Assembly (NCBI RefSeq): GCF_000327485.1
Contig: NC_019943.1
Coordinates: 62,001 to 126,000 of the forward strand
Direction of reading: 5' to 3'
Length of the DNA stretch: 64,000 nt
Source of the DNA: Methanoregula formicica SMSP
GTDB taxonomy: Archaea; Halobacteriota; Methanomicrobia; Methanomicrobiales; Methanospirillaceae
Below are positions 1-64,000 of this stretch, piece after piece. The position numbers and the translations under genes are program-made. Within the stretch, counting starts at the first letter, position 1. Each line of letters starts with the position of its first letter. Below the pieces are notes generated by a model. The model searched no databases and was not told the origin of the DNA. It saw nothing but the letters and a program-made list of their open reading frames with translations.

Positions 1-1
1 G

Positions 2-130
2 GACCTCCGGAAGTGCCCGGCCTGTGCCTGCGAAGAGTACCAGTGCTTCCCGATGACGCACATCCGCCCGGACATCAAATCCGCGGATGATGTCAAGAAC
101 CCGCCCAAGCGGGGAAAGAGCAACATTTAA
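2..130 (+). CDS. C-terminal end of a cysteine-rich protein (partial)
   Basis: An open frame enters from the left edge and stops at a TAA at 128-130, giving the last 42 residues of a protein. It carries a cysteine cluster [11 protein letters not shown] near the visible start and ends in a basic tail (PPKRGKSNI). The cysteine spacing suggests a metal or Fe-S site. I do not recognise the family; a small archaeal cysteine-rich domain protein of the DUF2769 kind is possible. It lies upstream of a desulforedoxin-like gene on the same strand with about 100 bases between them. Confidence 0.6.
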
Positions 131-234
131 TCGCACATTTTTCTTTTCGCACCGACCGTGTGAACGCTGGTGCCCTGCCGGGAATCGCCGGCACGAAGAT
201 GCGTACCAGGACCAGACAGGATCATGGAGACAGC

Positions 235-360
235 ATGGTAAATGTTTCAAAGGAAGGACAGGTCTTCAAGTGCGAGATCTGCGGTAACGTTGTTGTGGTG
301 AAAGAGGCAGGCGGCGGAGAACTGATCTGCTGCGGCGAACCCATGGTTTTGGAGGAGTAA
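235..360 (+). CDS. Desulforedoxin-like (desulfoferrodoxin N-terminal domain) protein
   Basis: This 41-residue protein is about the size of a single desulforedoxin domain. It shows CxxC (CEIC, residues 13-16) and a later adjacent CC pair (ICCGEPM), the four-cysteine pattern that binds one Fe(Cys)4 centre in desulforedoxin and the N-terminal domain of desulfoferrodoxin. The ATG at 235 follows GGAGA at a good distance, so I prefer it to the longer frame from 160. It is three bases upstream of an AhpD-like gene, which suggests co-translation and a joint role in electron transfer or oxidative stress defence in the cytoplasm. The partner role is inferred. Confidence 0.85.
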
Positions 361-363
361 ACA

Positions 364-771
364 ATGGTAGTGAAGAAAAAAACTGTCAGAAAAGCCCCGG
401 TAAAAAAGCCGGCGGTGAAAGCAGCTGCGGGAAGGGGACTGAAGAAGCTTGAGACGAAAATTGGCAAGGTGCCGAAGTTCTTCAAGGAACTGACCACGAA
501 CGAGCCCGAGATGTTCAAGATGGTGATGCGGTTTGAGGAGCACATCTGGGAGGACGGGGCGATCTCGAAGAAGACCAAGAAGCTGATTGCCATCGCCATC
601 GCTGCGGCCCTCCGGGACCAGCACGCGGTTCGCGCCCAGCTGGCCGGCGCCGCAAACCTCGGCGTGACCAAGAGAGAGATCGAGGAAGCACTTCGCGTCA
701 CGTTCCTCCTCTCGGGCATGCCCGCCTACGTGTACGGCAAGGCCCAGCTTGACGAAGTGATGAAGAAGTAA
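364..771 (+). CDS. Carboxymuconolactone decarboxylase (AhpD-like) family protein with basic N-terminal tail
   Basis: Residues 30-135 have the all-helical carboxymuconolactone decarboxylase/AhpD fold signature (GAISKKTKKLIAIAIAAAL, then A...LGVTKREIEEAL and a late AYVYGKA segment). Family peroxidase-type members carry CxxC with a downstream His. Here the equivalent stretch reads RDQHAVRAQ with no cysteine, so a disulphide-based peroxidase mechanism is unlikely. The first 28 residues are an unusual Lys/Ala/Pro tail resembling histone H1 tails. Its close coupling to the desulforedoxin-like gene, three bases upstream, suggests a redox-linked role, but the substrate cannot be read from sequence. 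Confidence 0.82.
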   Translation: MVVKKKTVRKAPVKKPAVKAAAGRGLKKLETKIGKVPKFFKELTTNEPEMFKMVMRFEEHIWEDGAISKKTKKLIAIAIAAALRDQHAVRAQLAGAANLGVTKREIEEALRVTFLLSGMPAYVYGKAQLDEVMKK

Positions 772-879
772 CGAGAGCCGGACTAAGCTCTCCCGCTTCT
801 TTTGTTTATATTCTTTTTTGAAACCGGGCTTTTGATCGCGGGTTTCATCTGCTCCCGTGACGATCTCGTATGGAACACG

Positions 880-1533
880 ATGGCGGATGATATCCCTGGT
901 TTTGGGAATGGCGAAAAGAAGCCGATCCTCACCGATCCCCCCTTCTATCTCCCGGAATTCGAACAGTCATACCGCTATATCATTGACGAGTACGCTGTAG
1001 CCCCAAAGGATATCGCCATCTTCATGCCGTGTGCAGTCCGGAAACCGTACAGTCAAAGCCCGAGCCACCAGCTGATCCGGATGGTCATCTCGCAGGTATT
1101 CTCCGAGCCGCAATACCATATCGTCATCTTCGGCACCTGCGGCATCGTCCCTCAGGAGCTCGAGGAGATGTACCCGTACGCCCACTACAAGTACATGCTC
1201 GGGAAATGTAAAGATCCAAAAATTCTCGAGGATTTTCTCAGGATCGAGACCGACCGGGTGGCAGGATACCTGGACAAGACGCGAGACACCTACAAATACC
1301 GGATCGCGTACTGCATCGGGCTCTTTCGCGAGGCGCTCATCCGGGGATCAGAAAAGTCCGGTGTGAAGATCGACCTCATCCTCCCTACCCGCGACATGAT
1401 CAACAAAGTCATTGAGGAGGGGGACTGTGTCTTCGAGGAGGGTAGCCTCTCGATGGACGAGTACCTGGGCGAGTTCACCGACGAGCTGATCCGGTTCCGG
1501 AATGCGCACTTTAACGAGAGGTATAAGGCCTGA
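880..1533 (+). CDS. DUF5591 / archaeosine-synthase-core-like protein
   Basis: The 217-residue protein contains PCAVRKPYSQSPSH at about residues 51-64, which fits the PC-x3-KPY-x2-S-x2-H signature I associate with archaeosine synthase (ArcS). In that enzyme the lysine is added to preQ0 in tRNA at position 15. Full ArcS is longer and has Tgt-like and PUA domains; these are absent, so this is a stand-alone catalytic-core-like form. The ATG at 880 is chosen because the longer frame from 802 would add a hydrophobic stretch lying in probable promoter DNA. It may be the catalytic half of a split ArcS or act on another modified base. Confidence 0.7.
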   Translation: MADDIPGFGNGEKKPILTDPPFYLPEFEQSYRYIIDEYAVAPKDIAIFMPCAVRKPYSQSPSHQLIRMVISQVFSEPQYHIVIFGTCGIVPQELEEMYPYAHYKYMLGKCKDPKILEDFLRIETDRVAGYLDKTRDTYKYRIAYCIGLFREALIRGSEKSGVKIDLILPTRDMINKVIEEGDCVFEEGSLSMDEYLGEFTDELIRFRNAHFNERYKA

Positions 1534-1600
1534 GCGGATAGTGGCCCAACGCTTGAGCTTATCCAATTGTTTTTGAACACGGATGACCTAGAACACAGTA

Positions 1601-2215
1601 ATGACAATCAAGGTCCTTGCCTTTGCCGGGAGCCCGCGCCGGCACGGGAACTCGGAGACGCTGCTCGACTGGGTGCTTGCCCCGATGGCAATGGACCCGG
1701 AGGTAGCAGTAGAGAAAGTCCCGCTTACCGAGGCGAACATCAACATCTGCCGGGGGTGCAATGCCTGCGAGAAACTGAATAAGTGCGTCCAGCGCGACGG
1801 GATGGATATCTACCACGATAAAATCGTTGACGCGGATATCATTCTCCTCTCTTCGCCGATCTTCTGCATGGGGATCGCTTCCCTGCCCAAGGCACTCATC
1901 GACCGGATGCAGGTCTTCCGGTCCCGGAAGTACGTGCTCAAACTCCCCGTTGTTCCGCCCGAACGGAAAGGGAAACGCCTCGGGACTTTCCTTTCCACTG
2001 CCGGCCAGGACTGGCCGCATGTCTTCGATGCTGCTATTCCGTCTGTCAAGTGCTTCTACCATGTCATCGACATAAAAGACGCAGACATCAGCTACCTCAT
2101 GATCAATAACGTGGACGAGACGGGCGCAATCGAGAAACACCGGACAGCGAAAGCCGATGCCGAGAAGCTCGGGAAAGCCATGCTCACCGAGATCAAAAAA
2201 CGGCTCGCTGCATAA
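1601..2215 (+). CDS. Iron-sulfur flavoprotein (Isf type), NADPH-dependent FMN reductase family
   Basis: The 204-residue protein starts with a flavodoxin-like FMN-binding beta strand and loop (VLAFAGSPRRHGNSETLL). It continues with a compact cysteine cluster CRGCNACEKLNKC, i.e. CX2CX2CX5C, the 4Fe-4S ligand spacing known from the Isf family of Methanosarcina, where the protein passes electrons from ferredoxin to oxygen or peroxide. The typical SPIFCMG FMN-contact loop follows. A paralogue begins seven bases after its stop, so the two form an operon. The electron donor and acceptor are inferred from the family. Confidence 0.85.
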   Translation: MTIKVLAFAGSPRRHGNSETLLDWVLAPMAMDPEVAVEKVPLTEANINICRGCNACEKLNKCVQRDGMDIYHDKIVDADIILLSSPIFCMGIASLPKALIDRMQVFRSRKYVLKLPVVPPERKGKRLGTFLSTAGQDWPHVFDAAIPSVKCFYHVIDIKDADISYLMINNVDETGAIEKHRTAKADAEKLGKAMLTEIKKRLAA

Positions 2216-2222
2216 GGATACC

Positions 2223-2828
2223 ATGACCGTCACTGTTCTCGGGATATCGGGGAGCCCGCGCCGGCACGGAAACACCGAGACACTGCTCGACAGTTTCCTG
2301 GACGGGGCAAAAGCTGCGGGTGCAGCAGTGGAGAAGGTTGTCTTAAAGGACCTCGATTACTCGGCCTGCCGGGGATGCAATGCCTGCCACAAGGACGGCA
2401 ACTGCATCGTGAAAGACGATGCCGTCCCGCTCTTCGAGAAGATGATGGCCTCCGATATCGTGGCGGTGGCATCGCCGATCTACAGCATGGGGATCACTGC
2501 CCAGCTCAAGGGATTCATCGACCGGGGGCAATACCTCTGGGCGCGGCGGTTCGTGACGAAAACGCTGGAGTTCTCACCGGAGCACCTGGCCCGGCACAAG
2601 GGGATCTTCATCTCGACAGCGGGGCAGAACTGGGACCATGTCTTTGACGGGGCATACCCTTCCCTGACAGCTCTCTTCCACGATGCGGGATTCGACTATT
2701 ATGACAATATCGTGGCCAACAACATGGACGAATACAAGGGAATCAAAAACCATCCGTCGGCCCTGAAAGAGGCATTCGACAGGGGGAAGAAGGTCGCTAT
2801 CCTGCTGAAGGATATGAAAACAGAATGA
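2223..2828 (+). CDS. Iron-sulfur flavoprotein (Isf type), tandem paralogue
   Basis: This 201-residue protein repeats the layout of its upstream neighbour: VLGISGSPRRHGNTETLL for FMN phosphate binding, CRGCNACHKDGNC (CX2CX2CX5C) for a 4Fe-4S cluster, then SPIYSMG and a STAGQNWDHVFDG segment also seen in the neighbour as STAGQDWPHVFDA. The ATG at 2223 sits just after the upstream stop; the frame upstream of it is the shadow of the previous gene. The pair looks like a tandem duplication kept as two subunits, possibly a heteromer. Role in oxygen or peroxide reduction is inferred from the family. Confidence 0.85.
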   Translation: MTVTVLGISGSPRRHGNTETLLDSFLDGAKAAGAAVEKVVLKDLDYSACRGCNACHKDGNCIVKDDAVPLFEKMMASDIVAVASPIYSMGITAQLKGFIDRGQYLWARRFVTKTLEFSPEHLARHKGIFISTAGQNWDHVFDGAYPSLTALFHDAGFDYYDNIVANNMDEYKGIKNHPSALKEAFDRGKKVAILLKDMKTE

Positions 2829-2835
2829 GGGAGGC

Positions 2836-3516
2836 TCAGATCAGCATCCAGAGATGGTAGTACGCTGCAACGAGCGTGCCGAATGCCGCGATAATGAGCA
2901 CGAAGAAGATGGGAATGTTCCACGCAAACACCTTTCTCCCGTCAAGGATACTGATGGGCAGGAGGTTGAACGCGGCAATCATTGCATTGATCTGCACCCC
3001 GGCAATACCAAGCATGGCAAGGAGGTTGCCGCCTGCGAGACTCGCCTTTCCCCCGGCAAGGAAGAAGAGTGCTGCAAAGACAACGCAGAGGATGAGGTTC
3101 ATGACAGGCCCGGCAGCGGAGATGATCCCGTCCACTCTCTTTGTCAGGGGCCGCCCGTCACGTGAGTAGATGACCGTTGCACCGGGTGCCGCAAACACAA
3201 AGCCTGCCAGCGCCGCCATGATGACTGCGACAAGGAGCATGGTGTTGTCTTTGACGAACTCTGCCCAGTAGCCGAACCGGATCGCGACGAACTTATGCGC
3301 CATCTCGTGGAAGATGAAGCCGATCCCGACCGTCAAAAGCGAGATCCCGAAATAAATCAGGGCTGTGAGCGGGCTGATGGGATTGAAAGAACCCATCAGG
3401 CCGTACGGGGTGATGTTGATGATGGTGAATGATACTGCAATGGCTATCCAGGCAATAAAAAGATCCGCTTCTTCGCGCCGGCTGATACGTTCGAGCATGG
3501 TGACACCGGGACTCAT
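2836..3516 (-). CDS. Site-2 protease family (M50) membrane metalloprotease
   Basis: The protein has several hydrophobic helices with the zinc motif HEMAHK (HExxH) in one of them and a C-terminal NLLPISILDGRKV segment matching the conserved NxxPxxxxDG motif of M50 proteases. These place the active site inside the membrane. The ATG at 3516 gives 226 residues; the ATG at 3498 is an alternative. Longer starts would run into the divergent chorismate mutase gene and lack hydrophobic or family sequence. Family members cleave membrane-bound regulators or small membrane peptides; no substrate is evident nearby. Confidence 0.85.
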   Translation of the reverse strand: MSPGVTMLERISRREEADLFIAWIAIAVSFTIINITPYGLMGSFNPISPLTALIYFGISLLTVGIGFIFHEMAHKFVAIRFGYWAEFVKDNTMLLVAVIMAALAGFVFAAPGATVIYSRDGRPLTKRVDGIISAAGPVMNLILCVVFAALFFLAGGKASLAGGNLLAMLGIAGVQINAMIAAFNLLPISILDGRKVFAWNIPIFFVLIIAAFGTLVAAYYHLWMLI

Positions 3517-3594
3517 GGTTTTTGTCCCGTACGTTCTTTGGCGTCCCGCTTCGTAAGCATTACGTTTATGCAAAAGAGAAGAAGAGTACATGGT

Positions 3595-3879
3595 ATGTCC
3601 CTCGATCATGTCCGTAACGAGATCGCGAAGGTGGACCGGGATATCATCGCACTCATCGCGAAACGGCAGGAGCTGGCGAAACGCGTTGCGGCCATCAAGA
3701 TACGCGAAGGGATCGCCATCCATGATGGAAGACAGTCACAAAAGGTCCTCGTATCAGTCTTTGACAGGGCGGTCGAGAGCAAGATCGACCCGGTCGCTGT
3801 CCAGAAGATCTTCGAGATCCTCATTACCATGAGCGAGGAGCGCCAGAGGGAGTGCTCCGGGGACGGCAACCTGCCGTGA
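3595..3879 (+). CDS. Chorismate mutase (AroQ class)
   Basis: This 94-residue all-helical protein reads VRNEIAKVDRDIIALIAKRQELAKRVAAIK, with the N-terminal arginine, the R of KRQELA and the K of IKIREG typical of AroQ-type chorismate mutase active sites. It converts chorismate to prephenate for phenylalanine and tyrosine. The length fits a monofunctional enzyme. The ATG at 3595 is the start that begins the conserved first helix. It is divergent from the M50 protease gene and followed by a hairpin terminator. Confidence 0.88.
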   Translation: MSLDHVRNEIAKVDRDIIALIAKRQELAKRVAAIKIREGIAIHDGRQSQKVLVSVFDRAVESKIDPVAVQKIFEILITMSEERQRECSGDGNLP

Positions 3880-3906
3880 CCTCCCGGAGGTCGGGCAGGA
3901 CTTTTT
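3871..3906. terminator. Hairpin plus oligo-T terminator between convergent genes
   Basis: A perfect palindrome GACCTCCCGGAGGTC at 3878-3892 is extended by outer CTGCC/GGCAG pairing and followed by TTTTT at 3902-3906. It overlaps the end of the chorismate mutase gene and lies before the convergent carboxypeptidase gene, so it probably ends the plus-strand transcript. Confidence 0.6.
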
Positions 3907-3930
3907 CATTTACCAAAAAAGAGATGATGA

Positions 3931-5514
3931 TTAGTAATACCGGTAGATCAGCCCGGCAATGCTCCCGAGATCGATCCCTACCGATGTTCCGTTGACTGTA
4001 TCCGAGATCGGTACGTTGTTGACGTACTCAGCAAAGACAAGCCGCTTCCCGCTTTTAGTATCAACATAACCGGCAAGACCTTTTGATATCAGGATGTTCC
4101 GGCCTTCATTCAGGGGGTCCGGGTAGCTGTAGGTACCTGTCTTCGCGTATACGCGTCCGCAGGCCGGGTTGCCGGGTGCACAGTGGTGGACAGTCGAGCC
4201 ATCGACGCCGAGGATCGGCTGGGCCCTGATATACTGGTCGGCATACGGCCGCTTGCTCATCAGGGTCAGCAGCTGTGCCACAGCAGACGGTGAGACAAAG
4301 TCCACGCGATCTCCTCCGGCGCCGTCGCCAAGCGACAGGGCAGTCGTATCGAGGCCCAAGGACCGGAGGACCCTGCCTTCTTTCCGCATCCCGTCATAAT
4401 AAGTGGTCTTGTTGTCGGCAAGGGCCAGCAGCATGACGTAGTAGTTGGCATGCATGTTCTGTGAAACCTTGAGTGTCAGCTTCACGTCCTCGGAAAGGGG
4501 CGGGGAGGTGAGTTCTGCCACTTTCTTTGCACTGCTGTAACTTCCTGCTGCCGGAAGCTTTGTTGCCGGGTTGTCACCGGTCACCGGTGCGGCAACAGCA
4601 ACACCCTGCCGTTGTAATGCCTCGATGAAGAGCGTGCGGGCGAATGCGGCAGGGTTCAGTATGGATACCGACTTATTGACCGTACCGGCATCGGCGGGGA
4701 TCGTCCCGACGAGCACGATGGTGCCTGCGGGCACTTCTCCCGCATCGAGCAGGGTCGTTGATCCGGCCGGCCCGGTGGTTGCCTGGTTATCAAATGTATA
4801 CAGGGATGTCTGCGGCCGCATGACAACGTTCGGTGCAGTTCCTGGCGCACCCGGTGTAATGCTGAGATCAACGATGTTCTCGTTGATGACAATCGGGGAG
4901 AGGAGCGCCATGACATCCCCCTGGTAATTCGCAAACAGGCGGTCATCGATGACCACATCGGATACTTTCGTGATGCCGGCAGCTTTTACCTGCCGGGCAA
5001 GGTCGTTGAGGCCGGATACGGGGTCAGTCTTTGTCAGGAGCGCTCTTGACTCGCTGTGATCGCTGTCTGTGAACTCGATGGTCCCGTCAGGGAGCGTACG
5101 CCCGCCCATGGTCGGGTCGCCACTTGCAACGAGAACGAGGTTCCCGTCAAGGTTCCCGTTCGTGTCAGCCTTCCCCACGGCATAGACCGGAGTTTTGATC
5201 CGGTAGTCCGGGCCAAGGGCTTCGAGCACGGCGGCCGACGAGAAGAGTTTCGTTGTCGAAGCCGGGATAAACATCCTGTCGGCATTCTTCGCGTACAGTG
5301 TCTGGCCGGTCGACGGGTCGACAACAATGAGCCCCCAGCTCACGTGCGTGTACTGGGGGGCAGACGTGATTGCGGCAAGATCCTCCTCAAATCCGGACGG
5401 ACTGGTTGTTGCCGGGTTTGCTGTTCCGGAGCACCCCGCCGCAGCAATGAACAGGACGAGCAGGAGCCCCATGGACATGCCGGTCAGGTGCCGGCGGTGC
5501 AGGTCAGGAGACAT
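3931..5514 (-). CDS. D-alanyl-D-alanine carboxypeptidase/endopeptidase (S13, PBP4/DacB family) lipoprotein
   Basis: The 527-residue protein has a lipoprotein-type signal (hydrophobic segment then AAAGC, Cys28) and all three penicillin-binding motifs: STTK (Ser86, Lys89), SQN near residue 351 and KTG near residue 458. Spacing and length fit the S13 family, which in bacteria trims peptidoglycan stem peptides. The gene is intact and its base use resembles its neighbours. Methanogens of this group lack murein, so the substrate is unknown; it may act on foreign cell walls or on another D-amino-acid or amide substrate. It is divergent from another exported peptidase gene. Confidence 0.9.
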   Translation of the reverse strand: MSPDLHRRHLTGMSMGLLLVLFIAAAGCSGTANPATTSPSGFEEDLAAITSAPQYTHVSWGLIVVDPSTGQTLYAKNADRMFIPASTTKLFSSAAVLEALGPDYRIKTPVYAVGKADTNGNLDGNLVLVASGDPTMGGRTLPDGTIEFTDSDHSESRALLTKTDPVSGLNDLARQVKAAGITKVSDVVIDDRLFANYQGDVMALLSPIVINENIVDLSITPGAPGTAPNVVMRPQTSLYTFDNQATTGPAGSTTLLDAGEVPAGTIVLVGTIPADAGTVNKSVSILNPAAFARTLFIEALQRQGVAVAAPVTGDNPATKLPAAGSYSSAKKVAELTSPPLSEDVKLTLKVSQNMHANYYVMLLALADNKTTYYDGMRKEGRVLRSLGLDTTALSLGDGAGGDRVDFVSPSAVAQLLTLMSKRPYADQYIRAQPILGVDGSTVHHCAPGNPACGRVYAKTGTYSYPDPLNEGRNILISKGLAGYVDTKSGKRLVFAEYVNNVPISDTVNGTSVGIDLGSIAGLIYRYY

Positions 5515-5675
5515 GGCATCAGATTGTACCTTTTCCGCAATCTGCCATAAATTATATGAAATGATTTTGTGTCTTTTTCGTTGAGAAAAAGCTGTCCCTG
5601 TCGATAATTGCGATTTTTTGCTGAGATAAACCGATTATTTTATCATTATTTAATTTAATGATCCGGTGGTTTATC

Positions 5676-6866
5676 ATGCCCCGCAAGAGCACGTTCCTCT
5701 TCATCGTTATCGTCATCGCATTCCTCCTTGCTGCAGGGTGCACACAGTCCCGGCAGGCATCATCAGGACAACCGCCGGCCACAGCGGCCACGGCCGCATC
5801 AACTCCCCCGGTCAGCATGGCCGTCCCGTTCGGGCCCATTCCGGTCGAGAGCATGAACGGCATCAACATCGCCTACGAACTCGAGTTTTCCGGTATGGAG
5901 AATATGTCCTTTGTGCCGGAAAAGGTCGAGGTCCTCGACGCAGCCACCAGCAAGGTCCTGTATACACCGAACTCTTCGGTACTTGCCCGGACCTCACACC
6001 CCGCTACCAGCCCGCTGCCAACTGCAGCTGATATGCAGAACGGCACACAAAAGATCCTCAAACCCCGGATCTCCATCTGGTTCAGGGTGGCACCCGGTTC
6101 CGTACCGGACCGGCTCACGCACGGTATCACCTTCAACAGGACTGCCGACGGCCTCTCCCCACTGACTGTTACCGGTGGTGACGTTACAATACGTAAAGAC
6201 CTCCAGCCCGTGGTTGTCGGATCTCCTGTCAAAGGTCCCGGCTGGGCGATCATGGAGACGACGTCGCCCGTGGTCCACCATTTCACCAGTCAGATCACGA
6301 TGTTCAACGTCACCCGGGTCCCCCAGCGATACGCTCAGGACTACATCTACCTTGACCCGGCCACCGGGAAGGCGTTCTCCGGTGATATGACGATCACAAG
6401 GAACTATTACGGGTTCGGAAAGGAGCTCTATGCGGTCGGCGATGGAACCGTCGTCTATACTAGGGACGGTATCCCGGACATCGAGATCACCACGCAAAAG
6501 CCGGCCCCGTCGTTCGACACCGCACTCGGCAATGGTGTTATCATCGACCTCGGGAACAGGAAATACGCGTGCTATGGCCATATGGTCAACGGGTCGGTAC
6601 GGGTGATGGTAGGCGACACTGTTACGGAGGGCCAGGTCATCGGCCTGATGGGCAATACCGGAAACTCCGACGCCCCGCACCTCCACTTCCAAGTCATAAC
6701 GGACAACCCGGCAGTTCTGGGCGGCGAGGGCTACCCGATCGTCTACCGCTCGTTCACCGTGACCGGGAAATTCGATGAGGACAACATAGCAAGTACGTTC
6801 TTCAACACACCAATCCCCCAGCAGAACCGGCTTATGGAGAATGACGTCGTGGTCAGTTTCCCCTGA
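5676..6866 (+). CDS. M23 (LytM-type) metallopeptidase-like lipoprotein
   Basis: The 396-residue protein starts with a lipobox signal (LLAAGC, Cys22). Its C-terminal third is an M23 domain: FGKELYAVGDGTVVY, then GHM near residue 302 and APHLHF with two His near residues 335-337. These supply the HxH-type zinc ligands. The first motif, His plus Asp before the domain, reads QRYAQD, with Gln where His is expected, so zinc binding may be weakened. The ATG at 5676 follows GGTGG and is preferred to 5658. Family members cut glycyl or peptidoglycan bonds; the target in a murein-free archaeon is unknown. Confidence 0.85.
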   Translation: MPRKSTFLFIVIVIAFLLAAGCTQSRQASSGQPPATAATAASTPPVSMAVPFGPIPVESMNGINIAYELEFSGMENMSFVPEKVEVLDAATSKVLYTPNSSVLARTSHPATSPLPTAADMQNGTQKILKPRISIWFRVAPGSVPDRLTHGITFNRTADGLSPLTVTGGDVTIRKDLQPVVVGSPVKGPGWAIMETTSPVVHHFTSQITMFNVTRVPQRYAQDYIYLDPATGKAFSGDMTITRNYYGFGKELYAVGDGTVVYTRDGIPDIEITTQKPAPSFDTALGNGVIIDLGNRKYACYGHMVNGSVRVMVGDTVTEGQVIGLMGNTGNSDAPHLHFQVITDNPAVLGGEGYPIVYRSFTVTGKFDEDNIASTFFNTPIPQQNRLMENDVVVSFP

Positions 6867-6996
6867 AGCACGCATTTCATCTTTTTTCTGTCTCATTCAC
6901 CTTAAGGTACCAGCTTGCCTGTTATCGTACGTACCTGCCGATGCATACCAGCTGCAGATCAAAGGCATTATGTAGAACCGGATTACCAGAACGTGT

Positions 6997-8202
6997 ATGA
7001 AAGTCCCTGTCCTTTTCTTCGTCCTTTGCCTCCTTGCCGGCACTGCTTCTGCACTCTCTCTGCCCGAGCTGTCATCCACTCCGTACATGGGCACACCGGA
7101 TCTCGTGTATGTTGCCTCGTCTGAAAGCGGCCAGCGGTTCCAGGCCGGGGACTACCCGGTCATTGTCCTCACCGGCAGCTACCGGGAGATGGGCCGGCAG
7201 TACGGTGCACTGATGAGACCTGAGCTGAACGAAGAGTATGCTTACCTTATCGGTACACTCTCAGCGCGAGGATACACGCAGGAAATGGCACGCGCAGAAG
7301 GGCGGAATATCACGGCATTCTACCCGCAGCGTGTCAGGGAGATCTTTACCGGGATGTCTGAGACCTCGGGGCTGACCGAAGAGGATATTGCTGTTCTCTA
7401 TTACGGGGCGATCTTCCAACTCATGGCAAAACCTCCGGTCCCGGTGTCGTGCTCCTACCTTGCGGTATGGGGAAACTACACCGCGGACGGATCTGTCATT
7501 GCCTCCCGCAACTGGGACCTGGACGACGCGGTTATGCCATTCACGAAATGGTATGTCCTGACAGTGTACCGCCCCACGGATGGCAGTAATGCTGTCGCAA
7601 CCTGGAGCCCCGCAGGTATGCGGCCCGAGACCTTCATGAACAGCAGGGGGCTTTTCATTGCCGATGATAATGCCGGCATTATCGATGACGCACCGGAACC
7701 ACGCCCGGAGTTCATTACGGAATTCTACCGGTTCATGTTCGATTATTCTGACCTGAAGGCATTAGACGCAGGTATCCGGGGGACTGGCCCTGATGTCGGA
7801 TGGATCGTGGATATTGCCGGGCCGGACGGTGCGTACGTATACGAGAAGATGACTAACCGGACCCTGCAGAGGACTGGCGACGGGATCGTTGCAGCGGCCA
7901 ATCACTTCATTGATCCGTCCTGGAGCCTGCCTGCGCCTCCAGAGCATTCGTTCTCCCGCTACAACAACCTCCTCCTTTTGTCCAATGAGGCAAAGGGCTC
8001 GATCGACGCAGCCAAAATGATGCGGATTCGTGACGTATGTCTGGAGAATGGCGGGGCAAAGTTCTGCCACTCGCTCCTCTTTGGCAGCAAGTACTCGTCC
8101 AACCACCAGGTTGTCTTCATCCCGAAGACGCGGACACTATGGGTGAACGCCATGGACCGAGACTGGCAGAGAATTGAACTCTCGCCGTTGTTTGACAATT
8201 GA
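6997..8202 (+). CDS. Exported C45-family autoproteolytic acyltransferase/amidohydrolase
   Basis: The 401-residue protein has a signal peptide (residues 1-20, ending ASA). Around residue 152 the segment VPVSCSYLAVWG followed by DGSVIASRNWDLDD matches the Ntn-hydrolase nucleophile region of the C45 family, where Cys becomes the new N-terminal nucleophile after self-cleavage. The upstream GSYREMGRQYGAL segment is also typical of the family. Relatives include isopenicillin acyltransferase and ceramidase-like or bile-salt-hydrolase-like amidases. It probably cleaves or forms an amide bond outside the cell; the substrate cannot be deduced. A run of six T follows at 8219-8224. Confidence 0.85.
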   Translation: MKVPVLFFVLCLLAGTASALSLPELSSTPYMGTPDLVYVASSESGQRFQAGDYPVIVLTGSYREMGRQYGALMRPELNEEYAYLIGTLSARGYTQEMARAEGRNITAFYPQRVREIFTGMSETSGLTEEDIAVLYYGAIFQLMAKPPVPVSCSYLAVWGNYTADGSVIASRNWDLDDAVMPFTKWYVLTVYRPTDGSNAVATWSPAGMRPETFMNSRGLFIADDNAGIIDDAPEPRPEFITEFYRFMFDYSDLKALDAGIRGTGPDVGWIVDIAGPDGAYVYEKMTNRTLQRTGDGIVAAANHFIDPSWSLPAPPEHSFSRYNNLLLLSNEAKGSIDAAKMMRIRDVCLENGGAKFCHSLLFGSKYSSNHQVVFIPKTRTLWVNAMDRDWQRIELSPLFDN

Positions 8203-8240
8203 TACCTGTCAGACCCACTTTTTTCAGGATAACCATCAGG

Positions 8241-8864
8241 TTATTCCCTGTCGCCGTCAGCCCACGCCTTCAGGATATCGAGGTCACGCTTCCTCGTGGC
8301 CTTACTCAATGCCTGGGCCCGGGTCAGCATCCGCTCCTGGAGGAAATCATACTCGCAGAGGATCCGTGAGTTACGGAGCAGGGTCGCCCGGATCGGGTGG
8401 TGCCGGAAGGTGACCGCCTCCTGTTTCTTTACATACCACCTGACCCGCTGGTAGGTAAGCCAGTCAAGCTTCATGGCCAGCGTTGCGTGGAACCGGAACT
8501 CTTCGGCAGGTTCGAGATCATAATCGCGCAGCGAGCAGTACGGTGAGAGGGCTTGCGAGAGAGCATACCGGAACTGCTTTAGCGTCTCATCGGGGGTGAT
8601 TGTAACATAAACCACCCGTGTATCGTCAAAGACACCGTATCCCCCGACCTCGTATTTTGGGATCTTCCGGATGCCCGAACAGATCCGGGTGAAATCCGCC
8701 AAAAGCCGCTCTTCATTGTCCGTGGAGAAGGGGCCGGCCAGCGTGATGTGCGGGACGACCAGGTAGTTTTCGAGCCGGAACCTCTCTTTGAGGCGGTTGC
8801 TCAGATCGCTTACCTGCTGCTTAACGGGGCCCATCAGGCGGATATCGATCAGGTAGCGGGTCAT
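8241..8864 (-). CDS. 2'-5' RNA ligase / 2H phosphoesterase (LigT-ThpR family)
   Basis: The 207-residue protein has both HxT motifs of the 2H superfamily: HITLAGPF at about residue 39 and HATLAMKL at about residue 126. These form the active site of RNA 2',3'-cyclic phosphodiesterases also called LigT or ThpR. Members act on tRNA fragments or cyclic phosphate RNA ends in the cytoplasm. It stands alone between a plus-strand hydrolase gene and the thioredoxin/CcdA genes, giving no context for a more specific role. Confidence 0.85.
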   Translation of the reverse strand: MTRYLIDIRLMGPVKQQVSDLSNRLKERFRLENYLVVPHITLAGPFSTDNEERLLADFTRICSGIRKIPKYEVGGYGVFDDTRVVYVTITPDETLKQFRYALSQALSPYCSLRDYDLEPAEEFRFHATLAMKLDWLTYQRVRWYVKKQEAVTFRHHPIRATLLRNSRILCEYDFLQERMLTRAQALSKATRKRDLDILKAWADGDRE

Positions 8865-8930
8865 GCTCCCTCACTCCCCCCGCCAATCGTCCGCGTAACC
8901 GGGGCGTCTGTCATAAAAAAGGCAAGGAGA

Positions 8931-10006
8931 TTACCCGAACCACCCAAAGAAGACCACGACACCGAGAGCCACCAGGACAAGACCGATCACGAGCCGGAGC
9001 GCCCGCTTGTGCTCAACCCTCCAGCTGTCCGCTTTCTCCGGTGACATGCCGTACGCGGCAAGAAGCGTGATAAGGACGAGAGGCAGGACGAAGATGATGT
9101 TGTAGAGGAGGAGGTAGGGCAGTCCCGCAGTGAAGGTCAGGCTCCGGCTCATCAGGGCAAGGATGCTGATGTAAATCCCTCCCGTGCAGGAGAACCCCAG
9201 CAGCCCGGCAAGGACTCCGAGCACGAAGGCCGCAGGGATCGATGCAATCCGGATGTACTGCGACATGACCCCCTTTCCGGACTCGGAGACGGAGAGGAAG
9301 AATGTCTCTTTGTTCCGGATAACATCGGAAAGGGTTATCAGCCCGAGGATGACTGCGACCGCTGCGCCGATGAGCGCGAACGCTTTCGAGAGCCCTGTGA
9401 GGGTGACAAACGAGAAGATCCCGATGCCCATGAAAAGGTGGAAGAGGAAGACTGCTGCGATGTATGAGCCGCCGATGAGAAAGATACGCCGACGGTTTGC
9501 GGCTGCGGCAATCGAGATGAGGAGGAAGACCAGGACCGAGAGGGCGCAGGGATTGAGGCTGTCGACAAGCGCCGGGACAACCACCATCTGGGGCGTCAGT
9601 ACGGCGGGCCCCGTACTGACCATTCCCGGGGCCATCGTATCGGGGGTGGTATCCCCTGAGTGCAGCCGCTCCTTCTCAAGAAGGACACGTTCTTCAAGAT
9701 GCGCGATAATCTGGCCATCGCCCGCAAGCACCGTGTCGCCGATCAGGACGAGCGGGATCCCCGCGTTCTTCAGCCCGTACTGCCGGCTCATTGCCGCAAA
9801 CGTTTGCTGGTTGGTCTGGTTGTGCCAGATCTCCAGTTCCTCGACATCGAGCTCCGGGTATTTCTGCCGGAGGGTTGCAAGAACAGGCTTCACATTTTCG
9901 CAATGTGGGCATTCCTCGCCAAAGAAATAGATTGCCCGTATCGTGCCGCCAGAAAAAGAGTGGGGGGTGCCGGAACCGGCACCATTACCCGGCGAAGAGG
10001 GATTAT
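8931..10006 (-). CDS. Thioredoxin domain-CcdA fusion; reading frame lacks a start codon (probable frameshift product)
   Basis: A thioredoxin domain with FFGEECPHCENV (CPHC at 9900-9911) is followed by a six-helix CcdA/DsbD-like membrane domain containing LNPCALSVLVF and GFSCTGGIYIS, the paired transmembrane cysteines that carry electrons inward to outward. The only usable start in frame is GTG at 9893, which would remove CPHC. The frame is open further upstream to beyond 10006 with no ATG, GTG or TTG, and encodes a Gly/Ser/Pro/Asn-rich linker. It joins the upstream thioredoxin gene by a -1 shift at an A10 run. The complete product would be Trx-Trx-CcdA, a thiol-reducing membrane protein. Confidence 0.85.
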
Positions 10007-10411
10007 TTAGGTTTTTTTTTTGAGATATTCCTGGATGAGCCCCTCAAATCTCTCTGGGATCTCCAGTTCCCCCGTGAGGACGATTTTGCCGATAATGACC
10101 TGAGGGACAGAGGCATACTTTACCCCTGCGGCGATGTTTGCCTTCTGGTACAGGGCATGGTTGGTCTGGTTATGCCATACCTCAAGGATCCGGATATTGG
10201 CGTCCGGGTATTTCCTGCTCATATCCTGGACAAACGGCATCACGTTATGGCAGTGTGCACATTCTTCACCATAGAAAAAGTATATCGTGTCCGTGGCCCG
10301 GATGCCGCTGTCGCTATCCGGGACTGACATCATGCCGGAAAAGAGCAATGCCGCACTGGCAATAATAACAACTGCAAGGACGGCGATGACGATTTTTATG
10401 ATCTTATCCAT
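10007..10411 (-). CDS. Membrane-anchored thioredoxin-like protein
   Basis: This 134-residue protein has an N-terminal membrane anchor (residues 5-27) and a thioredoxin fold with FFYGEECAHCHNVMPFV (CAHC redox pair). The domain also shares EVWHNQTN with the downstream thioredoxin-CcdA frame, so the two domains are paralogues. Its 3' end reads through ten consecutive A before the TAA at 10007. A -1 slip there continues directly into the next frame through a flexible linker. As annotated it is a small extracytoplasmic thiol-disulphide protein; it may equally be the N-terminal part of a larger fusion. Confidence 0.85.
   Translation of the reverse strand: MDKIIKIVIAVLAVVIIASAALLFSGMMSVPDSDSGIRATDTIYFFYGEECAHCHNVMPFVQDMSRKYPDANIRILEVWHNQTNHALYQKANIAAGVKYASVPQVIIGKIVLTGELEIPERFEGLIQEYLKKKT
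10012..10021 (-). other. A10 slippery run, candidate -1 frameshift site
   Basis: On the minus strand the codons CTC AAA AAA AAA ACC TAA end the thioredoxin gene. Slipping back one base on the A run avoids the stop and enters the open thioredoxin-CcdA frame, which has no start codon of its own. This could be programmed frameshifting, transcriptional slippage, a real frameshift mutation or a homopolymer sequencing error. Confidence 0.6.
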
Positions 10412-10469
10412 GTCTGGAATCCCTTAGGGAATGTTTCATCTGATCGGTAATAATGCCTCTTTAAAAAAA

Positions 10470-11342
10470 TCAGGAGAGGGAGATCATTGTCCCAACGCCA
10501 TCGTGCGTGAAGAGCTCGAGGACGAGGTTGTGCTCGGTGTTCCCGTTGATGATGTGGGCATAGCCGACACCGTTCTCCACTGCTTTCATCACCGACTGGA
10601 CCTTCGGGATCATCCCCTCGCCGATGGCACCGGACTTCTGGAGATCGATTGCTTCGCGGACGGTGAGTTTCCGATAGACCTTCGTTCTGCCCTTGTCCAT
10701 AACACCATCAACATCCGTCATGTTGATGAGCTTGAAAGCCTTCAGGGCAATCGCGATGTCCCCCGCCGCGGTATCGGCGTTGATGTTCAGGTTGCCGCCC
10801 TGCCGGTCAATGGCGATCGGGGCAATCACCGGGATATACCCGGTGTCGAGGAGTGTATTCAGGAGCGCCGGATCGATCTGTTCAATCTCACCGACATGGC
10901 CGAGGTCAACCTCTTTCTGGACGCCGCCGACATTCACCTTCTGGAGCTCCATTTTCCTGGCAAGGATGAGGTTCCCATCGCTGCCCGAGAGCCCGACACC
11001 GCGTGCGCCGCACTTGGCGATCAGCGACACGATGTTGGCATTGATCTTGCCGACGAGCACCATCTGGGCGATCTCCAGCGTCTCGGTATCGGTCACCCGC
11101 AGGCCCCCGACAAAGACAGATTCCTTGCCCATCTGTTTCATCTTCTCGCTGATCTCCGGCCCGCCGCCGTGGACGAGGACAACCCGGATGCCCACGTAAT
11201 GGAGGAGGACCGCGTCACGGATCGCGTTCTCCAGCACCACGGGGTCGACCATGGCATGGCCGCCAAGCTTGATGACGATCGTCTTGTTGTGGAACTGCTG
11301 GATGTAGGGCAGTGCTTCCATGAGGACATCTTCGCGCTTCAT
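10470..11342 (-). CDS. argB: Acetylglutamate kinase
   Basis: The 290-residue protein has the amino-acid-kinase motifs of ArgB: KLGGHAM near the N-terminus, [10 protein letters not shown] for N-acetylglutamate and phosphate binding, and a late [11 protein letters not shown] nucleotide-loop segment. It phosphorylates N-acetyl-L-glutamate in arginine synthesis. The ATG at 11342 overlaps the argJ stop by four bases (ATGA), which fixes the start and implies translational coupling. Third gene of argC-argJ-argB. Confidence 0.95.
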
Positions 11343-12499
11343 GTTGTGTACTTCCCGTTGATCTCTACGTACTTCTCGGTCAGGTCGCAACCCCACGCCG
11401 TTGCCTCCGCTTTTCCTGCTGCAAGGTCGAGAGTGAAGACAACTTTTTTGCCACCCATCGCTTTCTTCGCGGCAGCGAGGTCCGCGATGATCTCGCCGGA
11501 TTTCACCAGCGGATGCTGCATTTTACCGCCATCACTGATCCAGAGCGAGACCGCGTCCGGATCGAACTTCACACCGGCCCGACCAGCTGCGGCCACCACG
11601 CGGCCCCAGTTGGGATCTTCACCGTAAACCGCCGTCTTGACGAGCGGCGACTCGATGACCGTGCGGGCAACCTTCTCGGCATCGTCCTCTTTCTTTGCCC
11701 CGGTCACGGTGATCTGGAGCAGCTTGGAGGCGCCTTCGCCATCGCGGGCGATCTGTTCGGCCAGTATCCGGCAGCACTCTTCGAGCGCTCCCGAGAACTC
11801 CTTTGCGTTTACCTTACCTGCCTCGCCGGTAGCCGTACAGAGCGCGATATCGTTGGTGCTCGTGTCGCCATCGACAACAACGCGGTTGAATGACCGCCGG
11901 GTTGCCTGTTTCAGGGCGCTCCTGAGCTGTTCTGCATCGACCTTCGCATCGGTGTAGAGGAAGGCGAGCATGGTCCCCATGTTCGGTGCGATCATCCCGC
12001 TCCCCTTGCAGATCCCGCCAACCGAAAAGCCGTCCCGCTCCACAAGGGCGTGCTTGGGGAAGGTATCGGTCGTCATGATTGCCCGGGCCGCCATAATCTC
12101 CGCTTCCTCGGTATGGTTGATCTTCGGGGCAACTTCCTCGCACTGGTGCCGGATCAGGGGAAGGTCGAGATACCTCCCGATGACACCGGTACTTGCGACG
12201 CCGATCCGCGATGGTTTTTTCCCAAGGACATCCCCGGCGTACTCCGTTATGGTCACGGCATCCGCGTAGCCGCGTTTCCCCGTGTAGGCATTGGCGCACC
12301 CGCTGTTGACAACGACCGCCTCCAGTTTCCCGGCCTTGATCTGTTTCCTCATCAGCTGGATCGGAGCCGCCTTCACCAGGTTCTCAGTGAACACCCCCGC
12401 CGCTGTCCCTTCCGCTTCAATGAGCGCAAGGCCGTACTTTCCTTCCTTCATGCCCCAGGCATTGACCCCGGGGACTGCACAGATACTCTGGTATGACAT
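11339..12499 (-). CDS. argJ: Glutamate N-acetyltransferase / ornithine acetyltransferase
   Basis: The 386-residue protein contains [16 protein letters not shown]; in ArgJ the Thr of this motif is where the precursor cleaves itself into alpha and beta chains and is the nucleophile. [10 protein letters not shown] and DGDTSTND are further family motifs. It moves the acetyl group from N-acetylornithine to glutamate, and if bifunctional also makes N-acetylglutamate from acetyl-CoA. GGAGGGTC precedes the ATG. It starts 13 bases after argC and overlaps argB by four bases. Confidence 0.95.
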
Positions 12500-12512
12500 C
12501 TCTTGACCCTCC

Positions 12513-13499
12513 TTACGGGAGCAGCCCGGCCCCGGTCAGGCCGTCATTCTCCTTGTAGCCGCACATCAGGTTCATGTTCTGGATTGCCTGGCCGCTGGCA
12601 CCCTTGACCAGGTTGTCGATTGCGGAGATGGCAACGACACGCGTTCCCTCGCTCTCCACCATCACATCGCAGAAGTTGCTGCCGCGGACTGCTGCAAGGA
12701 TGGGTTTCTGGTAGCGGACGAAGTACTCGTTTTTGTAAAAGTCGCGATAGAGTTTCTCCACTTCTTTCTGCTCCAGGGGCTCATTTAAGAGGATATGGGC
12801 TGTGGTAAGGATGCCACGGTTTACCGGGACAAGATGGGGGGTGAAGTACACGTTTGCCTTCGACCCGAGGAACGCAAGCTCCTGCTTCATCTCGGCAAGG
12901 TGCCGGTGGCTCGTCCATTTGTAGGGCCCGACGTTGTCGCCCACGTTGGGGTAATGCGTTGTGGCCGAAGGGTTGTCGCCCGCCCCGCTCACGCCGGTCT
13001 TGGAATCGAAGATGACCGTGTGGGCGAGCTGTGCCAAGGGCGCTGCGGCAAGCGTTGCACCGGTCGGGAAACAGCCGGGATTCGAGACGAACTTCGCGTT
13101 GAGGCAGTCCTTCCGGTGGATCTCGGGGATCCCATACGGGGCCTTGAAGAAGTCGGTGTGGGGGACACCGTACACCTTCTCGAAGACTTCTTTGGGCAGG
13201 CGATAGTCTGCGCTCAGGTCAACGACTTTTATGCCGCGGGAGAGAAGTTTGCCGGCATAGGTCATTGCCACCGTATGCGGAACGGCGAGGAATGCCACAT
13301 CGGCATCGATGGCATCGGTCTCGGGATTCGTGAACTTCAGATCGGTGAACCCTTTCAGCTGGGGATGGATCTGGTCAAGAGGTGTTCCTGCCAGTTTGCG
13401 TGACGTGACGCAGGTGACTTCCGCGGCAGAATGGTGGAGGAGGAGCCGGACCAGCTCCCCTCCGGCATACCCGGATGCCCCGACAATCGCAACTTTCAT
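12513..13499 (-). CDS. argC: N-acetyl-gamma-glutamyl-phosphate reductase
   Basis: The 328-residue protein opens with the NADP-binding [18 protein letters not shown] and contains [13 protein letters not shown], whose Cys is the catalytic thiol that forms the thioester with the acyl phosphate substrate. It makes N-acetylglutamate semialdehyde in arginine synthesis. It is the first gene of the argC-argJ-argB operon. Length and motifs are those of the standard enzyme. Confidence 0.96.
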
Positions 13500-13581
13500 G
13501 CCAGTACTATCCGAACGGCAAAACTTAAGGCTTGTTAAAAACCGGTCCCGGGGTCGCTAAAAAAGATGTGCGCAGGTCGTG

Positions 13582-14493
13582 TCAGGCTTTTTTCTGCGTA
13601 TAAAGGTTATAGAGCCGCTGCCCGAGGAGCTCGATCCGATCGCGGTCCTCGAGCCCCCTGACAAGGTCTTCGGGCAATATATCCATGCCTTTTGCAGCAC
13701 CGAGATAAGCCCCGCAGATGAGAGCGATGGTATCGGTATTGCCCCCGGTATTTGCGGAGACTGTCAGGAGGTCCGGGGGGTGGGTATACCGGCTGATGAG
13801 GAAGAACGCGATGGGAAGGGTCTGGTACACCGAGACATCGTTTCCGATCTTCAGGAGTGCAGTCTCTGTCTCCATCCCTTCCCGTTCCAGGTTGAGGGCA
13901 TTCCGGATCTTTCCGCCCAGGATCTCATCTTCAGCCAGCGCTTTCTGGACAGCGCGCTCCACGGGGTTTGGCGATTCGTTGAGGGCATGGTAGAGGAGGG
14001 TGACGAACGTAGAGATTGCGGCATGGGCTGCCGGATGGGAGTGGGTAATGTTGCAGGCACGGACCGCCCGCTCGCAGGCCTCGTTCATGTCCGGGAAACC
14101 GAGGACAAAGGGAACACCCGCCGCAAGGCATCCTGAGGTTGTGGACTTGACGCCTTTCTGCGGGGCGTTCTCCTTTGCCATCCGTTCGCACGCAGCAGAG
14201 AGGGACCCGTCCGGGAACCGGAGGGCTCCCCGGATATAGAGCTCCCGGAGGGCATGGGCGTACCGGTCCTCGGTATATTTCCTGTCTGCAAGAAGTGTCC
14301 CGACAAGGATCATCAGCTGCGTATCATCGGTGTACTGCCCCGCGTTCAACCCTTCGTTGGGGTGGCCCTTGTACGGGCGGCGGTACCCGTACTTCATCTT
14401 GTTTAAGTTGGGGGATGCACTTTCGTTGGGCATGCCAAGCGCATCGCCGATTGCCGCGCCCAGCACGCATCCCTTGAATTTTTTCAGCATCAA
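13582..14493 (-). CDS. ADP-ribosylglycohydrolase (DraG/ARH-like) family protein
   Basis: The 303-residue all-helical protein has GCVLGAAIGDALGMP at the N-terminus, YTDDTQLM near residue 55 and NTGGNTDTIA near the C-terminus. These acidic residues bind the two magnesium ions in DraG and ARH enzymes, which remove ADP-ribose from modified proteins or small molecules. Both metal motifs are complete, so an active hydrolase is expected. It is divergent from the acetyl-CoA synthetase gene; no partner ADP-ribosyltransferase is visible nearby, so the target is open. Confidence 0.9.
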   Translation of the reverse strand: MMLKKFKGCVLGAAIGDALGMPNESASPNLNKMKYGYRRPYKGHPNEGLNAGQYTDDTQLMILVGTLLADRKYTEDRYAHALRELYIRGALRFPDGSLSAACERMAKENAPQKGVKSTTSGCLAAGVPFVLGFPDMNEACERAVRACNITHSHPAAHAAISTFVTLLYHALNESPNPVERAVQKALAEDEILGGKIRNALNLEREGMETETALLKIGNDVSVYQTLPIAFFLISRYTHPPDLLTVSANTGGNTDTIALICGAYLGAAKGMDILPEDLVRGLEDRDRIELLGQRLYNLYTQKKA

Positions 14494-14609
14494 TTGTATA
14501 TTGAAAAATCCGACCAGATAACCCTTCGTATCTCCGCCCCGGGAGGCTTTTTTGGCTTTTTTCGCAACCGGAATGTGTTACGCTCACCGTCGAAGAGGCA
14601 TTCGACAAG

Positions 14610-14618
14610 TTATAAATA
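14610..14618 (+). promoter_or_regulatory. TATA box of the acetyl-CoA synthetase operon
   Basis: TTATAAATA lies 40-48 bases before the acs ATG at 14658, so transcription would start near 14640 with a leader of about 20 bases. AGGTGGGA just before the ATG is the likely ribosome binding site. Confidence 0.6.
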
Positions 14619-14657
14619 GGATGTTAGTCATGATTAATAATGTAGAATAGGTGGGAC

Positions 14658-16550
14658 ATGACAGAAGATTTCGATGTCAGGCTTGTCGAGGATGTGAAAT
14701 CGTACACTCCCGACCCACAGTACAGGAAAAATGCATGGATGGGAGATTACCAGAAAGTGTACAACGAGTTTCTGGCAGACCCTGATGCGTTCTGGGAGAA
14801 GATGGCAAAGGAGCTTGACTGGATTAAGCCGTGGAACAAGGTTAAGGAGTGGAACTACCCCTATGCGAAGTGGTTCACCGGTGCCCGGCTGAATGTATCG
14901 GCAAACTGTCTTGACCGCCATGTCAATAACAGCAGGCGCAACAAGGTCGCCCTGATCTGGAAAGGCGAAGAGGGCAGGGAGCGGATATTCACCTATCAAA
15001 AACTCCTCTCGCAGGTTGCACGTTTTGCCAATGCCTTAAAAAAGATCGGCGTTAAGAAGGGCGACACTGTCTGCATCTACATGCCGCTTGTCCCTGAACA
15101 GGTCATTGCCATGCTTGCCTGCGCCCGGATCGGCGCAGTCCACAGCGTTGTGTTCGGAGGGTTCGGTGCTGCGGCGCTCAACATGCGTATCAAGGATGCC
15201 GATGCAAAGGTTGTCATCACGGCAGACATCACGATCCGTCGCGGCAAGGCAATTCAGCTCAAGGCGATCGTGGACGAGGCCATCATCAACGCCCCAACGG
15301 TTGAAAATGTCATCGTTCTCCGGCGACGTGAGCCCCCGGTTGACCTTCATGAGAAAGAACTGGACTTCTACGAGATGATGAACGGGATGCCCGATGTCTG
15401 CCCTCCCGAGGTGATGGATGCCGAGGACCCGTTCTTCATCCTGTACACGAGCGGTTCGACCGGGAAACCCAAGGGCATCGTCCACACCTGCGGCGGGTAT
15501 ATGGTCGGCACGTACTACACGAGCAAGTACATCTTCGACATCAAGGACAACGACACCTACTGGTGCACGGCAGATCCCGGCTGGATCACCGGTCACAGTT
15601 ATATCGTGTACGGCCCCCTTGCCGTCGGCGCAACCGTGTTCATCACCGAGCTGACACCGGACTACCCGGATGCGGGGAGTTTCTGGAACCTGATCGAGGA
15701 GCAAAAGATCACCATCTTTTACACGGCGCCAACAGCCATCCGTATGTTCATGAAGATGGGGGAGTCCTGGCCGGACAAGTATGACCTGAGCTCGCTGCGC
15801 ATCATCGGCTCTGTCGGAGAGCCCCTGAACCCCGAGGCGTTCGAGTGGTATTACCGGGTCATCGGCAAATCGAAGACACCCATCCTGGACACGTGGTGGC
15901 AGACCGAGACGGGCATGCACATGATAACAACGATGATCGGTGAGACCATGCACCCGGGATTTGCCGGGAAACCCATCCCGGGCATCGAAGCTGATGTCGT
16001 AGACAAAGACGGAACCTCCGTTAAACCCGGTACCGGTGGGCTCCTGGTCATCAAATCGCCGTGGCCGTCCATGCTGCGCACGGTATACAAAGACGACGAA
16101 CGGTACCGCAAGTACTGGGAGACGATCCCGGGAGTTTACACGGTCGGCGACCTTGCGGTAAAAGGTAAGGACGGATACATCATGATCCTCGGGAGGTCCG
16201 ATGACATCATCATCGTTGCCGGCCACAACATCGGCACCGCCGAAGTGGAGAGCGCGCTCGTCTCCCACCATGCCGTTGCCGAGGCTGCGGTCATCGGAAA
16301 ACCCGATGTCGTAAAGGGGAACTCGATCAAGGCGTTCGTCATCCTCCGCGTGGGGAACCTGCCGAGCGACCGGCTCAAGCAGGACCTCCTGCACCATGTC
16401 CGGACAACGCTCGGGCCGATCGCCATGCCCCACGAAATTGACTTCGTGGACAAACTGCCCAAGACCCGGAGCGGCAAGATCATGCGCCGGGTCCTCAAGG
16501 CCAAGGAGATGGGGATGGATCCGGGAGACATCTCGACGCTGGAGGAGTAA
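14658..16550 (+). CDS. acs: Acetate--CoA ligase (AMP-forming)
   Basis: The 630-residue protein is a full-length ANL-family enzyme. It shows the P-loop-like YTSGSTGKPKGIVHT, the WWQTETG adenine/carboxylate motif and the C-terminal KTRSGKIMRR, whose lysine is catalytic and often acetylated. It activates acetate to acetyl-CoA via acetyl-AMP. Methanomicrobiales that do not cleave acetate for methane use this enzyme to assimilate acetate carbon. A TATA box and AGGTGGG ribosome site precede it, and an OFA transporter gene follows by 59 bases, suggesting import of the same or a related acid. Confidence 0.95.
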   Translation: MTEDFDVRLVEDVKSYTPDPQYRKNAWMGDYQKVYNEFLADPDAFWEKMAKELDWIKPWNKVKEWNYPYAKWFTGARLNVSANCLDRHVNNSRRNKVALIWKGEEGRERIFTYQKLLSQVARFANALKKIGVKKGDTVCIYMPLVPEQVIAMLACARIGAVHSVVFGGFGAAALNMRIKDADAKVVITADITIRRGKAIQLKAIVDEAIINAPTVENVIVLRRREPPVDLHEKELDFYEMMNGMPDVCPPEVMDAEDPFFILYTSGSTGKPKGIVHTCGGYMVGTYYTSKYIFDIKDNDTYWCTADPGWITGHSYIVYGPLAVGATVFITELTPDYPDAGSFWNLIEEQKITIFYTAPTAIRMFMKMGESWPDKYDLSSLRIIGSVGEPLNPEAFEWYYRVIGKSKTPILDTWWQTETGMHMITTMIGETMHPGFAGKPIPGIEADVVDKDGTSVKPGTGGLLVIKSPWPSMLRTVYKDDERYRKYWETIPGVYTVGDLAVKGKDGYIMILGRSDDIIIVAGHNIGTAEVESALVSHHAVAEAAVIGKPDVVKGNSIKAFVILRVGNLPSDRLKQDLLHHVRTTLGPIAMPHEIDFVDKLPKTRSGKIMRRVLKAKEMGMDPGDISTLEE

Positions 16551-16609
16551 TTCCCCTTTTTTAAAGATGGGTGAAAAGGTCATCTTTTGAGTTTACAGGA
16601 GGAACTGTC

Positions 16610-17875
16610 ATGAGTGAAAACACCAGGGAAACAATCATGGGAATGGAACCCGAGACGGGGCGCTGGATACTGGTCTTCCTCGGTCTCGTCATCAATCTCT
16701 GCCTGGGAACGATCTATTCATGGAGCGTGTTTGTCGCACCCCTTACGGATTATTTCACCAAAGAGATGGGACAAACGGTAACGGCAAGCGAGGTCCTGTT
16801 GCCCTTCTCGGTATTCCTGGCATTCTTTGCCATTGCCATGCCATTTACCGGAAAATACATTGAACAATACGGTCCCCGCACCGTGACTATCGTCGGCGGT
16901 GTCCTGACGGGGCTTGGCTGGCTTCTGGCCTCCTTTGCCACATCGGTCCCGATGCTCTACGTGGTCTATGGCGTGATTGGGGGTATTGGTGTCGGGATCG
17001 CATACGGGGTGCCGGTTGCGGTTTCAGCCCGCTGGTTCCCGGACCGGAGAGGCCTTGCCGTCGGCCTGACGGTGCTCGGTTTCGGGTTCTCGGCCTTTTT
17101 CACGGCAAACATAGCCAGCTGGCTGATCGGCTCGTACGGGGTCATGACAACGTTCCGTTTCTTTGGGATTGCATTTGTCGTCCTGACCATCCTGCTGGCC
17201 CTGCCCCTGAGGTTCCCCAAAGCCGGGTGGACTCCCCGGGGGTGGACGGCTCCAGCGCCAGCCCCTGGCCAGTCGAGTACCTGCGAGTTCCGGCGTGACC
17301 AGATGCTGAAGTCCTCTTCCTTTATCGGTCTCTGGCTCTGCTACTTCATTGGTTGTCTTGCCGGCCTGATGGCGATCTCCATTGCAAAGCCTGTTGGGAC
17401 CGACATCGGGATCGAAGCGGGGCTGGCAGTCATACTTGTCGGGATCTTCGCGGTCTTCAACGGGTTCGGACGCCCGGTCTTTGGGGCAATAACCGACAGG
17501 TTCAGCCCGAGGAATGCAGCGATACTCTCCTTCATCCTGATAGCAGGCGTTTCACTCCTCCTGTGGCAGTTCCCCGGCGAGACGATGTACATCATCGCTT
17601 TTGTCATACTCTGGGGCTGCCTTGGCGGGTGGCTCGCTATTGCACCGGCAAGTACCGGCTGTTACTTCGGTACGTCCGATTACCCGCGGTGTTACGGTGT
17701 GGTCTTCCTCGCTTACGGTGCCGGCGCCATTGCCGGGCCACAGCTGGCCGGGTTCATCAAGAATTCGACAGGATCCTATCTCGGGGTCTTTCCGTTCGTC
17801 TTCGCCCTTGCAATTATCGGCCTCGTCATCGCGTTTGCCTTGCTCAGAGCCCCGAAGGCGCCGGATGCCGCATAG
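16610..17875 (+). CDS. OFA-family MFS transporter (oxalate/formate antiporter-like)
   Basis: The 421-residue protein has about twelve hydrophobic helices and the OFA-type opening segment NLCLGTIYSWSVFVAPL. ARWFPDRRGLAVGL between helices four and five is the family loop motif. AGGAGGA at 16597-16603 precedes the ATG at 16610, which fixes the start. OFA members exchange or take up small carboxylates such as oxalate, formate, lactate or acetate. Location directly after acs points to acetate or another monocarboxylate, which is an inference. Confidence 0.88.
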   Translation: MSENTRETIMGMEPETGRWILVFLGLVINLCLGTIYSWSVFVAPLTDYFTKEMGQTVTASEVLLPFSVFLAFFAIAMPFTGKYIEQYGPRTVTIVGGVLTGLGWLLASFATSVPMLYVVYGVIGGIGVGIAYGVPVAVSARWFPDRRGLAVGLTVLGFGFSAFFTANIASWLIGSYGVMTTFRFFGIAFVVLTILLALPLRFPKAGWTPRGWTAPAPAPGQSSTCEFRRDQMLKSSSFIGLWLCYFIGCLAGLMAISIAKPVGTDIGIEAGLAVILVGIFAVFNGFGRPVFGAITDRFSPRNAAILSFILIAGVSLLLWQFPGETMYIIAFVILWGCLGGWLAIAPASTGCYFGTSDYPRCYGVVFLAYGAGAIAGPQLAGFIKNSTGSYLGVFPFVFALAIIGLVIAFALLRAPKAPDAA

Positions 17876-17889
17876 CCGGTTCGTCTCTC

Positions 17890-17896
17890 TTTTTTT
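17890..17896 (+). terminator. Oligo-T terminator after the OFA transporter
   Basis: Seven consecutive T lie 15 bases after the transporter stop and before the convergent kinase-like gene, matching the U-rich ends of archaeal transcripts. Confidence 0.5.
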
Positions 17897-17917
17897 ATCC
17901 GGAATTGCTTTCTCCGG

Positions 17918-19015
17918 TCAATGCCGGACCTTCTTCCGCTGGGCGATACGGTACCCGCAGATGACCTGAATCGAGTCACCGAACTCGCGGTCAAGCACCG
18001 GGTCACCGGAATCCACCAGTAACTCGGGAATGTCCTGCAGTTTGTGCGGCGTTGCGACAACAATAACATGCCCGATTCCTGCCCTCCGTACGATTGCGGG
18101 GCTGATCTGCTGGTTGCCCCTGCCCAGGATGAAGCCCTGTGCACCAATAGGGCTGATGATGATCCGCACGTCTTTTTCCCGCTCTGTGAGCCGGAGGAGG
18201 GTCTTCTCGTCCGCGTCCGCTGCAACAAGCCTGCCGTTCTTCAGCACATCCACGCCAAGCAGGGTCTTCTTGTGCCCCAGATAGCGCACAATTGCTTCGG
18301 TTGTCGTGCCTGCCCCGATGATGTACAGCGCCCCTGGCACCATCACTTCCTGTATGAACTGGGCGATCTCCCCTTTTGCCCGCTCCTCGTCCGGCTGCTC
18401 GTACACCTGTTTTGAGACTGCAACCATGCCCCGGATCACGGGAGTCCGGGCAATGCCAAAGAGCCGCGTGTCCAGCGTCCCTGCCCGGTACGCATCTTCG
18501 TCCACATCCATGACCTCGGAGTCCCGCAGGGATGCCGTATCCAGCCCTGCAACCAGTTCCGCAGCAGCGTCGGGATTTACGGCAAAGACCCCGGAGTACA
18601 TCTTCACTCCCGCGGGAATCCCGAGTATGGGCACATCGCGGCCAACAATCGAGAAGATGTCACGGGCTGTGCCGTCACCCCCGCAAAAGAGGATGAGGTC
18701 AACACCTTTTTCCAAAAAAACCGCCGCGGCTGTACGGGTGTCGTGTGCGGAGGTCTCGCTCCCCGGGGCATACACGACCTGATAATTTTCCAGGCCGACA
18801 GCAGAAAGGGAGGATTCCCCCATCCCCCCGGCGCAGGTCAGAAAACAGAGGCCCTTTGCTCTTTTAAGCTGCTCAAGTGCCCGCTGCGCCCGTTCCCCGG
18901 CATGCGGCACGGCACCGCGTCGCTTTGCCTCCTCCACGTTCCCGTCGGTGCCCTTCAGCCCCACCGACCCGCCCATCCCGGCAACCGGGTTGACGATGAA
19001 GCCAATCCGTTTCAT
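17918..19015 (-). CDS. ATP-NAD kinase family protein (AcoX-like)
   Basis: The 365-residue protein contains the NAD-kinase/diacylglycerol-kinase signature LFCGGDGTARDI, preceded by GFIVNPVAGMGG at the N-terminus and followed by GIPAGVKMYSGVFAV. These are features of the ATP-NAD kinase family related to AcoX (COG3199 type) rather than the standard NadK, which is shorter. It probably phosphorylates NAD or a related nucleotide or lipid; substrate unknown. It starts 23 bases after trpB2 on the same strand and so is probably co-transcribed from the trp-box promoter. Confidence 0.8.
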   Translation of the reverse strand: MKRIGFIVNPVAGMGGSVGLKGTDGNVEEAKRRGAVPHAGERAQRALEQLKRAKGLCFLTCAGGMGESSLSAVGLENYQVVYAPGSETSAHDTRTAAAVFLEKGVDLILFCGGDGTARDIFSIVGRDVPILGIPAGVKMYSGVFAVNPDAAAELVAGLDTASLRDSEVMDVDEDAYRAGTLDTRLFGIARTPVIRGMVAVSKQVYEQPDEERAKGEIAQFIQEVMVPGALYIIGAGTTTEAIVRYLGHKKTLLGVDVLKNGRLVAADADEKTLLRLTEREKDVRIIISPIGAQGFILGRGNQQISPAIVRRAGIGHVIVVATPHKLQDIPELLVDSGDPVLDREFGDSIQVICGYRIAQRKKVRH

Positions 19016-19038
19016 GAAAAAAGGTGATGGTCCCGGGG

Positions 19039-20397
19039 TTATTGAATCTTGGGGATCCGTCCGATGGCTTCCCGGATCAGTTCGTCCGGGTACTCGTAGT
19101 CGACAAGCTGGCCGGCATAGTACGCATCATAGGCTGACATATCGAAGTTGCCGTGCCCCGAGCAATTGAACAGGATGGTCTTCTCCTCGCCGGTCTTTTT
19201 GCACTTCCGCGCCTCGTCGATGGCACACTTCACTGCGTGCGATGTCTCCGGCGCAACGATGATCCCTTCCGTGCGCGAGAAGGTCTGGGCTGCATCGAAT
19301 ACTTCACTCTGGTGATAGGCAACCGCACGCATAACCCCATCGTGGACAAGACGGGAAACGATCGGTGAGTCCCCGTGATACCGGAGGCCGCCGGCATGGA
19401 TGGACGGCGGCACGAAGTCGTGGCCGAGCGTGAACATCTTCAGGAGTGGTGTTAATCCTGCCACGTCGCCGAAGTCGTACGTGAACTCTCCCTTGGTGAG
19501 CGTCGGGCACGAGGCAGGTTCGGCACCAATAATATCGGTGTCCTTGTGCTTCCCGGTCATCTTGTCGCCCGCGAACGGGAAAGCGATCCCGGCAAAGTTC
19601 GACCCGCCGCCAACGCAGCCGATGACGACATCGGGATAGTCCTCCACCATCGCGAACTGTTCGCGGCACTCCTGCCCGATGATCGTCTGGTGGAGGCAGA
19701 CATGGTTCAGCACCGAGCCGAGCGCGTAATTGGTATTCGCGTGCGTTGCTGCGTCCTCGACCGCTTCCGAAATCGCAATACCCAGCGCCCCGGGGGTCTC
19801 CGGGTCTTTTTCAAGAACCATTTGCCCGGACTTCGTCTTCGTGCTGGGGCTCGCGATGCACTCCGCCCCCCAGACCTGCATCATCGACTTTCGGTACGGC
19901 TTCTGGGTATAGCTCGACCGGACCATGTAGATCGTGCACTCGAGATCGTAGAGCATGGTAGCGAACGCAAGGGCGGACCCCCACTGCCCGGCACCGGTCT
20001 CGGTTGCGATCCGTTCCATCCCGGCCTTCATGTTGTAGTATGCCTGCGGGACCGAGGTGTTGGTCTTGTGGCTCCCGGCTGGGCTGACACCCTCCCACTT
20101 GTAGTAGATCTTTGCCGGGGTCTTGAGGAACTTCTCCAGCCGGAAGGCACGGTACAGGGGAGTTGGCCGGAAGAGCCGGAGCACGTCCTGCACCTCTCCC
20201 GGGATATCGATGTACCGGTCCGTGGTCACTTCCTGTTTGATCAGTTCCATCGGGAAGATTGCTTTGAGGTCATCGGGCCCCACCGGCTTATGGGTTGCCG
20301 GGTGGAGCGGCGGGTCGAGCGGGGTAGGCAGGTCGGCCTGGACATTATACCACCGTTTGGGCATCTGCTCTTCATCGAGCAGGATCTTTGTCTGCAT
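19039..20397 (-). CDS. trpB2: Tryptophan synthase beta chain, TrpB2 type
   Basis: The 452-residue protein is longer than TrpB1 and has the TrpB2 form of the PLP region, [16 protein letters not shown], with Lys as the Schiff base, and [16 protein letters not shown] for phosphate binding. It joins indole or a derivative to serine to give tryptophan. No trpA lies nearby, as is usual for TrpB2, which can act without TrpA. The ATG at 20397 lies 24-32 bases from a TATA box, giving a nearly leaderless mRNA. TGTACA-type boxes around the TATA box suggest tryptophan-dependent repression. Confidence 0.92.
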
Positions 20398-20440
20398 GGT
20401 ACAGTGGTTGTTTTGTACAAATATATACATTATGGTACAA
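20397..20440 (-). promoter_or_regulatory. trpB2 promoter with TRP-box-like operators
   Basis: The minus-strand TATA box (ATGTATATAT, 20421-20430) is flanked by three related sites: TGGTACA at 20397-20403 over the start codon, TTGTACAA at 20413-20420 and TGGTACAA at 20433-20440. The middle one contains TGTACA, the consensus bound by the tryptophan-sensing repressor TrpY in Methanothermobacter, where trp operon and trpB2 promoters are controlled. Sites spaced about 20 bases (two helical turns) apart would block both TATA binding and initiation. Confidence 0.65.
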
Positions 20441-20841
20441 CTTTGTTTATTGTGGCATTATTAAGAACGGTAATTGAGAGATTTGAGGATTCTATCCGGT
20501 GCAATGCAATTCCTCTGTGTTAGAAATATATAACATTACAGACAAATGTCAGAAATGTATAACAATGCGCCAACACATGGTGGCTGGTATTCCATTCTCC
20601 AAAGAAATCCCCGTTAAACAACCGGAAAAGAGTTATGATGGATCCCACAAACGGTAATATCACGTTATTCCTGCCCTCCCGGATTGCCTGCTCCGGCAGG
20701 ACCCTGCGAGCGGAAAAAGGAGAAAATTCTGATAGCAAAAAACAAAACAGAAAGTATATCTCTGTCAACATTGAAGTGTTGACGGAAATATATCAAAGAT
20801 TATAGTTAAACCATTCTTAGCACAAACAGTACAGGTGAAGC
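20441..20841. other. Intergenic region with promoter and short direct repeats
   Basis: No convincing gene is seen in these 400 bases. Two near-identical 20-base direct repeats (AGAAATATATAACA and AGAAATGTATAACA cores) lie near 20519-20538 and 20549-20568. An A/T-rich TATA-like element (AAATATATC) near 20787 could serve the downstream Yip1-like gene at 20842, which has GGTGA before its ATG. A minus-strand frame of 83 codons at 20520-20771 has no ribosome site and low complexity and was not accepted. Confidence 0.4.
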
Positions 20842-21510
20842 ATGACGCATTCTATTATTGATATCCTCTTCCGGCCCGGCCAGTTCTTTTCGGGCCTTGA
20901 TACAGAAAAAGAGCGTATGACCCTGCCGCTGCTCATCCTCCTTGCCGGGGGCATTACCGCCGCGGCGTACGGATACCTGATCGGCGGGGTAACTGCGCAG
21001 ATGATGGGCGGCGCCATGGCCGGCCTTGACACGATTGTCCTTTTGTCATCCGTAATCGGTGCGTTCCTCGGAGTCTTCATTTTCTGGGTCATCTGGGCTG
21101 CTCTCGTGTTTGGCATATCCCTGGTATTCAAGGGGTCCGGGAGTTTTTCCGGTACCTTACTGGTCATCGGGTACGGCTACCTTCCCCAGGTGATCGGCAC
21201 GGTCATCACCCTCATCGCAGCGTTCGAGTACGTGCCGAAGATCGTTGTCCCGAAGATCACGTCCTCCATGATGCAGGACCCTGCGGCAGTGCAGCAGGTA
21301 ACCGCTGCCCTGATGAAAGACCCGGCCATGGTGGAGCTGACCCAGATCTCGGCCCTTGTCACCATCGTCTTCTTACTCTGGAGTGCGAACATCTGGATCT
21401 TCGGCATCCAGCACGCACGGAAACTGGCGGTGCGGGACGCAGCTATCTGCGTTGGCATTCCGGTCATTGCCTGGATCTTCTACATGATTTATACGCTTGG
21501 AGTATCGTAA
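20842..21510 (+). CDS. Yip1-family integral membrane protein
   Basis: The 222-residue protein has five hydrophobic helices. It begins IIDILFRPGQFFSGLDTEKE, the typical entry (short amphipathic helix, 'RP..FF') of prokaryotic Yip1-domain proteins. GGTGA precedes the ATG. Its stop is immediately followed by the ATG of the next gene, and two ABC transporter genes follow, so the four form one operon. It may assist assembly or substrate delivery of the exporter; no enzymatic motif is seen. Confidence 0.8.
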   Translation: MTHSIIDILFRPGQFFSGLDTEKERMTLPLLILLAGGITAAAYGYLIGGVTAQMMGGAMAGLDTIVLLSSVIGAFLGVFIFWVIWAALVFGISLVFKGSGSFSGTLLVIGYGYLPQVIGTVITLIAAFEYVPKIVVPKITSSMMQDPAAVQQVTAALMKDPAMVELTQISALVTIVFLLWSANIWIFGIQHARKLAVRDAAICVGIPVIAWIFYMIYTLGVS

Positions 21511-22692
21511 ATGAGAATCGGCCAGATCATCACATCACTCTTTGTCGCCCTGCTGCTCAGCCTTGCAGTTGGCGTTGCCAGCGGAGCGTACACGAATATC
21601 AACGAGGATCCGGTCTCCGGAACCTATTATACCGGGAAGGTCTATGTTGCCGAGACGGTCTTCGAACCCGGCACGTTTTTTACCGGGGATAAGGGGACCG
21701 TGACCTACAAGATCACGAATGGAAACACAAACACCAGCATCAAGCTGAACCATGCGATCTTCCGGGACAGCACCTTCTCCCTGCTGAGCGGCAACTACGA
21801 TAGCACATCGACCCTTGGCCCGCTCCAGACACGGCCGTTCACCTTCTCCATTGTGGCAAACGGGGCCGGGGGGGATTACTACCCGACCTTCTCCGTCAGC
21901 CTGTACGATTCCGACCTCAACCATAAGACGCTGCTCCAGATCGACAATACTCCCCTTGAACTGACGGTCGTTGACAAGCCTGACGCCTTCACGCAGGGGA
22001 AGAAAAAGACCATCTACCTGCAGGTGGCAAACCCGCGGAAAAACAATGTGAGAAATGTGATCCTCACCGCTTCCGGCACCGGCATAACCGCCAATCCCGA
22101 GCGGGTGTTCATCGGCGATCTTGCAGCTGCAGCAAAAACACCGGTCAATGTCTCCCTCACCCCGGACCAGGAGACCACGCTCATCCTCCACCTGGCCTAC
22201 AACAACGGCGACAACCCCCACGACGTGACCATGGAGATCCCCATCACGTTCGGGCATGACAAGAAACAGGCGGACCCGGTAATGAGCAACATCCAGGTGA
22301 TGCCGGAGGGAGTGAACTACCGTGTGACGGGCGATGTAACCAATGCCGGGCTCGAGACGGCAAACGCGGTCATGGTGACGGCTCTCCCGCCGGCAGTCCC
22401 GGAAGACCCGTACAAGACCTACGTGGTCCAGGCACTCAAGCCGGATGACTTCGGAAGCTTCGAGATCACCTTCTCAACCGATGGCACCGTTGAGAGTGTC
22501 CCCGTCCAGATCTCGTTTAAGGACAGCGACGGGAACACCTACACCTCGGTCCGGAACATCACGGTCCCCGACGGCAGGCTCGCAGCCGTGAAAGATAACG
22601 GCCCGCCGCTCGTCCCCATCATTGCCGCGCTTGTCGTTGTCGCCATATTTGTCGGCGGATGGTACTTCTACCTCAGGAAGAAGAAACAGTGA
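21511..22692 (+). CDS. Exported CARDB/S-layer-like protein with C-terminal anchor
   Basis: The 393-residue protein has a signal peptide (residues 1-27), about three beta-rich Ig-like (CARDB, COG1361-like) segments, and a final transmembrane helix followed by LRKKKQ, which puts the body outside the cell. It sits between a Yip1-like gene and a MacB-type ABC pair and overlaps the ATPase start by four bases (GTGA). It probably acts as the extracytoplasmic partner of the ABC system, like an adaptor or periplasmic arm, but there is no detectable MacA-type motif. Confidence 0.8.
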   Translation: MRIGQIITSLFVALLLSLAVGVASGAYTNINEDPVSGTYYTGKVYVAETVFEPGTFFTGDKGTVTYKITNGNTNTSIKLNHAIFRDSTFSLLSGNYDSTSTLGPLQTRPFTFSIVANGAGGDYYPTFSVSLYDSDLNHKTLLQIDNTPLELTVVDKPDAFTQGKKKTIYLQVANPRKNNVRNVILTASGTGITANPERVFIGDLAAAAKTPVNVSLTPDQETTLILHLAYNNGDNPHDVTMEIPITFGHDKKQADPVMSNIQVMPEGVNYRVTGDVTNAGLETANAVMVTALPPAVPEDPYKTYVVQALKPDDFGSFEITFSTDGTVESVPVQISFKDSDGNTYTSVRNITVPDGRLAAVKDNGPPLVPIIAALVVVAIFVGGWYFYLRKKKQ

Positions 22693-23378
22693 CGACACCT
22701 GAAGACGACCAGCCGGTCATGCTCTTCTCGGACGTGGCCAAGGTGTACCCCCTCCCGGCCGGGGACGTCCGGGCACTGGACGGTGTCTCGTTCCGGGTGG
22801 ACCGGGGCGAGTTCATCTCCATCATGGGCCCCTCGGGGTCCGGGAAGTCCACGCTTTTGAACCTGATGGGGTGCCTTGATACGCCCACGGAAGGGGACAT
22901 CTGGATCAGTGGCACCCGGATACGGGACATGTCGGATACGGAGCTCACTACCCTGCGGCGGGACCGGATCGGGTTTATCTTCCAGTACTTCAACCTCTTC
23001 CCCCTGCTGAATATCATCGAGAACGTCACGTTCCCCATGATGCTGAAGAGCGGGAGGGATGTGGACCCGGAGCGGGGAAAGGAAGTCCTCCGCGCCGTCC
23101 AGCTGGATGAAAAGCTCTTCACCCACACCCCCACGGAACTCTCCGGTGGCCAGCAGCAGCGGGTCGCCATTGCCCGGGCGCTCATCAACAACCCGGACAT
23201 TCTCCTCTGCGATGAGCCGACGGGTAACCTTGACTCAAAGACCGGTGCCGGGATCATGGAGCTGATGACCGAGCTCAACCGGAACGGGACAACTGTCATC
23301 ATGGTCACCCACGACCAGAACATCGCCAATTACTCGCGCCGGACCATCCGGATCTCTGACGGGAGGATCGTCCCATGA
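22689..23378 (+). CDS. ABC transporter ATP-binding protein (MacB/LolD type)
   Basis: The 229-residue ATPase shows Walker A GPSGSGKST, Q-loop IFQYFNLFPLLNIIENV, signature LSGGQQQRVAIARAL and Walker B ILLCDEPTGNLD. The MacB/LolD class is indicated by the FPLL...ENV segment. A GTG at 22689 overlaps the previous stop (GTGA) and gives a sensible start; ATG 22719 is an alternative. It drives the FtsX-type permease encoded next, whose start overlaps its stop by four bases. Such pairs work as mechanotransmitters or exporters for lipids, peptides or antibiotics. Confidence 0.93.
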   Translation: MTTPEDDQPVMLFSDVAKVYPLPAGDVRALDGVSFRVDRGEFISIMGPSGSGKSTLLNLMGCLDTPTEGDIWISGTRIRDMSDTELTTLRRDRIGFIFQYFNLFPLLNIIENVTFPMMLKSGRDVDPERGKEVLRAVQLDEKLFTHTPTELSGGQQQRVAIARALINNPDILLCDEPTGNLDSKTGAGIMELMTELNRNGTTVIMVTHDQNIANYSRRTIRISDGRIVP

Positions 23379-24562
23379 TCTTCTGGGAGATCGCAAAGCG
23401 GAACATCCGGCTGCACTTCCTCCGGTCAACCCTTGCCATGCTTGGCATCGTGATCGGGGTTGTTGCCATCGCCTCGATGGGCATCCTCGGCAACAGCATG
23501 GTTTCCATGGTCTCCGACAGCCTCTCGTCCGTGGGGGACAGTGTCATCGTCTATCCCTATACCGGTGGCGGCGGGTTCCACGGGGGCGGCGGGAGTTCGG
23601 ATAACCTGAAGATAACCGACCAGCAGTTCCAGCAGATCAAACGTGTCGTTGCGCCGGGCATTGCGATACCGGTCCATTCGACTTCGGAGCGCATGAAAGT
23701 CGGCGTGAGCAAGGATTACATCGTTGCATCCGTATATGGGATCGACCCCCAGTATCTCAAGGACCTCAACTTCGAGCTGACTGCAGGCAGCCTCAACAAT
23801 GCCAACTCCGGGTGCCTTGTCGGGTCCGCGTTTGCCAAGGACAACAACATCAAGGTGGGATCGCGGATCTCGATGGGAACGGACGGCTCGAAAGGAACGC
23901 TCCGTGTCACCGGTATCATCAAGGAGCGGGGCATGAGCTTCGACATCAGCACGGACAACGCCGTCATCGCCACCCAGGACTGGTTCGAGGGCACCTACAA
24001 TACCGGGAAATACTATGACGAGATCGTCGTCAAGGTCAAGCGCGACCAGGACACCGCAAACGTCAAGACCATCATCGAGAAGCAGATGAACAAGCGGGAC
24101 AAGGTTGTAATGGTCATCGACAGCAAAGCTACCCTCGCCTCCATCTACGAGACTTTCGGCTCGATCACCGCGTTCGTCACGGCAATCGGCGGGATCTCGA
24201 TGATCGTCGCCGGTGTCTCGATCTTCAACATCATGATGATGTCGGTCAACGAGCGGATCAAGGAGATCGGCATCATGCGGAGCATCGGTACGCAGAAGAA
24301 AGAGGTGATGAGCATGTTCGTATACGAAGCTGCCATCATCGGGGTCATCGGCAGTGTCGTGGGAGGCATACTGAGTCTCCTTGCAGGGTACGCCATCAGC
24401 GCCCTGATGCTCCAGTCAACGAAATACCTCTGGACCCTCTCGACCGCGTCCTCGATTGCCGTGGGCGTCGGCTTTGGCATCGTGGTCTGCCTCGCCTGCG
24501 GCATCTACCCGGCGTGGCAGGCAGCAAACCTCAACCCGATCGATGCCCTCCGGCACGAGTGA
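23375..24562 (+). CDS. ABC transporter permease (MacB/FtsX type)
   Basis: The 395-residue protein has one N-terminal transmembrane helix, a large extracytoplasmic domain (about residues 45-250, including a Gly-rich GGGGFHGGGGSSDN loop) and three C-terminal helices forming the FtsX domain (SVNERIKEIGIMRSIGTQKKEV). The C-terminal ...YPAWQAANLNPIDALRHE is the standard MacB-permease ending. It pairs with the overlapping ATPase gene. A run of seven T follows its stop. Confidence 0.93.
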   Translation: MIFWEIAKRNIRLHFLRSTLAMLGIVIGVVAIASMGILGNSMVSMVSDSLSSVGDSVIVYPYTGGGGFHGGGGSSDNLKITDQQFQQIKRVVAPGIAIPVHSTSERMKVGVSKDYIVASVYGIDPQYLKDLNFELTAGSLNNANSGCLVGSAFAKDNNIKVGSRISMGTDGSKGTLRVTGIIKERGMSFDISTDNAVIATQDWFEGTYNTGKYYDEIVVKVKRDQDTANVKTIIEKQMNKRDKVVMVIDSKATLASIYETFGSITAFVTAIGGISMIVAGVSIFNIMMMSVNERIKEIGIMRSIGTQKKEVMSMFVYEAAIIGVIGSVVGGILSLLAGYAISALMLQSTKYLWTLSTASSIAVGVGFGIVVCLACGIYPAWQAANLNPIDALRHE

Positions 24563-24579
24563 GTGGTATCACCTGAACC

Positions 24580-24586
24580 TTTTTTT
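24580..24586 (+). terminator. Oligo-T terminator after the ABC exporter operon
   Basis: Seven consecutive T lie 18 bases after the permease stop at 24562 and before the next methyltransferase gene. Confidence 0.5.
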
Positions 24587-24609
24587 GGCCGGGAACGCTA
24601 CGGTATGCT

Positions 24610-25464
24610 ATGCAACCAGCGGTCTCTGACCCTGACTGGAACGAGATCTGGAAAGAGCGGCAGCGCCTGCAGGAGTCCTCGAAGCTTGCCGGTGATCCAT
24701 CGCACAACTGGGACAAAAAAGAGAACGCGGAGCGCTACGATGCGAACGCACGGAGCGAGTACGATGACCGGGTGCAGAAGACGATTGCCTCCCTCCCGCT
24801 GTCCCGGGATGCCCGGGTGCTCGACATCGGGGCCGGCCCGGGGATCCTCGCCCTGCCCCTTGCCCCGCTCGTCCGCGATGTGACGGCGGTAGAGCCCGGC
24901 GCCGGGATGGTCGAAGTCTTAAAAAAGCACGCGGAACAGGAGGGGATCCGGAATATCGCGTGCGTGCAGAAGACCTGGGAGGAGGTCGATCCGACCCGGG
25001 ACCTCTCGCCCCTGTATGACATCGTCATCGCCTCGCTCTCCCTGACCATGCACGACATCCACGAGGCGCTCGCAAAGATGGATGCCGTTGCCGCAGGCTC
25101 GGTCCACCTCTTCTGGTTTGCCGACATGCCGTTCTGGGAACGGATGTACGCCGATCTCTGGATGCCGCTGCACGGCCGTCCCTACTACCCGGGGCCGAAG
25201 GCCGACTGCCTCTTTGGAGTGCTGTACCAGATGGGGATCTTCCCGGACGTGACGATGATGCCGATGGGAAAGGAGTACCGGTTCGCGGACCGGGACGGGA
25301 TGATAGCATTTTTCTGCCGGCGGTTCGGGGCGACAACACCGGTGCAGAAGAAAGTCGTGGAGGGATATATCGGCCCGATGATCCGTGCAGAGGGGCACGA
25401 GGTTGTTATCTCCGGGATGTCAACGCTGGCGCACGTGTGGTGGAAGAAACACCAGAGAAGGTAA
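24610..25464 (+). CDS. Class I SAM-dependent methyltransferase
   Basis: The 284-residue protein has methyltransferase motif I VLDIGAGPGILALPLA around residue 70, an acidic motif II VTAVEPGAGM and a motif IV-like YDIVIASLSLTMHDI. N- and C-terminal extensions (RFADRDGMIAFFCRRFG) suggest a specific substrate pocket. Related methanogen proteins often lie near metal or cofactor genes, but here the neighbours give no clue. The substrate is unknown. Confidence 0.85.
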   Translation: MQPAVSDPDWNEIWKERQRLQESSKLAGDPSHNWDKKENAERYDANARSEYDDRVQKTIASLPLSRDARVLDIGAGPGILALPLAPLVRDVTAVEPGAGMVEVLKKHAEQEGIRNIACVQKTWEEVDPTRDLSPLYDIVIASLSLTMHDIHEALAKMDAVAAGSVHLFWFADMPFWERMYADLWMPLHGRPYYPGPKADCLFGVLYQMGIFPDVTMMPMGKEYRFADRDGMIAFFCRRFGATTPVQKKVVEGYIGPMIRAEGHEVVISGMSTLAHVWWKKHQRR

Positions 25465-25528
25465 ATACCGAAGGGTTCCGCGAGACTCTCGAATCTCTTT
25501 TATACTATAACCCGGATTATGGATTATT

Positions 25529-25777
25529 ATGGCACTATCACTGGTTGTAACCCCGGTTGCCATGCTCCTTGAGCTGGTCATCTGTGTTTTGGGACTGTAC
25601 GTGGGCTATACAAAGAAGAAGTCTTACGGGTATCTCTTTGCCGTGACATTCCTCCTGTTTGCCCTGTTCGACTATCTTGGCCAGGCCGGCCTGAACGCAG
25701 ACAGTCTTGCCATCGTGAACCTGGTGGCCATTCTCGCCGCTCTTGCCGGGATGTATCTTGTACTCCAGGATACGTGA
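25529..25777 (+). CDS. Small three-helix membrane protein
   Basis: The 82-residue protein consists almost only of three hydrophobic helices (about residues 4-26, 33-52 and 58-78) joined by a TKKKSYGY loop and a short polar loop. A TATA-like stretch (TTTATACTATA) lies about 25-30 bases before the ATG, so the mRNA has almost no leader. I recognise no family; it may be a small membrane subunit or regulator. Confidence 0.7.
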   Translation: MALSLVVTPVAMLLELVICVLGLYVGYTKKKSYGYLFAVTFLLFALFDYLGQAGLNADSLAIVNLVAILAALAGMYLVLQDT

Positions 25778-25948
25778 CAGGCAATTTCCTTTTTTCATGC
25801 GTTCTCCAACAGGGTGGATCCGTTCAATCGCATTTCCGGAAATCACAATTGCGGTTGACTGCTCGCTGAGCGATCCTGTCCAGATTTTTTTAGATTTTTT
25901 TCCGGTTTGAAAAATTTTCAGCACGAAAAAAATCCGGAATGAAAACCT

Positions 25949-26066
25949 GCCCCTGCCCGACCCCCCTTGGCTTCTCATGGAAGGTTTTTTGGGAAATTTG
26001 CGTCGAAGATTTCACAGGAAATTATGGTGTTTTTTGCATATCTGAAAAGGGGGATCGGGCAGGGGC
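25949..26066. repeat. Long imperfect inverted repeat in a gene-free region
   Basis: The 490 bases from 25778 to 26268 hold no credible gene. Two arms face each other: GCCCCTGCCCGA at 25949-25960 and its exact complement TCGGGCAGGGGC at 26055-26066. Similarity continues outward through CCGGAA/TTCCGG, AAAATTTT and A/T tracts to about 25890 and 26130. The central loop is about 94 bases and A/T-rich. It could be a MITE-like remnant or a structured RNA. Confidence 0.55.
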
Positions 26067-26268
26067 AAACCGGAAAAAACGATTGCGTTTGAAAATTTTT
26101 TAGAAAATTATTTCCGGTTTGCTGAAAGGATCTGGTAACTTGACTGAGCAGTGGGGGGAATCCGTCCTAAACCCTCACTGAATCCTCAAACCCACTTCCT
26201 GCGCACGGTTTTTTTGTTCCCGCAAGACTGATGATCTAAGAATCCAATAATGTAAGTCATGAGTATCC

Positions 26269-26484
26269 ATGCCTGACACAACGCTGGTCAAGGTATCATC
26301 CAAGGGGCTCGTCACCCTTCCGAAAAAGATCCGGTCGGATCTCGGTATCAATGACGGGGATTACCTTACTATCTCCTCGGATAAGGACAAGATTATCTTC
26401 CGGAAAGCCCGGATCGAGATCGATTACGAGAACCCGGACGATGCGTGGAAGGAACACGCACACCGAAGGCTGGCGCATGACTGA
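26269..26484 (+). CDS. AbrB/MazE/SpoVT-family DNA-binding protein (antitoxin-like)
   Basis: The 71-residue protein carries the swapped-hairpin AbrB domain: VKVSSKGLVTLPKKIRSDLGINDGDYLTIS, then a short acidic/His tail. Members are antitoxins or transition regulators. A toxin gene normally follows at once. Here an ATG overlaps the stop region (26477), but the 41 codons after it resemble no toxin, so the gene appears to be an orphan or its partner is decayed. It marks the left edge of the accessory region. Confidence 0.85.
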   Translation: MPDTTLVKVSSKGLVTLPKKIRSDLGINDGDYLTISSDKDKIIFRKARIEIDYENPDDAWKEHAHRRLAHD

Positions 26485-26612
26485 GCCAGCATCATACTGC
26501 CGGTCCGGGCACCCGCTCCCATGCCTCGGGGCGATGCCTGTGTTCTCCGCCCGGATGTCAACAGAACGTTGCTGTACATTACCTCACCAATTCCCGTCGT
26601 AAAACCTTGATC

Positions 26613-26830
26613 TGTTCCGGAACAATTACCGTGTTTTTCCTTTTCATAGCCTCTGCCAAAATGGGGGGTGAGGCAAAACTCGTACAACGGGGCACGATAC
26701 GTGCTCCGTTTCATCAGAAACGGTGCTTGAGAAGAACCAACCGGTTCTTCAGGGGGCCGGAATTTTTACCCCGTGGGGAGGGGGGTGGGGAGAGTGGGTT
26801 ATCGACGGAGGGGGAATATGGGGAGGGGAG
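26613..26830. other. Non-coding hairpin cluster and G-quadruplex-prone tract
   Basis: Between the AbrB gene and 26963 I see no credible gene. The stretch holds a palindrome TGTTCCGGAACA (26613-26624) and three tight hairpins in a row: GCACG-ATA-CGTGC (26692-26704), CCGTTTC-ATCA-GAAACGG (26706-26723) and GAAGAACC-AACC-GGTTCTTC (26731-26750). G-runs that fit a four-tract quadruplex follow at 26775-26798, with a second group at 26807-26828. This may be a structured RNA or a mobile element end. Confidence 0.5.
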
Positions 26831-26963
26831 TCCCCCCGCCCCGGTTGTTCGTCTGCTGTACAATTCTTCAGGCTAATGCCGCCACGGTGTCCGCCAAGGG
26901 CCTCGACTTTGCTCCGGATCCCTTGAGGAAATGAGGGTGCAGGAGAGCCGGAAAATTTGAGGG

Positions 26964-27536
26964 TCAAACAGATTCTCTTCTTTTCACTTGTTTATGCCGT
27001 TTGTTATAGCGGGGTAGCTTTTTCAGACATTGGATAACTTCCTGATCAGAAGTTACACCATAAATACGGTCATCAGGAATATCAGGATAGCGGGTCCGAG
27101 AGTCAATTTTCTGATCGGCAAGTTTTCCGCTCCATCCATCAACCCGACACGCAATTATCAGCCGATTCAAAGCCCAGGCATTTGCCATCTCCGCCAGTGT
27201 ACCGGCCCCCCCGCCAATTGCAATGACCGCATCCGCATTCGCGACAATTAGATTTCGTGCGAGATCCAGACCGGTAGGAATACAAATATCGACATAGACA
27301 TTCGCATCACCAGGATCACTGCCGGGAAGAATTCCGACAATATCACCATGTTTGTAACGAGGGGAGCTTCGTGCTCCTTTTGATGCCGCTTCCATTACAC
27401 CCCCGAGGCCTCCTGTTACCAACCGGTATCCATTATCAATAAGACTCCGCCCAATCTTTTCGGCGAGAAGATATTTTTCAGAATCCTCCCGAATGTTTGC
27501 ATCCCCGATAACGGCAATTGATTTTTGTTCCTTCAT
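26964..27536 (-). CDS. LOG/SLOG-family protein (TIGR00725-like)
   Basis: The 190-residue protein has a Rossmann-like fold with AVIGDANI, a VTGGLGGVMEAASKGA loop and AIGGGAGTLAEMANAW. The last corresponds to the PGGxGTxxE active-site motif of LOG phosphoribohydrolases and related SLOG nucleotide-binding proteins. These release a base from nucleoside 5'-monophosphates or sense nucleotides. Its ATG overlaps the stop of the histidine phosphatase gene (ATGA), and it is the last gene of the glycan cassette. A role in nucleotide-derivative handling is inferred. Confidence 0.82.
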   Translation of the reverse strand: MKEQKSIAVIGDANIREDSEKYLLAEKIGRSLIDNGYRLVTGGLGGVMEAASKGARSSPRYKHGDIVGILPGSDPGDANVYVDICIPTGLDLARNLIVANADAVIAIGGGAGTLAEMANAWALNRLIIACRVDGWSGKLADQKIDSRTRYPDIPDDRIYGVTSDQEVIQCLKKLPRYNKRHKQVKRRESV

Positions 27537-28207
27537 GAAATCCTACGCTCCGTTCTGAATGAATACTCCGCATTTTTGAACTGAATTTCAGCATTGTCAG
27601 AATTCGCTGAGATAACAATGCCGTTAAGGAATTCTATGGCCTTGACATTTTTTCCAAATACGGTGAACACTAAAGGGAACAGTGTTATGTCGTGAGCAAC
27701 GACAACAAGCAGGTCTCCGGGCTGAACAGTAGGGTACGTCAGCAATTTACCCACTACCTCGTCTGTATACTTCCGGGGATTCCAGATAGTATCCTCCGGC
27801 AGCTCGGATCGCAGCCATTGTTGAATTAGTCCCTGCCATCCGAATTCATTTCTCAGTTTAACGAGATTATCCAGGTTGACAACAGGACTTTTTATCTCAG
27901 GCTCACACCCGAGAACCCTTGTCTGATTTAAAGAAGAGAACCCTTCCTGTATTGAGCAGGCGGTCATCTCACATCGTTTTGCGACAGTGTGCCCGAGGAG
28001 CAACAGTTTTTTGGGAGCAACCTGCCTGATGGATTTACCGAATTCCCGTGCCATCTGGACACCCTCAGGATTAATTCCAACGGTATCGCGCAGATGATCG
28101 GGAATACCACCGAATGAGTCCCTTTTTGAATGACGTATGAGGACAATCGTTTTTTTATTAAGGGGGGCCTCATCGAGAAGAGCAAGAACATAGGCGCCAG
28201 CTTTCAT
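27533..28207 (-). CDS. Histidine phosphatase superfamily protein
   Basis: The 224-residue protein has LIRHSKRD near residue 24, the RHG/RHS-type motif whose His is phosphorylated in this superfamily, and VVVAHDITLFPL containing the second conserved His. The ATG at 28207 is preferred: GGAGGT lies five bases upstream and the ATG overlaps the stop of the giant glycosyltransferase gene by four bases. The coupling suggests it removes a phosphate from a sugar, nucleotide or glycan end linked to the giant protein's product. Confidence 0.85.
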   Translation of the reverse strand: MKAGAYVLALLDEAPLNKKTIVLIRHSKRDSFGGIPDHLRDTVGINPEGVQMAREFGKSIRQVAPKKLLLLGHTVAKRCEMTACSIQEGFSSLNQTRVLGCEPEIKSPVVNLDNLVKLRNEFGWQGLIQQWLRSELPEDTIWNPRKYTDEVVGKLLTYPTVQPGDLLVVVAHDITLFPLVFTVFGKNVKAIEFLNGIVISANSDNAEIQFKNAEYSFRTERRIS

Positions 28208-31200
28208 ACCCAACCTCCATTCGTTACACCGTCGGTTTTCTTAAGCGGGGTTTTTCTTATAATCTGACCGATAATATCCTCGCGCATCAAACGGGTACCG
28301 GTATTTTTTTCTCCGGTGGGTTCATAGAAATACAACTTTTTGTCGATAAAGACCGGGTGGTGTGCCATCTCGACCATGGGAATCATGAAGGCCCAGTCTT
28401 CTGCATAGGGAATCCAGGTATCCCCGATTTTCATGTATGACTCAGGAATCGAATCAAACAGGAATTTCCTGAACGATCTCAGGTGCTGCCAGACGTTCCC
28501 GCCGCGGGCTCCCCGGGGATTCGTGAACATTGCTTTGTAGTCACACCATTTGTCGGTTCGAATCATGGATCCGACGGTGAGATCAGCTCCATCACTGTAC
28601 GCCTTCCTGAGTTGACCGATAATATCGGTCCCTATCAGCGCGTCATCCGCATCCAAAGTAATGATGACACTTTCCGGGTTCGAACAGATATCCCGGATTG
28701 CGATGAGGTTGTTTTCCATCGATGTGAGAGAATTCCCGTTGAAGAATACCCGGGCCCCCTCTCCGAGTGCAGGGGCCAGGATTTCACTGATGTATTCAGG
28801 GATGGGATTGGACGATCCAGCATCGATGAAGACAATCCCGAAGCAATGGTCCTGTTGCCGGGCAACCGAATCCATGCAGCGTCGCATCCTGGAGACCGGG
28901 ACATCCTTTCCACGGATGATGAAAATATACTCGGTATCGAGCGGGGCAATCCAGTCAGCAAGCCTGCCCATGAGATCAACAGAATTGTTCTGGATTTCCG
29001 GAACGTGATTTCGCTCGATGCTCCTGACGACATTATACCAGAGATTAATATCGGATTTTTTATCGTTGGGAACATGGACGAAGAAGGTCCGGCAGTCTCC
29101 TCCGCGATAGGATTGCCATGACGATTGTGCCAGTCTGGCATCAAGTGCCCTATGCCAGGGATACTGCAGGGCCCCGTCATGTGTCAATCCGTTCGGGAGG
29201 GGGAGCACAGCCGCCAGCCGGGCTTTCGCGAGAAGCGAGCACCGTACTTCCGTCCTCCACTTTTTCCTGGCCCGACCCGTAGAATACGGTTCATTCTTGT
29301 TTTTTGCTATGTTGAATGATATCGTGACGGCCATGGGATCTGACTGGAGAACATCGATCATCTCCCCAAGATAATCATGATCACGATCCTTGCGTCCGAT
29401 GAGACAATCGCTGTCCATCTGGAGAATGTAATCGCCTTGGCACTGGTCTACCCCGAACAATGACATGAAGGTTGGCTGTCCGTTTTCACATCGCGGGTTT
29501 GTGCAGGCAATACCGAACCACTTTTGATAAGTCTCTTCAATGGTCGCAGGATCGTCCGGGACTATCACAAAACGGTCGATGACACCTTCGGCTGTAAGGC
29601 GCTCCAGCCTTACTTTGAGTTCTGCCACATCTGCCGGGGCATACTCCCGGGAGAATGGCCCGGTGAAAGTGTCCGTAATAACGATTTTCTCGAAAAACCT
29701 CTGGGGCCCCTCCAGTTGATTGACGATATGGCGGATCTGGAAATCTATGGATTCCCACTCCATTGCACCCGCACGGATGAGGAGCGATACCTTTTCGTCT
29801 CTTGGGAGTTGAAGCGGTTTCACCTTAAGGAGGAGGAAATCGCTTGACGGGCAGAGATTCGGGATATCTGTCGTCCTGACCTCCTCGATTGTTTCAATCT
29901 CAAATCCCTGACGGCGTATCTGATGTTTATACCATGAGAATGGCCGGTGGCACTCCGTCCGAATTTTACCGGTCTCCCTCATTTTTTTCTGATAGACAAA
30001 GGTTTCCTGGTAATGAGAGTCATCCGGGATGTTCAGCTTCACATGCGTTTCAGATTCCGTTACAAATGATGAGAATGGGTTACAGAGTGCGATAATGGCC
30101 TCGCCGTCATCGGAAACCAGCGACCGGATATCCTGCAGAACCTCCGCAGCCTCGGAATCGTTGCTTATGGTACAGAGAACCAGGCTGCAGATCACCCGGT
30201 CAAATTTTGTTCCCTTATCCTTCAGAACCGCAAGCTCTTGTGAATCGATGTAGTGTGCCTTGACAGTCTCTTTCCGGTTTCTGGCAAGAACCGTCCGGTC
30301 CAGATCATACCCGGTGACCGGAAATCCCTTTCCCGCCAGGGCTTCTGCTATGGAACCCCGGCCGCATCCATAGTCGAAAATGCTGGAGGGATTTGCCTCC
30401 GATACGAGTCGAACAATGCATTCATTGACAAGATCATTCTTGGTTTTTGTCTTTGTCGATTCGTAAAAATACTCAAATCCGCACAGTTCCGGCAGATCCC
30501 CATCGAAGAGCGCGATCGACATCACATCAGAGATGTCTGCCCGGAAATGCCACCGGTACATGAGATATGCCCTCCGGCACATCTGGAGGAACTCGCTCTC
30601 ATTATACGGGACAATCGAATCACCGATATCCACAAGTTTGAGCATGCCGTCACTGACAACAAAATTCCGTGGGTGGAAATTCGTGAATGCAATACCGGCA
30701 TCGCGGCATTCTGTAAGAACGGAGAAGATGTCCTGCAGGTACCCTCCCGAATATTCCTCTCCCTTTTCATAGGAGAGGACAAAAATCAACTCCCCCTCAT
30801 CCTCGATGATTTCCCTGAGTTGGCATATATGGCACAAGGCAGGGTTGTTCAGGACCGTGGCCCTGATAACATCAAGCCGTCCGTCCTGAAAATTTGCCCG
30901 GCCCGCGTAGAAATATTTGTAGGCATTCGTACCATCGGTGAAAACGGCTCCTTCATGGCCATGCCCGACATAGGAAAGAGGTGCCGTGATTTCACCAATC
31001 TTCTTCTGAACAATTCTTTCAGTGATAATCCTTGCCCAATCAACCTGCGCTGGCAACACATCCTTTGTAAGGGCTGATCGGTAGGTTTTCACATGCCCTT
31101 TGAACTGCATGAGGAATCGTCGAAGGTCCTGCTCATCGCGGGCCATACCCTCACGATACAGGTTCCAAATATTCTTATTCGAATACATTTCTTTAAGAGA

Positions 31201-33402
31201 TTTCAGGAATGTGAGGGTATTCTCTGCTCCCTGCCCGTGGGAAAATGAATCAGACTGTAACACCTTTTCTATCGAGCCGATGAGTCCCTGAATCCGGTAG
31301 GCGTTCATGACGAATTGGGTGAGCCGCCCGGCCAGATGGTAATTGAACGAGGTGCAAACTTGGGCGATATCCCCCTCTTCCATCGAGAGTCTGATCCTGC
31401 GGGGGATTGAGCCGGTCTCCCCGATTTTTTTCTCATAGTACTCGTCCATAGCACGGACATATGCACTTCCATAAAAATCAGCAAGCAGGGAATCAAAGTT
31501 CATGACACCCGCCGCTTCAGCGGTCCGTTCCTGCCTGACCGCAAGAGGGAAAATCCCCACCTTGCTTGCCCGAACCCGGTTATTGAGAATGCACCAGAAA
31601 GTATCCCCGCGACGGGCATTCAGCCTCCCGATCCTGGGAGAGATGTTGGGAAATTCCCGCAGGCATACCGGATTGAGCACAAGGGTATTACCACCTCGCG
31701 GGATTATTGATCGGGAACCTGATAGCGATCCGCCACAGGTCGAGTGATGCGGAACGGCGACGGGCCGGGTCAGGTTCCTGCCATAACCGATGGCGGGGAT
31801 CTCCCGGATAATATCCCTGCCTTTGAACGGAAGGACCGGCAGTTCGAGGTGGGCCGCATGCTCACTGGAATAATCATAGTAATAATCGGGAAATGCTCTG
31901 CCGAGCTCAGCGATTGAATCCCGTGTTTGAGAGACGGGATGGGCCGACACTGTGGCGTCCGATGCGATCAAACGCTCCTGCTCTTTCAGTGCGAAGAAGA
32001 CATCGAGCAACTGAACCCGCATTGTGCTTTGAACCGGGAGCGGTGCATCCCCGGTGATTTTCCCTACGGCAATGCTGATGCCCTCACTCCGTAACCGGCC
32101 GATGGTATTTTGCAGATCCGCAAGAGAGAGTTTCACAATTTCATTATCCGTTGTCAGATACTCAAGACGGATATCGTCATCGAGGATCCAGACCACAGAA
32201 CCCGGTATCTGCCGTGCCTCCTTGTAGAGGTAATGGTGGAGAACGGTTCTTCCCGAGGAGATCCCTTTTCGCTGCTGTTCATCCTGCAGATAGGATCCGA
32301 ATGTTCCCCGGTCGCACTCTTCATCAATGGTTCTGCTGCCGATACATACACAGTTCAGTGACCGGTAGTTTTCCGAATCGAGGAGTCGGTGGAGATCTGG
32401 TGTTGAGGGCGTGTTATCGCAGACGATCACCCGCCGTTGAACGGAAGAGTTTTTGAAAAACTCCACAAGATCGTCAAGCAGGTATTGCGTGGAACTCATT
32501 CGTGTTGCAATGAACCCGATGACAACAGGGATTTGCGATACGGCAGGCACATCAGGTGATTTATGAGTGCAATCCGGCAGACAATCTCCAAACCGCCATT
32601 GGGTTTCCTCGATGTCACATCCAAAAAGGTCCCGCGCACGATGCCGGAATGCCTCACGCTCCGGTTCGGTCATTCTCGGGGCGTATTTATTGTAGAATCC
32701 CGCGAGTCCCTGTTTTTTCCGGGGGGATCCGGGCTCAGATAACCGGTTTGTATCGGGAATCGCCCAGTGATGTACCAGATGTTTTCTTACAAATCCGATG
32801 CGGCAGGTATCGAGATCGAGCAGCCGGATGCAGACATCCCGGTCTGTTGTGCTTTCCAGTGCTTCATCAAATCCCCCGGCATGAAGAAGGGTCGAGAACC
32901 TCACGAAGAGATTGGAGCCCTGAACATGGGGATTCCGGATGAGAAAATCGTGCGCCGAAAGTGTATCAGGGATCGTAAGAGGGATTCCGCTATCTCCGGT
33001 TCTTTCGTGGCGTATGAGACCGGATACAACAACATCACAGCGTTGTGAATCGGCTGTTTTCAAGCATTCCGCGAGATACTCGGGGGACCACTCATCGTCA
33101 TCGTCGAGAATCGAAATCCAGGTCGATTCCGGAACAAGACCTGCCTGTATGCAGGAATACAGGCCGGTGTTTATTGCCCCGGAGAGATTGTCCGTCCTCT
33201 GGTTTTTAAAAAATTGAATACCGGGAAGGATTCTGGATGCATCGTGAACCGCATCCCGTGTCTGTTTCTCGTGATTGCTATCACAATCGCTAACAACAAG
33301 GATGGTATCCGGTTGCTTTGTCTGCTGGGCGATCGAACCGAGAGCCCGTCTCAGCAATTCAGGCCGGTTCTTCGTTGGAATAAGTACGGCAAGGTGCGGC
33401 AT
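28204..33402 (-). CDS. Giant multidomain glycosyltransferase-kinase-methyltransferase
   Basis: The 1732-residue protein has no signal or membrane helix. I see six units. (1) A GT2 domain, residues 1-250, with VLIPTKNRPELLRRAL and ILDDDDEW near 99. (2) A second GT-like domain, about 290-690, with WILDDDIRLE near 407. (3) A kinase-like domain, about 800-960: GHGHEGAVF glycine loop near 814, a YKYF lysine, NFHPRNFVV catalytic loop near 909 and DIGDS (the DFG position) near 925. (4) A methyltransferase with FDYGCGRGSIAEAL near 1011. (5) A GT domain with LQMDSDC near 1329. (6) A GT2 domain with ITLDADDA near 1582. It probably builds, phosphorylates and methylates a glycan. It sits between a short UDP-sugar dehydrogenase-like gene and a phosphatase gene. 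Confidence 0.9.
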   Translation of the reverse strand: MPHLAVLIPTKNRPELLRRALGSIAQQTKQPDTILVVSDCDSNHEKQTRDAVHDASRILPGIQFFKNQRTDNLSGAINTGLYSCIQAGLVPESTWISILDDDDEWSPEYLAECLKTADSQRCDVVVSGLIRHERTGDSGIPLTIPDTLSAHDFLIRNPHVQGSNLFVRFSTLLHAGGFDEALESTTDRDVCIRLLDLDTCRIGFVRKHLVHHWAIPDTNRLSEPGSPRKKQGLAGFYNKYAPRMTEPEREAFRHRARDLFGCDIEETQWRFGDCLPDCTHKSPDVPAVSQIPVVIGFIATRMSSTQYLLDDLVEFFKNSSVQRRVIVCDNTPSTPDLHRLLDSENYRSLNCVCIGSRTIDEECDRGTFGSYLQDEQQRKGISSGRTVLHHYLYKEARQIPGSVVWILDDDIRLEYLTTDNEIVKLSLADLQNTIGRLRSEGISIAVGKITGDAPLPVQSTMRVQLLDVFFALKEQERLIASDATVSAHPVSQTRDSIAELGRAFPDYYYDYSSEHAAHLELPVLPFKGRDIIREIPAIGYGRNLTRPVAVPHHSTCGGSLSGSRSIIPRGGNTLVLNPVCLREFPNISPRIGRLNARRGDTFWCILNNRVRASKVGIFPLAVRQERTAEAAGVMNFDSLLADFYGSAYVRAMDEYYEKKIGETGSIPRRIRLSMEEGDIAQVCTSFNYHLAGRLTQFVMNAYRIQGLIGSIEKVLQSDSFSHGQGAENTLTFLKSLKEMYSNKNIWNLYREGMARDEQDLRRFLMQFKGHVKTYRSALTKDVLPAQVDWARIITERIVQKKIGEITAPLSYVGHGHEGAVFTDGTNAYKYFYAGRANFQDGRLDVIRATVLNNPALCHICQLREIIEDEGELIFVLSYEKGEEYSGGYLQDIFSVLTECRDAGIAFTNFHPRNFVVSDGMLKLVDIGDSIVPYNESEFLQMCRRAYLMYRWHFRADISDVMSIALFDGDLPELCGFEYFYESTKTKTKNDLVNECIVRLVSEANPSSIFDYGCGRGSIAEALAGKGFPVTGYDLDRTVLARNRKETVKAHYIDSQELAVLKDKGTKFDRVICSLVLCTISNDSEAAEVLQDIRSLVSDDGEAIIALCNPFSSFVTESETHVKLNIPDDSHYQETFVYQKKMRETGKIRTECHRPFSWYKHQIRRQGFEIETIEEVRTTDIPNLCPSSDFLLLKVKPLQLPRDEKVSLLIRAGAMEWESIDFQIRHIVNQLEGPQRFFEKIVITDTFTGPFSREYAPADVAELKVRLERLTAEGVIDRFVIVPDDPATIEETYQKWFGIACTNPRCENGQPTFMSLFGVDQCQGDYILQMDSDCLIGRKDRDHDYLGEMIDVLQSDPMAVTISFNIAKNKNEPYSTGRARKKWRTEVRCSLLAKARLAAVLPLPNGLTHDGALQYPWHRALDARLAQSSWQSYRGGDCRTFFVHVPNDKKSDINLWYNVVRSIERNHVPEIQNNSVDLMGRLADWIAPLDTEYIFIIRGKDVPVSRMRRCMDSVARQQDHCFGIVFIDAGSSNPIPEYISEILAPALGEGARVFFNGNSLTSMENNLIAIRDICSNPESVIITLDADDALIGTDIIGQLRKAYSDGADLTVGSMIRTDKWCDYKAMFTNPRGARGGNVWQHLRSFRKFLFDSIPESYMKIGDTWIPYAEDWAFMIPMVEMAHHPVFIDKKLYFYEPTGEKNTGTRLMREDIIGQIIRKTPLKKTDGVTNGGWV

Positions 33403-33418
33403 TGTATCTCACACCGGC

Positions 33419-34264
33419 TTAATGCGACCTGTTCTCAACTGACTGCGGAACGGGGGGTTTTGTATTAACAACCAATCGAAAATTCTGATGGTTCTCGTTC
33501 ACCGTTTCCACGGCTTTAAGCAAGGGTGTATTATGGGAGGCATTGATCAGTTCGCGGGTGTCTTTCGGCACACACTTTCCCCCGTATGCACCGAGACCGG
33601 GCCTAAGATGTTCCCGGGATTTGACGCGACGGTCAGCATGGATCACACTCATGACGCTGGAGGGATCCGCCCCGTGTTCACGGGAGATCCGCTCCATCTC
33701 ATTTGTGAAACTGACCTTTGTGGCGATGTAGGCGTTATGCGCAAGTTTGCCGATCTCCGCGTCCCGGAATGGCATTCGTAACACCGGGACAATCTCCTCC
33801 AGTCCGTCAACCCATGAGAAGAGCTTCAATACTTCATCAACCGCCGTTTCGTCGCCGCTGATGACAATCCGGTCAGGATTGACCGACCACTGGAAATTGC
33901 TCTTTTCCCGTAAGAATTCCGGCATATAAACGAGATGGAGACGGGGAAACCGTGCTTTCGCTGAGTCCATATATCCGACTCTCACGGTACTCTTGACTAC
34001 ACAAATTCCCTGAAAACGGCTCTCCGTCAACCGTGACAGGACATCATCGACTGCTGAACAATCAAGCCGGTCATCAAAACCCCCGGGAGTCTGGACGCAG
34101 ATGAAGACAACCTGCGTTTTCAAGATCTCATTCCAGGAACCCTTCCCCTTGATGTCGTAACCGACACAGGGATGGAAAAAACTCATTGCATGTGCAAATG
34201 CAGAACCGACTGCTCCAAGGCCAATAATACCGACCCGGGCCTTAACTTCACTCTCGTAGTTCAT
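33419..34264 (-). CDS. Short UDP-glucose/GDP-mannose dehydrogenase-like protein
   Basis: The 281-residue protein has an N-terminal NAD fold (VGIIGLGAVGSAFAHAM), VFICVQTPG and VVKSTV, a linker helix with KLAHNAYIATKVSFTNE, and YGGKCVPKDT, whose Cys is the catalytic residue. Family enzymes are about 430 residues; the C-terminal sugar-nucleotide domain is missing although the frame has a proper stop. The ATG at 34264 follows GGAGTC. It could be a heteromeric subunit or act on an unusual sugar nucleotide. It begins the operon with the giant glycosyltransferase gene 16 bases downstream. Confidence 0.82.
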   Translation of the reverse strand: MNYESEVKARVGIIGLGAVGSAFAHAMSFFHPCVGYDIKGKGSWNEILKTQVVFICVQTPGGFDDRLDCSAVDDVLSRLTESRFQGICVVKSTVRVGYMDSAKARFPRLHLVYMPEFLREKSNFQWSVNPDRIVISGDETAVDEVLKLFSWVDGLEEIVPVLRMPFRDAEIGKLAHNAYIATKVSFTNEMERISREHGADPSSVMSVIHADRRVKSREHLRPGLGAYGGKCVPKDTRELINASHNTPLLKAVETVNENHQNFRLVVNTKPPVPQSVENRSH

Positions 34265-34522
34265 TCTATTGACTCCGTTTATCTGGAGCCAATAACAAAA
34301 TGGATTGGCGAACGTTGTCGTTTGCTTTGTATCTTTCGATGGGTTTAGCATCCAGGATACCGTGAAACAATTATTGCTTCACGCATAACATCCATCGATG
34401 TTATCGGCAAATTCCGTTTGAAAGTATTATTATTAAAGATTGTTGTAGGAAAATAGGAGGGGATAAACCAAATATCCGACTCATCTATTCCAATAGGTAC
34501 GGATGCCGTCGATAATACTCTC

Positions 34523-34993
34523 TTACCCAACCCGCTTGATCCGCGCCATCGCCTCTTTCAGCTTCTCCATCGAAGCCGCGTACGACAGCCGGATCCATCC
34601 CGGCGCATAGAACGCACTGCCCGGTGTAGCAGCCACGTGCCCCTTGTCGAGCCAGCGTGAGGCAACTTCCATATCGTCCCCTGCAACCCGGACAAAAGCA
34701 TAGAACGCACCCTCGGCCGGGGCGGTCTCGTAGCCCATCGCGTTCAGTTCGCCCATGACGTACTTCCGCCGCTTGTCAAACTCCTGCCGCATGTTCTCGA
34801 CGCAAGACTGGTCGCCTTTCAGTGCCGCAACCCCGCCCCACATGGCAAAGGTCGTGACCTGGCTGATCGAGTGCTGCTGGACCTTGGACATCTCCGTGAT
34901 GATCTCTTTCGGACCCACGGCGTACCCGAGCCGCCAGCCGGTCATCGCGTAGGCCTTCGAGAAGCCGTTGACATATTCCCAAACAGGGAACAT
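34523..34993 (-). pseudogene. 3'-end fragment of an aspC-type aminotransferase gene (copy 1)
   Basis: From about 34972 down to the stop at 34523 the frame matches the last 149 codons of the intact aminotransferase gene at 44323-45456, starting just before the PLP-lysine motif [15 protein letters not shown] count six amino-acid differences. The frame shows no frameshift or internal stop, and homology stops near the stop codon. The first eight residues after the ATG are unrelated, so the 5' two thirds of the gene are missing. It cannot form an active enzyme. Same orientation as the intact gene. Confidence 0.88.
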
Positions 34994-35089
34994 GGATGCA
35001 TGAAACCGGCATGAATACCCGCAGCCTGATCATCCATCATCTTTTTTTCGATTCATACACAGAGCAGGGGGATTGAAGCAACCTCCTGT

Positions 35090-35608
35090 TCATGAATTTT
35101 TTTTCTTACGTTTCTTCAACGTTAATGCAATGCCAATGAATGCAAGTGCAATGACTGCGCCCGCAAAATTTAAAGACAGGACATTGCGGGTTTGAGCCGG
35201 TTGCACAAGAACCCGTGAAATCCCCCCGCCAGGATATACTGTCTCAATTGAGCTTGACCACGTCTCGTTGGCGCCGATGATCCAGATGTCAGTGATTCTT
35301 GTGGGGTCATTGCGTTCCCCGGTCATTCTCATCGAGAATACTAGCTGTTTCCCGCAGTTGTTGGCCGGGGGGATGTGAACTGATTTATAATCTATATCCA
35401 TCTGCTCCTCGTACCAATATCCGACACCACACTCATTGAAAAATTCCATAATGGTGGCGTTGCCCTTCACGGTCGGATGCCTGCCGGTAAGCTGATCGAG
35501 GGGTATGCCCATACCGGGATATACCGGTGTGATTTCTGCTGCAGATACTATCCCCAGTAGTGTCGTGATACCAAGCAGGAAACTGAAAACAAGTGCAATC
35601 GTTCTCAT
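35090..35608 (-). CDS. Exported single-anchor protein of unknown function
   Basis: The 172-residue protein has a signal peptide (residues 1-23, ending VSA), an extracytoplasmic part with two cysteines (NECGVGYWYEE and NNCGKQL) that could pair, and a C-terminal transmembrane helix followed by KKRKKK. The ATG at 35608 fits the signal; the longer frame lies in the upstream gene. It begins ten bases after the transglutaminase-like gene and so is its operon partner. I do not recognise the domain. Confidence 0.75.
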   Translation of the reverse strand: MRTIALVFSFLLGITTLLGIVSAAEITPVYPGMGIPLDQLTGRHPTVKGNATIMEFFNECGVGYWYEEQMDIDYKSVHIPPANNCGKQLVFSMRMTGERNDPTRITDIWIIGANETWSSSIETVYPGGGISRVLVQPAQTRNVLSLNFAGAVIALAFIGIALTLKKRKKKNS

Positions 35609-35618
35609 AAAAAAAGGG

Positions 35619-36902
35619 TTAATTGTATGCCGGCAGTTCTCCAAACGGCTCGGCAATCATATCTTCATATCTCAGCAAGCCGTCACCTGAGGGATCTGTA
35701 GTATACCGGCTGTCATCAGCATCGGTATACTTTGTCAGGCTCATATGTGTGTTGTTGGCCATTTCATATACCTGTGGGTTGTTGAACGATTTCCATGTTG
35801 GATCGGAATGCACCCAGGCACCCGCCATCCGGTTTTCCAGGATTGCATGCCCCTGGGCAACACCGTTCTCGTCAATCCAGGTGATGCCGAGGAACCGTGA
35901 AGGTATCCCAAGCGAGCGGCTGAAAGTTACATCCATTGTGGAAAATTCATCGCATACTCCCCGGTAGTTATCGTTTACAATATAGAGATCTGATGCAGCA
36001 TAGAGTAAATACGTAGTAGTTGTCGAATAATTCATTTTAGTTCCAACGTAGTCGTTTAGTCTGCTGGCCGTATCATACGGTGAATTGGTATTATCGGCTG
36101 CGGTTGCCGCTTCAGATATGATTGCATACCCTTCACTGAATGGGAAATGGTACAGGTCGCTTGTCTCAAGGTTGTCCCCGCCATCCGGGTCCGGCAGGTG
36201 CGAGGCATCATTGTTGTATTTTTCAATCCCGTTTAAGGACAATTGCCCGGACCATGTCACGGTGCCAGGATTTACGGTGATGAAAAAACCCATCGGTTTT
36301 ATTCCTACGGAGCTCTGACTTGCAACGACAGGGAACGGGATTGAAACCGAACAGTTGGCACCCGGGGCGAGGTTTGTAAATGCTGCTGATGCACCATAAC
36401 CGTCTTCAATGGAAACGAATGTTACCTGACCGCTTGCGGCGGTTGTCCCGTAATTATGGATGACAATCGTCTGGGTGACTGTGGTATCTTGGGTCCAGTA
36501 CCAGTCGAAATATCCGTATTCAGGGGCCACGAGGGGGATTGCGGCTGCTGCTTTCACGGTACCGGTCTTTCCTGCAGGACTGATGAAGTTGAGCCTTGCA
36601 GCCTTCATTGAGGATTTTTGTGAATCCACGATGTCATTGCCGGGAGGGAACCGGGTATCAGGACTGATGATCGTAACGCCCGGGTATGCCTTTGCGGTCT
36701 TTTCATCCATCTTCCTGACTGCAACCGGTGTCACGATCGGGTTATATGCCGACATATCCTTTTGTCCGGCCCATTCATCGAATTCACCGACCCATCCCGG
36801 GGGTGTCGGGTTCGTATCGTTCATTGCGCTTACAAGCGGAACCAATACCACTCCCAGCATCAGTGCCGCGAGCAGCAAATTCCATTCTCTTTTTTGTTTC
36901 AT
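35619..36902 (-). CDS. Secreted transglutaminase-like cysteine protease/transferase
   Basis: The 427-residue protein has a signal peptide (residues 1-26, ending VSA), a beta-rich domain in the middle, and a transglutaminase core near residues 310-375. The core triad is visible as RGVCDEFSTM (Cys), QGHAILEN (His) and HSDPTW (Asp). Prokaryotic members are usually proteases or peptide-bond modifiers. GGAGGT lies upstream of the ATG at 36902, which is chosen over 36932. Its leader is homologous to that of the clan-CD-like protein at 40006-40680, so the two are probably expressed together at the cell surface. Confidence 0.85.
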   Translation of the reverse strand: MKQKREWNLLLAALMLGVVLVPLVSAMNDTNPTPPGWVGEFDEWAGQKDMSAYNPIVTPVAVRKMDEKTAKAYPGVTIISPDTRFPPGNDIVDSQKSSMKAARLNFISPAGKTGTVKAAAAIPLVAPEYGYFDWYWTQDTTVTQTIVIHNYGTTAASGQVTFVSIEDGYGASAAFTNLAPGANCSVSIPFPVVASQSSVGIKPMGFFITVNPGTVTWSGQLSLNGIEKYNNDASHLPDPDGGDNLETSDLYHFPFSEGYAIISEAATAADNTNSPYDTASRLNDYVGTKMNYSTTTTYLLYAASDLYIVNDNYRGVCDEFSTMDVTFSRSLGIPSRFLGITWIDENGVAQGHAILENRMAGAWVHSDPTWKSFNNPQVYEMANNTHMSLTKYTDADDSRYTTDPSGDGLLRYEDMIAEPFGELPAYN

Positions 36903-37027
36903 GCGATTTCTACCTCCATTTTTCGGAAGCATGATCCAAAATCTTCATTAGGACAGACGATAATTGGTTCATGCCTACGGGCAGGGTCGGGTTCGTCAAG
37001 TGTGCAAACTTATGTGAACCCGTCCTT
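36903..37027 (-). promoter_or_regulatory. Conserved promoter/leader, copy 1
   Basis: The upstream region matches the region at 40681-40813. The strongest block (36969-37026, minus strand) includes ACATAAGT, TGCACACTTGACGAACCC and CCTGCCCGTAGGCATGA, the last able to fold as TGCC-CGTA-GGCA. Shorter shared blocks (TTTGGATC.TGC and AAAAATGGAGGTA) run to the ribosome site. It probably holds the promoter and an mRNA leader. Confidence 0.6.
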
Positions 37028-37139
37028 TCCACTTTTCAGATCCACATTTACACTATAAATGCCATTTGATTCAAAATTTAAAATATAATTCGTTGCTCCT
37101 CCGGTATCAACAACGCGGAATAATCGCCTCGGTATAGTA

Positions 37140-38063
37140 TCAGATTTCCCGGTCACTGATCACCACACGGAGGCCCGTGTCAGGATATGTGACAATGATT
37201 TGGAGATGGATGGGTACGGTTTCATTTCCTGACACATCTCTCCCCTGAAGTGTTACGGATGCTTTTTTCTGGAACTGGAGTCCATCTGAAGGTGTAATTT
37301 TCACGTTAAAACCAGATCCCTGAATTATCGACTGGTTACTGACATCCTTTTCATCCAAATATATTTTCACGGTGGGGGCCGAATCATGTTTTATCCTTGC
37401 ATCCGGAATCATAACAATACGAATGGAATCAGGGCTGGTACGGGTTACATCCACACTATCGGAAATAATTGGGGCGCAACACGAGAGCTCTTTTGCAATG
37501 ACTCCCGTACTCATACCAAAGTATAACAGACTTGGCGGGATGATCAGGACTGCGAGGAATAATAACCGGTAATTGCAGAGCCTTTTCACAACGGTTGATG
37601 GGCTTCGGTTTTTTTTCTCATTTGGTGGGGCCAGGTACTTGGGTTGATGAAACCATGCACCTGCCAACTGCAGGGCAACCGATCCGAAGAGGATCCCCGC
37701 GAACAGGACGAAAGGCAGATCGGAAAGATCCCCTGCGTCCAACATGATCGTCTGGAACGCGATGATCGCCATGAACACAAGTGCTGTACCAATCCCGGAT
37801 ACCAATCCGATAATGCTCTCCCGTGTATTCTTTCCGGTACTGAACAGGTCCCCCGCAATATACCCAAGGATGGCAAAAAGCAGTGTAAAGAGTACGATTG
37901 CCTGGGCATCATGATACGGAAAAAACTCTATCGCATTCGGAAAAAACCGGTCCCATATTTCTTGCAGAAGATAGTACGCTGCGGCTGAACAGACACCGCC
38001 GAGGCTGCCCCACAGGAGGATTGCCGGTAATGACAGATCTTTTAACGAGGGTTTCATTTTCAT
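37140..38063 (-). CDS. Membrane protein with extracytoplasmic Ig-like domain (paralogue A)
   Basis: The 307-residue protein has four hydrophobic helices in its first 150 residues, a fifth near 165-185, and a C-terminal beta-rich domain. The C-terminal part aligns with that of the next upstream protein: both have DVSNQ, GGL/DGL and a closing VISxxx pattern with GKGV/GRDV in between. A CC pair follows the last helix. No enzyme motif is seen. It is the last gene of the clan-CD/PepSY unit and may be a sensor or anchor for the secreted proteins. Confidence 0.7.
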   Translation of the reverse strand: MKMKPSLKDLSLPAILLWGSLGGVCSAAAYYLLQEIWDRFFPNAIEFFPYHDAQAIVLFTLLFAILGYIAGDLFSTGKNTRESIIGLVSGIGTALVFMAIIAFQTIMLDAGDLSDLPFVLFAGILFGSVALQLAGAWFHQPKYLAPPNEKKNRSPSTVVKRLCNYRLLFLAVLIIPPSLLYFGMSTGVIAKELSCCAPIISDSVDVTRTSPDSIRIVMIPDARIKHDSAPTVKIYLDEKDVSNQSIIQGSGFNVKITPSDGLQFQKKASVTLQGRDVSGNETVPIHLQIIVTYPDTGLRVVISDREI

Positions 38064-38208
38064 CAGTGGTTAATATACTGCTCCGTCACCGCCGATGCGC
38101 TTCTGTTTATTGGTTTTACCGATATGGCATTGCGGATCCAACTTTAATATTGCCGGTGTTTGTACTGACATAGTTTATGTCATCCGGATCCATCGTAACC
38201 TGAGTTTA

Positions 38209-39147
38209 TTATATACTATCGTCATAAAGGATAACCGGTTGTTCCGATCCATTGTAACTGATTACCTTCAGACGTATCGGAGTACTATTACAATTGGCAA
38301 CACCCTTCCCTGAGATAATTACAACGGAATCCTCATCATAGGTCAATCCTCCAGCGGGGTTAACAGTTACAGGAAAACCGTTTTTCTCAGATACGGTCTG
38401 GTTGCTGACATCTATATCATGAATAAGGATCCGCGGAGGATTGTATCGACCGATCCATGATACTGCAGGCATTTTTGCTGAGTACAGTATCCTGATTGTC
38501 AGATTGTCAAGACGTTCAACTCTGATTTCCTGATGGAGCCGGCATTCTAGGCAGTCATTGGCAATAAGGCCGGAAGTTGTTCCGATTAAAGCCAGCATCG
38601 GAGGGATCGAAGCTGATAACAGGATAAGGATGAACAAGGCGGTTAACGTAAACGCACATTGCGCCCCTCTCTTTTTAGCAACTCTGCTTGCTTCCCCAAA
38701 TGATAATCTATGATAATATCCCACGGCGCCGGTCATCGTTCCGAGAGACGCAAGAATAATCGACAGTATTATCAGACATAAGACGGGGAAATACACGGAA
38801 CCCTCAGGAAGATTTCTGGTTAATGCTATGCAGAATGCGATGCCGGTACCTGTTATACATCCCGACAGGAGACCGATAACCAGGGCATCTTTTTGATTAT
38901 TGATGGATAACCGGCATTGAGAGACTGCCCATGCACCAGTAAAAAACAGAATGAGCAAACCGGTCAAGAGCATCTGCGTTATCTGGATAATTATCAGATA
39001 AAAATTGTAATCAACAAATGGTCTCCAAATCCACTGGTTCAAGAAAAAAAATAAAACCAGTGCAAAGACTCCGGTCAACCCTGTAATAGATAAAAATATA
39101 AGGATCTTCCTTCTTGGATTTTTTTTTCCAATTTCTAGGGATGACAT
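38209..39147 (-). CDS. Membrane protein with extracytoplasmic Ig-like domain (paralogue B)
   Basis: The 312-residue protein repeats the plan of its neighbour at 37140-38063: four N-terminal helices, a basic loop (RVAKKRGAQ), one more helix, then CLEC and a beta-rich C-terminal domain with DIDVSNQTV and SGKGV. The two proteins are diverged paralogues from a tandem duplication. It starts 11 bases after the PepSY gene, so it belongs to the same unit. I recognise no further domain. Confidence 0.7.
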   Translation of the reverse strand: MSSLEIGKKNPRRKILIFLSITGLTGVFALVLFFFLNQWIWRPFVDYNFYLIIIQITQMLLTGLLILFFTGAWAVSQCRLSINNQKDALVIGLLSGCITGTGIAFCIALTRNLPEGSVYFPVLCLIILSIILASLGTMTGAVGYYHRLSFGEASRVAKKRGAQCAFTLTALFILILLSASIPPMLALIGTTSGLIANDCLECRLHQEIRVERLDNLTIRILYSAKMPAVSWIGRYNPPRILIHDIDVSNQTVSEKNGFPVTVNPAGGLTYDEDSVVIISGKGVANCNSTPIRLKVISYNGSEQPVILYDDSI

Positions 39148-39158
39148 GCTATCAAAAA

Positions 39159-39992
39159 TTAATTGAATGGATTAAAGAGAATTATTTTTCCGTTCTGGGC
39201 ATCAACAACAACCTGCCCTCCCTGGACAAGGCCATCAACAGGTGCTGCATTAACTTTTACGATCCATACTAGTTGCTGAACATCCGGTTCAGGACTAGCA
39301 AGTGAAAGATAGGCATCAGTCCTAGAATCTTTGAGATTCCCAAACTGTTCAAGAGCGGCCCTGACAGCATCAGATTGTCTGACATTGGGCTCAAGGTTGA
39401 TCTTGGTTTCCCGCTCTTTAGCCAGATATGAGATAATCTTACCATTATCCGAATCTACAGTGATGTATATCTTGTTCAATGTGGAAACCCCATTGATTTT
39501 TTCTGACCACACAAACGCATATTCCTGTCCTCCGGCACCATGATCAATAAGCGTAGATTCCGTCAACTCCATATTTCGTGTAATGAATGTTTTGTATTTT
39601 TCTTTCGCAAAGATTTCGGCATTGTTTTTTGCCTGCTGCTTATCAATATGGACACGATGTGAACTGGAGCGAGCATCCGAGAAATATGCGAATTCTATAT
39701 CCCCGTTTTCCTTATTTACGTAATACCGGTTCTTTCCTTCCGAAAAGTCATATACTTCTCCGTATGGAAATTTGATAGACCCATGGTATTTGAAATCCAA
39801 GGAATTCAGATTCTTTGAATTGCCGTCGAAGTCCACAATTCTGTTTTTCGCCTCATCAATTCCGATGCCGGTTGAAGATGGCGATAAATCCTGTCCTCCT
39901 TCTTTTGTTAATGCTGCCGCGGGAAAGGAAGCGATCACCAGCGATGCAATAATCACCGATATTATTGAAATTTTCGTAAACTGTTTCATCAT
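39159..39992 (-). CDS. Secreted PepSY-domain-like protein
   Basis: The 277-residue protein has a signal peptide (residues 1-27, ending AAA) and two or three PepSY/protease-propeptide-like repeats, seen as KIYITVDSDNGKIISYL near residue 190 and VVVDAQNGKIILFNPFN at the C-terminus. Such domains inhibit or chaperone secreted proteases. GGAGGG precedes the ATG. It lies 13 bases after the clan-CD-like gene. A propeptide-like inhibitor of that putative protease is the simplest reading. Confidence 0.78.
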   Translation of the reverse strand: MMKQFTKISIISVIIASLVIASFPAAALTKEGGQDLSPSSTGIGIDEAKNRIVDFDGNSKNLNSLDFKYHGSIKFPYGEVYDFSEGKNRYYVNKENGDIEFAYFSDARSSSHRVHIDKQQAKNNAEIFAKEKYKTFITRNMELTESTLIDHGAGGQEYAFVWSEKINGVSTLNKIYITVDSDNGKIISYLAKERETKINLEPNVRQSDAVRAALEQFGNLKDSRTDAYLSLASPEPDVQQLVWIVKVNAAPVDGLVQGGQVVVDAQNGKIILFNPFN

Positions 39993-40005
39993 TTTCCCTC
40001 CTTGA

Positions 40006-40680
40006 TTATGATCCTGCTCTTGCCGGTTTTATCGTGTTTGACACTCCCGGTCCCTGCCAGGTTACTGTGTCTATCCCTCCACTACCTAGGTACCAGTATG
40101 TATTCAGGGTATCCACTTTTGCATAATATGCCGCATCCTGTATGGTGGAATATTGGTTAAGACGATACCAGAAACGCTGGGTCCAGTAATCGGCTTGAAA
40201 CTTTGTAATTTCTCCGGTAAACCCTACGGCAGCATCTCCGCCGCGGTTTACAGTCGTTGAGAGAAGGTTGGAACCACCGGACCCGGAATTACAATTAACA
40301 AATACTGCAAGTGCAAGATCATTGATCTGACCGCTGGTTAATTTTGATATGCTTTTTTGGTCAGATGGATTGTTGGCATAAATCCAGGAATTGTCATAAA
40401 AAACAATTCCTCCGCTGTTACCATGACCGTTAAAGGAAAATACCTGATCACTTGGCAGGTTACTCCATGCAGAAGATGCAGGAACATTGGAATCATAATA
40501 AGCACCGTAACCCATGTTGCTTTGCTGAACTGCGGCATTATATGCATCATTACTGAAGTCATTTGCATAACCATAGTTCGGACCCCAGTCATCAGCCCTA
40601 TACGCACTCGCTATCGGTACCACCGCCATCGCTGCGAGCAATAATGCAGACAGGATAACGCATAATCTGTTTTTTCTCAT
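40006..40680 (-). CDS. Secreted caspase/gingipain-like (clan CD) candidate protease
   Basis: The 224-residue protein has a signal peptide (residues 1-26, ending ASA). It contains a hydrophobic strand ending VFSFNGHGNSGG and a later strand ending ALAVFVNCNSGSGG. This is the His-Gly and Cys dyad arrangement of clan CD peptidases (caspase, gingipain, CHAT). It is followed by GGDAAVGFTGEI, also typical after the catalytic Cys in such folds. Assignment is from motif pattern only. The ATG at 40680 is placed after GGAGGT. First gene of a unit with PepSY and two membrane proteins. Confidence 0.7.
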   Translation of the reverse strand: MRKNRLCVILSALLLAAMAVVPIASAYRADDWGPNYGYANDFSNDAYNAAVQQSNMGYGAYYDSNVPASSAWSNLPSDQVFSFNGHGNSGGIVFYDNSWIYANNPSDQKSISKLTSGQINDLALAVFVNCNSGSGGSNLLSTTVNRGGDAAVGFTGEITKFQADYWTQRFWYRLNQYSTIQDAAYYAKVDTLNTYWYLGSGGIDTVTWQGPGVSNTIKPARAGS

Positions 40681-40813
40681 GTAATTCAATACCTCCATTT
40701 TTCTCTACTAACAGAGGCACGATCCAAACATTCTATGAAGAGAAGTCTTTCATCTCATGCCTACGGGCAGGATTGGGTTCGTCAAGTGTGCATACTTATG
40801 TAAACCCCGTCCT
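40681..40813 (-). promoter_or_regulatory. Conserved promoter/leader, copy 2
   Basis: This leader is homologous to the one before the transglutaminase-like gene: the block at 40755-40813 differs from 36969-37026 at only a few positions, and the GGAGGT region is also shared. The spacing from block to start codon is similar (75 versus 67 bases). Common transcriptional or leader-mediated control is likely. Confidence 0.6.
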
Positions 40814-41121
40814 CCACTGATTGGGACGCCCTCCGGCTGTCCGCAATGAGCAGTTTGCCCCGGGATTATAAACGATTTGTCGGTCAAAACTTTACATGTC
40901 CCTGGAATACCAATCACACGAACTATTTCGTAAAAGGTATTTTTATTCACCAATAAACGAGATACGTTCGAACCTGAAAAAACCCGTTTTTTAAAAACGA
41001 GAGGAACCAACAACCCGGAGAGAGAATAAGGTTGTGATACCATGTTCTCTCCGGATCGACGGGTATCGTTTTAGATAACCGCATCACAAATACCCAATCC
41101 TTCTATAAACGTTCTCTCATC

Positions 41122-41156
41122 CAAAACTTTACACTTCAGCAACGTGTAAAGTTTTG
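41122..41156. promoter_or_regulatory. Operator-like inverted repeat upstream of the secreted small protein gene
   Basis: CAAAACTTTACAC (41122-41134) and GTGTAAAGTTTTG (41144-41156) form a perfect 13-base inverted repeat with a nine-base spacer. A third half site, CAAAACTTTACATG, is at 40885-40898. The repeat ends 48 bases before the ATG at 41205 and overlaps the expected promoter. The rest of 40814-41204 holds no gene. Confidence 0.6.
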
Positions 41157-41204
41157 ACCGACAAAAGGTATTAATCTGTAATTGGAACGCTTTCCCGTGA
41201 TACC

Positions 41205-41654
41205 ATGAAGGTTCACTGGTTAGCACTGTTGTTAGTTATCGGTGCGGCACTGACCGTACCGGTTGTATCGGCAAAGATTGTTGAAGAAAAAGACGGGTAT
41301 GTCGTGACACCTGGCGACAATACCCTCAGGCTGCCGGAAATATCCCGAATGAGTTCGGCCTCGATTTCCCAGGGACAGACTCAATGGTATTCAACATATG
41401 TACCGTCGGGAAAAACCTCGTTCTTTGCCGATCTGTACTGGGGCACCCCTTCAAATTCCCTCTCGCTCACGATCGCTGCCCCAGATACCACACTCGGTCC
41501 CTACTATGATTCCGCGGACGGGCGGATCGATGGCCGGGTTAACCTGAGGATTTCCAAATCCGGCGGTCTTGCATCCGGCACCTGGTGGTCGAAGGTTTAT
41601 GGATACCGGGTGAGTGGCGTGCAAAGCTACACTTATTCTGCATCCGCGAGTTAG
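41205..41654 (+). CDS. Small secreted beta-sandwich (PPC-like) protein
   Basis: The 149-residue protein has a signal peptide (residues 1-23, ending VSA). The mature part has the features of a pre-peptidase C-terminal or related jelly-roll domain: SQGQTQWYSTYVPSGKTSFF near the start and many Ser, Thr, Tyr and Trp. No catalytic motif is seen. It is likely a secreted surface protein controlled by the inverted repeat just upstream. A membrane winged-helix regulator gene follows after 39 bases. Confidence 0.72.
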   Translation: MKVHWLALLLVIGAALTVPVVSAKIVEEKDGYVVTPGDNTLRLPEISRMSSASISQGQTQWYSTYVPSGKTSFFADLYWGTPSNSLSLTIAAPDTTLGPYYDSADGRIDGRVNLRISKSGGLASGTWWSKVYGYRVSGVQSYTYSASAS

Positions 41655-41693
41655 ACCATAACCCTTTTTTTATCGTACCCTGAATATTCATGG

Positions 41694-42500
41694 ATGAAGA
41701 AAATGATCAGGTACGGAATCATCCTGATTCTTGTTCTTTGTTCATTTTCGTTAGTACCATCCGGTTCCTGCGGGTTTCATAATGGATACACGGTCGAACC
41801 GGTAACACCAGATATGGATACGGGTACGCCGCTGGAAACCGTGCCGGTCGATTTCTGGGACCTTCCCCCGGGAATGATGTTGCTCGCACTGGCTCTTTCT
41901 GTATCCTCCTTTATCGGATTCCCCGTTGAACTCTTCTTATTCATCAAACTATACGCATATCTGGGATACCGGCATGTTACCAGAACAATCGTATTTGAAA
42001 ATGACACACGGAGTCTTGCCTATCATTGTATACAAGATAATCCGGGTATCTACTTCAATTCCTTAGTGCGAAAGACCGACATCAAACCCGGGACACTGCG
42101 GTACCATCTCATCATTCTCATGACAACAGGAAAGATCTCCGCTATGAATATGAACGGCCATACACGGTATTTCGAAAATTCCAGGAAATTTTCAGAGGTA
42201 GAGAAAACGGTGTTTAAGCATATCCGGAATGAGACTGATAACCGTATTCTCATATTACTGCTTGATAATCCCGATACGAACAGGAAGAATCTGGAAGTGA
42301 TGATGGGAATATCAGGACCATTGGTTACATGGTACATGAGAAGACTTAGTGATGATGGAATTGTCTCCATACAAAAAAACAGGAAAAATGTCCGGTATGA
42401 GATCTATCCTGAAGTGCGGCAATATCTTGAAAAATATCTTGTCCCAAACAGGGGGGTGATGCCGGTGTTATCCCTGGAACCTTCTCCCGAATCTTCATAA
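41694..42500 (+). CDS. Membrane-anchored tandem winged-helix regulator
   Basis: The 268-residue protein has a signal/anchor segment (residues 5-25), a short outer loop, a second transmembrane helix (about 62-90), then two winged-helix domains in the cytoplasm. The first (NPGIYFNSLVRKTDIKPGTLRYHL) and second (NPDTNRKNLEVMMGISGPLVTWYM) have clear recognition-helix patterns. Proteins of this plan are common in methanogens and may regulate surface genes. It may bind the 13-base inverted repeat upstream of the gene before it; this is inferred from position. Confidence 0.82.
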   Translation: MKKMIRYGIILILVLCSFSLVPSGSCGFHNGYTVEPVTPDMDTGTPLETVPVDFWDLPPGMMLLALALSVSSFIGFPVELFLFIKLYAYLGYRHVTRTIVFENDTRSLAYHCIQDNPGIYFNSLVRKTDIKPGTLRYHLIILMTTGKISAMNMNGHTRYFENSRKFSEVEKTVFKHIRNETDNRILILLLDNPDTNRKNLEVMMGISGPLVTWYMRRLSDDGIVSIQKNRKNVRYEIYPEVRQYLEKYLVPNRGVMPVLSLEPSPESS

Positions 42501-42616
42501 TGCAGAATTCCAAGAGTTTATTTCAAGCCTGAAAAAACCGGCCCTTTATCCTGAATGGAGAAAAAAAGGTGGGCGATGGTATACGACCTTCGGTTTTCAC
42601 CCACACATCCCCGTAA

Positions 42617-42722
42617 TCAACCCGACATCTGCTGAGCTGTCACCGGGTCCAGCACCTGTGCTAGGATCTGCCCGGCCATCGACATGAAGAAGGTCCAGAA
42701 GACTTTCTTCACCTGCTCTTCT
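42617..42722 (-). pseudogene. Possible remnant of an unknown coding region
   Basis: A short open stretch with no start codon encodes about 35 residues ending AQVLDPVTAQQMSG before a TGA at 42617-42619. It begins in the end of the aminotransferase fragment, in a different frame. Composition looks protein-like, but I recognise no family. It may be the tail of a gene cut when the neighbouring fragment was formed. Confidence 0.25.
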
Positions 42723-42918
42723 ACCCCACCCTCTTGATCCTCGCCATCGCCTCGCGGAGCTTCTCCATCGAAGCCGCGTACGACAGCCGGATCCATCCCG
42801 GCGCATAGAACGCACTGCCCGGTGTAGCAGCCACGTGCCCCTTGTCAAGCCAGCGTGATGCCACTTCCATTTCAGCTCCGGCAACCTTCACGAACGAATA
42901 GAGCGCACCCTCAGCCAT
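42721..42918 (-). pseudogene. 3'-end fragment of an aspC-type aminotransferase gene (copy 2)
   Basis: The last 63 codons match the end of the intact gene at 44323-45456 with about six amino-acid differences, and the match runs through the stop and some nine bases past it. Homology starts at the codons for EGA(L/F)Y. A start codon (ATG GCT GAG) happens to precede, so an intact 65-codon frame remains. It lacks the PLP lysine and cannot be an aminotransferase. It lies 119 bases from the start of the fic gene, with the intact aminotransferase gene on the other side of fic. Confidence 0.88.
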
Positions 42919-43037
42919 CTTGGAAATACATACTCTTGGTAAAATCGTGGCGAGGTGATCCCATCCTCATTCACCAGCAATTTGATGATTCAGAAGACGT
43001 CAGTATATTATAATGAACCTGCTGAAGGGAGCGGAAT

Positions 43038-44123
43038 ATGGCCTTTAATCGTCTCCGTCCCAATAACGAGCTCCCGCCACTTCCTCCGGCAATAGATCTC
43101 GAAACAAAACCAATCCTGAAAAAATGTATATCGGCACACCGGGCTCTGGCCACTCTGAAAGGTGCCGGCGATCTTATTCCCAACCAGGCCATCCTCATCA
43201 ACGCTATCCCGCTTCAGGAAGCAAAAGCAAGTTCGGAGATCGAGAATATTGTCACAACAGGAGACGATCTGTACCGGGCATCCATTATCCCAAGTGCAGC
43301 AACCGATCCCCAGACAAAGGAAGTCCTGCGTTACCGGAGTGCATTACGTCGAGGATACGATCTTTTGGGTAAATACCACATCTCCAACGTTGTTCTTAAA
43401 GAGATCTGCGAGGTTCTGCTGGATCGCGAGGTCCAGATCCGCTGGTTCGGGGATACCAAGATCAAGAACCGGGCGACCGATGAGACGATATATACTGCAC
43501 CTGAAGGCGGGGATATCCTCCGTGATAAACTGGACCGTCTGGAGCAATACATCCGCGAAGGAAACTCAATTGATCCGTTAATCCGCCTCGCCCTCATTCA
43601 CTACCAGTTCGAGGCGATCCATCCGTTCGAAGACGGGAACGGGCGTACCGGGCGTATTCTGAATATCCTGTTTCTTATCGAGCGGGGACTCCTCGATATC
43701 CCCGTGTTATACCTAAGCCGCGGGATCATAGCCCGGAAAAACGATTACTACCGGTTGCTCCGTCAGGTAACGGAAGAAGGTGCCTGGGAAGAATGGATAC
43801 TCTTCATGCTCTCGGTCATTGAGGAAACATCTGTCTGGACATATGAGCGAATTCTTGCGATACGACATCTTCTTGATGAGACAACAGAGAAGTGCAAGCG
43901 TGAACTGCCATCAACGGTTTATTCAAAGGACCTGGTAGAGCTTGTTTTCGTCCAGCCATACTGCAAGACCCAGTTTGTTGTCGATGCCGGTATCGCCAAG
44001 CGCCAGACTGCGGCGAGTTACCTTCAGGAAATGGAAAAGATCGGCGTACTCGAATCCAGAAAAATTGGCCGGGAGCGGATTTACATTCATCCCGCTCTCC
44101 TCCATCTCCTGAGAGAGCCATAG
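43038..44123 (+). CDS. Fic-family protein (class II, N-terminal inhibitory helix) with winged-helix tail
   Basis: The 361-residue protein has the complete Fic motif HPFEDGNGRTGR (His195), which transfers AMP or another nucleotide part to target hydroxyls. The inhibitory motif SSEIEN at residues 65-70 places its own inhibitory helix before the Fic core (class II), so it should be self-restrained. The C-terminal 80 residues (TQFVVDAGIAKRQTAASYLQEMEKIGVLE) look like a winged helix. It is convergent with the aminotransferase gene and followed by strong hairpins. Target unknown. Confidence 0.92.
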   Translation: MAFNRLRPNNELPPLPPAIDLETKPILKKCISAHRALATLKGAGDLIPNQAILINAIPLQEAKASSEIENIVTTGDDLYRASIIPSAATDPQTKEVLRYRSALRRGYDLLGKYHISNVVLKEICEVLLDREVQIRWFGDTKIKNRATDETIYTAPEGGDILRDKLDRLEQYIREGNSIDPLIRLALIHYQFEAIHPFEDGNGRTGRILNILFLIERGLLDIPVLYLSRGIIARKNDYYRLLRQVTEEGAWEEWILFMLSVIEETSVWTYERILAIRHLLDETTEKCKRELPSTVYSKDLVELVFVQPYCKTQFVVDAGIAKRQTAASYLQEMEKIGVLESRKIGRERIYIHPALLHLLREP

Positions 44124-44124
44124 T

Positions 44125-44271
44125 GACATGTCGATTTTTTCTGATTTTTTCGACACGTTTTTGGAACGTGTCTATTGAATCGACATGTCTGATCTCAGCA
44201 AAACACCGGCGGCTGCTTCTCAAAAATAGCGTCTCTCAGGAAACCAACTCAGATCGGCCGGTTTCCTGAGA
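44125..44271. terminator. Nested hairpins between convergent fic and aminotransferase genes
   Basis: GACATGTCGATT (44125-44136) pairs with AATCGACATGTC (44178-44189) around an inner hairpin GACACGTT/AACGTGTC (44152-44172). T-runs lie in between. A separate hairpin TCTCAGGAAACC/GGTTTCCTGAGA is at 44234-44271. They may end transcripts from both sides or be boundary elements of the insertion. Confidence 0.5.
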
Positions 44272-44322
44272 AGCACTCAGGACGAATTATTGCTTAAAAT
44301 CGTGGAATTAACCCGGGCTCTT

Positions 44323-45456
44323 CTACCCAACCCGCTTGATCCTCGCCATCGCCTCTTTCAGCTTCTCCATCGAAGCCGCGTACGACAGCCGGATCCAACC
44401 CGATGCATAGAACGCACTGCCCGGTGTAGCAGCCACGTGCCCCTTGTCAAGCCAGCGTGATGCCACTTCCATATCGTTACCGGCAACCTTCACGAACGCA
44501 TAGAACGCACCCTCGGCCGGGGCCGTCTCGTAGCCCATTGCCTTGAGCTCGCCCATGACGTATTTCCGCCGCTTGTCGAACTCCTGCCGCATGTTCTCGA
44601 CGCACTGCTGGTCACCCTTGAGCGCCGCAACTCCGCCCCACATGGCAAAGGTCGTGACCTGGCTGATGGAGTGCTGCTGGACCTTCGACATCTCCGTGAT
44701 GATCTGCTTTGGTCCAACCGCGTACCCGAGCCGCCAGCCGGTCATCGCGTAGGCCTTGGAGAAACCATTGATGGTGATGGTGCGCTCGTGCATGTCGCCG
44801 ATTGCCGCAAGCGAGAGGTGCTCTTTCCCGTAGATCATCTTCTCGTAGATCTCGTCCGACATCGCGTAGAGATCCTTGTCCGTGCAGAGATCGGCTACGA
44901 GCTGCATGGACTTCTTGTTGAAAACAGCGCCTGTGGGATTCGAGGGCGAGTTGACGATGATCATTTTTGTTTTGTTGTTGACCTTTTCAAGAAGAGAGTC
45001 ATCGAGCTGGAAGGTCTTCTGGTTGATCTCGTGGAAGACCGTTTTCCCGCCAGCGATATGGATGCAGGGCTCGTAGGAGACCCAGGCCGGTGTGAGGATG
45101 ATCGCCTCGTCGCCCGGGTTCAGGACGGCCTCGCAGGCCTCGTAGATCGCGTCTTTCGCCCCGCAGGCGACAATCACCTGCTGGGGCGTGCAGGGGAAAT
45201 GGTTCTCCCGCTCGATCTTCTCCGCGATTGCGGCGGTCAGCTCAGGGATGCCGCTGCTCGGCGCATAATGCGTCTCGCCCCGCTTCAGCGCATCGATGCA
45301 GGCGTCCGTGATGTGTTGCGGGGTGGCGAAATCAGGCTCTCCGATAGACAGGCTGATGACATCGATCCCCTGCCGCTGCATCGCCTTGGCCTTGTTGGAG
45401 ATGGCGATGGTTGCCGATTCTGTTACGCCGGCAATCTTTGCCGACAGCGGCTTCAT
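44323..45456 (-). CDS. Pyridoxal phosphate aminotransferase (aspartate aminotransferase type)
   Basis: The 377-residue class I aminotransferase shows [12 protein letters not shown] near the N-terminus, [18 protein letters not shown] and the PLP-lysine motif [17 protein letters not shown], and a C-terminal arginine in GWIRLSYA. It is the usual archaeal aspartate or broad-specificity aminotransferase. The ATG at 45456 overlaps the ribH stop by four bases. It ends an operon with ribH, ribC and a class V aminotransferase. Two truncated copies of its 3' end lie downstream at 42721-42918 and 34523-34993. Confidence 0.92.
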
Positions 45457-45872
45457 CGTAACCTTTTGACCATCTTGATGGCTGACTCGACAGCCCGCTT
45501 TGCGTAGTCGATCCGCTCGTTGGCTTCGAGCCGGGTCATGCCGGGGCCGGAGATGCCGAGCGCAACGGGTTTGCCGAACTCTAAGGAGAGGTCGATAATC
45601 TTCCGGGCCGCATGCTGCACCACGATCTCGTCGTGCTGGGTCGCCCCCTCGATGACGCAGCCAATCGTCACGACCGCATCGACCTTTCCGGCAGTCAGCA
45701 GCTTCTTGATGGCAAGCGGCATGTCGTAGGCGCCGGGCACATACATGCATTCGGTCACTTCAGCGCCGAGGAACGCTGCGTGCTCGCGGCCCTCGATCTC
45801 CATCATATACGTGATGTCGCGGTTGAACTCCGCGACAACGAATCCCAGTTTTATCGGATTGGTATCGCACAT
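45453..45872 (-). CDS. ribH: 6,7-dimethyl-8-ribityllumazine synthase
   Basis: The 139-residue protein has the lumazine synthase pattern: [26 protein letters not shown], and [13 protein letters not shown] with the catalytic His region. It condenses the ribityl uracil with the butanone phosphate in riboflavin synthesis. It forms an operon with ribC upstream (44-base gap) and the aminotransferase gene downstream (ATGA overlap). Confidence 0.94.
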
Positions 45873-45916
45873 AGCAGATCATCTCGTCTGGTTGGTCATA
45901 AACTCTTGTGATTGCA

Positions 45917-47505
<1,589 letters not shown>

Positions 47506-47560
47506 ATGGATCTGCTCATAGTATTTTAAGAAAGACGCAATATAAGTTTGGATAGCAGTT

Positions 47561-47953
47561 ATGGCAGACGTTGCGATTGTATCCGGGTCCGCTTCCGATG
47601 CGGCGATCACCGACAAGGTGAGAAAAGTCCTTGACGCAAACGGCATCACGTACGATGCGCAGATCCTCTCGGCCCATCGGGACCCCGACAAGCTGGACGC
47701 CTACATCAAGACCTGCGATGCAAAGATCTACATCGCCATTGCCGGGCTCTCGGCAGCCCTGCCCGGCGTCATCGCGTCAAAGACCGACAAGCCGGTGATC
47801 GGTGTCCCGGTTGCAGGGACACTGAACGGGATGGACGCCCTCCTCTCCATCGCGCAGATGCCAAAAGGAGTCCCGGTTGCCTGCGTGGGCGTGGACAACG
47901 GGGACAATGCCGCGTGGCTCGCGATCCGGATCCTGAAACTCGTGAAAAAGTAA
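47561..47953 (+). CDS. purE: 5-(carboxyamino)imidazole ribonucleotide mutase
   Basis: The 130-residue protein has [24 protein letters not shown] and [26 protein letters not shown], the standard PurE substrate loops, with the catalytic His in SAHR. It makes carboxyaminoimidazole ribonucleotide in purine synthesis. An ATATAA box lies about 20-25 bases before the ATG, implying a leaderless or nearly leaderless mRNA. Confidence 0.93.
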
Positions 47954-48119
47954 CTACCATATTCACTATCCCGTTTTTCTGTTGCTGAAGATTGGACTGG
48001 GTTTATTCCGGGACTCCCGGTGCCCCGGCAGGCCGTGACTCCCTCGCCGTGCCTGGCCTCCGGGAGGATTTCCGGACAAAACTGACCCTGATGAAAAAAG
48101 GGTGACCGGTATGATACCG

Positions 48120-49751
48120 TCACACCCGGACAAACGCAGCGTCCCGCTTGAAATCCTTATCGAGGATGAGGCTCGTGGTAAGGCCCGTCACGGTTCCGTC
48201 GCGACCGGTGGCAAACATGACCTGGCCGTGATAGTCCGGTCCCCACTGCGGGCAGGTGGAGGCAAAGGTGTTCCCGTCCCAAGGCGAGAGGTCGAAGGTC
48301 ACCGGGGTCTTCCCGAAGGTGAGCGTCAGGTTACCGGCCTGTTCTGCGACCACGGCCTTCCCATAGATAGTGTTCGTATAACTCCCGGTGTATTTTTCAG
48401 GGGCGAGCGGCTCCGCCGGGCGAGCCGGGCGGACCGGCTGGTCTGCAAGGAGCTGTTCATTACTCTTGTCGGCCTGTGCCTGAACAATCGCGGAGACATC
48501 GGGGTTTGCGAGCCCGAAGGCCTGGCGGTAGAACGCGAACGCTAATCCGTCGGGAAGCGCTGTCCCGCCGGCCTCGTTTGCCAGGACCACGATCCCGAGG
48601 TTTCTGGAAGGGACCATCAGGACCACCGAGTGGCTACCGAGCGTCTCGCCGTCGTGCCAGACAATATCCGGGGTGCCGTCCTGCCCGGTATACATCCATG
48701 CCTGGCAATAGTAGTTCTTCTGGGAGATCATCGTGTCGCTCACGGGCGTCCGCGGGGTGTGCATGTAGGCCATGCCCGCGGGGCTGATGAGCTGTTGCCC
48801 GTTGTAACTGCCGTTACCCAGCTGGAAGATCGTCCATGCCGCCATGTCCTGGATGTTCGCGTTGATCCCGCCGGCCGGGCCAAATTCGTAGGAGACGTTG
48901 TTGAACGCCCAGTCGGGATCGATAGGGATTGCGCCCGTCGTGTTGTTGGAGAGGACACCGTGCCGGTACAGGGTCACGTGATCGGGCGAGGCCTGGAACG
49001 CTGCATAGGTCGAGGAAGCACCGGTCATGTGAAGAGGAGTAAAGATCCGCTCCTGAAGGTTATCCTCCCAGGTTTTGCCGCTCGTCTTCTCGATCGCCGC
49101 CCCGGTCGCGACAAAGGGCACGTTCTGGTACATGAACGAGCTCCGGAAGCTGGAGACCGGTTCTGCGTACCGGAGGGTGTGGATCATGTCGGCCCGGTCG
49201 AGCCCGAAGGTGGCAAGGTCCATGCCCCAGTGGTCGCCAATGCCGCTCCGCTGTGCCAGGGAATCGGTGATCGTGTACTCCTTTGTCACCCAGGGATCGC
49301 TCATGGCGAAGTCCGGGACATATTGTGTCATCGGGTCGCTCCAGTTCATCCGCCCGCGGTCCACTTCCATCGCAACAAGAGCCGCGGTGAACGCCTTGGA
49401 GGTCGAGCCAATCTGGAAGACAGTATCGTTGGTCACCGGGTCGGCTTTCCCGACAGTTTTTGTGCCATAGCCTTTCATGATGATGACGTTCCCGTCTTTG
49501 ACGACTGCAACCGCCATACCGGAGATGCCGGCCTTCTCCCGGGAAGTCTCCGCGTACGTGTCGAACTTTTCCAGGAAAGCCTTCAGCGCGGCCGGATCGT
49601 TGAGATCGATCACCCGCCCGGTGTCCTGCACGGCACCGGATACGGGCGTGGCAGCAGCAGGCCCGGCCCCGCCCGGTGAGGTACAACCGGCAGCAGCGAC
49701 CAGGATCAGTACACAGACAACGGCACAGAGGCCGGGAAAAGAAACACGCAT
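48120..49751 (-). CDS. Lipoprotein serine hydrolase (class C beta-lactamase family)
   Basis: The 543-residue protein has a lipobox signal (VAAAGC, Cys23) and the beta-lactamase/PBP-like motifs STSK (nucleophile Ser), YQN and HDGETLG. The C-terminal 110 residues form an extra beta domain (EKYTGSYTNTIYGKAVV). Family members include D-aminopeptidases, esterases and class C lactamases. The ATG at 49751 gives the lipoprotein signal; longer frames have no family sequence. It is the third peptidoglycan-enzyme-like lipoprotein in the window. Substrate unknown. Confidence 0.9.
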   Translation of the reverse strand: MRVSFPGLCAVVCVLILVAAAGCTSPGGAGPAAATPVSGAVQDTGRVIDLNDPAALKAFLEKFDTYAETSREKAGISGMAVAVVKDGNVIIMKGYGTKTVGKADPVTNDTVFQIGSTSKAFTAALVAMEVDRGRMNWSDPMTQYVPDFAMSDPWVTKEYTITDSLAQRSGIGDHWGMDLATFGLDRADMIHTLRYAEPVSSFRSSFMYQNVPFVATGAAIEKTSGKTWEDNLQERIFTPLHMTGASSTYAAFQASPDHVTLYRHGVLSNNTTGAIPIDPDWAFNNVSYEFGPAGGINANIQDMAAWTIFQLGNGSYNGQQLISPAGMAYMHTPRTPVSDTMISQKNYYCQAWMYTGQDGTPDIVWHDGETLGSHSVVLMVPSRNLGIVVLANEAGGTALPDGLAFAFYRQAFGLANPDVSAIVQAQADKSNEQLLADQPVRPARPAEPLAPEKYTGSYTNTIYGKAVVAEQAGNLTLTFGKTPVTFDLSPWDGNTFASTCPQWGPDYHGQVMFATGRDGTVTGLTTSLILDKDFKRDAAFVRV

Positions 49752-49899
49752 ACCGGTATCATATGCGGAAATCCATTTCAAGGTGTCGGAGAGCTCCGGA
49801 TCGTATTTCCGTGGTATGCCGGAAGGGATCGATAACCGGAATCCCGCAGGAAGAGGGCCGCACCTCGGGGGGAAAACCGGGGGAAAGCCCCCGGGGGGT

Positions 49900-50040
49900 T
49901 CATCCGGTACGTGCCGTGTCTCCCTTTTTTCCCTTCTTCCGCCCGTGCGGGCAGACCCAGAGGCAGAACCCGCAGACACCGGCCATGCCCAGCTCCTTCT
50001 CGATCTCTTGGTAGTACCGGTCGCAGGCCGCCGCATCGAA
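49900..50040 (-). pseudogene. C-terminal remnant of a 4Fe-4S protein (epoxyqueuosine-reductase-like)
   Basis: Going minus strand from about 50040 to the stop at 49900, the frame encodes YYQEIEKELG then GVCGFCLWVCPHGRKK. The CX2CX3CP pattern is that of a 4Fe-4S site as found at the end of QueG-like proteins. The part further upstream in this frame is antisense to an HxlR-like remnant and looks random, so the gene has lost its 5' portion. A G/C hairpin follows at 49877-49894. Confidence 0.5.
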
Positions 50041-50190
50041 CCGGGCCTCGCGGAGTACTACCTCACCGATGACGGCAGGGAACTCTGGGACGCGATCATC
50101 CCGCTCCTCCAGTGGACGATGAAGCGGGAGGAGGGGTTCGTGCACGAAAAATGTTCAGCGCACTGCCACAAGAGGGCGGGGCACCGGTGA
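50035..50190 (+). pseudogene. C-terminal remnant of an HxlR-family regulator
   Basis: The plus-strand frame ending at 50190 encodes LAEYYLTDDGRELWDAIIPL then LQWTMKREE and a Cys/His-rich tail. This is the wing and last helix of HxlR-type winged-helix regulators. Everything upstream of about 50035 is antisense to the 4Fe-4S remnant and not HxlR-like, so the DNA-binding helices are gone. The two remnants abut tail-outward. Confidence 0.45.
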
Positions 50191-50312
50191 TCGTTCCGGT
50201 GGCCCGGAACCAGTCGCATTGTTCAGTCCTTTCAACCGGATCCGGGACCTGAAAAGACCGGTTTTCCTAGCCGGCCGTTCTCTCCCTTTTTTATCAACCC
50301 GCATCCGTACAT

Positions 50313-50531
50313 TCATCGGGATGATCGTGCTTTACGGCGTTGTAGTAATTGCATGAACTGCTCGTTCCGTGGACATTCGTAGGGATTCACACCACGCTCC
50401 GGGTTCCATTTCCCTTCCATTGGGTTGAACCGTGCTGGGCACGATACTTCTTCAACGAGCGGTGAATGGATTCCCGGTACCATTTTGGACATGATATGCT
50501 CGCAGTCCCTGCAAAACGAATGAATACTCAT
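50313..50531 (-). CDS. Small four-cysteine protein
   Basis: The 72-residue protein has SFCRDCEHIM near the N-terminus and two later single cysteines (EVSCPARFNP and PYECPRNE). The four could bind one zinc. The tail is basic (RRKARSSR). The frame has a plausible ATG. I do not recognise a family. It is isolated between remnants and a methyltransferase gene. Confidence 0.5.
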   Translation of the reverse strand: MSIHSFCRDCEHIMSKMVPGIHSPLVEEVSCPARFNPMEGKWNPERGVNPYECPRNEQFMQLLQRRKARSSR

Positions 50532-50983
50532 GGTATGGCTTCCTGTTTTGCATAACCATCAGGGATTACCTGACGTAACGTCCGGGCGATGTTCATGGAA
50601 TCTGAAATGTCGCCCTGTGCAATCAAAACCGGATGAATAAAAGATGACGAGGGGTTCGTTGTTCTGTTGGATTTTTGTAGGCCTGAAAATTTTATGATGA
50701 AATGAAGGAATTGTTCAATGTGTAATTTTCTTTTATGTACACCCGGTGTGGATCATTACACAAAGAAATACACCAGTTCATCGCATCACTCCTGTACCCT
50801 CTTCTGTCGTATAACAATAAGTAGTTTCAGGCTCCCTTGCCGAGATATCCGGGGATGAGCGGGAGCATTATCAGAGAGAGGGCGAAGGTGACAGCTGCGT
50901 TACCGGCACGGCCGGTAACCACAGATTGCAGCCCGCTTCGTACGAAACCAGTGATAGAGGGATGGTATTAACCGGCGCCCGGT
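50532..50983. other. Gene-free intergenic region
   Basis: I see no convincing gene here. An inverted repeat TGTGTAAT/ATTACACA lies near 50719-50764 with about 30 bases between the arms. It could be a promoter or operator for the small four-cysteine protein, whose ATG is at 50531. The part from 50850 is G/C-rich and may be old coding sequence. Confidence 0.3.
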
Positions 50984-51739
50984 TCAGACCTTCTGCATCA
51001 CGAAGAACGTGTACCCGTACCACCGCTTGTACTTCCGGTACATGTCCGCTTCGTGCTCAAAAGCATCGAGGAGGGCGGCATTCCCCGGGTCCTTCCCGTG
51101 GATCTTCCGGAGCTCCGCGGTCAGGGCCAGCATCGGGACATGGTAGTTATCCCACCACCCGGCCTCCGGCAGCCGGTACGTTGCCACAAGGCGGAGCCCG
51201 GTCCGCTTCACCCGCTCCTTCATCTCCTCTTCGGGCACAGGGATGTATCCCTCGCTCTCCCACCATTTCCTGAGCTCTTCGGGAGGGTTTGGCTCGAACC
51301 AGTCGGCATCGGACACGACCATGTACCCGCCTTTTTTCAGGAGCGGCTTCCAGAGGTTGAGGCCCTTCTCGAACCCGACAATGAAGATGGCTCCCTCGGA
51401 CCAGATAAGGTCGAACGATCCTTTGTCGAACGGCAGGGCGTCCATGGAGGCACAGATCGTTTTGACCCGGTGTGCCATGCCGGCTTTTCTGACCCATGCA
51501 TCGACCTTATCCAGGAACGGCTGGTGGATGTCGACAGCAGTGATCGTTCCGGTGGTGAGGGCCGCAAGATCCCGGGTCTGCGTCCCGCTCCCGCAGCCGA
51601 CATCGAGGATTTTTGCGTCCCGGGGAACGGAGGGGAGCAGCGACCACACCTTCCGGGTCGCTTCTGATGACCCGGGCCCCTGCCGCGGAAGAGATTCGAA
51701 AATCTGGTAAAAAAACGGTGGTAATTGGGGTAATGACAT
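50984..51739 (-). CDS. Class I SAM-dependent methyltransferase
   Basis: The 251-residue protein has motif I ILDVGCGSGTQTRDLA near residue 45, acidic VDIHQPFL, and LPFDKGSFDLIWSEGAIFIV as motifs III-IV. The C-terminal part (AGWWDNYHVPM and KRWYGYTFFVMQ) matches small-molecule methyltransferases of the UbiE/CoQ-like group. The ATG at 51739 is preferred to 51796, since the extra residues have no family match. Substrate unknown; the neighbours give no help. Confidence 0.87.
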   Translation of the reverse strand: MSLPQLPPFFYQIFESLPRQGPGSSEATRKVWSLLPSVPRDAKILDVGCGSGTQTRDLAALTTGTITAVDIHQPFLDKVDAWVRKAGMAHRVKTICASMDALPFDKGSFDLIWSEGAIFIVGFEKGLNLWKPLLKKGGYMVVSDADWFEPNPPEELRKWWESEGYIPVPEEEMKERVKRTGLRLVATYRLPEAGWWDNYHVPMLALTAELRKIHGKDPGNAALLDAFEHEADMYRKYKRWYGYTFFVMQKV

Positions 51740-52197
51740 GATGCATAGCTGTGGCACAGGGTGTAATGAGTGCTTTGTGGTCGAAGGGTTTGTCACCCTT
51801 CAAAAGAGGGCGGGGGGTGTTTCCCCGGCCGTCGGTCTGCTGCTGGTGCCAATGCAATGATACGAAGGTGAATCGGGCGAGTCTGCCTGTGTATGATGGT
51901 TTCATCCGTACTACTGGAGGTGGGACTCCGTCACGGCCGGAACGGGCAGTGAAGGCGCGTGATGAAAGATCTCCCACAACACGGACAGCGGCGTGTCCCT
52001 CCGTTCGTTTTCGGTATGGCTGCGGAAACGCTCATTGCTTCCGGGACAGTTCCTGCGGATCATCTGTCTGGTCATGGTTGTTCTCTCCTGCCCGGTTGTT
52101 CCGGGCCTGATACAGTGGTTGGATGCGGGGGTATATAGCGGGCAGGATGTTGGAACAATTCGCAGGGTTTTTTTCCAGCCTGCCGATGGTGATCTCC
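51740..52197. other. Gene-free intergenic region, possibly decayed coding DNA
   Basis: The G/C content and several open stretches suggest old coding DNA, but none has family motifs I can recognise. A 119-codon plus-strand frame at 51751-52110 has a GGGTPSRPERAVKARDERS stretch but otherwise irregular composition, and was not accepted as a gene. The region separates the methyltransferase gene from the MFS gene. Confidence 0.3.
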
Positions 52198-53427
52198 TTA
52201 CCGTTCCACGGGTGCGGGAGCGGCAGTCTTCAGCTCCACTGGGCGGCTCCTCCCGACGGCCAGGAGGACCGGGACAGCAATGAGCGTGAGCGCCGCTGTT
52301 GCAAAGAAGACCGCGTGGATCCCCGCGGTGTCCATCACGACCCCGAAGATGACGGGAACGACCATCAGGCCGATGCCCTGAGCCATGCTAGCGATGCCCG
52401 CGGCAGCGCCCTGGCCTGTCTCCCGGCCGGCAATGGTCACCAGTGCTGCGATGGTGGTGAGCGAGAGGCCAAAGCCGCAGCCGAGCACGATGACGGCACC
52501 CAGGTATTCGGCGAAGGTCGCGGAAAGCCCGATACCGAACGAGGCTGCGGCGATCACCGCTATGCCAATGGCCAGGAGGAAGTACTTGTTGGACCGGTCC
52601 ACGATCCTGCCGGAGAGCTTCTGGACCCCGGCCACGATGACGGTCCCGACAAAGATCAGGACGCCTACCTCTGTTCCGGTGAAGTGCTGCACCGTCCCGG
52701 TAATAACGGGGAGGTACACGAGGTACGTTGCGTACGCTACCGAGTACACGAGGTAGAAGAACACCGGTATCCGGAGGGCCGGGTGGCAGGCTGCCGTAAG
52801 GAACGGGACGGGGTCGCGGGGCTTTGCCCGGTGATCGGGAAGGAACCGGAAACAGACAACCGCAGTGACGGCCGTGATGAGGGAGAGGCAGAGAAACGCC
52901 GCGGAGATGTCCAGGTAGTCCATCAGGACCCCGCTGATAAGGGGGCCAAAGCTCATCCCGAGGAAAGCCGCGCTGTGGAAGCCGCCCATCATCCGCCCCT
53001 CTTCCCCGACATCCGCAATGTCCCCCATGTACGCGATGGCAATGGGGAAGACCATCGCTGCCGCGATGCCATGGAGGAAACGGATGAGCGTCAGCAGGTA
53101 CACCGAGTCCGCGAGCACGTACAGGGCGGAGAAGAGGGAGTACCCGGCAAGGCCGATGAGGAGGAGATTCCTCCGGCCACAGGAGTCCGACATCGCGCCA
53201 AAGACCGGCAAAAAGACCGTCCTCGACAGGGCAAAGGAGGAGAAGATGACACCTATCCAGAAGCCGGTTGCCCCCATCAGCTGTGCGTACAATGGTAGGG
53301 CGGGAGTGATAATCCCGATCCCGAGCATGGTGGCAAAGGCGGTAAAGCAGAGGAGGAATGCCGCGAGGCGCTTCCGTTCCGGGTCCATCCTTCCTGATTC
53401 CGCTCCGCTGGTCTCTGCCACCGTCAT
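52198..53427 (-). CDS. MFS transporter (drug/metabolite efflux type)
   Basis: The 409-residue protein has twelve hydrophobic helices and the MFS loop motif GAMSDSCGRRNLLLIGLAGY between helices two and three. A drug-efflux-like GIITPALPLYAQLMGATGF opens it. The start at 53427 has no strong ribosome site; ATG 53388, preceded by AGGAAGG, is an alternative. It is the last gene of a unit with ATP-grasp, GNAT and STAS genes, and could export the product of those enzymes. Confidence 0.88.
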   Translation of the reverse strand: MTVAETSGAESGRMDPERKRLAAFLLCFTAFATMLGIGIITPALPLYAQLMGATGFWIGVIFSSFALSRTVFLPVFGAMSDSCGRRNLLLIGLAGYSLFSALYVLADSVYLLTLIRFLHGIAAAMVFPIAIAYMGDIADVGEEGRMMGGFHSAAFLGMSFGPLISGVLMDYLDISAAFLCLSLITAVTAVVCFRFLPDHRAKPRDPVPFLTAACHPALRIPVFFYLVYSVAYATYLVYLPVITGTVQHFTGTEVGVLIFVGTVIVAGVQKLSGRIVDRSNKYFLLAIGIAVIAAASFGIGLSATFAEYLGAVIVLGCGFGLSLTTIAALVTIAGRETGQGAAAGIASMAQGIGLMVVPVIFGVVMDTAGIHAVFFATAALTLIAVPVLLAVGRSRPVELKTAAPAPVER

Positions 53428-53460
53428 GGTTGATCACGACCGGATAAGGTACTACCTTCC

Positions 53461-54759
53461 TCAGATGCTGAAGAGTTCGTTCTCCTGGTAGGTTTCGAAG
53501 TCACGGATGCGACGGTAATCTTCGAGGATGACCCGGGGGTCCTTGTGGATGAGGAAGACCTTTGCCGGGCTTGTCATCATGTCGACGGTCCGGTTCACGT
53601 GCCAGTCGCTGATGAGGTTGACGAAATCGCCTCGTGCACAGCTCTTCAGCCGGGCCAGCATTTCGATGGCCGCGATCTCGCCTTCGGGTGTCCCCTCGTG
53701 CTGTGCAATCAGGTGCTTTCTGATCATGTGACGCTTCAGGTGGTACGGCTTGTCGATGGTCTCCAGGAATTTCTCCGGATCGCTGTATGCCGCAACCATC
53801 AGGTCGACCTGGCACTGACCGGAGCAGCTGACGATGAGATCGGGAGGGATCGTCCCGCCCATGATGCGGGCTCCGGACTCGATTAAGAGCGGGCCCTTCT
53901 CTGTGAGCATGATCTCCGTGTGGGCAGCCCCGTACCGGATCCCGAGGGCATCGAGGACAGAGAAGGCATACCGGACCAGCTCCATCAGCTGTCCCTCAGG
54001 CCAGTCGTGGAGGCGGGTGCAGTCGTACACGTTCCCTACGCCCTCGACCTTGACCTTCCTGTACTGCCAGAGCTCGGCAAGGCGGTGCTTCCCGTTCCAG
54101 GAGACGGTATTGACCCCGAACTCCGTCCCGCAGAGGCGCTCCTCGATAAGAACCTCGGTGTTCTTGTCTCCCAGGTGGTTGGTCGTCCCGATCAGGTTCC
54201 GGAACGCGGAAAGGACCTCCTCCTCGGTCGAGCAGAACGTGACCCCTTCCGTGGAGGCGCTGCTCATAGGCTTGATTACGACCTCTGCAAACGACCCGGC
54301 CCGGAACCAGGCGATCAGTTCGTTCTCGTCTTGTGTGCAGATGAACTGCTTTGTCCTGACTCCCGCGTCCTGGAGCGCACACTGCATCCGGAACTTGTTG
54401 CGCCGGGCAACCGACTGCGCCGTCCCGTTCGAGAAGAGCCCCATCCGCTCGCTCAGCGCGTCTGCAAACGGGACTCCCATCTCGCTGCCCGGGATGATCC
54501 CGATGACCGCATACCGGTCCAGCTGCCGGACAACGGCGTCCAGGTCCCCGCGGAACACGATCTTGTCGGTGAACAGGGGGTCCTCCAGGTAGTCTTCCGC
54601 ATGGTTCTTTTTTAAGTATTTCTCGGGAAATGCCTCGTGGCTGAGCACCTCGATGCAGGGAATCCCCTGCATCAGGAACCGGGACGCCATCACCCTGCCG
54701 GATGTTGCAAACCCGTCCACCAGGACAACGGCTTTCTGTCTCCTGTCTTTTGTGACCAT
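53461..54759 (-). CDS. ATP-grasp ligase (amino-acid ligase-like)
   Basis: The 432-residue protein has the ATP-grasp plan: an N-terminal Rossmann-like domain (VVLVDGFATSGRVMASRFL), an ATP-binding domain with VVIKPMSSASTEGV and EVLIEERLCGTEFGVN, and a metal site near LIESGARIMGG. The order resembles the carboxylate-amine ligases that make dipeptides (L-amino-acid ligase type). GGAGGAAA precedes the ATG at 54759. It lies between GNAT and MFS genes, so a small amide-bonded metabolite made, acetylated and exported is a reasonable inference. Confidence 0.87.
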   Translation of the reverse strand: MVTKDRRQKAVVLVDGFATSGRVMASRFLMQGIPCIEVLSHEAFPEKYLKKNHAEDYLEDPLFTDKIVFRGDLDAVVRQLDRYAVIGIIPGSEMGVPFADALSERMGLFSNGTAQSVARRNKFRMQCALQDAGVRTKQFICTQDENELIAWFRAGSFAEVVIKPMSSASTEGVTFCSTEEEVLSAFRNLIGTTNHLGDKNTEVLIEERLCGTEFGVNTVSWNGKHRLAELWQYRKVKVEGVGNVYDCTRLHDWPEGQLMELVRYAFSVLDALGIRYGAAHTEIMLTEKGPLLIESGARIMGGTIPPDLIVSCSGQCQVDLMVAAYSDPEKFLETIDKPYHLKRHMIRKHLIAQHEGTPEGEIAAIEMLARLKSCARGDFVNLISDWHVNRTVDMMTSPAKVFLIHKDPRVILEDYRRIRDFETYQENELFSI

Positions 54760-54780
54760 GATTTTTCCTCCGATGGTTTT

Positions 54781-55830
54781 TCAGGAGCCTGATCCGGCCC
54801 CATCTTCATGTTCCTTCATCTGTGCACCGATATAGGAGAGGAGCCGCTCGCTGCAGGCGTTTCCTCCCGTCTGGATCTTCCGGAGATCGATGGTGATGTC
54901 CTGCAGGTGCTGCAGGATGAGGATGTATCCCTCTTCCCCGGGCAGGATGCCGGCGAAGATGAACCCGGCCTCTTCTGCCGCTGCTACAACGGCATTCGCT
55001 CCCGGGTCGTTCAGGTCAACGTGCATCCGCATCACCTGTGCGCCGTGGGCGCGGAGCTGCCGGGCGGTGTCAGCAACGGCCTCCCGGTAATCGGGCCCGA
55101 CCCTCCGGATCCAGATCAGGCCGGCACCGGTATCGGGATTGATGGTCTTCTCGATCACTGTCCGTGCCCGGCCGGGTTTTCCGGACCCGTCCGCATTGAT
55201 CCGGATGCCCAGTTTCCCGCTGATCTCGCGGATGGTCTTCCGGTGGTTCTCGGGAAGGTACTGGAAGGCGAACTCCTCTTCGTGAAGCGCCTTGGTATAG
55301 AACACCACGCTCTCCCGCTGGCTTAAGGCCCCGGTGAGCTCCCGGAACGAGATTTCCTGCGGCTGCGACCCGAGGAGGAGTGCGCTGGGGGAGAATCCCT
55401 CATGTTCCATGGCCCGCTGGGAGTGGGGGTGGGCCGTGAACGCCCCGCCCGTCAGGGCCCGGAACTCCGTGCCATCGCTGCAGGCAATCAGGTGCCGGAG
55501 GATCGTTCCTGCAAGACCCCGGCCGCGGCAGGAGGGGGTTACAGCCATCGATCCGAGCAGCCCGATCTCCGGGTAGCCATAATAGGCAGAGAGTGCGGCA
55601 TAGCCGATGACCGTTCCCTTTGGGCCTGCTGCTACAACCGATAAGACCTCACCTTTCGCGTTCTTCTCCCGCAGTTGTACCGGATCGTAGACGTATTTCT
55701 TGGGATAGGTGTTCCCGTACACGTCCTGCATCAGGCGTGCAACACCGGGTGCATCCTCCGGCTGCATTCGGCGGATCTCTGCCTCCGCCACGACCAGGAC
55801 GGGATTCGTCTGCTGTGCACAGGCCTGCAC
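54781..55830 (-). CDS. GNAT N-acetyltransferase with C-terminal extension
   Basis: The first 150 residues of this 349-residue protein form a GNAT domain: IRRMQPEDAPGVARLM, then GSMAVTPSCRGRGLAGTILRHLI with the acetyl-CoA pyrophosphate loop (Q/RxxGxG/A). The C-terminal 190 residues form a second alpha/beta part (PGANAVVAAAEEAGFIFAG) that may be a degenerate GNAT fold. The start is GTG at 55830, two bases after the STAS stop. Tight coupling with the ATP-grasp gene (21-base gap) points to a common pathway. Confidence 0.85.
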   Translation of the reverse strand: MQACAQQTNPVLVVAEAEIRRMQPEDAPGVARLMQDVYGNTYPKKYVYDPVQLREKNAKGEVLSVVAAGPKGTVIGYAALSAYYGYPEIGLLGSMAVTPSCRGRGLAGTILRHLIACSDGTEFRALTGGAFTAHPHSQRAMEHEGFSPSALLLGSQPQEISFRELTGALSQRESVVFYTKALHEEEFAFQYLPENHRKTIREISGKLGIRINADGSGKPGRARTVIEKTINPDTGAGLIWIRRVGPDYREAVADTARQLRAHGAQVMRMHVDLNDPGANAVVAAAEEAGFIFAGILPGEEGYILILQHLQDITIDLRKIQTGGNACSERLLSYIGAQMKEHEDGAGSGS

Positions 55831-55832
55831 GA

Positions 55833-56171
55833 TCAGCCCCCCCCGCGGGTCATGACCCTGACCGCCTCGTCAACCGAGGGGAACAGGACGAAGATCTGCT
55901 CGAACCCGCTCACCCGCAGGACCTTGTCGACAAGCCCGTCGCTGCCGGCAATGACGACCGGCACACCCTGCTTTGAGAACTCCCGCTTCATCTGCAGGAG
56001 CGCCCGGAGTGCCGAGCTGCTCATGTACTCCAGCCGGGACAGGTCAAGGACCGTCGGCATCACCGGCAGGTCAGCACCGCTCTTCTGGAAATCGGCAATG
56101 GTGTTGGCATCGAGCTTGCCGATGATTGTAACAATCGTCAGCTCCGGTGTCTTTGTAACGTGAATTTCCAT
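55833..56171 (-). CDS. STAS-domain protein (anti-sigma-factor-antagonist-like)
   Basis: The 112-residue protein has a STAS fold: TIVTIIGKLDANTIADFQ, then VLDLSRLEYMSSSALRALL, where a Ser is the usual phosphorylation site of SpoIIAA-type switches. No partner kinase is encoded nearby. AAAGGAG lies before the ATG at 56171, which is preferred to 56336. It heads the STAS-GNAT-ATP-grasp-MFS unit. In archaea without sigma factors it probably works as a phospho-switch for another protein. Confidence 0.9.
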   Translation of the reverse strand: MEIHVTKTPELTIVTIIGKLDANTIADFQKSGADLPVMPTVLDLSRLEYMSSSALRALLQMKREFSKQGVPVVIAGSDGLVDKVLRVSGFEQIFVLFPSVDEAVRVMTRGGG

Positions 56172-56232
56172 GATGATACTCCTTTCATTTGTTATGTTCC
56201 CGTTTCCCATGGGGCTATAAAGAGCACAGGAA

Positions 56233-56263
56233 GTTGGAAAAAACCGGAAGGAAATTTTCCAAC
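56233..56263. promoter_or_regulatory. Inverted repeat between divergent STAS and winged-helix/TPR genes
   Basis: GTTGGAAAA (56233-56241) and TTTTCCAAC (56255-56263) form a perfect nine-base inverted repeat with a 13-base spacer. A CTTTATAG box on the minus strand lies at 56214-56221, suited to the STAS gene. The repeat is upstream of this box and before the divergent gene, a good operator location for that regulator. Confidence 0.5.
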
Positions 56264-56317
56264 CGGCAGGGAAAGAACCGGAATCATTAAAGACGCGGTT
56301 TTCCTTGTATTGTACGA

Positions 56318-57934
56318 ATGTACCCGGATCGTGCAACCTTCCAGCGGATGGTGCAGGACGACACCACCCTTTCTACTCCCGGCAGGGAGACCCTGCTTGC
56401 CCTGTACGATGGCCCGCTCCATCTTGCGCAGATCCTGGAGATTGTCAATTTCTCCAAGGGGGGTAAGGATCACACTATCACCAAGTCCGCGATGCGGAAA
56501 CGCCTGGAGCTCTTAACAGAACGCGGGATCCTGGCCAAGGCAGGCAGCGAGTGCACGAATCCCTACTATTACATCCGCCGGCCGTGGATCTTCAACCAGT
56601 ACATCCTGGTCAAGTGCCGGGACAGCCCGAAGACCGGGCTCCTCGACCTGACGATCCTCCTCCACGAGCTCTCACAGATGTCCGCACATGGGGAGACTGC
56701 CCTGCCCCACCCGAAGTTCATCTCGGCTGTTGGCGAGCGGACCGAACGGAGCCACCAGATCGGTTCCGCGTACGAGGCCTTCCAGAAAATTCTCGGCGAC
56801 AAGACTGCAATCGGCGATTACCTGGAGGCGATCTACGAGGATATTTATGTGGGCAGGATCCCGTCAAGCGACTTCGACGGCCTCATTGCCCGTGACTTTT
56901 TACGGTCGGTGGCAACCGCCCCGGACGAAGAACGCGAGGTACGGTTCTTCTTCTGGTTCTCTGACTTTTTCCATATCCTCGACCAGTACGGGATCGCGCT
57001 CCAGGCTTTCGAAACGGGGGTGGCACGGGCGCAGGAGCTGGGCCTCAGACTCTCTGCAATCCTTGAAGAGGCCCCGATCTCGAAGGGCCATATCCTGCTC
57101 CATACCAACGACCTTGCCGGGGCAAAAGAGGCATTCCTCGCTGCCTATCAGAACCGGGAATCCGGACCCGTCACGAAGGCCCGGAGCCTCTTTGGCGCAG
57201 GCGAAGTGGAGCTCGTCTGCGGGGATCTTGCCCTGCCGTACGCATCCGCACGATTCAAAAAAGCGCTCGATCTCTGCCATACGGCCGATCCTTCCGGGAA
57301 GGCCGCGGACATCCGTGAGCTGGAAGCCGATATCCTGAGGAGGACCGGGGCCGTCCACCGTGTCCTTGGCGAACTGGACAAGGCAGAGGCCTGCTATACG
57401 AAGGCCGGGGAGGTCTATGGGAAGACCATGCCCCGGGGCCATGTCTGGCTGCTGCCCGAACAAGCGGAGCTTGCCCGGGCGCGGGCGTTCCTCTCCTTAC
57501 CGGAGGTCGCCGGCCGGTTCGTGGACGAGGCCGCCCGGTTGTATGGTGAGGCAAAGGAAGCTGCCCAGCGGATCCGGAACATCAACTGGTTCGCCCACGG
57601 GCTCATCGGGGAGTGTGAGCTGGCGCGGGTCGCCCGCCTGAAACTGAACAAACCCCTGCCAAAGAACCTAGACAACAAGTACGCCAACGCGTTCGAGATC
57701 TACTGCCAGATCTCGTCTGACCACGGGATTGTCCAGACCTTCATCTCCGAGGCGCTGCTCTATCATGCCGCAGCGGACGAGCGCCCGGAGAAATACGCCG
57801 TCACTGCAGACAAGCTCGAGCAGGCCGAGCGGCTCTGCCGTGACCTCGGGCTGAAGTCCGAACTGGCGCTGATCAAACGGATCAAATCCGGGAAGGGAGC
57901 GGAAGCGGAACTCCACCCGCTCACGTTCCTGTAA
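56318..57934 (+). CDS. Winged-helix/TPR-repeat regulatory protein
   Basis: The 538-residue protein has an N-terminal winged helix (LHLAQILEIVNFSKGGKDHT, then a recognition helix MRKRLELLTERGILAK and wing) followed, from about residue 130, by helical TPR-like repeats such as YGIALQAFETGVARAQELG and LGELDKAEACYTKAGEVYG. No membrane helix is seen. It is divergent from the STAS-GNAT-ATP-grasp-MFS unit with an inverted repeat between, and so is the likely regulator. Ligand or peptide sensing by the TPR part is inferred. Confidence 0.8.
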   Translation: MYPDRATFQRMVQDDTTLSTPGRETLLALYDGPLHLAQILEIVNFSKGGKDHTITKSAMRKRLELLTERGILAKAGSECTNPYYYIRRPWIFNQYILVKCRDSPKTGLLDLTILLHELSQMSAHGETALPHPKFISAVGERTERSHQIGSAYEAFQKILGDKTAIGDYLEAIYEDIYVGRIPSSDFDGLIARDFLRSVATAPDEEREVRFFFWFSDFFHILDQYGIALQAFETGVARAQELGLRLSAILEEAPISKGHILLHTNDLAGAKEAFLAAYQNRESGPVTKARSLFGAGEVELVCGDLALPYASARFKKALDLCHTADPSGKAADIRELEADILRRTGAVHRVLGELDKAEACYTKAGEVYGKTMPRGHVWLLPEQAELARARAFLSLPEVAGRFVDEAARLYGEAKEAAQRIRNINWFAHGLIGECELARVARLKLNKPLPKNLDNKYANAFEIYCQISSDHGIVQTFISEALLYHAAADERPEKYAVTADKLEQAERLCRDLGLKSELALIKRIKSGKGAEAELHPLTFL

Positions 57935-58006
57935 GCCCGGTCCTGTTTTTCACTTTCACATCACGGATCCCGTGTCTTTATGCTGGTGCGGTGTTGACAC
58001 GTGGGT

Positions 58007-58309
58007 ATGGCAAAAAAGAAGATCCAGACCGTCTGCGGGTATTCGTGCAGCGACTGCGACCATCACGGGAAGGAGTGCAGGGGCTGCCCGGAGACAAAAG
58101 GTATCCCCTTCTGGACGGCATTCATCGGCATTGACCACTGTGCGATCTACGATTGCTGCAACAATGACCGGAAGTTCCCGCACTGCGGGAAGTGCCCTGA
58201 TCTGATGTGCAACCGGTTCGACCGGATCCGGGATACTCCGGGAATAACTGAGGCAGAGGCCAACGCCACCCTTGCTGCAATGGAAAACGAACTCCGGAGC
58301 CGGAAATAG
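58007..58309 (+). CDS. DUF3795-family cysteine-rich protein
   Basis: The 100-residue protein has CGYSCSDCDHHGKECRGCPE at its start and CAIYDCC, HCGKCPDLMC later, the many-cysteine arrangement of DUF3795. Such proteins probably bind zinc or an Fe-S cluster; function is unknown. Start: ATG 58007 is used; GTG 58001 in the same frame, six bases upstream and preceded by GGTG, is possible. Confidence 0.85.
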   Translation: MAKKKIQTVCGYSCSDCDHHGKECRGCPETKGIPFWTAFIGIDHCAIYDCCNNDRKFPHCGKCPDLMCNRFDRIRDTPGITEAEANATLAAMENELRSRK

Positions 58310-58358
58310 CGGAACAGATGAACAGGATTTTTAACCGGCTCGGGACAACGTTCTTACG

Positions 58359-58793
58359 ATGCCCTTCCTGCACGAACCGGAAGTCAGCCTTGAAGAGGTG
58401 CGGCTCCGCTCCCTGTCGATCTCGTCCCTTGAACTCGACGTGGCGATCCGGGTGAAGAACAAAAACCCGCTTGGTGTGACCGTGCAGGAAGTCTCCTTCA
58501 AAGTGCTGTGCCGGGACTGCGCTACCGTCCGGCAGATCGCGACAGGAAATACCGGCCGGGTGACGATCAAGGCAAACGACAGTACGCTCATCACGGTCCC
58601 GGTCAGGTCTGACAATGCAATCCTCCTTGCGGCGCTCGCGGCCCTCGCGGCACAAGGCATCGTGCAGGTCACGATCAAGGGGACAGCGGTTGTCGATGCC
58701 ATCCTCTTCCACTGGTCCGTGCCGTTCGAGAAGACCCTGCCCGTGACGATGGACCAGATCGTGAGGGCGGCTGCCATGGAGGGTAAGAAATAA
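58359..58793 (+). CDS. LEA14-like (LEA type 2, WHy-domain) protein
   Basis: The 144-residue protein is a single WHy/LEA_2 beta-sandwich, seen as SLSISSLELDVAIRVKNKNP and FKVLCRDCATVRQIATGN, where 'V.N.NP' is the family hallmark. It has no signal peptide, unlike many bacterial relatives. LEA14-like proteins are linked to desiccation or membrane stress in plants and are common in archaea with unknown role. It follows the DUF3795 gene by 49 bases. Confidence 0.87.
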   Translation: MPFLHEPEVSLEEVRLRSLSISSLELDVAIRVKNKNPLGVTVQEVSFKVLCRDCATVRQIATGNTGRVTIKANDSTLITVPVRSDNAILLAALAALAAQGIVQVTIKGTAVVDAILFHWSVPFEKTLPVTMDQIVRAAAMEGKK

Positions 58794-58929
58794 ACCGGGG
58801 TGTCACCATCAGCACATCCCTCTATTATACCTGCACTGAAGGAGATCTGTCGATTTTCTCTGTGACAAGTATTATTGCATTTCCTTCCCATACCAAACGT
58901 GAAGCGTTCATGGAATACGGAGATCCAAG

Positions 58930-60690
58930 ATGAATTTCGCTGTAATATCCGAGATGCAGAAACGGCCGACGGCTACTGCTGTCATCATTGCCAGTGTAAC
59001 CCTGATCGTGCTGCTTCTTAACGGCTACTTTCTCCGGCAGGGTATAACGACAGTCCTCCCCCACCTCTTTTACATACCCATCATTCTCGCCTCGTATTTT
59101 TTCCCCCGCCGCGGGATCTTGTTCGCATGCGTCATCTCCGTACTGTATTGCGTATTGGCCTGTATCCTGGCGCCGGTTGCATTCCGGGAGCCCCTCTCGG
59201 CAGCCGGGAGGATTATCATATTCATCCTCATCGCGGCCGTTGTCTCGTTCCTGACCTTGCGGCTGCAGGAGAACGAAAGGCTGTTCCGGGGAGTTGCCGA
59301 ACGGAGTTCCGATGTCATCCTGCTCACGGATCCCGATGGCAAGGCACAGTACGTGTCTCCATCCGTCAAGGCTGTTGCCGGATATGATCCTGAGGAGATC
59401 CTGGGCCGGATGCCCCGGGAGTTCATTCATCCCGATGATTACAGGATCCTTGAAGAGGCGTTGCCGCATATTTCCCGGGGATCCGGGCCGGTAGAGGTAA
59501 CCCTCCGGTTCCGGAAAAAGACCGGAGACTATGCCATCGTTGAATTCTCGGCATCGCCTATCATCGATGCCGGCAGGGTGTACGGGATCCAGGTCATTGG
59601 CAGGGACATCACGGAGCGCCGCAGGAGCGAAGATGCCCTCCGGAAAAGTGCGGAGGACCACCGGCTGCTGGCGGATTACACCTATGACTGGGAATACTGG
59701 ATCGCTCCTGATGAGACCTTCCTGTACACTACTCCCTCGTGCGAGCGTATCACCGGCTATACTGCAGAGGAATTTGCCAGGGACAAAGAACTGCTCAAAA
59801 CGATCATCTATCCCGAGGATAACCATGCAATGGACCACCACATGATTCACGGGTTCACCCAGCCGGAGCCTGGTGCCGTGGACTTCCGGATCATCCACCG
59901 GAACGGGGATATCCGGTGGATCGCCCATGTCTGCCAGCCGATTTACAATGCACAGGGGGAGTTCATCGGCAGGCGAGCGAGCAACCGGGACATCACCGAA
60001 CGCAAGCGGATGGAGTCAGCACTCAAGGAGACAAACAAGAAGCTGAACCTTCTCTCAAGCATCACCCGGCACGATATCAACAACCAGATCTTCTCTTTAA
60101 AAGCGTTCCTCGAAATCTCCCGGGAATCCCAGGGGGATCCGGCGGAGCTGAATACATGCCTCCAGAAAGCGGAGCGGGTGACCGATGCCATTGAACGCCA
60201 GATTGCCTTCACAAAGGAATACCAGAATCTCGGGGTCAATGCACCGGTATGGCAGGCTGTCTCTGCGGCTGTCAAATCAGCAGCAAATGCCCTTCCCCTG
60301 AGGGATATCCGGATCATCGATGAGATCGGGGACCTGGAAATCTATGCCGACCCGCTCTTCGAGAAAGTGTTTTACAACCTTATTGACAATGCGCTGCGGT
60401 ACGGGGGTCCGGAGATGTCGGCAATCCGGTTTTTTTCACAGGAATCCGGCCAGGAGCTGGTCATTGCCGTTGAGGATGACGGTGCCAGTATATCCCCGGA
60501 AGACCGGCAGAGGCTCTTTGAACGCGGTTTTGGAAAGCATACCGGCCTTGGCCTTTTCCTCTCCCGTGAGATCCTTGCGATAACGGGTATCACAATCACG
60601 GAGACCGGACACCCCGGCCGGGGGGCACGGTTTGAGATCATCGTGCCGAAAGGGACCTGGCGACGCATAATGAACAATGAAACGAAGTGA
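58930..60690 (+). CDS. Membrane PAS-PAS sensor histidine kinase
   Basis: The 586-residue protein has four or five N-terminal membrane helices, a PAS domain (about residues 118-235, ends VIGRDITERRR), a second PAS/PAC (about 245-360, ends SNRDITERKRM), an H-box SSITRHDINNQIFSLKAF and a HATPase with NLIDNALRYGG and FERGFGKHTGLGLFLSREI. The H-box form RHDINNQ is typical of methanogen kinases. It should autophosphorylate in response to a membrane or PAS signal. No response regulator gene is adjacent. Confidence 0.93.
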   Translation: MNFAVISEMQKRPTATAVIIASVTLIVLLLNGYFLRQGITTVLPHLFYIPIILASYFFPRRGILFACVISVLYCVLACILAPVAFREPLSAAGRIIIFILIAAVVSFLTLRLQENERLFRGVAERSSDVILLTDPDGKAQYVSPSVKAVAGYDPEEILGRMPREFIHPDDYRILEEALPHISRGSGPVEVTLRFRKKTGDYAIVEFSASPIIDAGRVYGIQVIGRDITERRRSEDALRKSAEDHRLLADYTYDWEYWIAPDETFLYTTPSCERITGYTAEEFARDKELLKTIIYPEDNHAMDHHMIHGFTQPEPGAVDFRIIHRNGDIRWIAHVCQPIYNAQGEFIGRRASNRDITERKRMESALKETNKKLNLLSSITRHDINNQIFSLKAFLEISRESQGDPAELNTCLQKAERVTDAIERQIAFTKEYQNLGVNAPVWQAVSAAVKSAANALPLRDIRIIDEIGDLEIYADPLFEKVFYNLIDNALRYGGPEMSAIRFFSQESGQELVIAVEDDGASISPEDRQRLFERGFGKHTGLGLFLSREILAITGITITETGHPGRGARFEIIVPKGTWRRIMNNETK

Positions 60691-60836
60691 TTGACAAGAC
60701 ATTTACCAATCAGAGGGAGAAACCCGGGACAGCAAAGTGGGGAGCCATCCCGTTTGCACAGGATCTGCCAGTGACAACGGAACAGATTGCAAAGCGGACG
60801 GTGGGGAGGGGGAGGGAACACGGTATTTGCCCTGCA

Positions 60837-61051
60837 GGGGTACCCACCCCTCCCATTGTGCCGGCCCGGATCCGGCGCCAGGGTTCCCCCCTTGTACTGA
60901 GGGAGGGGTAGCTACCCCCCTGGCATAAGAGGGATGGGTACCCCTCCTGTTTTCTATATCATGAATGACCGGAAAAACCGCTTTCCGTCGGAAGTTCCAG
61001 AAGAAGCAGTACTCCGGTTCCTGCAAAATAAGGGGGGTAGGTACCCCTCCC
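60837..61051. repeat. Four copies of a GGGTAnnTACCCCTCC palindromic motif
   Basis: The gene-free stretch 60691-61058 contains four G/C-rich palindromes with the plan GGGGTA-nn-TACCCC: 60837-60853, 60901-60921, 60931-60947 and 61032-61051. They are preceded by a G-run tract GTGGGGAGGGGGAGGG at 60801-60816. Copies differ at the centre but share the CCCCTCC flank. The region lies between the kinase gene and the thiC fragment. Confidence 0.55.
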
Positions 61052-61058
61052 TGTTGGA

Positions 61059-61349
61059 TCACTTTCCCTGCTTCGCTTCCTTCTTCCTTTTCTTCCCGGT
61101 CCCGAACAGCTCGTTCACCATCTTGACCGCACACAGATCCCCGCACATCGAGCAGGTGTCGATCTCCCCGTCCCGGCAGTGGATCTTTTTGGCATGGTCT
61201 CCATAGAGAGCCTGCCGGAACTGCCCGTTCCAGTCCAGCTCGTGCCGGGCCTCGGCCATTTTTACTTCGCGGTCCATCCGCCAGCCTTCAGGTTTGCGGA
61301 CGTTGGGCACTTTAACATCGGATTCGACTAGAATCTTTGACGCATTCAA
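61059..61349 (-). pseudogene. 3'-end fragment of thiC
   Basis: From about 61295 down, the frame matches the C-terminal 67 residues before the tail of the intact ThiC at 62909-64000 with about eight differences, including the CSMCGDLC cluster-binding motif. The upstream 22 residues and the basic tail (KKRKKEAKQGK) differ from the intact copy. The frame has an ATG three bases after the fic stop, so it could be translated, but it lacks the ThiC barrel. It lies on the far side of fic from the intact gene. Confidence 0.88.
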
Positions 61350-62735
61350 TCATTCAGTGTCCGGGAAGTCCTGAAGTAGGCTCTGAAGTTTATCCTTCTT
61401 TACCGGTTTGGCCTTCTGTTCCCACAGTTCAGAATGTTCGTTGAATATGAAGATAAACTCCCTCCCCCGCTGTTCCATAATGAGATATTCCAGGCTGACA
61501 AGATGCAACAGATCCGTCCTCGCTGTCTGGTAGACCACACCGAACATCTGCGAGATTTGTTTGATGGTGAAATACTCGTCAGAGTGTTCCATCATATGCC
61601 GCAGGATGGTTGCCTGACGGGGATTAATATCCCGAATCTTTGTGATGATTGCATTTGTGGCATTCTGTTCACTTTGTTTGCGTTCAAGATATCCAAGGAG
61701 ATCATCGAGTGCCTGGATTATACAGGAAATATTGTATTTAAGGAAGTACGTAATGTCATTGTCATCGTATTCCGTATACAGATACGCCAGCCCGTACTTC
61801 TTTTTCGACTTGAGGAGAATCCGGGAGATTGCCATATACTCAAATAACCAATATCCCTGTGAGAGGACGTACCAGTAGAAGATACTCCTCGCGGTCCTCC
61901 CATTCCCGTCATTGAACGGATGGAAATATCCGAAAAGATAGTGCAGGATAATTCCCTTTATTACCGGATGAATAAAATCGCCAGCTGCTCTATCTGATCC
62001 TTCCTCCTTCCGGTTCGCAAACTTGCAGAATTGCTCAATGAATCCTTCTATCTCGGCATGATCCGGTGGTGTATGGAAGATCGTCCCGTCCCCTGGATCT
62101 ACAACCACTACATCATTTTCCGTCCTGAACTTCCCGACATATGCTTCATCAATCGTGCCCTTTGTCACAATCCGGTGGATTTCCAGGATCAGTTCTTTCG
62201 TGAGCGGGGTATCCCTCTTCACCCGGATGAACCGCATGACTTCGTAATTATTGAGGATCATCTGCTCTGCATGGTTCTTTGGCTTGCGTCCCTTCCGGAG
62301 CATCTCCTTTGCAGCTTTCCGGGTCGTCGCCGCACCCTCCAGAATACTGGAAGCTATCGCCTCTTCCATAAGGGAGTTGATGATATACGACTGTTCCATC
62401 CGGATAGTCTTGTTATGGATCTGAATCGTACCTGATAGATAGCGGTCGATTGTATGCAATCCTTTGACAATTTCCGGAATGAATGAGTAGCTCAAAGAAA
62501 GTTTGGCAATCCTCGTCCGCTCATACCGCATAACCCGGAGGAATTTCATCAGCGCCCAGATTGCTTTCCTCCGTTCGGGATCCTCCACACGGAACTTCAG
62601 CTCATCCCAGAAGAGGTAACGCTGGTTGTATTCTGAAACAGCCTTCTGGAAAGCTTCGTCTTCTGAAAATTTTACATTCCCCGCATTCCAGGCGTCATCC
62701 CATTTAACCGGGGGTTTTTCAGGCAGTTTCTGCAT
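61350..62735 (-). CDS. Fic-family protein (class II) with C-terminal winged helix
   Basis: The 461-residue protein has the Fic motif HPFNDGNGRTAR (His272) and, about residue 129, SSILEG, the inhibitory [S/T]xxxE[G/N] motif placed before the core (class II). The C-terminal part contains a winged helix (TIKQISQMFGVVYQTARTDL). Proteins of this plan transfer AMP to targets and may repress their own genes. Repeated TTAGTA-type sites lie just upstream of its start. It is placed between a thiC fragment and intact thiC, like the other fic gene with aminotransferase copies, although the two Fic proteins are only distantly similar. Confidence 0.93.
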   Translation of the reverse strand: MQKLPEKPPVKWDDAWNAGNVKFSEDEAFQKAVSEYNQRYLFWDELKFRVEDPERRKAIWALMKFLRVMRYERTRIAKLSLSYSFIPEIVKGLHTIDRYLSGTIQIHNKTIRMEQSYIINSLMEEAIASSILEGAATTRKAAKEMLRKGRKPKNHAEQMILNNYEVMRFIRVKRDTPLTKELILEIHRIVTKGTIDEAYVGKFRTENDVVVVDPGDGTIFHTPPDHAEIEGFIEQFCKFANRKEEGSDRAAGDFIHPVIKGIILHYLFGYFHPFNDGNGRTARSIFYWYVLSQGYWLFEYMAISRILLKSKKKYGLAYLYTEYDDNDITYFLKYNISCIIQALDDLLGYLERKQSEQNATNAIITKIRDINPRQATILRHMMEHSDEYFTIKQISQMFGVVYQTARTDLLHLVSLEYLIMEQRGREFIFIFNEHSELWEQKAKPVKKDKLQSLLQDFPDTE

Positions 62736-62751
62736 ATGTTCCGTCTCACTA

Positions 62752-62865
62752 ACTACTAAATTAGCACAAATTAGTATTTATTAGTATTTGGTGTTTCTAT
62801 TGCATTCCGCAAAAAACTTCGCCGAAGGATCTACTAAATTAGTAGATATTAGTAGATATTAGTAG
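62752..62865 (-). promoter_or_regulatory. Cluster of TACTAA/TTAGTA operator repeats before fic
   Basis: Sites ACTACTAAATTAG (62752-62764) and ATTAGTATTTATTAGTATTT (62769-62788) lie close to the fic start at 62735. A second group begins with the near-palindrome CTACTAAATTAGTAG (62831-62845) and two further ATATTAGTAG repeats to 62865. They bracket a probable promoter. The winged helix of the Fic protein is a candidate ligand. Confidence 0.6.
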
Positions 62866-62908
62866 TTGAGAGGGATTTGAAAAATAGCTGAAAAATTTTC
62901 AGATTTAT

Positions 62909-64000
62909 TCAACTTTTGTTCTTCACGTTCTTTTTCGACCCCTTCTTTTTCCCTTGCGTCCCGAACAGCTCGTTCACCATCTTGACCGCACACAGATCCC
63001 CGCACATCGAGCAGGTCTCCGTTGCACCATCGCGCTCGTGGATCTTCCGGGCATGCTCCCCGTACAGCGCATGCCGGAACTGCCCGTTCCAGTCCAGCTC
63101 GTGCCGGGCCTCGGCCATCTTCACTTCCCGGTCCATCCGCCAGCCCTCGGGCCTCCTGACGGTGTCGCCGATGTGCGCTGCGATCTTTGCGACCCGGGTG
63201 CCTTCGATGATGTCCGCAACGTCAGGCAGGGCCAGGTGTTCGCTCGGAGAGACCATGCAGAGGAAGTCGGCACCGTTCAGGCAGGCCGCAGCCCCGCCAA
63301 TGGCCCCGACCACGTGGTCGTAGCCGGGCGCGATATCGGTAACGAGCGGGCCGAGGAGGTAGAGGGGGGCATGATCGGTGATCTCCTTGATCATCTTCAC
63401 GTTGTAGCCCACCTGGTCGAGGGGCATGTGGCCCGGGCCCTCGATCATCCGCTGGACGCCGGCTTCCTGTGCCCTCCTTGCAAGAAGGCCGAGGGTGTTG
63501 TACTCTACCGACTTTGCCAGCTTGCCAGCGTCCTGCAGGCAGCCGGGGCGCATCCCGTCGCCAAGGCTGATGGTGACGTCGTACTCGGCAAGGATCTCGA
63601 GGAGGTAGTCATACTCGGCAAAGAGCGGGTTCTCCTCCTCCCGCTGCATCATCATGGCGCAGTGGAACGATCCGCCGCGGGAGACGACGCCCATCAGCCG
63701 GGGATCGGCTTTCAGGGCGTCAAGGGCCTGGAGGTTCACGCCGCAGTGGAGCGTGAGGAAGTCGACTCCCTGGTTGCAGTGCTCGCGGATGACCTTAAAA
63801 AGCAGGTCGGCCGTGACATCGCCGGCATTTCCTGCCCGGCGTACTGCCTCGTACACGGGGACCGTGCCGACCGTTGTATCGAGTTTCAGGATCTTCTTCC
63901 GGATCGCGACCAGATCGCCGCCGGTCGAGAGGTCCATTAAGGCATCGGCGCCGTTGTCAAGCGCAGCCGTTGCCTTCTTCATCTCGAGCGCCGGGTCGCA
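62909..64000 (-). CDS. thiC: Phosphomethylpyrimidine synthase (partial, N-terminus outside window)
   Basis: The frame is open to the right edge, and 363 residues are visible. Motifs include LTLHCGVN, SRGGSF, SLGDGMRPG, RMIEGPGHMPLDQV and the C-terminal CSMCGDLC. ThiC is a radical SAM enzyme that turns aminoimidazole ribonucleotide into the pyrimidine of thiamine. About 60-70 N-terminal residues lie beyond 64000. The basic tail after LFGT (GKKKGSKKNVKNKS) differs from the tail of the fragment at 61059. It is 173 bases upstream of the fic gene on the same strand. Confidence 0.95.
   Translation of the reverse strand, partial: CDPALEMKKATAALDNGADALMDLSTGGDLVAIRKKILKLDTTVGTVPVYEAVRRAGNAGDVTADLLFKVIREHCNQGVDFLTLHCGVNLQALDALKADPRLMGVVSRGGSFHCAMMMQREEENPLFAEYDYLLEILAEYDVTISLGDGMRPGCLQDAGKLAKSVEYNTLGLLARRAQEAGVQRMIEGPGHMPLDQVGYNVKMIKEITDHAPLYLLGPLVTDIAPGYDHVVGAIGGAAACLNGADFLCMVSPSEHLALPDVADIIEGTRVAKIAAHIGDTVRRPEGWRMDREVKMAEARHELDWNGQFRHALYGEHARKIHERDGATETCSMCGDLCAVKMVNELFGTQGKKKGSKKNVKNKS

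Follow-up and report, generated by a model that had tools for sequence, protein, structure and literature searches.

To our knowledge, few archaeal regulatory RNAs are understood. In Methanosarcina mazei, nucleotides 1–65 of the antisense RNA sRNA162 bind the 5′ UTR of MM2442, and that report describes sRNA162 homologs in Methanosarcina only and covers two leaders, that of MM2442 and that of its duplicate (PMC3510493). The Methanosarcina S-layer 5′ UTR is reported to be conserved, with a possible RNA structure (PMC3361143). Among proteins, SleB and YpeB of Bacillus spores are reported to be mutually dependent (PMC6660665, PMC13393411). Here we compare with such systems a locus of Methanoregula formicica SMSP, located in a window of 64,000 nucleotides (NC_019943.1, positions 62,001–126,000).

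Two operons under one RNA element

The preliminary description of the window had proposed a single surface system of six genes: two secreted enzymes, a PepSY protein, two membrane paralogs and a small anchored protein. All six reading frames were confirmed at the positions it gave, on the minus strand, and its A+T-richer island was recovered as well, with a G+C content of 0.40–0.50 across 35001–43000 and mostly 0.52–0.62 in the flanks. The aminotransferase fragments that it took as boundaries are 3′ fragments of one gene, of 149 codons with 95% identity (34526–34972) and of 64 codons with 91% (42724–42915), the intact copy being at 44326–45456. The first operon has a structured leader (40709–40815), a gene for a secreted CHAT-like (clan CD) cysteine-peptidase-like protein (40006–40698, likely start behind the Shine-Dalgarno (SD) sequence at 40680 or 40689), directly 3′ of it a gene for a secreted PepSY/YpeB-like protein (39159–39992) and, as third gene, membrane paralog 2 (38209–39147). 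The second has its own copy of the leader (36921–37029), a gene for a secreted transglutaminase-like protein (35619–36932, likely start behind the SD at 36902) and one for a small protein with an N-terminal signal-like and a C-terminal hydrophobic segment (35090–35656, start probably at 35608). Membrane paralog 1 occupies 37140–38063. The two leaders share a 53-nt repeat, 92% identical (36969–37021 and 40755–40807), which forms part of a structured element about 108 nt long, so that the same leader does stand before both enzyme genes as had been noticed. The six genes do not form one system: the two modules come apart in relatives, for which reason a single six-gene system was rejected, and the locus consists of two operons that share one RNA element. 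The leader, its most informative part, had been mentioned in passing.

The transglutaminase-like protein was named correctly, with a Transglut_core match of 46.7 bits against a Pfam cut-off of 23 (E 4.2e-12) and with Cys, His and Asp in GVCDEF, GHAIL and HSDPTW, which we take to be the transglutaminase-like triad. The small-protein gene was paired with it in 7 of 17 matches. Judging from gene neighborhood, these two are a separate conserved pair, with nothing in common with the protease operon except the leader and, in certain genomes, the neighborhood. By hydropathy, each membrane paralog has some four to five hydrophobic stretches and a soluble C-terminal portion; the label “Ig-type” given to them found no support, the Pfam scan returning no Ig match. 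A minority of PepSY matches (8 of 38) have them alongside, paralog 2 being the third operon gene in a subset of genomes. No Pfam family reached its cut-off for the protease-like, the two membrane and the small proteins.

The leader family and its possible function

Model R2 matched the protease-operon leader with 77 bits (E 1.2e-16) and the transglutaminase-operon leader with 99.2 bits, both copies belonging to its training set, and segment 36925–37030 had a fold z of −4.03. The genome carries 14 leader copies by the first model and 21 by the second, grouped in tandem gene clusters near 1.51, 1.89 and 2.31 Mb, which makes their spread by duplication plain. Within the phylum, the leader was present in 77 of 392 sampled genomes (E ≤ 0.001), 45 of which do not belong to the order from which the model was built. 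From 70 model matches we picked 59 copies, passing over antisense hits, multiple matches to a single copy and a few that were weak or identical, and removal of those more than 90% identical left 49 (alignment A10), in which 85.1% of cells were paired and 12 of 23 pairs had changed on both sides. Among 32 copies beyond the training order, in an alignment fitted to the model, the values were 87.3% and 15 of 23, and an unfitted alignment of 25 of those 32 folded at −37.0 versus −4.4 (sd 2.1) for shuffled columns (0/200), kinship among copies inflating such pair tests. With covariation this strong, the alignments identify the leader as a structured RNA, comprising helices P1, P2 and P3. Neither the window nor 10 leader loci contained a match to any Rfam family at gathering score, and weak hits of unrelated families around the protease leader were set aside as chance. 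We found the family neither in the published literature, subscription journals lying mostly outside the coverage, nor in Rfam 15.

Secreted-like proteins were encoded behind 48 of 53 leaders compared with 83 of 400 other genes; this stricter test was preferred to a looser count of signal peptides, positive for 54 of 64 leaders (five of them lacking a gene), whose background was high at 250 of 516 frames. Of 10 leader-gene proteins scanned against Pfam, 6 matched no family at E ≤ 0.01. The same leader precedes RiPP-like operons in related genomes (L037, L167 and L137) and also a C39-like secreted peptidase. As far as sequence can show, the leader recurs across Methanomicrobiales and other methanogen families, mostly before secreted-like proteins, which suggests that the locus is part of a large regulon of secreted proteins.

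The P2 3′ arm is complementary to the SD. In 53 usable leaders with an SD (55 were chosen from model matches), this anti-SD pairing averaged −8.40 versus −7.00 (sd 0.19) with swapped partners (0/1000), a test that kinship among copies also inflates, and the two states differed by a median of 1.7 kcal/mol in 23 usable of 25 leaders tried. Several own-genome leaders of GCCGGC type showed little SD complementarity. Competition of the last helix with pairing to the ribosome-binding site predicts a two-state translational switch. With P2 formed (AGGCAUGA with UCAUGCCU), the ribosome-binding site would be open; with its 3′ arm (GCCUCC) paired to GGAGG instead, the site would be shut.

An antisense RNA of the sRNA162 kind, with its 5′ end opposite the P2 5′ arm, may push the leader to the shut state. 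In Methanosarcina-type genomes sRNA162 overlaps the same leader: it lay opposite the leader in 7 of 13 loci above gathering score, with its 5′ end at leader position 56–57. A covariance-model search of the M. formicica genome did not recover it above threshold, the best match (17.9 bits, E 1.2, against a cut-off of 78 bits) being opposite the transglutaminase leader; opposite the protease leader there was no match. A TATA-like box from which an antisense RNA could start was found in 0 of 19 own-genome leaders versus 12 of 27 in the other group. A regulator pair like MM2440/MM2441 adjoins leaders in both genome groups, window included. Here, on the plus strand, a 149-aa signal-bearing protein (41205–41654) takes the MM2440 position, with homologs beside leaders in sRNA162-bearing genomes, and a winged-HTH regulator with N-terminal hydrophobic stretches (41694–42500; HTH_HVO_0163_N 4.1e-15, HTH_24 8e-13 in Pfam) the MM2441 position. 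An inverted repeat, I1 (29 nt, 90%), has one box at 40876–40904, immediately upstream of TTTATAAT, the TATA-like sequence of the protease-like leader, and its second arm at 41137–41165; a repeat search also found the palindrome CAAAACTTTACAC-N9-GTGTAAAGTTTTG, which with the second box covers 41118–41165, before the gene at 41205, and is a probable operator as predicted from sequence. The regulator, perhaps membrane-bound, may regulate the leader-protease operon and its own operon at the level of transcription, acting on both through the shared box.

Two other functions of the leader have to be weighed against such a switch. It could be a metabolite- or ion-sensing riboswitch in which P1 and the near-invariant GCCCGUAGGCA form a ligand pocket choosing between P2 and the shut state, the Methanosarcina antisense RNA being a later addition. 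The segment GCCCGNAGGCA is indeed near-invariant and unpaired or alternately paired, the states compete, and many leader-bearing genomes have no recognizable sRNA162; however, the P1 apical loop is variable and the genes behind the leader have secretion in common rather than one metabolic pathway, so that we consider this unlikely. We give about the same low weight to a leader that is merely a constitutive 5′ stabilizer or translation enhancer of abundant secreted proteins, duplicated with its genes and never switching. While the tandem clusters agree with it, compensatory changes in P1–P3, the way P2 arm and SD co-vary in different families and the antisense binding published for one leader (PMC3510493) all speak against it.

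The CHAT-like protein, its PepSY partner and the overall reading

The preliminary description had called the protein at 40006–40698 caspase/gingipain-like, and at the level of sequence this held: the protein is clan-CD-like. The profile of its family matched a solved CHAT protein (PDB 8tl0, E 7.8e-5) as well as CHAT domains from further archaeal genomes, His aligning on His and Cys on Cys. His92 and Cys136 (numbered from the ATG at 40698) were invariant across 14 active-type rows, each following a hydrophobic strand as in the clan CD dyad, and Phe stood in the place of the Cys in three paralogs located after PepSY. We use the label CHAT-like rather than Pfam CHAT because single members stayed below the curated cut-off: 2 of 21 matched, with a best E of 0.01, and the window protein had no CHAT match in the Pfam scan. 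Its AlphaFold2 model was poor (pLDDT 39.4), and a caspase fold could not be shown. A virus origin of the gene was rejected, as no viral contig encoded a relative.

The neighboring protein matched PepSY (24.7 bits, cut-off 24, E 3e-5) and DUF4901 (29.4 bits, cut-off 27, E 1e-6), in agreement with its earlier assignment. Its AlphaFold2 model (pLDDT 80.3) was closest to the YpeB C-terminal domain (5boi; Z 16.8, rmsd 5.1, 209 residues aligned) and also matched M4 propeptides in Foldseek (E 6e-5 to 2e-4), to which there was also a weak profile match at the C-terminal part (E 0.055). PepSY lay within 150 nt downstream in 28 of 41 protease-profile matches, which include TPR-CHAT matches, and two were fusions; this count omits loci L062–L074 as duplicates, although L063, L066, L067, L068 and L072 were not otherwise included and have PepSY downstream in all five, and it scores L124 as without PepSY despite a PepSY-like frame directly downstream (E 2.4e-5). 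In the named loci PepSY adjoined downstream in 13 of 13. One active-looking paralog (L050) was without PepSY, and 6 of 31 strong PepSY matches had no upstream protease. By these counts the PepSY protein is a conserved partner of the protease-like protein; rare co-occurrence of the genes, which the preliminary description had named as evidence against itself, is thus contradicted for this pair.

The best reading of the pair is that of a protease with its cognate inhibitor or holder. Inhibition or stabilization of the co-encoded enzyme is proposed from gene order and fusions: the first operon would yield a membrane protein and a secreted cysteine peptidase of CHAT-like type, which PepSY would stabilize or hold inactive, much as YpeB acts for SleB. 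That PepSY is instead a secretion chaperone, substrate or surface receptor seems rather unlikely to us. PepSY/YpeB-type folds were also found by the fold search in regulators such as YycI/YycH, and YpeB stabilizes SleB besides keeping it inactive (PMC6660665), but the constant order of enzyme before PepSY, the fusions and the fold matches to M4 propeptides favor an inhibitor. The second operon would yield a secreted transglutaminase-like enzyme and its membrane-anchored small partner, and the substrate is probably the surface of the cell itself or of competitors. A secreted weapon with self-protection, used in attack or defense against neighboring cells as the preliminary description had suggested, appears least probable; the RiPP-like operons and the C39-like peptidase behind the same leader would fit, but no delivery signal was seen and many leader genes resemble plain surface proteins. 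Taken together, we think it somewhat probable that this is a locus of a large secreted-protein regulon, in which a two-state leader switch would govern a CHAT-like peptidase with PepSY and a transglutaminase-like pair. More tentatively, and with less than even confidence, we suggest that an old two-state leader, reaching far beyond Methanosarcina, governs how a large share of the secreted and surface proteins of many methanogens is translated (protease-inhibitor pairs, transglutaminase-like enzymes, C39-like peptidases and RiPP operons), that sRNA162-type antisense RNAs arose inside it later through promoter gain in the P3 region, and that the secreted CHAT-like peptidase, its PepSY holder being a separate protein, represents a novel type of regulated protease in clan CD.

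Comparison with known systems

The CHAT-like/PepSY composition was not found described in the literature searched, and it would represent an archaeal, genetically linked couple of enzyme and holder. Like CHAT-domain proteins (PF12770; 8tl0), the window protein has aligned His and Cys motifs; unlike them, it is short, secreted and single-domain, without TPR or NTPase domain. With M4 metallopeptidase propeptides (FTP-PepSY, for example vibriolysin MCP-02, 3nqy) its partner shares the PepSY fold and the weak C-terminal profile match, but here PepSY is encoded by a separate gene and the enzyme class is different. As in SleB-YpeB, a hydrolase gene and a PepSY protein occur in one operon, and the model of the latter resembles the YpeB C-terminal fold; by contrast, the enzyme is a CHAT-like cysteine peptidase whereas SleB is reported to be a lytic transglycosylase, and there are no spores here. 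The likeness covers the YpeB C-terminal domain, whereas the N-terminal region of YpeB is its most inhibitory part in vitro.

With respect to the M. mazei locus (sRNA162/MM2440-MM2441-MM2442; RF02792, PMC3510493), the leader is homologous to the 5′ UTR opposite sRNA162, and the window also has homologs of the neighboring 150–170-aa protein and winged-HTH regulator. The regulator pair is divergent here rather than in line, and the protease/PepSY and transglutaminase-like genes stand in the place of MM2442, with no recognizable sRNA162. On sequence grounds the leader is here a family: a multi-copy structured leader before secreted proteins, linked to a characterized archaeal antisense RNA. A leader described at one gene, MM2442, would thereby become a regulon-wide mechanism, testable in genetically workable Methanosarcina strains.

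A structured leader before genes of secreted-like proteins

The preliminary description placed two enzymes, one transglutaminase-like (35619..36932, minus strand) and one protease-like (40006..40698, minus strand), under the same leader. Indeed, a 53-nt repeat was found upstream of both genes, and the structured RNA element lies at 36921..37029 (-) and 40709..40815 (-), respectively. The original finding holds and, chiefly owing to this RNA leader, is of more interest than claimed. A first model, built on five copies, detected 14 copies in this genome and, across the order, matches in 30 of 232 genomes. The second model (108 positions) was built from the order alone, on 49 non-redundant copies; it detected 21 copies in this genome and, at the level of the phylum, matched 77 of 392 genomes, 45 of which were outside the order. 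The leader forms three helices: P1 (GGGUUCA/UGAACCC), P2 (AGGCAUGA/UCAUGCCU) and P3 (CUUC/GAAG). Both-side changes were observed at 12 of 23 pairs in the training set and at 15 of 23 in copies outside the order, compared with at most 11 and 8 in slid controls. With RNAalifold, an unfitted alignment of 25 copies outside the order gave -37.0, versus -4.4 for shuffled columns. The 3' end of the leader was mostly located ~20–35 nt upstream of a start codon led by a Shine-Dalgarno (SD) sequence, and a home-made rule (not SignalP) classified 48 of 53 leader-led genes as secreted-like, compared with 83 of 400 among the other genes at these loci.

Among transglutaminase-like matches, the small protein gene (35090..35656, minus strand, in the window) came next in 7 of 17. 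A transglutaminase-like gene also followed the same leader type in locus L251 (Transglut_core, 7.3e-13) and, by home-made profile, in L252 and L248. C39-like cysteine peptidases occurred among leader-led secreted proteins of this genome (L162, 2459-3649; L166, 2774-4900), one of them with a weak Spi-inhibitor (I69) stretch. In L037 (5867-10665), the leader heads a set made up of a Cys-rich RiPP-like precursor of 45 aa, two radical SAM genes and an ABC transporter; similar leader-radical SAM sets were present in L167 and L137.

The protease-like protein and its PepSY neighbor

Within the order, 28 of 150 genomes had relatives of the protease-like gene, and its profile matched proteins in 34 of 392 phylum genomes, TPR-CHAT and other distant proteins included. 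The profile also matched a solved CHAT protein (E 7.8e-5), and the His and Cys of the two align; in the window protein these residues are His92 and Cys136, which were invariant among active-type rows of the alignment.

The proposal that the PepSY protein (39159..39992, minus strand) is a partner of this enzyme was borne out at the level of gene order: its gene was directly downstream in 28 of 41 matches among the loci read, usually separated by 2–25 nt or slightly overlapping, and both domains were fused in two proteins (L057 and L058). At E under 1e-14 there were 31 matches, of which 26 had PepSY directly downstream (one also fused); the other five comprised one fusion only, three Cys-less proteins after PepSY, and L050, which had no PepSY. 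Conversely, 25 of 31 strong PepSY matches had a protease-like gene upstream. A PepSY gene also accompanied the match in L074, from a genome named Archaeoglobales. In the three Cys-less paralogues (L040, L047, L055), each directly after a PepSY gene, Phe replaces the catalytic Cys, and they therefore look like dead enzymes, possibly pseudo-enzyme regulators.

The PepSY fold was predicted with good confidence (80.3). Its best structural match was the YpeB C-terminal domain (Z 16.8, 209 residues, rmsd 5.1), followed by M4 propeptides (Z 9-10). SleB and YpeB are described as expressed from one operon and mutually dependent (PMC6660665), and YpeB may, until degraded, keep SleB in an inactive state (PMC13393411). 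By analogy, the protease-like/PepSY pair may follow SleB-YpeB logic.

Surroundings of the island

Aminotransferase fragments flank the island as described: two 3' fragments (34526-34972, 42724-42915) and one intact copy (44326-45456) of a single aminotransferase gene were present, and a related genome (L036) also has the first fragment. This gene appears to have recombined repeatedly. Between the copies is a Fic-like protein (43038-44123) containing HPFEDGNGRTGR, which we take to be the Fic motif. A 1732-aa open frame, apparently fusing a glycosyltransferase and other domains, occupies 28204-33402 and adjoins a UDP-sugar dehydrogenase-like gene.

Near the protease leader are genes for the 41205 protein (41205..41654, plus strand) and the 41694 regulator (41694..42500, plus strand). 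The latter has N-terminal hydrophobic segments before two winged-HTH domains, which suggests that it may be membrane-bound. The protease leader and the 41205 gene each have a TATA-like sequence with the box GTAAAGTTTTGACCGACAAA a few bases upstream; this box is a putative common operator. In the near relative L036 (11455-18732), a ~7 kb insert separates the protease leader from the regulator pair and carries a transposase-like frame, more signal-bearing genes and a partial second 41205-gene copy.

A candidate translational switch and sRNA162

Variants of the P2 3' arm (GCCUCC, GCCUCUU, GCCUCG, GCCUCA) complement the local SD (GGAGG, AAGAGG, CGAGG, UGAGG). Native pairing energy was -8.40, versus -7.00 (sd 0.19) when swapped, and 0 of 1000 swaps reached the native value. 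P2 and the anti-SD pairing use common bases and are therefore mutually exclusive. Across 23 leaders the median gap between the two states was 1.7 kcal/mol, with P2 the lower-energy state in 16 and the shut form favored in 6; the protease leader is predicted to be shut and the transglutaminase leader open.

At 7 of 13 loci outside the order, Rfam sRNA162 scored over the gathering threshold on the strand opposite the leader; its 5' end falls at leader position 56-57, where it faces the 5' arm of P2. Its presence suggests that these loci belong to Methanosarcina and kin. Pairing of the antisense 5' end with the leader would leave the 3' arm of P2 available to the SD. A whole-genome search of M. 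formicica detected no sRNA162 at threshold, and the P3 region had a TATA-like box suited to antisense initiation in 0 of 19 copies of this genome versus 12 of 27 of the other group; on these grounds the leader looks older than its antisense RNA. The M. mazei sRNA162 binds the MM2442 5' UTR through its nt 1-65 and uses a different region to bind the MM2440-MM2441 mRNA; MM2441 is a regulator of the ArsR type (PMC3510493). As in the window, homologues of the 41205 protein and 41694 regulator (MM2440 and MM2441 positions) adjoin the leaders at the sRNA162 loci.

What the first reader, a model, noticed from the sequence alone, without database searches (positions are those of the whole stretch)
61059..64000. 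Second fic gene with the same architecture, at thiC
A thiC 3' fragment (67 residues, about eight changes) lies at 61059-61349, then fic (61350-62735), then intact thiC. The Fic protein is a different subtype from the one near 43 kb and the target gene is unrelated, so the pattern arose independently. Two of two fic genes in 64 kb sit in this arrangement, which chance alone would not readily explain.
Basis: partly seen in the sequence, partly recalled or inferred. Interest (0 to 1): 0.88.

Follow-up and report, generated by a model that had tools for sequence, protein, structure and literature searches.

The report
Toxin-like gene cassettes beside displaced thiC tails
In Methanoregula methanogens the end of the vitamin-B1 gene thiC is a recurrent docking place where small toxin-like genes (here a Fic gene) are inserted and swapped, leaving a diverged extra copy of the gene's tail behind; the Fic gene is one passenger among several and not the cause.

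Summary
A 207-bp, 85.5% identical copy of the thiC 3' end lies downstream of fic, with intact thiC on the other side. The fic-specific reading is not supported. The genome has three fic genes and the third has no tail. Most fic genes in relatives lack one too. The thiC 3' end is a genus-wide insertion slot: other Methanoregula genomes carry MNT-HepT or AAA_14-DUF4143 genes there, several with their own thiC tail.

Tail and intact copies differ mainly at synonymous sites (aspC 34 syn/8 nonsyn; thiC 17/13), so at least the aspC pair diverged as working genes in separate lineages, not by local duplication and decay. The fic cassette ends within a few bases of the thiC stop and of the fic stop, as shown by an 82% identical cassette at another locus in a relative without a thiC tail.

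Best explanation: foreign DNA recombined at the gene's end, kept the gene whole and displaced a tail. Direction and enzymes are not shown. Precedents: insertion with long target duplication, and orphan tails at Rhs/T6SS loci.

The parts
62909..64000 (-). thiC, intact 3' part (gene continues beyond the window; complete in L049)
   Evidence: PF01964 473 bits; full ORF seen in L049
61342..62902 (-). fic cassette: upstream control region plus fic, no transposase or integrase gene
   Evidence: 82% identical over 1578 bp to a cassette at an unrelated locus of relative G018; homology stops within about 7 bp of the thiC stop and 8 bp past the fic stop
61350..62735 (-). fic1, 461 aa; HPFNDGNGR active-site motif and SSILEG, which fits the (S/T)xxxE(G/N) inhibitory motif
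   Evidence: PF02661 67 bits; motifs read from the translation
62750..62791 (-). operator-like repeat copy 1 (AAATACTAATAAATACTAAT...ATTAGTA type)
   Evidence: aligns with copy 2 and is present upstream of fic1 relatives in the order
62831..62868 (-). operator-like repeat copy 2
   Evidence: as above
61059..61349 (-). thiC 3' tail (ORF 96 aa); DNA homology 61099-61305
   Evidence: 17.2 synonymous and 12.8 nonsynonymous differences over 67 codons
44323..45456 (-). aspC-like aminotransferase, intact (377 aa)
   Evidence: PF00155 246 bits; tblastn span
43038..44123 (+). fic2, SoFic type, antiparallel to aspC; HPFEDGNGR and SSEIEN motifs
   Evidence: PF13784, PF02661 and PF21248; motifs read from the translation
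42715..42916 (-). aspC 3' tail, 202 bp, 91.6%
   Evidence: 8.5 synonymous / 8.5 nonsynonymous
34518..34971 (-). second aspC 3' tail, 454 bp, 90.5%, not mentioned in the finding
   Evidence: 34 synonymous / 8 nonsynonymous

Best explanation
The ends of some conserved genes, thiC above all, act as docking sites for small accessory cassettes (Fic, MNT-HepT, AAA_14-DUF4143, RhuM and others). DNA from a related methanogen, carrying a cassette next to a homologous gene end, recombines at that end in the recipient. The recipient gene stays complete, the cassette comes to lie directly after its stop codon, and one of the two gene tails (recipient's or donor's) is left stranded on the far side. The other junction is probably illegitimate (homology-facilitated illegitimate recombination), or the DNA was a circle integrated by a single crossover. 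The cassettes persist because they are toxin-like and self-regulated. Later cassettes replace or stack on older ones in the same slot. Shown: slot, cargo turnover, cassette ends, and (for aspC clearly, thiC moderately) tails that diverged as functional genes. Inferred: recombination route, donor, direction, and the toxin-like role of the cargo.
For: Cargo turnover at thiC: MNT-HepT in G001, G004, G019, G020, G022, G074, G080, G085 and G086 (MNT alone in G008); AAA_14-DUF4143 in G012 and G015; fic only in G000. Tails in G000, G001, G004, G008, G012, G015, G019, G074 and G081, of different length and 5' breakpoint. Xenologous tail: aspC pair 34 syn/8 nonsyn, p about 1e-9 against local duplication with decay of the copy; thiC 17.2/12.8, p about 0.007. 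Cassette ends and tail-free ortholog at an A/V-ATPase subunit gene in G018. Stratigraphy: the promoter-like element of the AAA cassette lies a few bp upstream of its start in G015, G012 and G081, yet also sits before the tail in G001, G004 and G074, where MNT-HepT is now the cargo; 10 of 11 genus-wide matches are at the thiC slot. Mosaic thiC 3' third in G014 shows recombination at this gene end. Other targets: Eco57I-type gene with RhuM and SLFN_AlbA_2, hsdS with HEPN, DUF4062-like gene (named by eye) with fic in G024.
Against: Which copy is foreign is not settled: intact G000 thiC resembles its nearest relative G085 along its whole length, so the stranded tail, not the intact end, looks like the stranger. 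This is the opposite of the simplest displacement model. It fits only if the crossover lay near the 3' end or the tail travelled with the cassette. The 202-bp aspC tail does not reject local duplication (p 0.13). The two Eco57I tails are 99% identical over 99 bp and share a frameshift, which looks like duplication in place. HepT genes in general are not flanked by coding tails (1 of 20, doubtful).
Confidence: 0.6

Rival explanations
1. Insertion with long target duplication: the cassette inserts and the host machinery duplicates a long stretch of the target in place; the spare tail then decays.
For: The architecture is what is described for restriction-modification genes (Nobusato 2000, title and citation seen). 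Eco57I tails 99% identical. The 202-bp aspC tail does not reject it.
Against: The 454-bp aspC tail (p about 1e-9) and the thiC tail (p about 0.007) show the synonymous excess of genes that evolved under selection apart.
Confidence: 0.17
2. Remnants of integrative elements that use a gene 3' end as attachment site and carry their own replacement tail, as prophage e14 does at icd; the integrase has been lost or acts in trans.
For: The gene is always kept whole; the slot is used repeatedly; tails look xenologous.
Against: No integrase recognised among the cassettes seen at thiC. Tails start at varying distances from the gene end, roughly 75 to 250 bp, with no shared core noticed. The fic cassette in G018 has no tail.
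Confidence: 0.12
3. Fic itself promotes the arrangement.
For: Two of three fic genes in the genome; modest excess of flanking repeats, 6 of 26 against 15 of 197.
Against: The same slot carries non-fic cargo with tails in many relatives. fic relatives mostly lack tails. Fic has no DNA-joining activity known to me.
Confidence: 0.03
4. The tails are under selection as small proteins and their synonymous excess reflects function, not foreign origin.
For: The thiC tail ORF is open (96 aa), and the tail of G001 lies in an open frame that overlaps the HepT stop.
Against: Tails in G004, G008 and G015 are short or disrupted, and several have changed the CSMC motif.
Confidence: 0.05

Closest known systems
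Insertion with long target duplication of restriction-modification genes (Nobusato et al. 2000; Furuta et al. 2010)
   Same: Small selfish-type gene unit, no transposase, long direct repeat of the target on both sides
   Different: Tails here diverged mostly at synonymous sites, so duplication in place does not explain the aspC 454-bp tail; targets are biosynthesis genes in a methanogen, cargo is Fic or TA-like. Original papers not held; known here from citations and memory
Orphan 3' ends and displaced immunity genes at Rhs and T6SS loci, explained by homology-facilitated illegitimate recombination (PMC5361080)
   Same: Homologous anchor on one side, new module inserted, old 3' part displaced downstream, repeated in layers
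   Different: There the target gene is itself the toxin and changes specificity; here the target is a housekeeping gene that stays unchanged in function
Prophage e14 and phage 21 at the 3' end of icd (from memory)
   Same: Element restores the gene end and leaves the old tail on the far side, with mainly silent differences
   Different: No integrase, no phage genes, variable breakpoints
Mobile toxin-antitoxin and MNT-HEPN modules of archaea (Makarova et al. 2009, PMC2701414)
   Same: The cargo families and their patchy distribution
   Different: That paper infers mobility from distribution; here a repeated docking site and its scars are seen

Membership tests
Insertion with long target duplication | Inserted unit flanked by long direct repeats of the target | tested here: met
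   207 bp at thiC, 202 and 454 bp at aspC
Insertion with long target duplication | Repeat arose by duplication of the target at insertion (identical copies at first, spare copy then neutral) | tested here: not met
   Rejected for aspC 454 bp (p about 1e-9) and thiC (p about 0.007); not rejected for aspC 202 bp (p 0.13)
Insertion with long target duplication | Empty site without repeat in related genomes | tested here: inconclusive
   Some relatives have thiC followed directly by purE (G023, G073), but no close strain with and without the fic cassette was available
Integrative element at a gene 3' end (icd type) | Integrase gene and common core site | tested here: not met
   None recognised among the thiC cargo ORFs, of which only some were scanned with profiles; breakpoints vary
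Integrative element at a gene 3' end (icd type) | Replacement tail carried by the element | tested here: inconclusive
   Tails look xenologous, but the fic cassette ortholog in G018 carries no thiC tail
Class II Fic protein | HPFx(D/E)GNGR motif and upstream (S/T)xxxE(G/N) motif | tested here: met
   Read directly from both translations; Fic domain over cut-off
Class II Fic protein | AMP-transferring activity | not testable with these tools
   needs a biochemical assay
HFIR displacement as at T6SS/Rhs loci | One homologous and one illegitimate junction, old 3' part shifted downstream | tested here: inconclusive
   Layered slot and displaced tails seen; the exact junctions of a fresh event were not observed

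The most novel reading that the evidence does not exclude
Methanoregula has a dedicated cassette-exchange site at thiC: the intact thiC end and the stranded tail act as two homologous arms between which toxin-like cassettes are exchanged among species, with an unknown recombinase or natural DNA uptake as the driver.
Probability: 0.12. Interest if true: 0.8.

Novelty: new variant of a known kind. Interest (0 to 1): 0.5.

Why it matters
How small toxin-like genes without transposases move between genomes is an open question. A site that has been filled again and again in one archaeal genus, with scars that can be ordered in time (tails, relic promoters) and a precise cassette outline, gives a natural record of the process and a way to tell duplication in place from import with a foreign gene tail.

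Tried and rejected
Fic-specific mobility: rejected by the third fic gene, fic loci of relatives and non-fic cargo at thiC. A general rule that TA genes are flanked by coding tails: not found for 20 HepT loci outside thiC (1 doubtful; controls 0 of 20), although HepT loci are rich in other direct repeats. Tree of thiC tails to name the donor: weak support, remnants on long branches, no donor found. Common ancestry of all thiC tails: several older tails share a start near residue 280 and the promoter-like element, but the G000 tail starts further upstream and has no recognisable element. fic1 on viral contigs: none confirmed; on plasmids only relatives below 60% identity, all in bacteria. Direct repeats at G005 (L063, 254 bp, 92%) and L037 also flank fic; no coding-tail match was found at either, and the L037 repeat overlaps the fic control region. 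The coding-tail comparison (3 of 27 fic loci against 3 of about 800 genes) uses an estimated denominator and is not relied on.

Full report
WHAT IS THERE. The window is C1:62001-126000 of a single 2.82-Mb contig. On the minus strand, intact thiC is followed by fic1 and then by a thiC 3' tail, 207 bp at 85.5% identity with no gap. The aspC-like gene at 44.3 kb has two such tails: 202 bp (91.6%) beyond fic2, and 454 bp (90.5%) about 7.7 kb further on, which the finding does not mention. fic2 runs opposite to aspC. The genome has a third fic gene without any such tail.

HOW UNUSUAL. Forty random 20-kb stretches of the genome held one comparable locus, an Eco57I-type restriction gene followed by RhuM, a tail, an AlbA_2 gene and another tail. 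Twenty 13-kb stretches from four relatives held none. The arrangement is therefore rare, and two target genes in 64 kb is notable.

NOT A FIC FEATURE. Of 26 distinct testable fic loci, 6 lie between direct repeats, against 15 of 197 control ORFs, a weak excess with controls from one genome only. Only three lie between a gene and its coding tail. Conversely, thiC tails were searched in 108 genomes of the family and the thiC neighbourhood was read in detail in the genus. MNT-HepT follows thiC in nine genomes (MNT alone in a tenth), AAA_14-DUF4143 in two, fic only here. thiC tails occur in G000, G001, G004, G008, G012, G015, G019, G074 and G081. Downstream of aspC, relatives carry other accessory genes: a PIN-domain gene with a small upstream gene in G021, an RloB-like gene with an ATPase in G019 (RloB just under its curated cut-off, from a 100-residue piece). 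aspC tails themselves were found only in G000 among 61 genomes.

WHERE THE TAILS COME FROM. If a tail were made in place and then decayed, most differences from its gene should change amino acids. The 454-bp aspC tail shows 34 synonymous and 8 nonsynonymous differences, the thiC tail 17.2 and 12.8, the 202-bp aspC tail 8.5 and 8.5. With the tail neutral and the gene under selection, the probabilities are about 1e-9, 0.007 and 0.13. The first pair clearly and the second probably diverged as working genes in different lineages. The three aspC copies and that of relative G086 are close kin, so the source lies within or near the genus. Which copy is foreign is not settled: intact thiC resembles G085 along its whole length, while the tail is close to no sampled species. 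The thiC of G014 changes affinity in its last third, which points to recombination at this gene end.

THE CASSETTE. Relative G018 has fic1 at another place, downstream of an A/V-type ATPase subunit gene, inside a 7.7-kb stretch absent from its close relative G021. Its DNA matches the window from 62902 to 61342 at 82%, that is, from just after the thiC stop to just after the fic stop, and includes no thiC tail. The unit is thus a control region plus fic. The control region holds two copies of a TACTAAT/ATTAGTA repeat kept by fic1 relatives. Both Fic proteins carry the catalytic motif and an (S/T)xxxE(G/N) motif, expected of a self-inhibited Fic, which would explain the lack of a separate antitoxin gene (sequence; inference from known Fic classes).

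LAYERS. An element TGCACGAAAATAGACAAAATCGTGCATTA lies a few bases before the start codon of the AAA_14-DUF4143 gene in G015, G012 and G081, so it is probably that gene's promoter or operator. It also sits just before the thiC tail in G001, G004 and G074, where the cargo is now MNT-HepT, and after thiC in G003, where no cargo remains. Genus-wide it has 11 matches with up to three mismatches, 10 of them at the thiC slot, and none for the reversed control pattern. The simplest reading is a series of insertions in one slot, with old promoters and tails left as scars.

INTERPRETATION. The best account is import of foreign DNA by recombination at a conserved gene end, with the gene kept whole and one tail stranded, as proposed for orphan 3' parts at Rhs and T6SS loci (PMC5361080). 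The donor, the enzymes and the direction are inferred. Duplication in place remains possible for some tails, above all the two near-identical Eco57I tails. Cargo is called toxin-like from family membership only.

Noticed in passing
window 34518-34971: A 454-bp aspC 3' tail 7.7 kb beyond the first one; the ORFs between them look like secreted and membrane proteins, not toxin-like genes (read by eye).
   Followed up: partly
L161 11303-17910 (G000:C1:1706303-1712910): Eco57I-type gene followed by RhuM, tail, SLFN_AlbA_2 gene, tail; the two tails are 99% identical over 99 bp and share a frameshift.
   Followed up: partly
L207 14060-16533 (relative G001): hsdS gene with a 91-bp tail copy and a HEPN gene between them.
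   Followed up: partly
L118 (relative G081), thiC slot: Two copies of the promoter-like element and apparently two thiC tails around an AAA_14-DUF4143 gene: stacked insertions.
   Followed up: partly
HepT loci L210-L229: HepT gene regions are rich in intergenic direct repeats compared with control stretches; nature of the repeats unknown.
   Followed up: no
window 36969-37033 and 40755-40818: A 66-bp direct repeat at 89% identity, near the starts of genes for apparently secreted proteins.
   Followed up: no
L063 7078-7329 and 10435-10686 (relative G005): 254-bp repeat at 92% identity flanking another fic gene; no coding-tail match found.
   Followed up: partly
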